From: Planctomycetota bacterium
GTDB lineage: Bacteria; Planctomycetota; Planctomycetia; Pirellulales; Lacipirellulaceae
Reading direction: 5' to 3'
Assembly (NCBI GenBank): GCA_003576855.1
Contig: QEVI01000012.1
Location: forward strand, 1 to 33,265
Length of the DNA: 33,265 nucleotides
Of the stretch, positions 1 to 33,265 are shown one piece after another. Both the position numbers and the translations under genes were made by a program. Numbering within the stretch: the stretch's first letter is position 1; every line of letters begins with the position of its first letter. The notes below the pieces were generated by a model that was not told the origin of the DNA, searched no databases, and saw nothing but the letters and a program-made list of their open reading frames with translations.

Positions 1-1074
1 AGCCCGCCGCACCAGAACGGACTTCCCGGAGAGCTTCCGCAGCGCCCGGAGGTCGATCTCCAGTACGACCTTTGCGGCGTTGAAGCGGAGTGGCGGCCGG
101 CTGGCGGCCAGCCGATGAAGACGTGGCTGCCGCACGTGAACATCGACGTGTCGCGGCAGTTCACGCAGCAGAGCGCCCTGCACGAGCAGATGTGGCGCGT
201 GATGCGCGAACCGGGCGCGCTCACGCTGCGAACGAAGCTCGATTTGACCAACCTGTTGCGCCCCGCCGTTCAACCCGGGGCGAAGCTCGACTACGAGCCG
301 GAGAACGAAACGATCACGCTCGGCATCAGGGCCGAGGGTCCCGTGCGGGCGACGCTCGACGGGCGGCCGTTTGAGTCGTTGATCAATGCGGGCTGGGGCG
401 GAGAATACAGCACCGCCGTCGCCGAGGGGGACTGGCACGACCTGGTCATCGAGCTGTCGCACCTCGGCGGCGCCAAGCCGCCGGTGCTGGAGCTGTCGTA
501 CTGGAGCGCCAGGGACGGCCGTGCGCGACCGCTGGCGCTGCGCCGCTTCCTCCTGCCCTGGGCCCAGCGGGCCAGTGAAGTCGCGGAGCTGGCAGACAAC
601 CGCAGCCTCCCGGAATTGCGAGGCGGCGACTGGCTCCGCGGCAAAAAGGAGTTTTTCGGCTCGGAAGCCGGTTGTTCGAAGTGCCATGCCATCCGTGGCG
701 AAGGGGGGACGATTGGGCCCAACCTTTCCAATCTGCCCCAACGCGACTACGCATCGGTGTTCCGCGATATCGCCGAGCCGAGCTATGCCATCAACCCGGA
801 CTATACGACGCAGACGGTGCTGCTCGCCGAGGGCCGGGCGCTGGCCGGCGCCGTGCGGACCGACGGCGACAAGCTGATCATCGCCGATCAGGAGGGCAAG
901 GAAACGGTCGTCGACCGCGCATCGGTCGAGTCGATCGAACCGGCGTCGCACTCGATTATGCCTGAGGGCATTCCCAAGGCCTTGGGTGCGGAGCGGCTGC
1001 GCGATTTGATGACATTCCTGCTCAATGAACCGCCGCCCGAACCGGCCGAGGGTTCAGCCAAGGCGAACCAATAA
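1..1074 (+). CDS. PVC-type heme-binding (cytochrome c-like) protein, C-terminal part
   Basis: The frame is open from the first base, so the start lies upstream of the window. The ATG at 115 is internal, because the residues before it (from about base 22) already read like family sequence. A c-type heme site CSKCH is encoded at 673-687. Near the C-terminus an MPEG motif offers a likely axial methionine. After the heme site come GPNLSNL and a segment ending in a helix (RLRDLMTFLL), as in the heme-binding domain of large planctomycete/verrucomicrobial proteins that often also carry a dehydrogenase-like propeller domain. The upstream half looks like a beta-rich domain. Such proteins are probably periplasmic and involved in electron transfer during sugar or alcohol oxidation; the substrate cannot be read here. 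TAA stop at 1072. The family call is firm, the exact function unknown. Confidence 0.85.
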   Translation, partial: SPPHQNGLPGELPQRPEVDLQYDLCGVEAEWRPAGGQPMKTWLPHVNIDVSRQFTQQSALHEQMWRVMREPGALTLRTKLDLTNLLRPAVQPGAKLDYEPENETITLGIRAEGPVRATLDGRPFESLINAGWGGEYSTAVAEGDWHDLVIELSHLGGAKPPVLELSYWSARDGRARPLALRRFLLPWAQRASEVAELADNRSLPELRGGDWLRGKKEFFGSEAGCSKCHAIRGEGGTIGPNLSNLPQRDYASVFRDIAEPSYAINPDYTTQTVLLAEGRALAGAVRTDGDKLIIADQEGKETVVDRASVESIEPASHSIMPEGIPKALGAERLRDLMTFLLNEPPPEPAEGSAKANQ

Positions 1075-1143
1075 ACACCCGCGAAACACGCGAATCAATG
1101 CGAGAAGAAAGATGCACGGCGACTCGCGTCTCTAGGCGGCCGA

Positions 1144-3819
1144 TTACTGGCGAACTGTCTTCAACATCGTCCGCGTGATTGACTGCTTGAGTTTGAAGAA
1201 CCCCTTCCAGGGGTCCTTGAATCCGCGCTTGAGCCGGTCGTGGATGTTCGCCACGTTGAACTGGTCGGCTCGTAGCTTGGCAGTCAGTTCGTCCCAAGAA
1301 ATGGGCGTCGCGATGGGAGCGCCCGGCCGGGCGCGGGTCGAGTACGACGCCACCGCCGTCGCGCCGCGCTGGTTGCGCAGGTAATCGACGAAGATCTTGC
1401 CCTGGCGTTTGGCTTTGCTCATGTTCACGACGTATCGGTCGGGCGCGGCGCGCTGCAGGGATTCGGCCACGCCGCGGGCGAACTGCTTCAGGTCGTCCCA
1501 CGTGTTGCGGCGGGAGAGGGGCGCCACGACATGGAGCCCTTTGCCGCCGGAGGTTCGCAGAAAGCTTTTGAGTCCCAGAGCTTCGAGGCTTTCGCGAACG
1601 TCGCGGGCCGCCTGGACGACGGCGCTGAAATCAAGACCTTCGCCGGGGTCCAGATCGAAGACGAGCATGTCGGGGCGCTCGATCTTGTCCTCGCGGGCGG
1701 GCCAGGGGTGGATTTCCAATACGCCCATCTGCACCAAGGATATAACGCCGGCAATATCGGCGACGGCGACGTAAACGTCCGTCGAGTCCTTCTCCTTGAT
1801 GGTCACGCCGTGGAGCGCCTTGGGCATCGCGTCGGTCAAATGCTTTTGATAGAAGCACTCGCGAGCCTGGCCTTCGGGGCACCGGACCAGCGTGAGGGGC
1901 CGGCGCTCGACGAAAGGCATGATCCACTGTGCGACGCTTTCGTAGTACCGCGCCAGGTCGAGTTTCGTCACGCCGTAGCCGGGGTACATCAGTTTGTCGG
2001 GACTGGAGATGGCCACGCCGGCGACGATCGCCTCGTCGCTTCGTTTGGCCGCCGGACGCCTGGCGGGCGTCGCCGGCCGGTTGGGCTTCCCGTTGGACGC
2101 AGCAGTTTCGCCGGGCATGCGTTGTTCCTTCTCCCGCACAATGAGCTTAGGGGATTTGTCGTCGCGGAGGCCCTGAAACGACGGGTGGCGCAACTGTCCG
2201 TCCTCGGTCCATTCGGTGAACTCGACCTCGGCGACTAGTTCCGGCCGGACCCAGGCGACGCCGCGAACCGTCGCCCCGCGCGGCGGCGAGTCGAACGGCG
2301 GCCCGCCGGCGCGGCGGGCCAGCAGCTCGCGATGCACGTCGCGGAGCGATTGGGCGGTGAACCCCGTGCCGACCTTGCCGGCGTAAAGAAGTTTACCGTG
2401 GTCGTAATAGCCTAGCAGCAGAGCGCCGAAGGCGATCCGCGAACCGCTGGGCGGCGTATAGCCGCCGATGACGAATTCCTGCCGCCGGGTGCACTTCACC
2501 TTGAGCCACGCCGGGGATCGGCCTGGCTGGTAGGCCGCGTCCATGCGTTTGCAAATGATTCCCTCGAGGCGACTACGGCAAGCCTGGCGCAAGACCTCCG
2601 CCCCGTTGCCGACGATGTGTTCGCTGTAGCGTAGCAGGCCCTGCGAGCCGGCGCCCGCGGCGGCCAGCACTTGCTGCAACAACTGCTTGCGGTCGACGAG
2701 CTTCGCGGCGGTCAGGTCGTATCCGTGGCAGTACGGCAGGTCGAACAGGTAGTAGGCGAGCGAATCGACGTCGCCCCGTTTGAGCTGGTTTTGCAGTTGC
2801 TGGAAGTTCGAGACGCCGCGGGCGTCGAGGGAGACGACTTCGCCGTCGAGCACGGCGCTATCCACGGGTAGCTGGGCGAGGCGGTCGGCGATGGCGCCGA
2901 AGCGAGCCGTCCAGTCGTTTCCATTGCGGGTGACGAGCCGAGCGCGGCCGTCGCGGAGGAAGGCCAGCATGCGGTAGCCATCGAACTTCAGCTCGTGAAT
3001 CCAGCGCTCGCCCGGCGGCGGGTCGGCGGCGAGCGTGGCGAGCTGCGGTTGCAGGCCGCTCGGTAGCGGCGCGCGGCGGGCGCCGGAGAGGGCGGCGGCG
3101 TCCTCCGTCGGCGGTGGGGCGGGGTTGGCTTTTTTTTTACTGGCGGCGCGGCTTCGGCGGGTCGCGGGCGATGAGGGCAGCCTTTTTTGGGGGGCGCTCC
3201 GGCGGCTCGTTGAGCCGCGGCTTTGGGTGGTTGACCAGGTGCGGTCGGCGGCCTTGGCGATCTGCTCGATGGTGCGCTTGGAGACGACGCTTTTGGGCTT
3301 CTTCACGGTGACGTCGTACTGCGACAGCGGCCGGGCGGCCTTGTCATCGTGCTTGATCAATAGCCAGTTCTTGCCGTCTTCGCCGGCGCGGCCCCCCATG
3401 CGGACCAGCGCCCAGCTTCCTTTGAGTTTTTCGCCGTGGAGGGTGAACTTCAGCCGGCCTTTCTTGTAGGCGGCCGAGGGGTTGTCGTCCTCCGGCGTCC
3501 ACGTGCCGCGGTCCCAGACCATAACTGTGCCGCCGCCGTATTGGCCTTGGGGAATGAGACCTTCGAAGTTGGCGTAGTCGAGGGGGTGATCCTCGACGTG
3601 GACGGCCAGCGCCTTAACGCTGGGGTCGAGGCAGGGCCCCTTGGGGACGGCCCAGCTTTTGAGGGCGCCGTCGAGTTCCAGGCGGAAATCGTAATGAAGC
3701 CGCGAGGCGGCGTGCTTCTGGACGACGAAATGCAGCGGGCCGGCGGAGCGAGCGGCCTTGCCGGCCGGCTCGGGCGTCTTCTTGAAGTCGCGTTTGCGTT
3801 TGTATTCCTTGAGACTCAT
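1144..3819 (-). CDS. ligD: Multifunctional ATP-dependent DNA ligase LigD (PE-LIG-POL order)
   Basis: 891 residues in the three-domain order of Pseudomonas LigD. Residues about 28-180 are the 3'-phosphoesterase, with QKH (H36), LHYDFR (H42, D44, R46) and EDHPLDY (H78, Y82). Residues about 250-560 are the ligase, with the adenylation motif ELKFDGYR and catalytic Lys278. Residues about 600-880 are the primase-like polymerase, with FDLDP (D722, D724), SGGKGLH (H763) and FVDYL (D812). It seals double-strand breaks in non-homologous end joining together with Ku, whose gene ends 55 bases upstream on the same strand. The PE-LIG linker (about 196-245) is basic and low-complexity, contains a 9-A run and a palindromic repeat shared with 15927-15955, and reads more protein-like in another frame (see findings). 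The start ATG at 3819 has no clear Shine-Dalgarno sequence. Confidence 0.96.
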   Translation of the reverse strand: MSLKEYKRKRDFKKTPEPAGKAARSAGPLHFVVQKHAASRLHYDFRLELDGALKSWAVPKGPCLDPSVKALAVHVEDHPLDYANFEGLIPQGQYGGGTVMVWDRGTWTPEDDNPSAAYKKGRLKFTLHGEKLKGSWALVRMGGRAGEDGKNWLLIKHDDKAARPLSQYDVTVKKPKSVVSKRTIEQIAKAADRTWSTTQSRGSTSRRSAPQKRLPSSPATRRSRAASKKKANPAPPPTEDAAALSGARRAPLPSGLQPQLATLAADPPPGERWIHELKFDGYRMLAFLRDGRARLVTRNGNDWTARFGAIADRLAQLPVDSAVLDGEVVSLDARGVSNFQQLQNQLKRGDVDSLAYYLFDLPYCHGYDLTAAKLVDRKQLLQQVLAAAGAGSQGLLRYSEHIVGNGAEVLRQACRSRLEGIICKRMDAAYQPGRSPAWLKVKCTRRQEFVIGGYTPPSGSRIAFGALLLGYYDHGKLLYAGKVGTGFTAQSLRDVHRELLARRAGGPPFDSPPRGATVRGVAWVRPELVAEVEFTEWTEDGQLRHPSFQGLRDDKSPKLIVREKEQRMPGETAASNGKPNRPATPARRPAAKRSDEAIVAGVAISSPDKLMYPGYGVTKLDLARYYESVAQWIMPFVERRPLTLVRCPEGQARECFYQKHLTDAMPKALHGVTIKEKDSTDVYVAVADIAGVISLVQMGVLEIHPWPAREDKIERPDMLVFDLDPGEGLDFSAVVQAARDVRESLEALGLKSFLRTSGGKGLHVVAPLSRRNTWDDLKQFARGVAESLQRAAPDRYVVNMSKAKRQGKIFVDYLRNQRGATAVASYSTRARPGAPIATPISWDELTAKLRADQFNVANIHDRLKRGFKDPWKGFFKLKQSITRTMLKTVRQ
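3194..3222. repeat. 29-bp palindromic dispersed repeat, copy A (inside ligD)
   Basis: A 29-base unit identical to 15927-15955. Its core is a hairpin with arms GCGGCTC (3202-3208) and GAGCCGC (3212-3218) around a GTT loop. Here it lies in frame in the ligD linker, beside a 6-T/6-G run at 3183-3194. It looks like a small dispersed palindromic (REP-like) element that has entered coding DNA. Confidence 0.75.
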
Positions 3820-3874
3820 CGCCGGTGGCAGCCTGGATCGGGGCGTCGCACGAGCGCGGGCGGCGAGCGGCCAC

Positions 3875-4756
3875 TTAGCCAGCCCGCCGTTTCTTCGCCG
3901 CCTTCTTCTTCGGCGGCGCCTTTTTCTTCGCCGCCTTGCCGCCCGTCGCTCGTTTTCCGGAGGCGTGCTCCACGCTCCGCCTGAGGACCTCCATGAAGTT
4001 GATGGCGGGCGGCGCCTCTTCTTGTTCCGGAGCCTCTTCGTAGTGCTCGACGGCTTGCGTCTGGCCCGAGTTGATCTTCCGCTCGATCAACTCCATCAGG
4101 GCGTGGCGATACTCGTCGTGGTATTGGGCCGGGTCCCAGTCGCCGCTCATTCCTTCGATCAGTTTGGCGGCCAGATCGATCTCTTGTTTACTCACCTTGT
4201 ATTTGCGGAGATCTTGGTCCGGCAGGTCGAACTCCTCCAGCGGCCGCAGTTCCTGGGCGTACCGCAGCAGTTCAAGGATCAGTGCGTCGCCCTCGACCAC
4301 CAGCGCCGCCAGGTATTGCCGGGCGCGAATCACCACGCGGCAAACGCCTGCTTTGCCCGCCTGGGCGATCGCCTGGCGCAGCAGCACGTACCCCTTCTCG
4401 CCTTTCGCGCCGGGCGCGAGGATGTAGGGGCGATCGAAATAGCGGAGGTCGATCAGCGACAGCTCGACGAACTGTTCAATCTCGATGGTACGCGTCAACT
4501 CGGCCGAGGCGTTCTCCAATTCCCCTTCGCTGAGCAAGACGTAGCTGCCGTTTTCGTACTCGAAGCCTTTGACGATCTTGTCCCACGGGACCTCTTCGCC
4601 CGTTTCCTCGTTGACGCGTTCGTACCGGACCCGCGCGGCATTGCGGCTATCGAGGAGCTTGAACGAGAGATCGGCCCGCGTCTCCGCGGAATAGAGCACG
4701 ATCGGCACGTTCACCAGCCCGAACGAGATGTGACCTTTCCAAACGGGACGAGGCAT
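3875..4756 (-). CDS. ku: Non-homologous end-joining protein Ku
   Basis: 293 residues, normal for bacterial Ku. The N-terminus has the family opening WKGHISFGLVNVPI, followed by RYER.N..TGEEV, LRYFD and PYIL, and a core ending near residue 240. The homodimer rings DNA ends and recruits LigD. The C-terminal 35 residues are very rich in Lys, Ala and Pro (KKKAPPKKKAAKKRR), a basic tail seen in many bacterial Ku proteins and thought to help DNA threading or binding. It lies between topoisomerase IB (155 bases upstream) and ligD (55 bases downstream) on the same strand, which supports co-expression with ligD. No strong Shine-Dalgarno sequence precedes the ATG. Family call firm. Confidence 0.96.
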   Translation of the reverse strand: MPRPVWKGHISFGLVNVPIVLYSAETRADLSFKLLDSRNAARVRYERVNEETGEEVPWDKIVKGFEYENGSYVLLSEGELENASAELTRTIEIEQFVELSLIDLRYFDRPYILAPGAKGEKGYVLLRQAIAQAGKAGVCRVVIRARQYLAALVVEGDALILELLRYAQELRPLEEFDLPDQDLRKYKVSKQEIDLAAKLIEGMSGDWDPAQYHDEYRHALMELIERKINSGQTQAVEHYEEAPEQEEAPPAINFMEVLRRSVEHASGKRATGGKAAKKKAPPKKKAAKKRRAG

Positions 4757-4911
4757 GGCTGATTTGCCCTTGGAGCGGACGCCGCCGTTCTGGCGGCCGA
4801 GGGAAGCCGCCGCCCGATCGCCTGAACAAGCGGAGCGGGTTGCCCGGAGCGGCGCGACCGTGCTAGCACTGACGTTCTAGCAATTGTCGGGCCAAAGCGC
4901 GCGGGGCTCGA

Positions 4912-5994
4912 CTACGCCTCGCGGCCGGGAGTCTCGGCCGGCTTCCACTGGCTCAGAAACCGGGCCAGGACCTTTTCGTCGGCAGCGAACAGCTTTTGCC
5001 GTCGCGGCTGAAAGCCCGCCAAGTAGTCGTCGAACGATCCGTCCTCGTAGCTCGCAATCAGGCCGGGATGGATGTAATAGTTCCGGCACACCGCCGGGGT
5101 GTTGCTCAGCAGGTTTGCCGCTTCGCAAATGGTTTCGCGGGCCAAGCGCTTGCGGGCGGTTTTGCTGGCCTTGGCGCCCGCAGCGTAGAACCTGCCCGCC
5201 GCCTGCGACGAGGCCTTCCAGGTGCGGAAATCTTTAGCCGTAACGGCTTCCCCGGCGACTTGCTGCAGGTATTCGTTGATGTCGCTGGCGCCGATGGGGC
5301 GCGGCTTGCCGCTGCCATCCAGGCATTGGAACAGCCGGGCGCCTTTGACTGCCGCACACTCCTGGATGAACTCGGCCAGCATCGCGTCTTCGACGAGCAC
5401 CTCGCGATGAATACCGCCCTTGGCCCGAAAGCGAAGCTCGACGCCGCCTTGCCGGACGGCTATGTGCCGGTCGCGCAAGGTGGAGAGGCCGTAGGAGCCG
5501 TTTTCCCGGGCGTACTCCTCGTTGCCGATGCGGACGCCCGTGAGGTCCAGCAGCGCCACCATGCCGGCCAGCACGCGCTGGGGACTGAGCCGGTCGCCTG
5601 CCAGGGTGCGGGCGATCGAGCGGCGGAGCTTGGGCAGAATCTGGCCGAACTTGCCCATGCGGGCGAACTTCGCCAGGTTGGCGACGTACTGCCAGCGCTC
5701 GTGATACAGGTACTGCTTGCGCTGGCGGTCGTCGCGACCGGTGGCCTGGAGGTGGCCTTTGCTGGTGGGGCATATCCAAACCTCTTTCCAGGCCGGCGGG
5801 ATGACTAGCGACTCGATGCGCTTGATCTTGCGGGGGTCGCGGAGGGCCTCGCCGCGGTTGTTGAGATAGACGAACCCGTGACCGTTGCGACGGCGGCTGA
5901 ACCCGGGGCCTTGATCGGTGACGTAATCGAGGCGGGCGAACCGGGCCAGTGCAGCGGGATCGTTTACGGCGGACGGCGGCAGCGTGCGACGCAT
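4912..5994 (-). CDS. DNA topoisomerase IB (eukaryotic/poxvirus type)
   Basis: 360 residues, typical of bacterial type IB enzymes. An N-terminal domain (about 20-90: LDYVTDQGPGFSRRR, IPPAWKEVWICP) is followed by the catalytic domain. Expected active-site residues are visible: Arg in LTGVRIGNEEYA, Lys in RAKGGI, Arg in KDFRTWKAS, and the nucleophilic Tyr in CRNYYIHPG (second Y). The enzyme relaxes supercoils through a 3'-phosphotyrosine intermediate. The usual His or Gly after RTW is replaced (RTWKASS), a small local difference. The gene lies 35 bases after udgX and 155 before ku on the same strand, so it is probably in one transcription unit with repair genes. The ATG at 5994 is kept because family similarity begins about 20 residues later; there is no good Shine-Dalgarno sequence. 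Confidence 0.93.
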   Translation of the reverse strand: MRRTLPPSAVNDPAALARFARLDYVTDQGPGFSRRRNGHGFVYLNNRGEALRDPRKIKRIESLVIPPAWKEVWICPTSKGHLQATGRDDRQRKQYLYHERWQYVANLAKFARMGKFGQILPKLRRSIARTLAGDRLSPQRVLAGMVALLDLTGVRIGNEEYARENGSYGLSTLRDRHIAVRQGGVELRFRAKGGIHREVLVEDAMLAEFIQECAAVKGARLFQCLDGSGKPRPIGASDINEYLQQVAGEAVTAKDFRTWKASSQAAGRFYAAGAKASKTARKRLARETICEAANLLSNTPAVCRNYYIHPGLIASYEDGSFDDYLAGFQPRRQKLFAADEKVLARFLSQWKPAETPGREA

Positions 5995-6029
5995 GGGCGG
6001 GACGAGCGGCGAGGGGATTCGAGGGGCGG

Positions 6030-6740
6030 TTAACGGGAGGGCCTTGCTGGCGCGGCGGTTCTTTGAGGCCTTGCTGGCGCGGCGGGCTCCTTGGAGTTTT
6101 TCTTTGCGGCAAAGTCGGGGAGCTTTTGGGCTACCAGGCGGAGGTCGTCAATCAATTCGCGGCGCATTCGGGCGCGGTCCTCGTGCTGCGGGGCCCGCAG
6201 GACTGCCGACGGGTGGTGCGTCGCAAGCGTCCACTGGGCCCAGGCGGTCACGAGAAACTCGCCGCGCTGCTGGGTGATGCGGAATTGCTTGCCGATCAGC
6301 GTCTGGGCCGCGGTGGCGCCGAGGCATACGACGATCCGCGGTTCGACGACCAGCATTTCCGCCTGCAGCCAGGGCTTGCAGGCTTCGACGTGGCGGGCGC
6401 TGGGGGTCTTGTGGAGGCGGCGTTTGCCCCGCGGCGTCCACCGGAAGTGTTTTACCGCGTTGGTAACGTACACGTCCTGCCGTGCGAGGCCGGCCGCAGC
6501 GATGGCGTCGTCCAATAGTCGCCCCGCGGGACCGACGAACGGTCGGCCTTGAAGATCCTCCTGATCGCCGGGCATTTCGCCGACCATGACGACCTGCGCG
6601 CGGCGCGGCCCCTGGCCGAACACGGTCTGCGTCGCGTGGAGGTAGAGATCGCAGCCACGGCAATCTGCGGCTGCCTCGCGGAGCGACTTCAAACTGAGGC
6701 GTGCGGGCAGATGATCGGCGGCCGACCTGGTTGCGGACAT
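6030..6740 (-). CDS. udgX: Uracil-DNA glycosylase family protein UdgX
   Basis: 236 residues. The Fe-S glycosylase fold is shown by Cys27-x2-Cys30, Cys121 and Cys139 as cluster ligands, GEMPGDQEDLQGRPF (54-68) as motif A, and HHPSAVL as motif B. The segment KRRLHKTP (106-113) is the hallmark UdgX loop (KRRIH in Mycobacterium), whose His (here H110) forms a covalent bond with uracilated DNA instead of releasing it. Ile is replaced by Leu, and the usual Gln after GE is Met. The C-terminus carries a 9-residue duplication (AAPARP twice), encoded by direct repeats at 6040-6058 and 6067-6085. GAGG about 7 bases before the ATG supports the start. It is the first gene of the minus-strand repair block and divergent from the dehydrogenase gene. 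Confidence 0.93.
   Translation of the reverse strand: MSATRSAADHLPARLSLKSLREAAADCRGCDLYLHATQTVFGQGPRRAQVVMVGEMPGDQEDLQGRPFVGPAGRLLDDAIAAAGLARQDVYVTNAVKHFRWTPRGKRRLHKTPSARHVEACKPWLQAEMLVVEPRIVVCLGATAAQTLIGKQFRITQQRGEFLVTAWAQWTLATHHPSAVLRAPQHEDRARMRRELIDDLRLVAQKLPDFAAKKNSKEPAAPARPQRTAAPARPSR
6040..6085. repeat. Direct repeat, 19 bp twice with 27-bp period, in udgX 3' end
   Basis: Identical 19-base units at 6040-6058 and 6067-6085, offset by 27 bases (9 codons), encode the duplicated Pro/Ala/Arg tail of UdgX. This looks like a local in-frame duplication in a disordered tail. Confidence 0.8.
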
Positions 6741-6794
6741 GACTTGCCTCGCCGGAGGGGCGGCCCGCTCGCGGGTTGTCGGGCCCCGGGCGAA

Positions 6795-6808
6795 CGGGCG
6801 TAAGCCCG
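6795..6808. repeat. GC hairpin with GTAA loop in the udgX/dehydrogenase spacer
   Basis: Arms CGGGC (6795-6799) and GCCCG (6804-6808) enclose GTAA, which as RNA is a GNRA tetraloop. If translated, the unit reads as RTGVSPV. It lies in the 203-base spacer between two divergent genes and resembles the short dispersed hairpins common in planctomycete intergenic DNA. Confidence 0.6.
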
Positions 6809-6816
6809 GTTGAGCG

Positions 6817-6864
6817 GCAGGTGCAAGCCGTGTGCCGCATTACACGGTTCGGCACGCAACCTGC
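6817..6864. repeat. Compound inverted repeat upstream of the dehydrogenase gene
   Basis: Outer arms GCAGGT (6817-6822) and ACCTGC (6859-6864) enclose an inner stem CCGTGT (6828-6833) and ACACGG (6842-6847) with an 8-base loop. It lies about 80 bases upstream of the GTG start at 6944. It may be a structured leader, an operator or a repeat; no family is recognised. Confidence 0.5.
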
Positions 6865-6943
6865 ATTCGCAGAGGCGTGCTCGTGCTGCGTCGAGGCAGT
6901 GCGCCGAGCGGTTAGCAAGAAACGCATCCCGGAGAGCTGGTTT

Positions 6944-7837
6944 GTGGCGAACAAGTCAAAACTCGGTGGTAAATCGAAACCGCGGAAGCTGCGACCCGCG
7001 CAGTCGCAGCCCAAACAGCCGGGCCAGCAGCACAAGATGTTGCCGGAGCCGGTCTCCATCCTGCCGGAGATGCGGGGCAGCGGAAAACTGGAGGGCCGCG
7101 TCGCGCTGGTCACTGGCGGCGATAGCGGCATCGGGCGGGCGACGGCGCTGGCCTTTGCCCGTGAAGGGGCGGACCTTGCGATTGTGTACCTCGAGGAGAC
7201 GGTCGACGCCGAGGAGACGAAGCGCGGCGTCGAAAACGAAGGGCGCCGTTGCCTGCTGATCAAGGGGGACGTGGGCAAGGAGAAGTTCTGCGCAACCGCC
7301 GTGGAGAAGTGCGTAAAGACCTTCGGGCGGCTCGACGTGCTGATGAACAACGCCGCGGAGCAACACTCGCAAAGCAAGTTGGAAGACATCACCGAGAAGC
7401 AGCTCGAGGCCACGTTCCGCACGAACATCTATGCGATGTTCTTTCTGACGAAGGCCGCGCTGCCCCATTTGCGCAAGAGCGATTGGGCGTCGGTGATCAA
7501 CACCACGTCGGTGACGGCGTACCGCGGCAGTGCGCACCTCGTGGACTACGCGGCGACCAAGGGGGCGATTGTCAGCTTTACGCGGTCGCTATCGCAAGCG
7601 CTGGCCCAGGACAACATCCGCGTGAACGCCGTCGCGCCGGGGCCGATCTGGACGCCGCTGATTCCGGCCACGTTTCCGAAGGAAAAAGTCGCCGAGTTCG
7701 GCAGCGACGTGCCGCTGGGCCGCGCGGGGCAGCCTTGGGAGGCGGCGACGTGCTTCGTGTTCCTGGCGTCCCGCGATGGAGCGTACGTCACCGGTCAGGT
7801 GCTGCATCCCAATGGCGGGGAGATTGTCAATGGGTGA
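6944..7837 (+). CDS. Short-chain dehydrogenase/reductase (YhxC/GSP39-like)
   Basis: 297 residues from a GTG at 6944. GGAGAG at 6931-6936, 7 bases upstream, decides this start. The longer frame from 6776 would translate intergenic hairpins. After a basic, Gln/Pro-rich N-terminal extension ending LPEMRGSGKLEG come the NAD(P) loop VTGGDSGIGRA, the MNNAAEQ motif (usual NNAG or NNAA), catalytic Ser in NTTSVTAY, YAATK with catalytic Tyr and Lys, and VNAVAPGPIWTPL. The N-terminal extension and GGDSGIGRA are typical of the stress-associated SDR subgroup of Bacillus general stress protein 39. The substrate is unknown. It ends 24 bases from the convergent oxidoreductase gene. Confidence 0.9.
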   Translation: MANKSKLGGKSKPRKLRPAQSQPKQPGQQHKMLPEPVSILPEMRGSGKLEGRVALVTGGDSGIGRATALAFAREGADLAIVYLEETVDAEETKRGVENEGRRCLLIKGDVGKEKFCATAVEKCVKTFGRLDVLMNNAAEQHSQSKLEDITEKQLEATFRTNIYAMFFLTKAALPHLRKSDWASVINTTSVTAYRGSAHLVDYAATKGAIVSFTRSLSQALAQDNIRVNAVAPGPIWTPLIPATFPKEKVAEFGSDVPLGRAGQPWEAATCFVFLASRDGAYVTGQVLHPNGGEIVNG

Positions 7838-7861
7838 GGGGCGCCAGGCCGCCAGCAGCGG

Positions 7862-8929
7862 TTACTTGAGTTTGGGATCGGATTTCAGCGGCAAGGGGAC
7901 GCGCTTGCCGGTTTTGGCCGACTGGTAGATGGCGAGGATGATTTCCACGGAGCGCCGTCCCTCGCGGCCGTCGATGGCCGGGGCGCGGTCCTTGCGAATG
8001 GCGTCCACGAAATCCTGCAACTGCAGCCGATGTCCGTGATGGCCAATCGCCGCGGGGTCGGCGGCGCCGCCGCCGGTGCTCTTGCTGGTCGCCATCTGGC
8101 GGCGAACCGCGGCGTCGCCCCGGTTCTTTTTGGCGAAGTCCCAGGTTTTGACGTCTTCCTCTTCGAGGGCCGCGGACCCTTCGGAGCCATGCAGCTCGAT
8201 CCGTTTGAGGTAGCCGGGATAGGCGGCGGTGGCGGCCTCGATGACGCCCAGGGCGCCGTTTTCGAACTTCAGCGTGGCGGTCGCGACGTCTTCGACTTCG
8301 ATTCGCTCGTGGGCGAGCGTGGCGGTGTAGGCCTGCACCTCGGCCACCGGTCCCATGAGCCAGACGAGCAAATCGACCGTATGAATCGCCTGGTTCATCA
8401 GGGCGCCTCCGCCATCGAGGGCCCAGGTCCCCCGCCAGGCGCCGCTATCGTAGTACTGTTGGGTGCGGTACCACTTCACGTAAGCGTCGCCGAGGGCGAG
8501 GCGGCCGAAGCGCTGCTGGTCGACGGCTTGCTTCATGAGTTTGGAGGAGTCGTGGAACCGCGACGGAAAGATCGCCGAAAGCTTGACGCCGGCCTTGTCG
8601 CAAGCGGCGATGATCTGGTCGCAGCGCTTCAGGGTGATCTCCAGCGGCTTTTCGACGATGACGTGCTTGCCGGCCCTGGCCGCGGCGACGGCCGGCTCCA
8701 TATGGGCGCCGCTGGGCGTGGCGATCGTCACGGCGTCAACCGCCGGGTCGGCGAGCAGGGCTTCGACGGACGAATACGCCGCGCACTGGAACTCGCGAGC
8801 CAGCGACGCGGCCCGTTCGGGGGCGCTATCGCAGCAGGCGACGAGCTTGGCGCCGCGGACTTCGGCGAGCGCCCGGGCGTGGAAGCGGCTGATCATGCCC
8901 GCGCCAACGATTCCAAAGCCGATCGGCAT
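7862..8929 (-). CDS. Gfo/Idh/MocA family NAD(P)-dependent oxidoreductase
   Basis: 355 residues. The N-terminal Rossmann fold has GIVGAGMISRFHA (dinucleotide loop at about 5-17), IATPSGAH, and EKPLEITL with the conserved Lys of the EKP motif. The C-terminal domain has GGGALMNQAIHTVDLL, matching the DxGxH/IH.hD substrate-site region. Such enzymes oxidise or reduce sugars and inositols; planctomycetes encode many copies and the substrate cannot be assigned. GAGGA about 10 bases before the ATG at 8929 supports the start. It is convergent with the SDR gene and divergent from trmL. No signal peptide is evident, so it is probably cytoplasmic. Confidence 0.92.
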   Translation of the reverse strand: MPIGFGIVGAGMISRFHARALAEVRGAKLVACCDSAPERAASLAREFQCAAYSSVEALLADPAVDAVTIATPSGAHMEPAVAAARAGKHVIVEKPLEITLKRCDQIIAACDKAGVKLSAIFPSRFHDSSKLMKQAVDQQRFGRLALGDAYVKWYRTQQYYDSGAWRGTWALDGGGALMNQAIHTVDLLVWLMGPVAEVQAYTATLAHERIEVEDVATATLKFENGALGVIEAATAAYPGYLKRIELHGSEGSAALEEEDVKTWDFAKKNRGDAAVRRQMATSKSTGGGAADPAAIGHHGHRLQLQDFVDAIRKDRAPAIDGREGRRSVEIILAIYQSAKTGKRVPLPLKSDPKLK

Positions 8930-8981
8930 GTTTTTCGTTTCCTCAGAAGGGCTGTTTAACGTAGGGACGGTGCAGGCGAAC

Positions 8982-9011
8982 TTGCGACGAGGCGGAGAAG
9001 GCTCGTATTAT
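8982..9011 (+). promoter_or_regulatory. Sigma70-type promoter of trmL
   Basis: TTGCGA (8982-8987), an 18-base spacer and TATTAT (9006-9011), about 40 bases upstream of the trmL ATG. Transcription would start near 9018. Confidence 0.6.
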
Positions 9012-9049
9012 GCGGTCGGCGTCCGCTGGTCAGAAGGGAAGAAATCGTC

Positions 9050-9559
9050 ATGATCGCTCCGGATGGTTCGGGGGCCGGCCCGGCGGCGCCGACGCCGCAG
9101 TATGCGCCGCGTTGCCATGTGGTGCTATATCAGCCGGAGATCCCCTACAACACCGGCAGCGTGGGGCGGACGTGCGTGGCGGTCGGGGCCAAGTTGTGGC
9201 TCGTACGGCCGTTGGGTTTTCGCGTGGACGACTACTACCTGCGGAGGGCCGGACTGGACTATTGGGAACATCTGCAGTGGCAGATCGCAGACGATTGGTC
9301 GGAGTTGGCCCGCTGTCTGCCCATCGACCGGCACTGGTATTTCACGAAGACCGCTCGCCGGGCGTACACGGATCCGCAGTTCGTCGAGGGCGACGTGTTT
9401 GTTTTCGGCCGTGAATCGCAGGGGCTGCCGCCGGAGCTTTTGGATCGGCGGCCGGAGCGCTGCTTGCGGATTCCGACTCGCCCGGAGGTGCGGAGTCTCA
9501 ACCTGTCCAACAGCGTCGCCGTGGCGATGTATGAGGCGCTGCGGCAGTGGGGCGGATAG
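9050..9559 (+). CDS. trmL: tRNA (cytidine(34)-2'-O)-methyltransferase TrmL
   Basis: 169 residues, close to the usual ~155, with a short N-terminal extension rich in Ala, Gly and Pro. It is a SPOUT-fold enzyme with the TrmL signatures YQPEIPYNTGSVGRTC (motif 1, Asn and Arg), FGRESQGLP (motif 2, SAM knot) and RSLNLSNSVAVAMYEA (motif 3). It methylates the ribose at the wobble position of tRNA-Leu isoacceptors, using S-adenosylmethionine, in the cytoplasm. AGAAGGGAAG upstream of the ATG at 9050 is a plausible ribosome site, and a sigma70-type promoter lies at 8982-9011. An internal start at a later Met is not needed. Family call firm. Confidence 0.93.
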   Translation: MIAPDGSGAGPAAPTPQYAPRCHVVLYQPEIPYNTGSVGRTCVAVGAKLWLVRPLGFRVDDYYLRRAGLDYWEHLQWQIADDWSELARCLPIDRHWYFTKTARRAYTDPQFVEGDVFVFGRESQGLPPELLDRRPERCLRIPTRPEVRSLNLSNSVAVAMYEALRQWGG

Positions 9560-9845
9560 CCCGACGGCGCCGCAGAGGATGGGAAAGCTTGAGTCGCAGC
9601 GGGGTTTGATGGCTTAACCGTTAATCTCGGCGTGACTGCTGATGGGGTCGGCCTGGTGCGCCGACTGGTACTGGAAGGGAGACGGCGTGTTCGGACGGTG
9701 AGCGGCTGCGTAACATGTCGGGCGGGAAAACCGCTTCTGGCCATGGAATTCGGCCGCCGCGCCAGCAAAGTCGTTGCGTCGTAATTGACGTTTTGCGGCC
9801 CAGCGGTCACCATAAGCGCCTGCTACGCTGAGAATTGGTTGTCCT

Positions 9846-10724
9846 ATGACCCTCGTAAGCGGCTTTGAAAAAATCGTCCGCCAGGGGGAGCCGTTGGCTC
9901 AGCGTACGTGGCTGCGCCTGGGGGGGCCGGCCGAGTTTTTCGCCGAACCGCACTCGGTGGACGAGCTGGCCGCGTTGGTTCGTCGCTGCCGGAACGAGGA
10001 CGTTCCCATTCGTTTGCTGGGCGGGGGCTCGAATGTCCTGGTCCGCGACGAGGGCGTCAGCGGCATGGTCGTCAGCCTGACGAGCCCGATCTTCACGCAA
10101 TTGCGGATCGCCGGCAACCGGGTGACGGCCGGCGGGGGAGTCAAGCTGGCTCATGCGATCAGCGAGACCGTCCGTGCCGGCCTGGCGGGGCTGGAACCCC
10201 TGGTCGGCATCCCGGGGACCATCGGCGGGGCGCTGCACGGCAACAGCGGCAGCCGCGCCGGCGACATCGGCCAATGGGCCTGCCGGGCGACCGTCATGAC
10301 GCGGACCGGCGAGATCCTCAATCGCAATCGCGAGGACCTGGTGTTCGCCTACCGGCAAAGCAGCTTGGACGAGCTGGTGATTTTGAGCGGCGAATTCCAG
10401 CTTGAATCCGACGACCCGGCGCAGCTCACCAAGCGGATGCAAAAGCAGTGGATCATCAAGAAGGCGGGCCAGCCGCTGTCGCACCAGAACGTGGCGTGCG
10501 TCTTCAAGAACCCGCGAGGCATGAGCGCAGGAATGCTCATTGAACAGGCAGGGCTGAAGGGGACCCGCATCGGCGGCGTCGAAGTCAGCCAGCGGCACGC
10601 CAACTTCATCGTCGCCGGCGACGGCGCCTCGAGCCAGGACGTGCTGCGGCTCATCGACCTGATTCGCAGCCGCGTGGCGGAGCGCCTGGGCGTGGAACTG
10701 GAGACAGAGCTGGAGATCTGGTGA
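9846..10724 (+). CDS. murB: UDP-N-acetylenolpyruvoylglucosamine reductase MurB
   Basis: 292 residues, the size of the short (type II) MurB. FAD-binding motifs: LRLGGPAEFF, RLLGGGSNVLV, GIPGTIGGALHGNSG. Catalytic Arg lies in AYRQSSL, and the proton donor is Cys in VACVFKNP, where E. coli has Ser (Cys occurs in several bacterial groups). The C-terminal Glu is in LELETELEIW. It reduces the enolpyruvyl group to give UDP-MurNAc in peptidoglycan synthesis. The ftsQ-like gene follows 86 bases downstream, as in dispersed mur/fts clusters, but murC and ddl are not adjacent. The 286-base spacer upstream of murB shows no gene and no clear promoter; there is no strong Shine-Dalgarno sequence before the ATG. 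Confidence 0.95.
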   Translation: MTLVSGFEKIVRQGEPLAQRTWLRLGGPAEFFAEPHSVDELAALVRRCRNEDVPIRLLGGGSNVLVRDEGVSGMVVSLTSPIFTQLRIAGNRVTAGGGVKLAHAISETVRAGLAGLEPLVGIPGTIGGALHGNSGSRAGDIGQWACRATVMTRTGEILNRNREDLVFAYRQSSLDELVILSGEFQLESDDPAQLTKRMQKQWIIKKAGQPLSHQNVACVFKNPRGMSAGMLIEQAGLKGTRIGGVEVSQRHANFIVAGDGASSQDVLRLIDLIRSRVAERLGVELETELEIW

Positions 10725-10810
10725 GCTGGCCGGCCGGATGAGAGTTCCGCCCGCGTCCGGGCCTTCGCACGACGGGCCGCGGAACGAGGGCAACGCAGGG
10801 AGGTGTTGCC

Positions 10811-11788
10811 ATGGCTCGCGCAAGTTCGACGAAGCCGGCCGCCGCGGCCGGCGACGGTGCACCGCCCGCTGCGGCCTTCCGCCCCGCCGCGGCCAAAATC
10901 GGTCAGCTCGCCCGGCGCCGCTGGCGGGCGCTAAGCGTATTGGGCGTTGTGCTGGCGATCGGGCTGGGGCTGCGCGGCGTGTGGCTGCGGGTGTCGCCGC
11001 GGGTCGCGGCGAGCGAGCGGTACCTGATCGCGGCCAGCGCGATCGCGATTACGCCGCCGCCGGAGTGGATTGTCGCCGACGTACGAGCGCAGGCGATTCA
11101 CCACGGGCAGCTCGACCGGCGGTTGTCGATCCTCGATCCCGCGTTCTTCAGTCAGATTCAGCACGCCTTCGCACTCCACCCTTGGGTGCTGAAGGTCGAG
11201 CGAATAGAAAAAAAGCCTGGCCCCGGCGTGCAGGTGGACCTCGTCTACCGGCGGCCGATCGCCGTTATTGAATCACCCCACGGGAACGGTCGCGAACTGC
11301 TGCCGGTCGACCGGACTAGTACGTTGCTGCCGCCGGAGGACGTGCCCCTGATTCGACGGCAGTACCTGCCGCGGATTATCAACATCGCCGGGCGGCCGCC
11401 GGTAGGTCAGCGCTGGGAAGACGGGCGCGTCGCTGGGGCCGTGGCGCTGGCCGAGCGGCTGGGCGACCTGTGGGAACCGCTGCACCTGGTCGAGATCGTT
11501 CCTTCGGCGCGGCAAGAGGTGCTGGGAAACCGGCAATACTTCGTCTATGAGATCGTGACGCGAGGGGGCACAAGAATCATCTGGGGGGCAGCGCCCGACG
11601 AACAGGTTCCGGGCGAGGCGAGTTTCACCGCCAAACTCCAGCGACTGAAAACGTGCGTCGAAAAGTACGGGCCGCTCGATACCGTCAAGGCGCCCGGCGC
11701 GGTGAATGTCCGGAGCGAGCTGCTGGTTACGCCCCGCATGGTGAAGAAACCGGCCGAGGCGGCCGCACCGAAGACGCAGGTAAAGTGA
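10811..11788 (+). CDS. ftsQ: FtsQ/DivIB-like cell-division membrane protein
   Basis: 325 residues. An Ala/Pro-rich cytoplasmic N-terminus (1-38) leads to one transmembrane helix at about 41-60 (ALSVLGVVLAIGLGLRGVWL). A periplasmic part follows with a POTRA-like stretch: LSILDPAFFSQIQHAFALHPWVLKVERIEKKPG then VDLVYRRPIAVIE, matching the (hPWV..V.V.r..P..v.v.v.eR.PvA) pattern of FtsQ. The remainder would be the beta domain. FtsQ connects FtsB/FtsL to the divisome. GGGAGG 7-8 bases before the ATG supports the start. Location after murB agrees with the role. Planctomycetes commonly lack FtsZ, so the protein's divisome partners here are uncertain. It converges on csrA copy 1. Confidence 0.75.
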   Translation: MARASSTKPAAAAGDGAPPAAAFRPAAAKIGQLARRRWRALSVLGVVLAIGLGLRGVWLRVSPRVAASERYLIAASAIAITPPPEWIVADVRAQAIHHGQLDRRLSILDPAFFSQIQHAFALHPWVLKVERIEKKPGPGVQVDLVYRRPIAVIESPHGNGRELLPVDRTSTLLPPEDVPLIRRQYLPRIINIAGRPPVGQRWEDGRVAGAVALAERLGDLWEPLHLVEIVPSARQEVLGNRQYFVYEIVTRGGTRIIWGAAPDEQVPGEASFTAKLQRLKTCVEKYGPLDTVKAPGAVNVRSELLVTPRMVKKPAEAAAPKTQVK

Positions 11789-11805
11789 GGTTGCGCGTCG
11801 CCGGA

Positions 11806-12018
11806 TCAAGCGTTCGTCCGGGGGCTCAATTGCCCGGCGGCCGCGGCCGCCTGTTCGGCCGCGCGGATTTCCAGCGCAAGCTCCTCGCGCATGACGGGAA
11901 GTTCGGCCGGGGCGTTAACGCCTAAGCGGACGGCGCCGCCGGCGACCTTGACGACCGTGATGACGATTTTATCGCCGATGAGAATGCGTTCGCCCGGTTT
12001 GCGAGTTACTACAAGCAC
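11806..12018 (-). CDS. csrA: Carbon storage regulator CsrA, copy 1
   Basis: 70 residues starting with GTG, reading MLVVTRKPGERILIGD, then VRLGVNAPAELPV and MREEL. These match the CsrA fold, with the N-terminal strand and the Arg of the RNA-binding pocket (R44 in E. coli); the usual His before that Arg is Met. The dimeric protein binds GGA motifs in mRNA leaders and changes translation or stability. The Ala-rich C-terminus is longer than in E. coli. A weak promoter candidate lies at 12080-12108. It is convergent with the ftsQ-like gene, only 17 bases apart. A second csrA occurs at 18437-18649. Confidence 0.93.
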   Translation of the reverse strand: MLVVTRKPGERILIGDKIVITVVKVAGGAVRLGVNAPAELPVMREELALEIRAAEQAAAAAGQLSPRTNA

Positions 12019-12079
12019 GGCGGGGATCTCCCTCTCACCCGGCGCGGCCGGGAACTAACCGCAAGGCCGTATTGGCGTC

Positions 12080-12108
12080 ACAGTAGTGGCGCCCCCAGCG
12101 GAATGCAA
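12080..12108 (-). promoter_or_regulatory. Possible promoter of csrA copy 1
   Basis: On the minus strand, TTGCAT (12108-12103), a 17-base spacer and TACTGT (12085-12080), about 60 bases before the GTG start. The match to the sigma70 consensus is only partial. Confidence 0.3.
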
Positions 12109-12236
12109 GCTACTTCGCTCCGGGGCCGGCGTTATTTGGGGAGGCCGCCGCGGGGGAGTAGCAAAACAGCGCAGATTAGGGAATCATCATTACTTGATTG
12201 CCACGGAGATTACCGACGCGCCGCTTCGGCCCCCCC

Positions 12237-12257
12237 TTCCGCTTTCCGCTTTCCGCC
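12237..12257 (+). repeat. Heptamer array upstream of thiL
   Basis: Three consecutive 7-base units, TTCCGCT with the last ending C, end 16 bases before the thiL ATG. No Shine-Dalgarno sequence follows. The sequence differs from the nuo arrays, but unit length and position are the same. Confidence 0.8.
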
Positions 12258-12273
12258 TGCCCCACGCCCTCCC

Positions 12274-13200
12274 ATGGAGCATCAATTCGTCGAGTGGCTG
12301 TCGCGGCACGTCAAGCCGCTGCCTCGCGGGGCGATCGGCATCGGCGATGATGCGGCGGTGCTCCCTTGGCCAGCGGCTAGCGACGTGGTCATCACGACCG
12401 ACGCAATTTCCGACCACGTGGATTTCGAGCTCGACGCGACCGACCCGCAATTGGTGGGACGCAAAGCTTTGGCCGTGAACTTAAGCGACCTGGCCGCCAT
12501 GGCCTCGCGGCCGATTGCGGCGCTGGTGTCGCTGGTGCTTCCGCGCCAGGGCGGCGCCGGGCTGGACTGCTATCATCTGGCGGTCGAGTTGTATCGCGGC
12601 ATCCTGGCGCTAGCGGAACGCCACAACGTGGCGATCGCCGGCGGCGACACGAACACCTGCGACGGGCCGTTGGTGGTTTCGATCACCGCGCTGGGGCAAC
12701 CGGCCCCTGGCGGCCCGCTGACTCGCCGCGGGGCGCAGCCGGGCGATTGCGTACTGGTCACCGGCCGCCTGGGCGGGAGCATCCTCGGCCGGCATCTGCG
12801 GTTCGAGCCGCGGGTGAACGAGGCGCTGCGGCTGCGGGAGCGGTACGAGCTCCACGCCGGCATGGATGTGAGCGACGGCCTGGCGCTCGACGCCTCCCGC
12901 CTGGCCGCGGCCAGCGGCTGCGGCGTCGCGTTGCGACTGGATGCGATTCCCATCTCGGCAGACGCCGAGCAACTGGCACGGCAGTCACACAAGTCGCCGC
13001 TGGAGCACGCGCTAGGCGACGGCGAGGATTTTGAATTGCTGGTGGCGGCCCCGCCGGACGCCGCTCAACAGATCGTCAGGGACCAACCCATCGATCCGCC
13101 GGTGACGATCATCGGCCACTGCGTGGCTGACGCAGGGCTGTGGCAGACCGACCAACGAGGCGAACTACGACCGCTGGCGCCCACTGGGTACCAGCATTAA
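12274..13200 (+). CDS. thiL: Thiamine-monophosphate kinase ThiL
   Basis: 308 residues from the ATG at 12274. An upstream in-frame ATG at 12103 would translate heptamer repeats and adds 57 residues without family similarity. Motifs: IGIGDDAAVL (metal/ATP Asp pair), TTDAISDHVDF, KALAVNLSDLAAMA, IAGGDTN, GMDVSDGLALDASRLAAAS and GDGEDFELL. The enzyme phosphorylates thiamine monophosphate to the pyrophosphate, a homodimeric cytoplasmic AIR-synthase-like kinase. There is no Shine-Dalgarno sequence before the start. The tsaE gene begins 15 bases after the stop, so the two are probably co-transcribed. Family call firm. Confidence 0.95.
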   Translation: MEHQFVEWLSRHVKPLPRGAIGIGDDAAVLPWPAASDVVITTDAISDHVDFELDATDPQLVGRKALAVNLSDLAAMASRPIAALVSLVLPRQGGAGLDCYHLAVELYRGILALAERHNVAIAGGDTNTCDGPLVVSITALGQPAPGGPLTRRGAQPGDCVLVTGRLGGSILGRHLRFEPRVNEALRLRERYELHAGMDVSDGLALDASRLAAASGCGVALRLDAIPISADAEQLARQSHKSPLEHALGDGEDFELLVAAPPDAAQQIVRDQPIDPPVTIIGHCVADAGLWQTDQRGELRPLAPTGYQH

Positions 13201-13215
13201 GCCGTACGGTTTTCG

Positions 13216-13695
13216 ATGAATCCCTTTGTGTTTCATTCCGACAGCCTGGCGAGCACCGAGCGGCTGGGCCGCGCCTTGTCGGCGGCGGCGCCGCCGGGCG
13301 CCGTCGTGGCGCTGATCGGTACGCTGGGCGCCGGGAAGACCAAGCTGGTGCAGGCCTTCGCCGCTGCCCACGGCGTGCCGGACGACCAAGCGACGAGCCC
13401 TACGTTCGTGCTGGTCAACGAGTACCGAGGCCGCACGCCGATATACCATTTCGATGCGTACCGGCTGCGCGACGAGGACGAGTTCGCGGAGCTGGGACCG
13501 GAGGAATACTTCGAGTCGGACGGCGTGACGTTCGTCGAATGGGCCGACCGCGTCGAGTCGTGCCTGCCTGCCGAGCGGCTGGAAATTCGCTGCGAGGCGC
13601 TGTCAGAGACGGAGCGCCGTTTCGTACTGACGGGGACGAGCCCGCGCATGGCCGCGGTCGTCGAGGCCGTTCGCGAGGCGCTCGGCGCTCCATGA
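13216..13695 (+). CDS. tsaE: tRNA threonylcarbamoyladenosine synthesis ATPase TsaE
   Basis: 159 residues. Walker A is GTLGAGKT (about 35-42). TSPTFVLVNEY, YHFDAYRL and EWADRV are the TsaE signatures. The protein works with TsaD and TsaB in making t6A37 on ANN-decoding tRNAs; its ATPase is needed for turnover of the TsaBD complex. tsaB and tsaD are not in the window. It follows thiL by 15 bases on the same strand and converges with hslU. The C-terminus after residue 135 is an ordinary family extension. Confidence 0.95.
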   Translation: MNPFVFHSDSLASTERLGRALSAAAPPGAVVALIGTLGAGKTKLVQAFAAAHGVPDDQATSPTFVLVNEYRGRTPIYHFDAYRLRDEDEFAELGPEEYFESDGVTFVEWADRVESCLPAERLEIRCEALSETERRFVLTGTSPRMAAVVEAVREALGAP

Positions 13696-13756
13696 GCTTG
13701 CGATAGCAACTCCGCGTGTAGGCGATTCTCGAACGAATAGGAACGCTTCCGTCAAT

Positions 13757-13782
13757 GGACTGGTCGCTTAAGCGACTAGTCC
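13757..13782. repeat. Near-perfect 26-bp palindrome between tsaE and hslU
   Basis: Arms GGACTGGTCGC (13757-13767) and GCGACTAGTCC (13772-13782) enclose TTAA, an 11-bp stem with one G-T pair. The inner part resembles the hairpin at 31301-31316 inside nuoN. It lies between convergent genes and could act as a bidirectional transcription barrier. Confidence 0.75.
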
Positions 13783-13827
13783 GCCGCGCGTGGGGTGGCC
13801 GAGACCGCGCGTTCGAATTCTTGACTG

Positions 13828-13852
13828 GGCGCGTGGATCGCGCCGGCTTTTT
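13828..13852 (+). terminator. Possible Rho-independent terminator of thiL-tsaE
   Basis: Stem GGCGCG (13828-13833) with CGCGCC (13839-13844), a 5-base loop, then GGC and five T (13848-13852). The stem is GC-rich; the T-run is short and offset by three bases. Confidence 0.45.
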
Positions 13853-13856
13853 GCGT

Positions 13857-15200
13857 TCACAGGATGAACTTGCTGAGGTCTTCGTCTTGGGCGATCGACT
13901 CCAGCCGCTCGCGGACATAGGCGGCGTTGATTTCGACGCGGCCCATCTTCATGTCGGGGGCCTCGAACGACAGGTCTTCAAGCAGCCGCTCCATGATGGT
14001 GTGGAGGCGGCGGGCGCCAATGTTCTGCGTCGACTGATTCACGAGGTAGGCGTAGTCCGCGATGGCGTCAATCGCATCGGCGCCGAAGGAGACTTCCACG
14101 CCTTCGGTCTTCATCAGGGCGGCGTACTGACGGGTCAACGAGTTGTGCGGTTCGGCGAGGATCCTTACGAAATCGGCTTTGCCGAGGTCGTCGAGTTCGA
14201 CGCGGATGGGAAACCGGCCCTGCAATTCCGGCATCAGGTCGGAGGGTTTGGAGGTGTGGAACGCCCCCGCGGCGATAAACAGGATATGGTCGGTGCGGAC
14301 ATAGCCGTAGCGGGTTTGGACCGTGGTCCCTTCGACGACGGGGAGCAGGTCTCGCTGGACGCCCTGTCGGGAGACGTCGGCCCCTCGGCCTCCTTCGCTG
14401 GCGACGACCTTGTCGATTTCGTCGACGAAGATGATGCCGGCGTCTTCCGCCAGTTCAATCGCCTGGGCGTTGACCTTTTCCTTGTTGATGAGGGCGTCGG
14501 TCTCCTGCTCGAACAGCACGCGGCGGGCTTCGGCGACGGCCATTTCGCGGCGCACGATGTTCTTGGGCAAGATCTTTTCGAGCATCCCTTGAAAGTCGAT
14601 GTCCATCTGGTCGCCGCCGAGACCGACGCCGGGAATCATCATGGCGTGGGCTCGCTGCTCGATTTTCACCTCGACCGTGCGGTTCTCCAGTTCGCCGCCC
14701 AGCAGCATGGCCCGCATTTTTTCGCGGGTGCGCTCGTAGCGATCGGGCGAATCAACGCTCTCGACGCCGACGTCGAACGACGACGGCGAGGGCGCCAGCA
14801 GGTCGAGCAGCCGCTCGGTGACGCGGCGCTTGGCTTCCTCCTCGACGAGGGCCAATTCGCGCTGGCGAACCAGGCCGATGGCGTTTTCGACCAGCTCGCG
14901 AATCATGCTTTCGACGTCGCGGCCGTAGTAGCCGACCTCGGTGTATTTGGTGGCTTCGACCTTGATGAACGGAGCGCCGGTGAGACGTGCCAGGCGGCGG
15001 GCGATCTCGGTCTTGCCGACGCCCGTGGGGCCGATCATGAGGATGTTCTTCGGGGCGACTTCCTTGCGCAGGTCGTCGTCGAGCTGCTGCCGGCGCCAGC
15101 GGTTGCGGACGGCGACCGCCACGGCCCGCTTGGCGGCATTCTGGCCGACGATGTGGCGGTCCAGCTCGGCGACGATTTCTCGCGGGGTGAGATTCTTCAC
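13857..15200 (-). CDS. hslU: ATP-dependent protease ATPase subunit HslU
   Basis: 447 residues from a GTG at 15200. The frame is open much further upstream, but the family N-terminus ([19 protein letters not shown]) begins here and AGGAG lies about 5 bases before. Walker A is GPTGVGKT, the pore motif GYYGRD follows, Walker B is [10 protein letters not shown], then the sensor region [13 protein letters not shown] and the C-terminus ending EDLSKFIL, which inserts into HslV. The AAA+ hexamer unfolds proteins for the HslV peptidase. The GTG overlaps the hslV TGA as GTGA, which implies translational coupling. The I-domain (about 105-245) is of normal size. Confidence 0.96.
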
Positions 15201-15730
15201 GGGAGCTCCTCGATCACGAGATTTCGATTGGAGTAGACGCAGATGTCGCCGGCGATGTCGAGGGCTGCGCGAACGATGTCGCCTGCCGCGAGCGAGCTGT
15301 GCTGAACCAGCGCTCGGGCGGCCGCCAGGGCGTAGTTGCCGCCCGACCCGATGCCCAGGATGCCGTCGGAGGGCTGGATGACGTCCCCGGTCCCGGAAAG
15401 CAGCAGGGTGTGCCTGGCATCCACGACGGCGACCAGGGCCTCGAGGCGGCGGAGCGCGCGGTCCATGCGCCATTCCTTGGCCAGCTCGGTGCAGGCTCGC
15501 GGCATGTTTGCCGGATAGTCCTTCAGCTTCGCCTCCAGCCGCTCCAGCAGGGCGAAGGCGTCGGCCGCCGCTCCGGCAAAGCCGACCAGGACTTGTCCTT
15601 CGATCAGCTTGCGGATTTTCACGGCGTCGCTTTTGACGATTGTTTGACCCATCGTCACCTGCCCGTCGCCGCCCATGGCGACGCGGCCGTTGTGTCGGAC
15701 CGTCAGTATCGTGGTCGATCGGGCTTTCAT
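15197..15730 (-). CDS. hslV: ATP-dependent protease peptidase subunit HslV
   Basis: 177 residues from the ATG at 15730; a longer open frame upstream lacks family similarity. The proteasome-like nucleophile Thr is expected in [11 protein letters not shown], after a five-residue MKARS propeptide that must be removed. [34 protein letters not shown] and [16 protein letters not shown] are diagnostic. The dodecamer degrades proteins unfolded by HslU. The stop codon overlaps the hslU start by four bases, so the pair forms an operon. No clear Shine-Dalgarno sequence precedes the start. Confidence 0.96.
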
Positions 15731-16044
15731 GGCGGGGCGGGTGGCCGAGCGGTTGGTTCGGAGGCCTGCACAGTGGTTGCTCCGTTGCACCAGTGTTCCA
15801 GACGCCGACTTGCGGGACTAGGGGCGGGCGATCGGCCGAGGGATTGTTGGCGATGACCCGATGAGCGCTGGGCTCGGGGCAGGGCCCACCGACCGCGCGG
15901 CGGGCGAGGGGGAAGCCGCGTGCGGCGCGCTCCGGCGGCTCGTTGAGCCGCGGCTGGTGGGGGCGTAATTGCGCAATAGCGCCAGCGCTGGGTCGGCGTT
16001 GCGGGTCGGTGGGCAATGGAGCGCCAGAACGTTATTCTAGCGGC
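15731..16044. other. Divergent spacer between hslV and the isochorismatase gene
   Basis: 314 bases between two divergent starts. It holds one copy of the 29-base palindromic repeat (15927-15955). I found no convincing promoter by eye for either gene, although both must start here. The open frames crossing it have no family similarity. Confidence 0.6.
15927..15955. repeat. 29-bp palindromic dispersed repeat, copy B (intergenic)
   Basis: Exact copy of 3194-3222, with the same GCGGCTC/GAGCCGC hairpin. It is intergenic here, upstream of hslV and the isochorismatase-like gene, which is the expected location for a mobile or REP-like unit. Confidence 0.8.
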
Positions 16045-16674
16045 ATGAGCGACGCTTCACGCGACGACGGCGACTTGCAGGACGAACCGCCCGCCCCCTT
16101 GCCGCGCAGTCCGCACCTGATGCGGCCGGACGATACGGCGCTGCTGGTCGTCGATGCACAGGAAAGGCTGTTAGCGGTGATTCCCGGCGCCGAGTCGGTG
16201 GTCTGGAATTGCCGGCGGCTGATCGACGCTGCGCGGATTCTTGGCGTCCAGGCGTCGGCGGCGGAGCAGAACCCCGAAAAACTGGGGGGCACGGCCGCTG
16301 TGCTAGCGGACCGGCTGACCGGCGCCCACGCGAAGCTGGACTTCAGTTGCGGCGCCTGCGGCGGCATTTTTGCAGACTGGCAGGCGGCGGGAATTCACCG
16401 GGTGCTCGTCTGCGGCATTGAAACGCATGTGTGCGTGCAACAGACCGCGCTGGATTTGCTCGCGGCCGGTTACCAGGTGTACCTCGCCGCCGATGCGGTG
16501 GCAGCGCGGTGGCCGCACGACCACGAGATCGCCCTACGACGAATGGACTCGGCCGGCGTGGTGATTACGACCACCGAATCGGCCATGTTCGAGTGGTGCG
16601 TGCGGGCCGGGACGCCGCAGTTTCGGCAGATCAGCGCCCTGGCGAAGGAGCGGCCGCCGGGCGGCGGGCGCTAG
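16045..16674 (+). CDS. Isochorismatase-family cysteine hydrolase
   Basis: 209 residues from the ATG at 16045. The first 30 residues are acidic and variable; the conserved domain begins at DDTALLVVDAQERLL. The catalytic triad is visible: Asp in VVDAQ, Lys in HAKLDFSC, Cys in GIETHVCVQQTALDL. The pattern resembles the ISOC1/YcaC-like subgroup rather than true enterobactin isochorismatase, so the substrate (an amide or vinyl ether) is unknown. Cytoplasmic, no signal peptide. It stands alone between divergent hslV and the convergent lipoprotein gene, 12 bases from the latter. The family is certain and the reaction is not. Confidence 0.88.
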   Translation: MSDASRDDGDLQDEPPAPLPRSPHLMRPDDTALLVVDAQERLLAVIPGAESVVWNCRRLIDAARILGVQASAAEQNPEKLGGTAAVLADRLTGAHAKLDFSCGACGGIFADWQAAGIHRVLVCGIETHVCVQQTALDLLAAGYQVYLAADAVAARWPHDHEIALRRMDSAGVVITTTESAMFEWCVRAGTPQFRQISALAKERPPGGGR

Positions 16675-16686
16675 GCGGCCCGGCGG

Positions 16687-16920
16687 TCACGGGTTCTTGC
16701 CGTCGTCATCAGCGGCGTCCTGCAATTCCTCCTTGCCGCGCTCGACGCCGGCCTCGACGGCTTCGCTGAGCGCCTCGACGTTCTCCTGGGCGTCTACGGC
16801 TGCGGCCTGCGCCGCTTCGCCGGCGGCGTTGAGGGCTTCTTGCGTCTCCTGTTGAGTCTTCTCACTGCAGCCCGGCAGGACGAGCAGGCCCGTGAGCACG
16901 ACAGCGATGGCGCGTATCAT
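16687..16920 (-). CDS. Small acidic lipoprotein, function unknown
   Basis: 77 residues. A short hydrophobic signal (MIRAIAVVLTGLL) ends in the lipobox LPGC, predicting cleavage before Cys18 and lipidation. The mature part is Ala, Glu and Gln rich (TQQETQEALNAAGEAAQAAA and after), with a heptad-like pattern consistent with a single amphipathic helix or coiled coil. No enzymatic motif. It lies 80 bases downstream of hemH on the same strand and may be co-transcribed; an 11-base hairpin (GCCT, AGGC arms at 16987-16997) sits between them. Similar small helical lipoproteins include entericidin-like and Lpp-like proteins, but no assignment is justified. Confidence 0.7.
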   Translation of the reverse strand: MIRAIAVVLTGLLVLPGCSEKTQQETQEALNAAGEAAQAAAVDAQENVEALSEAVEAGVERGKEELQDAADDDGKNP

Positions 16921-17000
16921 GTGTTTGGCTTCTACGGGTTCGTCGAGACACCGGAGGTTTCTCAGAACTCGGCAGAGCAGAAACCGTGCCTAACAGGCCG

Positions 17001-18017
17001 TCAAAGTCGCGGCTCGTACAGGCAGCAGTCATCGGGGCAGATGTCGTGACTGGGGCCAAGCTGGCCGAGGGCCGACCGTTGCGGCGCCTCGCTAAGCCGC
17101 TCGACGATGAGCTCGCGGATCATTTCAATGAAACGGCGGTGGTCGCCGACGGTTGCGGCCCGCTGCATGGGTACGCCTAACTTCTGGCAGACGGCCGCCG
17201 CCTCGATGTCCAGATCGTAGAGCACCTCCAGGTGGTCGGAGATAAACCCGATGGGGACGATCACCAGGTGCGGCAGCCGGCCGGCGGCGTGCAGCTCTTC
17301 GATGCGGCGGCAGACGTCGGGTTCCAACCAGGGCTGCTGGGGCGGTCCGCTGCGGCTCTGGTATACGAGTTCCCACTGGGCGGCGCCGGCGCCTTCCGCG
17401 ACCAGCCGGGAAGCCTCTTGGAGTTGGGCCTGGTAGGCGCAAGCCGTTGCCATCGCCAGGGGTATGCTGTGGGCGGAAAACAGCACGACGGCCCGGTTCC
17501 GCTGGTCGCCGGGCAACTTCGCCTGGCAACTGCGGAGCGACTCGACCATCGGTTCGATAAACCCGGGGTGGTTGAAAAAAGCCCGCAGTTTATCGACCTG
17601 AGGCGCCGCCGGACCGACCTGCTGCCGGGCGGCGGCGATGTTTTCGCGGTACTGCCGGCAACTGGAGTACGAGCTGTAAGCGCTGGTGAAAAAGCCCAAC
17701 GCCCGCCGGACGCCGTCGCGGGCCATTTGAGCCAACGCATCCGGCAACAGCGGGCGCCAATTGCGATTGCCCCAGTACACCGGCAGTCGGGGGCCGCAGG
17801 CATCAAGCCGTTGCTGCAACGCGGCCACGAGGCGGCGGTTCTGCTCGTTGATGGGGCTGACGCCGCCGAGGCGATAGTAATGCTCCGCGACTTCGAGCAT
17901 CCGCTCGCGCGGCACGGGCTTGCCCCGGAGCACGTTCTCCAGGAACGGCAGCACCTCGTCCGGTCCTTCGGGACCGCCAAACGAGACGACGAGAACCGCG
18001 TCGTACGAGGCTTGCAT
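17001..18017 (-). CDS. hemH: Ferrochelatase (possibly coproporphyrin type)
   Basis: 338 residues. Catalytic His183 in FSAHSIP and Glu264 in SDHLEVLYD fall at the same numbers as in the Bacillus enzyme. The N-terminus (AVLVVSFGGPEGPDEV, GGVSPINEQN) resembles actinobacterial/firmicute coproporphyrin ferrochelatases. The enzyme inserts Fe2+ into porphyrin for heme; whether the substrate is coproporphyrin III or protoporphyrin IX depends on a hemQ or hemG partner not seen here. The C-terminus ends with CPDDCC, a Cys cluster that could bind metal or an Fe-S cluster, though it does not match the well-known spacing. Three 7-base repeats sit directly before the ATG and there is no Shine-Dalgarno sequence. 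Confidence 0.95.
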   Translation of the reverse strand: MQASYDAVLVVSFGGPEGPDEVLPFLENVLRGKPVPRERMLEVAEHYYRLGGVSPINEQNRRLVAALQQRLDACGPRLPVYWGNRNWRPLLPDALAQMARDGVRRALGFFTSAYSSYSSCRQYRENIAAARQQVGPAAPQVDKLRAFFNHPGFIEPMVESLRSCQAKLPGDQRNRAVVLFSAHSIPLAMATACAYQAQLQEASRLVAEGAGAAQWELVYQSRSGPPQQPWLEPDVCRRIEELHAAGRLPHLVIVPIGFISDHLEVLYDLDIEAAAVCQKLGVPMQRAATVGDHRRFIEMIRELIVERLSEAPQRSALGQLGPSHDICPDDCCLYEPRL

Positions 18018-18019
18018 AT

Positions 18020-18100
18020 GGCTCAGGGTTCGAGGTTCAGAAAAAAAGACAGGAGTTCCTAGCGACGGCGTGAACCCCGAACCTCAACTGCTGAACCCTG
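18020..18100 (-). repeat. Inverted heptamer array between tRNA-Glu and hemH
   Basis: On the hemH strand, three heptamers (CTGAACC, then TCGAACC and CTGAGCC types, 18040-18020) end two bases before the ATG. On the opposite strand at 18070-18100, four related units lie in reverse-complement orientation. The two arms can pair over about 16 bases with four mismatches, the loop being the 29 bases between them. Confidence 0.75.
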
Positions 18101-18104
18101 CAAG

Positions 18105-18177
18105 TGACCCCGACGGGAATCGAACCCGTGTTACCGGCGTGAAAGGCCGGTGTCCTAGGCCGCTAGACGACGGGGCC
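18105..18177 (-). tRNA. tRNA-Glu (anticodon UUC)
   Basis: 73 bases on the minus strand. The acceptor GGCCCCG pairs with CGGGGTC (one G-T). The D arm contains TCTAGCGGCCTAGGA. The anticodon stem CCGGC/GCCGG holds the loop CTTTCAC with anticodon TTC (Glu). The T arm is CGGGT TCGATTC CCG. The discriminator is A and no CCA is encoded. It matches the bacterial tRNA-Glu layout, including the CACC...GGTAACA pattern around the anticodon arm. Besides translation, Glu-tRNA is the substrate for heme precursor synthesis, and hemH lies next to it, which may be coincidence. Confidence 0.95.
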
Positions 18178-18436
18178 GCACTTCGAAGAGCGATACATGC
18201 GCGCCTCGAAGCCAGACCGGTCATTGTGCGGGCGCGTGGCCGGCCGTCAAGGGCGAGAGTCGTGCGCGAAGCGGAGCGATCAACAATGGCGCCATGAAGG
18301 GGTTGGCGCGACGCCGCTCAGAGCGAAGAATGACGGAAGGTCGATTTGCCGGCGGCGACCTGCTGCTGTAAAGCAAAGAAAGGGAATCGGCGGGCGATCG
18401 AGCCCGAAGTGCGCGCGGGCCGAGGCTTGGGCGAAA

Positions 18437-18649
18437 CTACTCCGCGGCGCTGGCGTCAGCCTGTTGGGCCGAGCCGCCAGCCTGCTGGTTCCGACGGATC
18501 GCCTCGTAGACCTCGTTGCGATGTACGGGTACCTCTTTCGGGGCCTCGACCCCTAAGCGGACCTTGTCGCCCCGGATTTCCACGACGACGATCGTAATGT
18601 CATCGTTGATGACAATACTCTCGTTCTTCTTGCGGGACAGAACTAGCAT
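18437..18649 (-). CDS. csrA: Carbon storage regulator CsrA, copy 2
   Basis: 70 residues from the ATG at 18649, preceded by GAAGGAA about 8 bases upstream. A longer frame to 18820 adds 57 unrelated residues and is rejected. The sequence [40 protein letters not shown] is canonical, with VHR (R44 pocket) intact. The tail is Gln/Ala/Ser rich. Compared with copy 1 it is nearer to the textbook protein. The leader (about 137 bases from the predicted start point) contains GGA motifs in the Shine-Dalgarno region and about 40 bases upstream, so autoregulation by CsrA binding is possible. Confidence 0.95.
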
Positions 18650-18792
18650 CGGTCGATTCCTTCGCTGAGTTTGGGCCGGCCAGCCATCCACTGTAGCCGC
18701 CGTCGCCTGCCCGGTGTGATGTGCTGCGGGGCCGTGCTTGGGGCCCGGAAACACTGCCCTGGCCGGGGTTTGCTGCGCATTCCCCTCGTTCC

Positions 18793-18820
18793 ACTCTACG
18801 TGGTGAATGGGGCGAGTCAA
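18793..18820 (-). promoter_or_regulatory. Sigma70-type promoter of csrA copy 2
   Basis: On the minus strand, TTGACT (18820-18815), a 16-base spacer and TAGAGT (18798-18793). The predicted start near 18786 leaves a leader of about 137 bases. Confidence 0.5.
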
Positions 18821-19524
18821 GCAAAGCTACTACCTAGTCGGCCCATTTTTTGCTAGGCTGATGCGGTTTTTCCGCGGCGGAGGCGCCAATTACATCGATC
18901 GGAAGGGGCCGGCCAGCGGCGGAGGGGGACGACACAAGCCCGCTGCAAGCCCGTAAGTCTCGTAATAGAAAGCAGTTACGTCGCACAGCGGTCTCGCCGC
19001 CGGCCGTCTGTGCGTCGCGCCGGCTCCCATTTGGCTTCCATTCGGATATTGAGAGCCAATTTCTGCTGTGCGGAACGGCGCGCCGGCGGTGTGGCCAAAC
19101 CGCTCGGTCTGCACAACCGGTCACGGCAACTCCGCGGCACTAAGACGGACTTCCAGAGAGCTGAGAGCGCCTAACTGCCGGCTTTGGGCGCGATCGTGAA
19201 TAAGTCTTGAAGCGTTCGATGGCGTCGTTCGCCGCCCGGGCGTTGAGTGGCCGATCAAATGAACCGCCTGCTCTGGAGCGCGAGCCCTGCGGCGTGCTGC
19301 CTGACGTCGCGTAGCGGGCAAACCGAGTTAGCTATGGCGGCGAGCGACATGCGGCCCGCAGTCGCGGCCGGTTCTTTTGCCGCGCCCCCGCCAACGTGAG
19401 CATCGTCGAGCGAGGGAGCACGTTCGTAGCCGCCAACGCGGCGCGGGCCTGACGCTGCGGCCGGAGGATTGCAGCGACGCGGCCCCGGTAGCAGGCAGTA
19501 GCATTTGGCCGGCGCCAGAAGCGG

Positions 19525-19552
19525 TTGCGGCGGGGCCGCCCGATCATATAAT
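19525..19552 (+). promoter_or_regulatory. Sigma70-type promoter of the nuo cluster
   Basis: TTGCGG (19525-19530), a 16-base spacer and a perfect TATAAT (19547-19552). A start near 19559 leaves a leader of about 143 bases before nuoI. Confidence 0.6.
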
Positions 19553-19701
19553 TGCGGTTTCGACAGGCGCCGGCGGGCTTGATCGCAGCGGAAGCGGTGC
19601 AAGCGAGCGCCCAGCGGGGCTGCGGTGTTTCTTCTGTTTTGGCCGCCTGCCGTTCTCGCCACGGCGTGCTGGATGATGCCACCCAGGCTTAGAGTTCGCC
19701 C

Positions 19702-20250
19702 ATGATTGCTCGGCTGAAGCGCGGTTTCCCGTGGTTAGGGAATGTCGTGGAAGCGATTGCCACGGTCGGCTACGGCATGTGGGTGACGCTGCGGACGTGG
19801 ATCAAGACCTATCGCCCGGAACGAAAGACGTTCACCGAGCACTTCGCGTATCCGGAACTTCCGGCCCCGGTGGCGGCGCGCTACCGGGGGTTTCACCGAT
19901 TCGACCTGACGACGTGCATCGCGTGCGACCAGTGCGCGAAGGCCTGTCCGGTCGACTGCATCTACATCGGCAAGGAGCGGGTGCAAGGGAGCAAAGGGTT
20001 CAAGGTCACCGGCTATGCGATCGACTACAGCAAGTGCATGTTCTGCGCGCTGTGCGTCGAACCGTGCCCGGTAGACTGCATCTTCATGGGTGCAAGTCTC
20101 GATCTTAGCTGCTACAGCCGCGATGGATGCATCGTGGACTTCGCCCGCTTGCCGCTGGAGGTGGCCTGGGGGCGCGCGACGCTCAATCCCACGGCCGTGG
20201 CCCAGGCGAAGGTGATCACCGACCCGGTGCATGGCGGGCCGAACCAATAG
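19702..20250 (+). CDS. nuoI: NADH-quinone oxidoreductase subunit NuoI
   Basis: 182 residues. Two [4Fe-4S] motifs of the type CxxCxxCxxxCP are present, at Cys72/75/78/82 and Cys112/115/118/122. They carry clusters N6a and N6b, which pass electrons to NuoB. An amphipathic N-terminus (about 1-45) contacts the membrane arm. The gene order is unusual: nuoI comes first, before nuoA. No Shine-Dalgarno sequence is clear before the ATG. The cluster promoter lies at 19525-19552. The nuoA start is 91 bases after the stop. Confidence 0.95.
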   Translation: MIARLKRGFPWLGNVVEAIATVGYGMWVTLRTWIKTYRPERKTFTEHFAYPELPAPVAARYRGFHRFDLTTCIACDQCAKACPVDCIYIGKERVQGSKGFKVTGYAIDYSKCMFCALCVEPCPVDCIFMGASLDLSCYSRDGCIVDFARLPLEVAWGRATLNPTAVAQAKVITDPVHGGPNQ

Positions 20251-20308
20251 GATCGTTGTTTGGCCGTCGTCCGTAGCAGCGGCGTACGGCGTTCTCCTGT
20301 GAACAAGA

Positions 20309-20336
20309 ACTGATAACAGACCACCGACCACGGACG
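20309..20336 (+). repeat. Heptamer array upstream of nuoA
   Basis: Four 7-base units, consensus ACNGACC with degenerate outer units, end five bases before the nuoA ATG. A reverse-complement arm (GTCGTCCGT) lies at about 20265-20273. There is no Shine-Dalgarno sequence. Confidence 0.75.
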
Positions 20337-20341
20337 CCCGC

Positions 20342-21031
20342 ATGGCCACCCCCACCGCCATTGTCGCCTATCTCGGCCTGTTCGCCGGGGCCGCGGTGCT
20401 GTTTCTGTTTGCGAATTTGGTGATTGGCAAGCTGCTTCGACCGAAGGCGCCCAACGAGGAGAAGCTGGAGGTGTACGAGTGCGGCGAACCGACGATCGGT
20501 TCGAGCTTCGTGCAGTTCGACCTGCGGTTTTACGTCGTGGCGCTTTTGTTCATTATTTTCGACGTGGAAGTTGCGTTTTTCTTCCCGTGGGCGACGGTGT
20601 TCGGCAAGGCGACGCAACTGGCTTCGCCGAATATGCCGGTGCTCGCCTCGGATGTGGATCCGGCCGGCAGCCCGACGGAGCTGTCGCCGCAGGCGACGGA
20701 GCGGCTGCGGGAATTGGGCGTGAAGTCGCCGGCGCTGGCCGACCTGTCGGCCGAGCCAGCAGGGGGAGCGGCGGTTTCGGCTGAAGCCGGCGCCCAGGAG
20801 CGCAGCGTCGTGCAGGACGCAGCCCGGCGGATTGCCAAGGCGTCGATCTGGGACATCGGCGTGTTTTTCGCCGTGCTGATGGTGGGCTTCGCTTACGTGT
20901 GGCGGCGCGGCGACCTGGACTGGGTGCGCTCGACGCGGAGCCACCAGGGCGAAGTCGTCGAACGGGCGCCGGTGATTCTGGAAACGGAGCAGCGCACTTC
21001 GCGGCCGACCGGCTCGATACTCACGGCCTAG
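20342..21031 (+). CDS. nuoA: NADH-quinone oxidoreductase subunit NuoA with internal insertion
   Basis: 229 residues; NuoA is usually 115-150. TM1 is at about 8-30. The signature KLEVYECGEPTIGSSFVQFDLRFYVVALLFIIFDVEVAFFFPWA (about 41-84) is conserved and includes the Cys loop near the quinone site. Residues about 92-165 are an Ala/Glu/Pro-rich hydrophilic insertion before TM3 (DIGVFFAVLMVGFAYVWRRGDLDW), where the family normally has a short link. A further 30-residue tail follows. The reading frame is intact, so the insertion is probably real and disordered. The gene is followed by nuoC, not nuoB. The start is immediately preceded by heptamer repeats. Confidence 0.93.
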   Translation: MATPTAIVAYLGLFAGAAVLFLFANLVIGKLLRPKAPNEEKLEVYECGEPTIGSSFVQFDLRFYVVALLFIIFDVEVAFFFPWATVFGKATQLASPNMPVLASDVDPAGSPTELSPQATERLRELGVKSPALADLSAEPAGGAAVSAEAGAQERSVVQDAARRIAKASIWDIGVFFAVLMVGFAYVWRRGDLDWVRSTRSHQGEVVERAPVILETEQRTSRPTGSILTA

Positions 21032-21042
21032 GCGAATCCGTC

Positions 21043-21134
21043 GGTTGTCTGTCGTCCGTTGTCAGTTGCGAAAGACGGCGGCCAGTTTAGCATCCGGCAA
21101 CGGACCACGGACCACGGACCACGAACCACGGACA
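21043..21134 (+). repeat. Inverted heptamer array upstream of nuoC
   Basis: Right arm: five units at 21100-21134, three of them exactly ACGGACC, ending six bases before the nuoC ATG. Left arm: 21043-21068, reverse-complement heptamers (GTTGTC and GTCGTCC types). The arms pair over 26 bases with six mismatches, several of which are G-U in RNA. Loop about 40 bases. Confidence 0.8.
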
Positions 21135-21140
21135 ACCTCA

Positions 21141-21668
21141 ATGAGCGGACCTGCCTTCGTCGACCGGCTCAAGCAGCGTTTTGGCGACCTGATCATCGGC
21201 GCCAACCTGGAGAACATCGATCCTTGGATCGAAGTCGCCCCGGAAGGCATCGTGGCGGTTTGTAGGTATTTGCGCGACGAACCGGACCTGGCGTTCGATT
21301 ACTGCAACAGCGTCACGGCCGTTGATTATTTCCACGTGGACGAGAAGAAGGCCGCCAAGAGCGAGTGGTCGCCGCACCTCGAAGTCGTGTACCACCTCTT
21401 CAGCATGACGCACAAGCATAGCCTGGTGCTGAAGGTGATCTTGCCGCGTTGGAACGGCGAGCCGGGCGTGTTGCCGGAAGTACCCACCGTCTCGGGCGTC
21501 TGGAGCACCGCCGACTGGCATGAGCGGGAGTGCTACGACCTGTTGGGCGTCCACTTCACGGGCCACCCGAACCTGCGGCGGATCCTCTGCCCCGAGGACT
21601 GGGCGGGGCATCCCTTGCGGAAGGACTACGAGATGCCGCTGGAGTACCACGGTATTCGGGGAAGGTAG
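21141..21668 (+). CDS. nuoC: NADH-quinone oxidoreductase subunit NuoC
   Basis: 175 residues from the ATG at 21141. An upstream in-frame ATG at 21045 would translate the heptamer repeats (PRTTDHEPRTT) and is rejected. The 30-kDa-subunit signature is at the C-terminus: WHERECYDLLGVHFTGHPNLRRILCPEDW then GHPLRKDYEMP. NuoC packs against NuoD and NuoB in the hydrophilic arm and has no cofactor. It is a separate protein and not fused to NuoD as in E. coli. The 109-base spacer before it contains no nuoB, and a 301-base spacer follows before nuoD. Confidence 0.95.
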   Translation: MSGPAFVDRLKQRFGDLIIGANLENIDPWIEVAPEGIVAVCRYLRDEPDLAFDYCNSVTAVDYFHVDEKKAAKSEWSPHLEVVYHLFSMTHKHSLVLKVILPRWNGEPGVLPEVPTVSGVWSTADWHERECYDLLGVHFTGHPNLRRILCPEDWAGHPLRKDYEMPLEYHGIRGR

Positions 21669-21969
21669 GGCGGGCGCCGTGGAGAGGCGGCAGGCGTCGT
21701 AGGTCGCGGTTCATACCAAGACCACCGCCGATTCATCCGCATTTCCGGCGCCTTCATATACGAGACCAAACATTGGCTTCGGCGAGCGTACTGTCGAAAC
21801 CTATCAGCGCTGGCGCGGTCGAACGCCTTTGCCCGCTTATTGACGAATTGGCTCTAAAACTCAACAACTCCCTGTAGTCCCTCAGTAATCCGCGGATCGT
21901 CACATTCAATCGAGGGCGGCGGCGCCCCGCAACGGACCACAGATCACTGACCACTGACAACTAATCTCT
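21669..21969 (+). other. nuoC-nuoD spacer with heptamer array
   Basis: 301 bases. The right end (21932-21966) holds five 7-base units of the ACNGACC/ACTGACA type, ending three bases before the nuoD ATG, with no Shine-Dalgarno sequence. A weak reverse-complement arm may exist near 21884-21900. The rest shows no gene; short frames (for example one ending at 21877) have no family similarity. Confidence 0.65.
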
Positions 21970-23172
21970 ATGGCCATCGTCGACGACCCGCGCACCATTG
22001 AATTCGACGTCCGCACGGACGAGATGCTCGTGAACATGGGGCCGCAGCATCCGAGCACGCATGGCGTGCTGCGGCTGGTGCTACGGACCGACGGGGAGAT
22101 CGTTTCGGAGGTGACGCCGCATATCGGCTACCTCCACCGTTGCGCCGAGAAGATCGGCGAGAACCTCACGCCGCGGCAATGGATTCCGTACACCGATCGG
22201 ATGGACTACCTCGCCGCGATGAACATGAATCTCGGCTGGGCGCTGACGATCGAAAAGCTTTTGAAGTACGAGCCCCCCGAGAAGGGCCGGCACCTGCGGG
22301 TGATTATCGCCGAGCTGGGGCGGATCGCCAGCCACCTGGTCGGCATGGGGGCCTACGGGCTGGACTTGGGCACGTTTAGCCCGTTCTTGTACGCCTTCCG
22401 CGAGCGGGAAAAGATTCTCGATCTGTTCGAGGAGGCGTGCGGCGCCCGGCTCACGTACAGCTACATCACCGTCGGCGGGGCCACGGCGGATCTCCCGCCC
22501 GGGTGGCTGCCGAAGTGCGAAGCCTTTCTCGACGAGCTGGAGCCGATCATCGCCGAGTACCACGCGCTGCTGACCACCAATGCGATTTTCATCAAGCGCA
22601 CGGCCGGCGTGGGCGTCATGCCGGCGGCCCAGGCGATTGACTTCGGGACCAGCGGTCCGGTGCTTCGGGGCAGCGGCGTCGACCATGATCTTCGTCGCGA
22701 CGGCGAGGAAATCTACACGGCGATGTACGACGGCTACGCCTTCGAGGTGATCGCCGAAAAGAACGGCCACTATCCGAAGGACCACGATTATCCGGCCGTG
22801 CCGAAGGAAGCGGTCCTGGGCGACTGTTGGCACCGGTTTTACGTGCGGATGCTCGAGGTCGTCCAGTCGATCGACCTGGTGCGACAAAGCATCGACCGCT
22901 ACAGCCGCGCCAGCGGCAGCCACGGCGAACCGATGAAGTTGAACCAAAAGCTGCCCAAGGGGGAGGCGTACCTGGAAACCGAGGCCCCGCGGGGCCAGAT
23001 GGGCTTTTACGTCGTCAGCAACGGCGAGGCGATTCCGTGGCGAGCCCGCGCCCGCAGCAGCTCGTTCTGCAACTTGTCGGTCGCCACCGAGCTGTGCCGG
23101 GGCTGCCTGATCGCCGACGTCCCGGCGATCGTCGGATCGCTTGACATCGTGATGGGGGAGATTGACCGGTAG
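21970..23172 (+). CDS. nuoD: NADH-quinone oxidoreductase subunit NuoD
   Basis: 400 residues, normal length. MLVNMGPQHPSTHGVLRLVL (about 19-38) contains the conserved His of the quinone cavity. PHIGYLHRCAEKI, YTDRMDYLAAMNMN and the C-terminal DIVMGEIDR are the 49-kDa signatures. In the family a Tyr and His at the head of the cavity protonate quinone. NuoD needs NuoB for cluster N2, but no nuoB is adjacent. LHRCAEKI has Cys where many homologues have Gly. The start is placed right after a heptamer array. After the stop a 361-base spacer precedes nuoH. Confidence 0.96.
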   Translation: MAIVDDPRTIEFDVRTDEMLVNMGPQHPSTHGVLRLVLRTDGEIVSEVTPHIGYLHRCAEKIGENLTPRQWIPYTDRMDYLAAMNMNLGWALTIEKLLKYEPPEKGRHLRVIIAELGRIASHLVGMGAYGLDLGTFSPFLYAFREREKILDLFEEACGARLTYSYITVGGATADLPPGWLPKCEAFLDELEPIIAEYHALLTTNAIFIKRTAGVGVMPAAQAIDFGTSGPVLRGSGVDHDLRRDGEEIYTAMYDGYAFEVIAEKNGHYPKDHDYPAVPKEAVLGDCWHRFYVRMLEVVQSIDLVRQSIDRYSRASGSHGEPMKLNQKLPKGEAYLETEAPRGQMGFYVVSNGEAIPWRARARSSSFCNLSVATELCRGCLIADVPAIVGSLDIVMGEIDR

Positions 23173-23533
23173 CGAAGTAGCGGCGGGCGGACGCGAACAC
23201 GCAAGCGGTGATTGGCGCCGGCTGAGCATGCGGTCCAATCGACCCGCCGTCACCGGTCCTCACCTCATCTGGGCGCTCTACGGGCATTGGCCTGGCAATG
23301 ATTCCCGCGGCGGCTGATTGCACCGCCCTCATCGCCCCGGTTGAAGGCGAGACTGTAAAAAACCACGCGCCGGGGGGCTTGTTCCTGGGCCCAACTTTGT
23401 GCCATATTTCACAATCTTTGGTAGCACAGTAACTGCCGTTCGCTAAACGCCTTCTGCCGCAGGGGCGCGGCCTTCGCCATTCCGCCAGACCGCAGGAAGC
23501 CGTGCCGACTGCACGCGCGAGGATCGACTACCA
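23173..23533 (+). other. nuoD-nuoH spacer with CRP-like palindrome
   Basis: 361 bases without a gene. It contains the 18-base inverted repeat at 23397-23414 (see next entry) and, at 23519-23523, GAGGA ten bases before the GTG start of nuoH. Two weak -35/-10 candidates (for example TTGTTC at 23379, CATATT at 23403) suggest an internal promoter, but neither is strong. Confidence 0.5.
23397..23414. promoter_or_regulatory. CRP/FNR-family-like operator
   Basis: TTGTG, eight bases, CACAA: a perfect 5-base inverted repeat with the TGTG-N8-CACA spacing of CRP sites (right half TCACA). It overlaps a weak -10 candidate (CATATT at 23403), which would fit repression or site competition upstream of nuoH. 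Confidence 0.4.
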
Positions 23534-24841
23534 GTGGGCGCGTTCCTAGACAACTATCTGCCGAGCTGGCTGGCGTACACGCTGGCCGCGCTAGTGCACA
23601 TCTTCCTGCTGCTGAACCTGATCGCCGTCGGCGCGCTGGTGTTCATTTGGCTTGAGCGTAAGATCTCCGGCCGCATCCAAGACCGTCTCGGTCCGACGCG
23701 CGTGGGGGGCAAATTCGGCTGGCTGCAAACGCTGGCCGACGGGCTGAAGCTCATCACCAAGGAAGACTTGATGCCCGTCGGCGCCGATGCGCTGCTCTTT
23801 CGGGCGGCGCCGTATGTGAGCTTCGCCGCGAGCGTCACGGCGTTTATGGCGATACCGTTCGCCGGGGGCGCCTACCCGTGGGTGGCCCAACGGCTGAACA
23901 CGGGCGTGTTCTTCGTCATCGCCGTCATTGGCCTGGAAGTGTTCGGCGTCATTTTGGCGGGCTATAGCTCCGCGTCGAAGTGGTCGCTGTTCGGCGCGAT
24001 GCGCGAGGCGGCGCAAGTGGTGAGCTACGAAGTGCCGCTGGGCATGTGCGCGGTGGTGCCGGTGCTGCTGGCCGGGTCGATGGATTTGGTCGTCATCGGC
24101 GATCAGCAGGCCGGCTGGTTCACGAACTGGTTTTTGTTCAACGACCCGGCGACGTTCATCACGTTTTGGGTCTATTTCACGTGCGCCACGGCCAGCGTCA
24201 ATCGGGCGCCGTTCGACCTGGCCGAAGCGGAGAGCGAGCTGGTTGCCGGCTTCCACACGGAATACTCGGGTCTGCGGTGGAGCTTCTTCTTCATGGCCGA
24301 GTACGGGTCGATGCTATCGGTGAGCTTGTTAGCGTCGATTCTGTTTCTGGGCGGTTGGCATGGGCCGATCCCCGTCGCGTCGATGCTCGGGTTGACGTAT
24401 GAGAACGGAGCCGTCGCGGGCTACCTGGGCAATTTGCTGGGCTGCGTGAACATCCTGCTGAAGGGCGTGCTAGGCGTATCGGTGATGATGTGGGTCCGCT
24501 GGACGCTGCCGCGGCTGCGTATCGACCAGGTGATGACGACTTGCCTGAAGTACTGCACGCCCATTGCGGCGGCCATGTTTCTCGGCGCCATCATGTGGCA
24601 GTATTACCTGCCGCACCGCAATTTCTTCGGTCTGCTGCCCGCGAACGAGTCGGCCTACGCGGTTCATGAAGGGTGGGCCGACCAGGAGGGGATCTCCTCG
24701 GCGGGCGCCGTCAACATGGTCGAGGCGGCTGACGATTCGCGGGGGGGGTTGGCAGTTGAGGGCGCCGGCTCCGCGGCGCTGTTGTTCGATCCGGCGACGC
24801 CGAGTACATCGCATGTCGCCAGTGCAGAAAGGGGCGGCTGA
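23534..24841 (+). CDS. nuoH: NADH-quinone oxidoreductase subunit NuoH
   Basis: 435 residues from a GTG with GAGGA ten bases upstream; the family is usually 320-360. ERKISGRIQDRLGPTRVG (41-58) and NRAPFDLAEAESELVAGFHTEYSG are the ND1 signatures, the second with the acidic loop that links the quinone channel to the proton path. About eight membrane helices are visible. The last ~65 residues (after YYLPHRNFFG) form a hydrophilic, Ala/Glu-rich tail not usual in the family. It lies two bases before nuoJ, so coupling is likely. Confidence 0.95.
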   Translation: MGAFLDNYLPSWLAYTLAALVHIFLLLNLIAVGALVFIWLERKISGRIQDRLGPTRVGGKFGWLQTLADGLKLITKEDLMPVGADALLFRAAPYVSFAASVTAFMAIPFAGGAYPWVAQRLNTGVFFVIAVIGLEVFGVILAGYSSASKWSLFGAMREAAQVVSYEVPLGMCAVVPVLLAGSMDLVVIGDQQAGWFTNWFLFNDPATFITFWVYFTCATASVNRAPFDLAEAESELVAGFHTEYSGLRWSFFFMAEYGSMLSVSLLASILFLGGWHGPIPVASMLGLTYENGAVAGYLGNLLGCVNILLKGVLGVSVMMWVRWTLPRLRIDQVMTTCLKYCTPIAAAMFLGAIMWQYYLPHRNFFGLLPANESAYAVHEGWADQEGISSAGAVNMVEAADDSRGGLAVEGAGSAALLFDPATPSTSHVASAERGG

Positions 24842-24843
24842 CC

Positions 24844-25440
24844 ATGGAGCCCATCTACTGGCCGTCGTTCTTTTTTTACCTGTTCGCGATTCTCGCGTGC
24901 GGATTCGCCGTCGCGGTGCTGCTATCGGCGAACATCGTCCGCATGGCTTTCTACCTGGTGCTGTCGCTGGCGGCTACGAGCGGGCTGTTCTTCTTGGCCG
25001 GCCAGGAGTTCATCGGCGCGATGCAGCTCTTGATTTACGTCGGCGGCACGCTGGTGCTGCTGGTCTTTGGCGTCATGCTCACTTCCCAGGAGCGGTTCGT
25101 CAGCATGAAGACCATGAGCGGCGATTGGTTCATCGGGCTGATGGCCGGCGGGGCGTTGCTCAGCTTGCTGGCGGCCGCGGCGTTCAGCGTGCCCCAGTGG
25201 GGCAGCCCCGATCGCGCCGCCGTCGAGAACTTGCCGGTGCAGAAGACGGCCGCTCCGATCGCCATGGGGCTGCTGGGGGCTCGCGTCGATCAGCCGGGGC
25301 CGGACGAGCCGCAACGCGGCGTCATGTCTGGATACCTGCTCCACTTTGAGATCGTCTCGGTACATTTGCTCGTCGTCCTGGTCGGGGCCGCCTACTTGGC
25401 TCGGGCCAAACGCAAGACCGCGCCGGCGCCCGGCGTTTAA
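24844..25440 (+). CDS. nuoJ: NADH-quinone oxidoreductase subunit NuoJ
   Basis: 198 residues. Four helices come first, with the characteristic FIGAMQLLIYVGGTLVLLVFGVML (about 56-79) corresponding to the pi-bulge helix of ND6. A hydrophilic stretch at about 120-160 (PVQKTAAP, DQPGPDEPQ) separates the last helix (HFEIVSVHLLVVLVGAAYLARAKRK). The protein is part of the membrane arm and moves during the coupling cycle. It follows nuoH after two bases and precedes nuoK by 28 bases. Confidence 0.95.
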   Translation: MEPIYWPSFFFYLFAILACGFAVAVLLSANIVRMAFYLVLSLAATSGLFFLAGQEFIGAMQLLIYVGGTLVLLVFGVMLTSQERFVSMKTMSGDWFIGLMAGGALLSLLAAAAFSVPQWGSPDRAAVENLPVQKTAAPIAMGLLGARVDQPGPDEPQRGVMSGYLLHFEIVSVHLLVVLVGAAYLARAKRKTAPAPGV

Positions 25441-25468
25441 CATCGCACACCAGCCGCCCTGCCCTGTC

Positions 25469-25831
25469 ATGAACTCGACGTTCCATTTGGCCAACTTGCT
25501 GACGGAGCCGCCCGGCATCGCCCATTTCATGACGGTCGGCGCGGTGCTGTTCGTTTGCGGGGCGATGTGCATGGCCACCAAGCGCAACGCCCTAGGCGTG
25601 CTGATGGGCATCGAACTGGTGCTCAACGGCGCGAACATGAACTTCGTCGCCTTCGGCAGCCAGTATTTGCAGAATGGGGGCGAGTATTTGGGCCTCGACG
25701 GCCCGCTGATGGCGCTGTTCGTGATCGTGCTGGCGGCGGCCGAGGCGGCCGTGGCGTTGGCCATCGCGCTGAATTTTTACAACAACCACGACTCGATCGA
25801 CGTCGATCGGGCTGACCAATTGCAGGGGTAG
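25469..25831 (+). CDS. nuoK: NADH-quinone oxidoreductase subunit NuoK
   Basis: 120 residues from the ATG at 25469; an upstream in-frame start at 25346 overlaps nuoJ and lacks similarity. Three helices, with the two conserved buried Glu residues in MGIELVLNGANMNFVAF and AAAEAAVALAIAL, which are required for proton transfer in E. coli. The N-terminus (NSTFHLANLLTEPPG) is about 20 residues longer than in E. coli. nuoL follows after 13 bases. Confidence 0.95.
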   Translation: MNSTFHLANLLTEPPGIAHFMTVGAVLFVCGAMCMATKRNALGVLMGIELVLNGANMNFVAFGSQYLQNGGEYLGLDGPLMALFVIVLAAAEAAVALAIALNFYNNHDSIDVDRADQLQG

Positions 25832-25844
25832 CCTCGAAACACTG

Positions 25845-28271
25845 ATGGACGCATCCGCCCTACCCACGCTGCTGGCCATCGCCTGGTTGACGCCGTTGGC
25901 GTCGTTCACGGTGATCGTGCTCTTGGGCAAGTCGCTGGGGCCCCACGGCAAATACGCCGGCTACATTTCGGTCGGCGCGATCCTGGTGAGCACGGTGATG
26001 AGTCTGGTCGCCCTGTTCGGCGCCTGGCTGCCGAACCATCCGTTGGCCGACGCGTCGCATCACGGGGCGAGCTACGAGGCGGGCGCTCACGGATCTTCTT
26101 CGCCAAACGCCCACTCCGGCGACTCGCACGCCGACGGCCGCGCGGCCGATGCGCACGCTGCTGACGCCCACGCCGCCGACGAAGCCCATGAAAGCGAAAA
26201 GCCCGCCTACTACGGCGATTGGTACGCGCTGGGCCAGTGGGGCAAGCTGAAGCTCACGATCGGCTATTACATCGACGCCCTCACGGTGACGATGTTCTCG
26301 ATGGTGTCGCTGATCGCCGCGTGCGTGCATGTCTATGCCCTGGGCTACATGCACGACGAGCTGCACGACCCGTACGTCGATCATGAAGTCCACGTCCACG
26401 ATGGCGGCCACCTCCACCGCCCGGGGCGATTCCACCGCTTCTTCCAGTACTTGTCGCTGTTCAGCTTCAGCATGCTGGGGCTGGTGATCGCCGGCAACGT
26501 GGCGATGGTGTTCGTCTTCTGGGAGCTGGTCGGCATCTGTTCGTACTTTCTCATCGGTTTTTACATCGAGCGGCAGAGCGCCAGCAACGCGGCGAACAAG
26601 GCGTTCATTACCAACCGCGTTGGCGACTTCGGCATGCTCATCGGCATGATGGCCCTGTGGGCGAGCCTCGGCACGTTCGCCTTCGGCGACCTGACGACGC
26701 CCGACGGCCAAACCGAACTGGGCATTTTCAGTCGTCTCCGCACCGCGGAAAACGATCATCGCCTCGTGCCCCCGCCGGAGATGGTAGCCGAGGGGGAGCG
26801 GACGTTTGCGTCGACGGAAACGACCGGGGACGGCGGCAGTAACGCGGGTCATTGGCTGCTGTTCATCGCTGGGGTGGGCATCTTCTGCGGGTGCGTCGGC
26901 AAGAGCGCCCAGTTCCCGCTCCACGTCTGGTTGCCGGACGCGATGGAGGGGCCGACGCCCGTCTCGGCGCTGGTTCATTCGGCGACGATGGTCGCCGCTG
27001 GCGTGTACCTGGTGGGCCGTTTTTATCCGGCGTTTTCGCCCGAGGCGCTGTTGGTGATCGCGGTCGTCGGCTGCATCACGCTGACGATCGCCGCGACGAT
27101 CGCCATTACCGCCGTAGACATCAAGCGGGTCTTGGCCTACTCGACCGTGAGCCAGCTCGGCTACATGATGCTGTCGCTCGGGCTGGGGGGCTGGGCGGCC
27201 GGCTTGTTTCACCTCGTCACGCACGCCTTTTTCAAGAGCCTGCTGTTTCTTTGCTCAGGATCGGTGATTCACGCCGTCCACAGCAACGACATGCGCGAGA
27301 TGGGCGGCCTGCGCCGGAAAATGCCGATTACCGCTTACACGATGCTCGTGGGGTGCCTGGCGATCATCGGCGCCGGCATCCCACTCACCGCGTTCGGCCT
27401 CAGCGGGTACTACTCGAAGGACGCCATCGTCGAGCAGGCCTGGAGCTTCGCCGAGACCAACAAGGGCGCGTATTGGCTGCTGCTGGCCATGCCGGTGGTC
27501 GGTGCGGCGATGACGGCGTTTTACATGTTCCGCCTGTGGTACATGACGTTCGCCGGCAAGCCGCGGAACCATCACCGGTACGACCACGCCCACGAGTCGC
27601 CCGCGGTGATGACGCGACCGCTATTGCTCCTGGCGTTTTTTGCAATTGCGGTCGGATGGACCGTACCGCTGACCAATCTGAGCGTCACTAACCTGCTGCA
27701 CCAGGCCGAGCCTGCTGGCATCGCCGCCACGAGCCACGGCGTGCTTTTGCCGTCGCTGACCGTCCCGGCCGAGGCGCTCAGCCACGCCCCGGAGATCAAG
27801 TTTAAGGCCGGGCTGGCCGCCTTCGGCGCCGCGATGACCGGCCTGCTGGCGGCCACGGTGATTTACCTTTGGAACACGTTGAACCCGGCCGAGATTCGGC
27901 AGACCTTTCAGCCGGTTTACCGGCTGCTGTGGAACAAGTGGTACTTCGACGAGTTGTATAGCGCGGCGTTGATTCGGCCGACGATGGCCTTGGGACGACG
28001 GATCGCGGCGTTTGACCGCGCCGTCATCGACGAGCTGATCCACGGGCTGGCCTGGCTTTCCCGCGGCGTGTCGAAGGTGTTCGGCGTGCTTTTCGACCAG
28101 ACCGTCGTCGACGGCACGGTGAACACGTTCGCGGATTGGACCTGGGACTTCGGCCTGCTGCTCCGCCGCCTGCAGACCGGGAGCGTGCGGCAATACGTGT
28201 TATTCATCGTCGCCGGCACCCTGGTGCTGTTCGTCGCGGTATCGACCGTGCAATGGCTGGCCTATAGCTAG
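25845..28271 (+). CDS. nuoL: NADH-quinone oxidoreductase subunit NuoL with His-rich loops
   Basis: 808 residues; the family is usually 610-650. The antiporter core is complete: FVFWELVGICSYFLIGFY (Glu227), KSAQFPLHVWLPDAMEGPTPVSALVHSATMVAAGVYLVGR, DIKRVLAYSTVSQLGYM, and a long amphipathic lateral helix with terminal helix at the C-terminus. Two hydrophilic insertions near the N-terminus are unusual: residues 65-120 with repeated AADAHAAD units and about ten His, and 170-198 (HDELHDP, DHEVHVHDGGHLH) with nine His. Such His/Asp loops could bind metal. The reading frame is intact. It is preceded by nuoK and followed by a heptamer array and nuoM. Confidence 0.95.
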   Translation: MDASALPTLLAIAWLTPLASFTVIVLLGKSLGPHGKYAGYISVGAILVSTVMSLVALFGAWLPNHPLADASHHGASYEAGAHGSSSPNAHSGDSHADGRAADAHAADAHAADEAHESEKPAYYGDWYALGQWGKLKLTIGYYIDALTVTMFSMVSLIAACVHVYALGYMHDELHDPYVDHEVHVHDGGHLHRPGRFHRFFQYLSLFSFSMLGLVIAGNVAMVFVFWELVGICSYFLIGFYIERQSASNAANKAFITNRVGDFGMLIGMMALWASLGTFAFGDLTTPDGQTELGIFSRLRTAENDHRLVPPPEMVAEGERTFASTETTGDGGSNAGHWLLFIAGVGIFCGCVGKSAQFPLHVWLPDAMEGPTPVSALVHSATMVAAGVYLVGRFYPAFSPEALLVIAVVGCITLTIAATIAITAVDIKRVLAYSTVSQLGYMMLSLGLGGWAAGLFHLVTHAFFKSLLFLCSGSVIHAVHSNDMREMGGLRRKMPITAYTMLVGCLAIIGAGIPLTAFGLSGYYSKDAIVEQAWSFAETNKGAYWLLLAMPVVGAAMTAFYMFRLWYMTFAGKPRNHHRYDHAHESPAVMTRPLLLLAFFAIAVGWTVPLTNLSVTNLLHQAEPAGIAATSHGVLLPSLTVPAEALSHAPEIKFKAGLAAFGAAMTGLLAATVIYLWNTLNPAEIRQTFQPVYRLLWNKWYFDELYSAALIRPTMALGRRIAAFDRAVIDELIHGLAWLSRGVSKVFGVLFDQTVVDGTVNTFADWTWDFGLLLRRLQTGSVRQYVLFIVAGTLVLFVAVSTVQWLAYS

Positions 28272-28342
28272 GGGCCAGCGGTCAGCTACGCCGAGCCTGA
28301 CTCTGACCTCTGAACCCTGAACCCTGACCCCTGACCTCTGCG
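28271..28342 (+). repeat. Inverted heptamer array upstream of nuoM
   Basis: Right part: six 7-base units of the CYCTGAM type at 28301-28342, three bases before the nuoM ATG. Left arm: GGGGCCAGCGGTCAG at 28271-28285, beginning on the last base of the nuoL stop codon; it is largely complementary to the CTGACCCCTGACCTC stretch. No Shine-Dalgarno sequence. Confidence 0.75.
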
Positions 28343-28345
28343 TCA

Positions 28346-30193
28346 ATGAACCTCAGCGACCCCATAGCCTATCTCAGCCTGATGGTGTTTTTGCCGGCGC
28401 TTGGCGCGCTGGTGTTGGCGTTCTTTCCGCGCGGGCGGGAGGACGCCATCAAGTTCACCGCCTTGGGCTTCACCATTTTCACGTTCATGCTCACGCTCGG
28501 CATGCTCATGGAGGACGCCGGCGGAGTGAACTTCGAGGCTGGCGCCGCCGAGATGCAGAATCTGTTTTCGGCCGCGTGGATTCCCTCGTTCGGCATCCAG
28601 TACCTGATGGGGCTGGACGGCATCAGCTTTCCCCTGGTAGTGCTGACCGCGTTCCTGAGCGTGCTTGCGATGGTCGCCAGTTGGCCGATCACGAAGCACG
28701 TCAAGGCGTACTGCATTTTGTTCTTGCTGTTGGAAACGGGAATGATCGGCGTCTTCATGGCGCTGGACTTCTTCCTGTTCTACGTCTTTTGGGAAGTCAT
28801 GCTCCTGCCGATGTACTTTCTCATCGGCGTGTGGGGCGGCCCGCGCAAGGAATACGCGGCGATCAAGTTCTTCCTGTATACGCTGGTCGGCAGCGTGCTG
28901 ATGCTGATCGCGATTTTGATGCTCTACTTCAACAGCGACCTCACGCTGCTCAATTCGCAGCAACTGGCCGACGCCGGCATCTTCGCCGTCGCCGCCGAGG
29001 GCGGCAATCCGCAAACGGTCGAGCAGGCCTATCAGGCGTGGCTGGCTAGCGACGACGACACGGCCCGCCGGTTCCAGGAGATCCAGGCCGAGACGAACCC
29101 GGCTCGTCGGCGGCAGCTTCACACGTTCAACATCCTCGCGCTGCAGCAAATGGGGCAGCTTGAAAACAGCCCCTTTAGCCAGAACGTCTGGCTCGGCCGC
29201 AGCATTCAGTGGTGGGCCTTCTTGCTGCTGCTGATCGGTTTCATCATTAAGGTGCCCAGCGTGCCGCTCCACACGTGGTTGCCCGACGCCCACGTCGAGG
29301 CGCCGACGCCGATCTCGATGATCCTGGCCGGCGTGCTGCTGAAGATGGGCGGCTATGGCATCATCCGCATCTGTTACCCGATCTGCCCGGCGGCGGCCTA
29401 CGAGCTGGCGTACGTCGTCTGCGGCATCGGCGTCGTCAGCATGGTGTGGGGGGCCTTCGCGGCGCTGGCGCAGAACGACTTCAAGCGCATGGTGGCGTAC
29501 AGCTCGGTGAGCCACATGGGCTACGTCGTGCTGGGGCTGGGCGTCTGGAGCCTGGGCATGTGGACGGCCGGCCCGGGCGGTTCGGCCACATACAATGCCG
29601 ATTACTGGAAGATGGGCGTCACCGGCGCCATGTACCAGATGATCGCTCATGGCATTAGCTCGGCCGGCATGTTTTTCTGCGTCGGCGTCCTGTACGACCG
29701 GGTCCATCACCGCAACCTCAACGAGTTCGGCGGCATCTTCGGCCGCATGCCGGTGTACGCCGGCATGGCCGTGGCGATCTTCTTCGCCGGCCTTGGCTTG
29801 CCAGGGCTGTGCGGGTTTATCGGCGAAGTGTTCGTCGTGCTCTCGGTGTGGAAGTACAGCCAACTGCTGGCGGTCGTCTCGGCAGCCGTAGTAATTCTGA
29901 CAGCCGGATACATTCTGTGGGCCATCCAGCGGGTTTACCTGGGCGCGGAATACCGCGGCCCGCATGGCGAGGCTCTCACGCCGATGACCGTGCGCGAAAT
30001 GGCGGTCGCGATTCCGCTGGTGGTGTTTGCGATCGTCTTCGGCGTGTATCCGCCGAGCCTGCTGAATTACATGCAGCCGTCGATCGACCGCCAGGTCGAA
30101 ACGCTGGCCGCGTGGACGGAGCGGTACGACGCCGACCGCGAAGCGCTGCAAAACACGCTCAACAACGACCAGGAGCAAGTCGCCGCCAAATAA
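28346..30193 (+). CDS. nuoM: NADH-quinone oxidoreductase subunit NuoM with insertion
   Basis: 615 residues; the family is usually about 500. FYVFWEVMLLPMYFLIG (Glu150) and IKVPSVPLHTWLPDAHVEAPTPISMILAGVLLKMGGYG (Lys302) are the proton-channel signatures, and FKRMVAYSSVSHMGYVVLG follows. Residues about 197-287 are a hydrophilic insertion (NPQTVEQAYQAWLASDDDTARRFQEIQ and after) between membrane helices, with helical character. The C-terminus adds an acidic 35-residue tail. The insertion is in frame and amphipathic, so it is probably a folded accessory segment. A pair of GC hairpins follows the stop. Confidence 0.95.
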   Translation: MNLSDPIAYLSLMVFLPALGALVLAFFPRGREDAIKFTALGFTIFTFMLTLGMLMEDAGGVNFEAGAAEMQNLFSAAWIPSFGIQYLMGLDGISFPLVVLTAFLSVLAMVASWPITKHVKAYCILFLLLETGMIGVFMALDFFLFYVFWEVMLLPMYFLIGVWGGPRKEYAAIKFFLYTLVGSVLMLIAILMLYFNSDLTLLNSQQLADAGIFAVAAEGGNPQTVEQAYQAWLASDDDTARRFQEIQAETNPARRRQLHTFNILALQQMGQLENSPFSQNVWLGRSIQWWAFLLLLIGFIIKVPSVPLHTWLPDAHVEAPTPISMILAGVLLKMGGYGIIRICYPICPAAAYELAYVVCGIGVVSMVWGAFAALAQNDFKRMVAYSSVSHMGYVVLGLGVWSLGMWTAGPGGSATYNADYWKMGVTGAMYQMIAHGISSAGMFFCVGVLYDRVHHRNLNEFGGIFGRMPVYAGMAVAIFFAGLGLPGLCGFIGEVFVVLSVWKYSQLLAVVSAAVVILTAGYILWAIQRVYLGAEYRGPHGEALTPMTVREMAVAIPLVVFAIVFGVYPPSLLNYMQPSIDRQVETLAAWTERYDADREALQNTLNNDQEQVAAK

Positions 30194-30258
30194 GCCGGCG
30201 CGACGATCGCCGCCGGCCGGCATCGCCCCCAGACATTTAGCCGCGGCGTTCACGCCGC
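30194..30258. repeat. Two GC hairpins between nuoM and nuoN
   Basis: Hairpin 1: GCCGGCG (30194-30200) with CGCCGGC (30211-30217), ten-base loop, starting at the nuoM stop. Hairpin 2: GCGGCG (30243-30248) with CGCCGC (30253-30258), TTCA loop. There is no T-run, so these are repeat elements or mRNA stabilisers rather than terminators. Confidence 0.6.
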
Positions 30259-30292
30259 GCCCACAGGCCCATCCCCCTAAGAGCCCCGCGCA

Positions 30293-32056
30293 GTGAACCT
30301 GCCTACGTTAATCGACTCGCTGATTTCCGACACCGTCCAGCGGAGCTTGCCGCTTTTCGGGCCGGAACTGGCGCTGTGCGCGACGATCGTGCTGCTGCTT
30401 CTGGCGCGGGTGATTCCGGTGGTCGATCAGATACCGCCGCTGGTGATTGCGCTGGTCGGCGCCGTCGTCGCCTTGGTGGCGGCGATACCCCGCGAAGGGA
30501 TGGCAGGGCTCGCGGCGATTGAACGCCAGGAGCTGTTCACCGGCATGCTCGTCTACGACGCGCTCACGGTGTACCTGCGGCTCTTTCTGACGGCGTTTGC
30601 CGTGCTGTTCGTCATCCTGTCGCGGCTCACGGGCATTGCGGATCGGCAGGACGGCCAGGATTACTACGCGCTGGTGCTGGGCGCCACGATCGGCATGTGC
30701 ATCATGGCGTCGGCCAATCACCTGCTCTCGCTGTTCTTGGGCGTTGAAATGGCGAGCGTGCCGTCGTATGTGCTGGCGGGGATCGTCAAAGGCCGGCGGC
30801 GCAGCAGCGAGGCGGCCCTCAAGTACGCCGTCTACGGAGCGGGCGCGGCGGGCATCATGCTGTATGGGGTGAGCCTGATTGCGGGACTGCTCGGCTCGGC
30901 CCACATTCCGACGATGGCGCAGCGGCTGGTCGAGTTCGACGTCGCGGCGAAGCTAGCCGACCGGGATTACACGGTGATGGTTCTCGCCTTGGGCGGCCTC
31001 ATGGTGGGCGTCGGGCTGGCGTTCAAGCTGTCCGCCGTGCCGTTTCATTTTTGGTGCCCCGACGTGTTTGAAGGCGCATCGGCGGAGATCGGCGGATTTC
31101 TGTCGGTGGCGTCGAAGGCGGCGGCGCTGGCGCTATTGGTGCGGGTGGGCATTGGGTTCACCGAGGCGCCCCAGCACGGCGCCGAGCCGCCGCGCCAGCC
31201 GGTGGCCGCGGCCGCCGCGAGCTTCGCGACCCCGCCTGCCATCCGCATGGTTGCAGCAACTAACGGCGACGAGCGCTTGGCTCAAGCGGACGGGCAGGCG
31301 GGTCGTTCAAGCGACCAGACCATCGAACGCGCGGGTTCCGCCGCTGAGGGCTCGCCGCTTTCGCCGGTCCGCACGTTTTTTGTTTCCGTTGTTGCCGCCG
31401 TCGCGATCATCACGTGCACCTTCGGCAACCTTGCCGCTTACGGCCAAAAGAACATCAAGCGGCTCCTGGCGTATTCGACGATCGCCCATGCGGGGTACAT
31501 GATGATGCCGGTGGCGGCGGCGATTGCCCTTGCCGGCGACAATCCGGCGGCCGCCTCCGATGCGATCGCCGCTCTGCTGCTCTATGCGACGATCTATTTG
31601 TTCATGAACCTCGGGGCGTTTGCGATCGTGGCGTTTTTGCGGAACGCGATGCAAAGCGAAGAAATCAAGGACTACGCGGGCCTGGTGAGCCGGGCGCCGA
31701 TGATCGCCGTGGCGATGACGGTGATTCTGTTCAGCTTGGTCGGCTTGCCGCCGCTGGCCGGGTTCTGGCCAAAGCTGCGACTGTTGCAAGCGTTGTACGA
31801 GGCGGGCGGGTCGCTATTGATGTTCGCCCTGGTGGTCGCGGCCATCAACACGGCCATTTCGCTGGTGTACTACGCCCGCGTGGCCAAGACGATGTGTATT
31901 GACCCCCAGCCCGACACCAGCCGCCCGGTCCAACTGGGGTTCTTGCCGACGACCTTCGTGTTCGCCATGGCGCTGCCGGTGGCCATTTTGGGCGTTCTGC
32001 CGGAACTGGTGGCGCCGTGGACTCGCGACGCCGCCGCCGGGCTGTTCGGCGTTTGA
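30293..32056 (+). CDS. nuoN: NADH-quinone oxidoreductase subunit NuoN with insertion
   Basis: 587 residues from a GTG; the family is usually 480-500. LFLGVEMASVPSYVLAG (Glu152), AFKLSAVPFHFWCPDVFEGAS, and QKNIKRLLAYSTIAHAGYMMM are the antiporter signatures. Residues about 290-357 (bases 31160-31364) form a hydrophilic, low-complexity insertion (PPRQPVAAAAAS, NGDERLAQADGQAGRSSDQ) between helices. Its DNA contains two palindromes (31274-31288 and 31301-31316), pointing to insertion of a repeat element. The frame is preserved. NuoN is the last recognised complex I gene here. The GTG has no clear Shine-Dalgarno sequence. Confidence 0.95.
   Translation: MNLPTLIDSLISDTVQRSLPLFGPELALCATIVLLLLARVIPVVDQIPPLVIALVGAVVALVAAIPREGMAGLAAIERQELFTGMLVYDALTVYLRLFLTAFAVLFVILSRLTGIADRQDGQDYYALVLGATIGMCIMASANHLLSLFLGVEMASVPSYVLAGIVKGRRRSSEAALKYAVYGAGAAGIMLYGVSLIAGLLGSAHIPTMAQRLVEFDVAAKLADRDYTVMVLALGGLMVGVGLAFKLSAVPFHFWCPDVFEGASAEIGGFLSVASKAAALALLVRVGIGFTEAPQHGAEPPRQPVAAAAASFATPPAIRMVAATNGDERLAQADGQAGRSSDQTIERAGSAAEGSPLSPVRTFFVSVVAAVAIITCTFGNLAAYGQKNIKRLLAYSTIAHAGYMMMPVAAAIALAGDNPAAASDAIAALLLYATIYLFMNLGAFAIVAFLRNAMQSEEIKDYAGLVSRAPMIAVAMTVILFSLVGLPPLAGFWPKLRLLQALYEAGGSLLMFALVVAAINTAISLVYYARVAKTMCIDPQPDTSRPVQLGFLPTTFVFAMALPVAILGVLPELVAPWTRDAAAGLFGV
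31274..31316. repeat. Two palindromes inside the nuoN insertion
   Basis: First: CGCTTG (31274-31279) and CAAGCG (31283-31288), GCT loop. Second: GGTCG (31301-31305) and CGACC (31312-31316), TTCAAG loop. The second resembles the core of the palindrome at 13757-13782 (GGTCGCTTAAGCGAC). Confidence 0.7.
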
Positions 32057-32104
32057 GAGTCGATGCTTGGCTAATTGTAACCCCGCTCAGCGAAAAGACC
32101 GATC

Positions 32105-32587
32105 GTGCCTGCCGCCCTACTTGACGACGCTCGCGCCACCCGCATGAAAGCTGACGCCATCCATTGGCTGAATCGCCTGCTGGCCATTCACTGCAAGTCG
32201 TTTCCGCAGTATTTGCAGTGGTCGCGGCCGCATGTGCCTGCCGGCCGCGGCGAGGAGCTGGAAGCGATCCGTGCCATCGCCGCGGACCAGGATGCGCTGG
32301 CCGATCGGATCAGCCGGATGATCATCGACGCGGACGCCCTGCCCCGCAGCGGTGAATTCCCCATGGAGTTCACCGACATGCACGATCTGGACATCGACTA
32401 TCTCATTCGTGCGGCGGTCGGCTACCAGCAGCAGGATGTCAAGGTGATTGAACGCCTGGTCGAACGTTTGGAGACCGCCCCGGCGGCCCGGGCGATCGCC
32501 GAAGAGGCGCTCGGCATGGCCAAGGGGCACCTCGAGACGCTCCGCGAACTGGCGAAGCCCCGCCCCCACAAGCCCGCCGGCGCCTAG
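32105..32587 (+). CDS. Small helical protein, possibly ferritin-like; function unknown
   Basis: 160 residues from a GTG at 32105; an ATG at 32144 is an alternative start with the same frame. No known motif is certain. The sequence is almost entirely helical by pattern: HWLNRLLAIHCKSFPQYLQW, GEELEAIRAIAADQDALADRISRMI, DYLIRAAVGYQQQDVKVIERLVERLE and ARAIAEEALGMAKGHLETLRELA. Four helices with scattered Glu, His and Asp suggest a four-helix-bundle or ferritin-like fold, but I cannot identify metal-ligand pairs with confidence. It follows nuoN by 48 bases and may be co-transcribed. Cytoplasmic by composition. Confidence 0.75.
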   Translation: MPAALLDDARATRMKADAIHWLNRLLAIHCKSFPQYLQWSRPHVPAGRGEELEAIRAIAADQDALADRISRMIIDADALPRSGEFPMEFTDMHDLDIDYLIRAAVGYQQQDVKVIERLVERLETAPAARAIAEEALGMAKGHLETLRELAKPRPHKPAGA

Positions 32588-32681
32588 CGGCGGCCGACGT
32601 GTGCGCCGCCACATGCGCTCGTAACAAAACGCGTCCCAGCCGCGCGACCTAGCCACGTCGGGGCCGTAGCACGCCAGCGCC

Positions 32682-33265
32682 ATGCTCTTCGACACGCACG
32701 TTCATCTCGACCAGGATGAGTTTGCCGGCGACCGCGACGGCGTCGTCGAACGTGCGGCGGCCGCGGGCGTCGAAGCGATAGTCGCCGTCGGCACGACGGC
32801 GGCTTCCAGCCGCGCGTGCGTCGAGCTGGCGGCCCGCTACAGCTCGGTCTACGCCGCGGTCGGCATTCAGCCGAACTACGTGGCCGAGTGCGGCGCCGAC
32901 GACTGGTCCGAAATCGAACGCCTGGCGACGCAGCCGCGGGTCTGGCCGCCCCCGGTGGTGCCCCGCCCGAACCGGCACCGGCGGCCCGCCCCGGACGTCG
33001 CGGGCGTCGCGGCCCTCGCATTGCGAGCCATGCTCGGCTACCGGATGATCGAGGATCTGCATCAGCTCGAATTCCGCAACGCGCGGATCGCGGAGACCCG
33101 GGCGGTGGCCCCCACCGACCGCCCGATCGGCATCGACTTCGCCGGCCCGCCGCTGGAGGATGCGGGACGGATCGCCGAGATCGCCCACGCCGTGGTGCGC
33201 AACCAGTCCCTCGTGCGCCAGTTCGTGCGCAATCCCGCGCCGTCCGTCGTCGCACGATTGATCGG
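32682..33265 (+). CDS. TatD-family hydrolase N-terminus joined to unrelated frame (3' partial)
   Basis: Codons 1 to about 87 (to base 32942) encode a clear TatD-type metal-dependent hydrolase start: MLFDTHVHLDQDEFAGD (HxH metal ligands), AVGTT, and YAAVGIQPNYV. The next family block, V(V)AIGETGLD with the metal-binding Glu, should follow at once, but the frame instead runs WPPPVVPRPNRHRRPAPDV and on to the window end with no recognisable TatD motif. The later part (for example EDLHQLEFRNARIAE, IAEIAHAVVRNQ) reads like protein but I do not recognise it. The frame stays open at the edge. Either a recombination or assembly join lies near 32940, or the gene is a truncated chimera. Confidence 0.6.
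   Translation, partial: MLFDTHVHLDQDEFAGDRDGVVERAAAAGVEAIVAVGTTAASSRACVELAARYSSVYAAVGIQPNYVAECGADDWSEIERLATQPRVWPPPVVPRPNRHRRPAPDVAGVAALALRAMLGYRMIEDLHQLEFRNARIAETRAVAPTDRPIGIDFAGPPLEDAGRIAEIAHAVVRNQSLVRQFVRNPAPSVVARLI

Follow-up and report, generated by a model that had tools for sequence, protein, structure and literature searches.

The analysed window, 33,265 nt read on the forward strand, is contig C7 from the fragmented, 5.1 Mb genome of a planctomycete and carries a nuo operon, the subunits of which were confirmed by Pfam. In the nuoA-nuoC gap, a G/T-rich left arm (21040-21073, + strand) starts 8 nt past the nuoA stop codon and pairs at 26 of 34 positions with an A/C-rich right arm (21086-21119, +), a register as good as which was found in none of 500 dinucleotide shuffles. 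An array of ACGGACC heptamers (21100-21130, +, by our own scan; 21100-21133 with period 7 by TRF) stops 10 nt short of the nuoC ATG at 21141. Four ANGGA cores, at 21100, 21107, 21114 and 21128, were seen in the right-arm region. An earlier note on this DNA had described arms at 21043-21068 and 21112-21137 that pair at 20 of 26 positions, and had counted several of the remaining positions as G-U pairs. The recount reproduced 20/26 exactly, in a register poorer than the one given above; one of the six mismatches is a T opposite G (G-U), and the rest are C-C, C-A, two U-C and A-G, so the statement about several G-U pairs did not stand. The fold of the nuoC leader, a check that the note had proposed, was more stable than its shuffled controls (z -2.4; 2 of 200 shuffles equally stable).

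On the minus strand, tRNA-Glu(TTC) lies directly 5' of hemH, encoding ferrochelatase, on the same strand (18017-18177). The hairpin between them has a 5' G/T-rich arm, GGTTCGGGGTTCA (18071-18083, -), and a 3' A/C-rich arm, TGAACCTCGAACC (18027-18039, -), which precedes hemH. The arms pair at 12 of 13 positions (0/500 dinucleotide shuffles as good), and the leader fold has a z of -2.7 with 1 of 200 shuffles equally stable, which confirms the inverted pair claimed at this locus. An Rfam 15 scan of 17000-33265 with E up to 1 returned the tRNA at 18105-18177 as its sole match. Haem synthesis by the C5 pathway has Glu-tRNA as its first substrate. A csrA-type gene (PF02599, 6e-27) was also observed near tRNA-Glu and hemH, at 18437-18649 (-), and proteins of the CsrA family have reportedly been put forward as binders of heptamers.

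The other sites in the window gave weaker results. A left arm immediately past the nuoL stop codon (28273-28285, +) pairs at 11 of 13 positions with 28324-28336, which lies within a CTGAACC/CTGACCC array (28301-28340, +; TRF and own scan) that ends 5 nt before the nuoM ATG at 28346. The pairing claimed for nuoM is weaker than those at nuoC and hemH (5/500 dinucleotide shuffles as good) and marginal; the leader fold has a z of -1.6, and 13 of 200 shuffles are as stable. The arms claimed upstream of nuoA (20263-20274 and 20330-20341, both +) pair at 10 of 12 positions, which 116 of 500 dinucleotide shuffles matched. As the leader fold, proposed as a check, has a z of -0.07 with 87 of 200 shuffles equally stable, this hairpin is not above chance in the own genome; relatives carry hairpins in the same gap. 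An A/C-rich heptamer array in the nuoC-nuoD gap (21935-21962, +; TRF period 7), before the nuoD ATG at 21970, is unpaired, and the search for its partner arm gave none that was significant (338/500 shuffles). In a divergent gap, our own scan found a TTCCGCT array (12237-12256, +) 17 nt before a called + strand gene. The argument from the same geometry at several loci against chance was upheld: nuoC and hemH each have 0/500 shuffles as good, and the pattern is general across the genome.

Genes were called with a small in-house hexamer-based caller in 1.09 Mb of the own genome, about a fifth of one incomplete genome, and the gaps were scanned for arrays at all periods of 4 to 13 nt with an array threshold of 10. 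The 694 intergenic regions held 47 period-7 arrays versus 0-10 for the other periods, and the same scan on ten shuffles gave 0-3 period-7 arrays. Some contigs had been selected by pattern match; when these and the window were excluded, the remaining, unselected contigs held 23 period-7 arrays versus 0-7 at other periods, with 21 of 586 gaps (~4%) containing one. Period 7 likewise prevailed in G003, a complete genome of the same genus (12 arrays versus 0-5), and among 80 nuoC loci of Planctomycetes from GTDB genomes (19 versus 0-7), and the phenomenon is present in Lacipirellula relatives and other Pirellulales. The heptamer words vary from locus to locus (53 word-by-source entries from the own genome, G003 and the 80 loci), and certain words are common to dispersed loci. 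Very long simple heptamer arrays of ~160-218 bp with CTGCCAA/TGACAAC-type units were seen in other Pirellulales (L191 1339-1556, L190 1472-1630 and L185 1-163), as would be expected from growth by slippage. Period 8 is the second commonest array period in the own genome, and a convergent 228-nt gap there (L053 12712) has CCATAGTC units opposite a long CCGTGGGA/CCGTAGGA array, with an apparent 8-nt period.

The proposed arrangement of heptamer arrays, in inverted pairs close to stop and start codons, was borne out across the genome. Among 33 candidate facing pairs, arm identity was 0.835 in register versus 0.64 at ±7 and 0.54 at ±14. Paired arms beat unit-permuted arms in 19/19 tested cases, an outcome favoured by the best register having been picked beforehand. 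Arrays also occur singly, A/C-rich ones before starts especially. In co-directional gaps, 18 of 22 paired cases lie closer to the stop, the arms beginning a median of ~5 nt after it and often ending ≤15 nt from the next start. A/C-rich arrays were nearer the start in 36/46 cases, with 28 within 25 nt of it, and G/T-rich arrays nearer the stop in 16/21 (Fisher P = 3.5 × 10−5; P = 0.0012 in unselected data). Since the two strands of a palindrome read identically, "G/T arm first" amounts to a single rule and not to two. A general base-composition bias was rejected as the source of the polarity, array-free gaps showing almost no skew.

Strong inverted repeats, defined by a score of 14 or more whether or not heptamers are present, were found in 63/808 co-directional, 24/148 convergent and 0/58 divergent gaps; co-directional and convergent gaps together (87/956) differ from divergent ones at P = 0.005, with few divergent and convergent gaps scored. 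The absence from divergent gaps is not absolute, since one of 274 nt (L069 17283-17556), which has heptamer ends, lies beyond the size range scored. In a 400 kb stretch of G003 (L161-L180), 28 convergent gaps were scored; 18 of them contain a strong inverted repeat, and several of these repeats belong to one GGGGCTCCGCCCGGGG family. Many gaps of the own genome (L030 9536, L014 2335, L147 4635, L053 8429 and others) contain a second dispersed intergenic hairpin, the arms of which resemble CTCTCGCAGAGGCGCAGAG...CTCTGCGCCTCTGCGAGAG and are not strictly of period 7.

Judged by NuoC, Lacipirellula limnantheis I41 is among the nearest named relatives, and orthologous gaps were compared in five Lacipirellula genomes, the own genome, G003 and three others (G002, G004 and G005). 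In the nuoI-nuoA gap, G003 has a hairpin of the GTCAGTT type, G002 and G004 have one of the GTAAGTGAGT type, G005 has arrays that differ between the two sides, and the own genome has a degenerate version. The nuoA-nuoC gap holds a GTCAGTT-type hairpin in the own genome and G003 and a single arm in G005; it is 7 nt long with no element in G002 and G004. Orthologous nuo gaps thus retain the site of the element while exchanging its word, or have lost the element, and the leaders are not alignable. Before nuoD, A/C-rich arrays recur at one and the same site in several relatives. One G003 element has ~90 matches in G003 and 84 in G002, both complete genomes, many of them as arm pairs. Its neighbour in the same operon has the core in common (83% identity over 105 nt), and most other matches comprise the arms only. 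The element is thus dispersed, labile and not bound to particular genes.

Taken together, we consider the structures at nuoC, hemH and nuoM to be probably (at roughly 0.6) abundant, fast-turning intergenic quasi-palindromes whose arms are heptamer arrays shaped by 7-nt slippage and arm homogenisation, and not start-occluding switches of nuo or hemH. Arrays would lengthen by replication slippage in steps of 7 nt. Between inverted arrays that face each other, strand switching templated by the hairpin could copy one arm onto the other and keep the palindrome symmetrical; template switching between inverted repeats is known to homogenise arms (PMC8604942). Copies or words may also spread between loci, by conversion or by some form of mobilisation. 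The elements might persist where they do little harm, or where they help as REP-like hairpins behind a cistron, with putative roles in mRNA 3'-end protection or processing. Slippage and template switching would thereby explain the period, the mirror symmetry and the turnover without selection on the RNA. Unpaired arrays need another explanation.

The earlier note had proposed a switch in which the fold hides the start codon until a signal opens it, and the nuoC and hemH leaders do out-fold their shuffles. In the minimum-energy folds at nuoC and nuoM, however, the AUG lies outside the stem, and across the 22 paired leaders the start region was unpaired slightly more than in shuffled controls (0.46 versus 0.41, P = 0.016). 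Nor was conserved gene-specific switching supported in the genus, whose nuo leaders lack the element, carry other words or have one arm only, and Rfam matches nothing besides the tRNA. Such a switch is therefore highly improbable. Intrinsic termination between subunit genes, also suggested for these hairpins, would fit their clustering behind stop codons and between convergent genes, and Xanthomonas heptamer repeats able to form G-quadruplexes coincide with transcript starts or stops above controls (PMC4692102). Against it, no T run of 4 or more was found in the 10 nt after the 3' arm in any of the 22 paired leaders, which leaves room for termination that needs no U-tract, and the hairpins interrupt the genes of the nuo operon; we regard terminators as very unlikely. 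A similarly low probability applies to REP elements mobilised by a RAYT (Y1) transposase. The palindromes are dispersed and placed like REPs, and Y1_Tnp genes occur in 5/5 Lacipirellula genomes, but no heptamer array lies within ~1.5 kb of eight Y1_Tnp genes, the copies have arms in common and rarely a core, and period-7 units and long simple arrays are unlike REP units.

The main rival to slippage and homogenisation is a selected, sequence-agnostic intercistronic hairpin, since these two processes alone leave the polarity and the recurrence of A/C-rich arrays before nuoD unexplained; both of these hint at selection. A stop-to-start hairpin could loop out the gap and couple the downstream start or protect the upstream mRNA 3' end, the helix being selected and not its sequence. 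The positions of the arms, starting a median of ~5 nt past the stop and often ending within 15 nt of the next start, would suit such a device, as would the slightly more open start regions, the 12 of 22 paired leaders that fold with a z below -2, and the nuoI-nuoA gaps of four relatives, which hold hairpins or arrays with different words. Strong hairpins are common in convergent gaps too, where there is no downstream start, the nuoA-nuoC gap of L. limnantheis is merely 7 nt long and holds no element, and RNA-level selection through G-U pairs on the sense strand was not supported, as wobble pairs were not enriched there (15 sense versus 15 antisense). A device of this kind is, on balance, unlikely. 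Distinctly unlikely is its stricter form, in which a stop-to-start helix would be kept at given operon gaps such as nuoI-nuoA while the word is swapped on both arms, with the G/T arm 5' and the A/C arm start-proximal, so that only geometry and polarity would be inherited. Two candidate properties of the arrays were also rejected. Stops in all three frames, considered as what selection might act on in the A/C arrays, were found in 9 of 46 versus 4.7 expected, which is suggestive only, and most words lack them. CsrA sites (ANGGA), considered as the feature common to the arrays, were found in 4 of 46 arrays versus 0.4 expected and are enriched in one word class only; they are not general, because the own nuoC leader contains four whereas its counterparts in G005, G002 and G004 contain none. 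For practical purposes, leaders of this type should not be read one by one as gene-specific riboregulators.

Set against known systems, the planctomycete elements have their closest precedent in the inverted GGGAATC heptamer pairs of Xanthomonas. These number 70-75 facing pairs per genome, with a strong bias to positions right behind stop codons and a lower frequency in divergent gaps; array lengths vary between close species, and the pair or single type is mostly retained (PMC4692102). Both systems comprise intergenic 7-nt arrays that form facing inverted pairs near the upstream stop and are rarer in divergent gaps. They differ in that one word dominates there whereas dozens occur here, and in that most planctomycete words lack the G-tracts of the GGGAATC repeat; among the 53 word-by-source entries, a search for GGGAATC or GGGANTN found none that is GGGAATC. 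The planctomycete arrays are polar, and in the portion of the Xanthomonas account consulted no polarity towards start codons is reported. Relative to the precedents in the open-access literature, the many words, the polarity and the phylum are new. Inverted heptamer pairs, known as a one-word oddity of Xanthomonas, are thus shown to occur in another phylum, where each genome has many words and the polarity is consistent. The word can therefore be separated from the geometry, and two old questions become testable: why the unit is seven, and whether bacterial intergenic palindromes are kept by mutation, that is slippage plus homogenisation, or by selection for a hairpin.

Other systems resemble the arrays in part. 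Each REP element is a single unit of 20-40 bp with a GTAG or CGTC tag; many are RAYT-linked, and they lie behind coding regions and are transcribed as hairpins (PMC3733652). The planctomycete elements are, like them, dispersed intergenic palindromes downstream of coding regions, with none in the 58 divergent gaps; unlike REPs, they have a variable core flanked by arms made of heptamer arrays. The eight Y1_Tnp loci held no transposase gene flanked by heptamer arrays. By eye, some G003 elements were noticed to have CGTC close to their start. Quasipalindromes that template switching corrects also have short inverted-repeat arms that are homogenised, yielding mirrored arms without RNA selection, but their description includes neither period-7 arrays nor the genome-wide abundance seen here (PMC8604942, PMC7202029). 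The TAACTGA direct repeats of Beggiatoaceae, Cyanobacteria and Bacteroidetes lie in fixed orientation a few nt before starts, rarely within ORFs, and target no functional class of genes (PMC4679880). They are matched here by the A/C-rich arrays before starts in fixed orientation, and differ in having a single word and only one inverted pair, where many words and frequent pairs are found here; TAACTGA itself is absent from the own words and was seen once among the 80 nuoC loci, at the Pirellulales locus L251. The planctomycete arrays thus unite the stop-side placement of the Xanthomonas pairs with the start-side placement of the TAACTGA repeats, and do so with many words.
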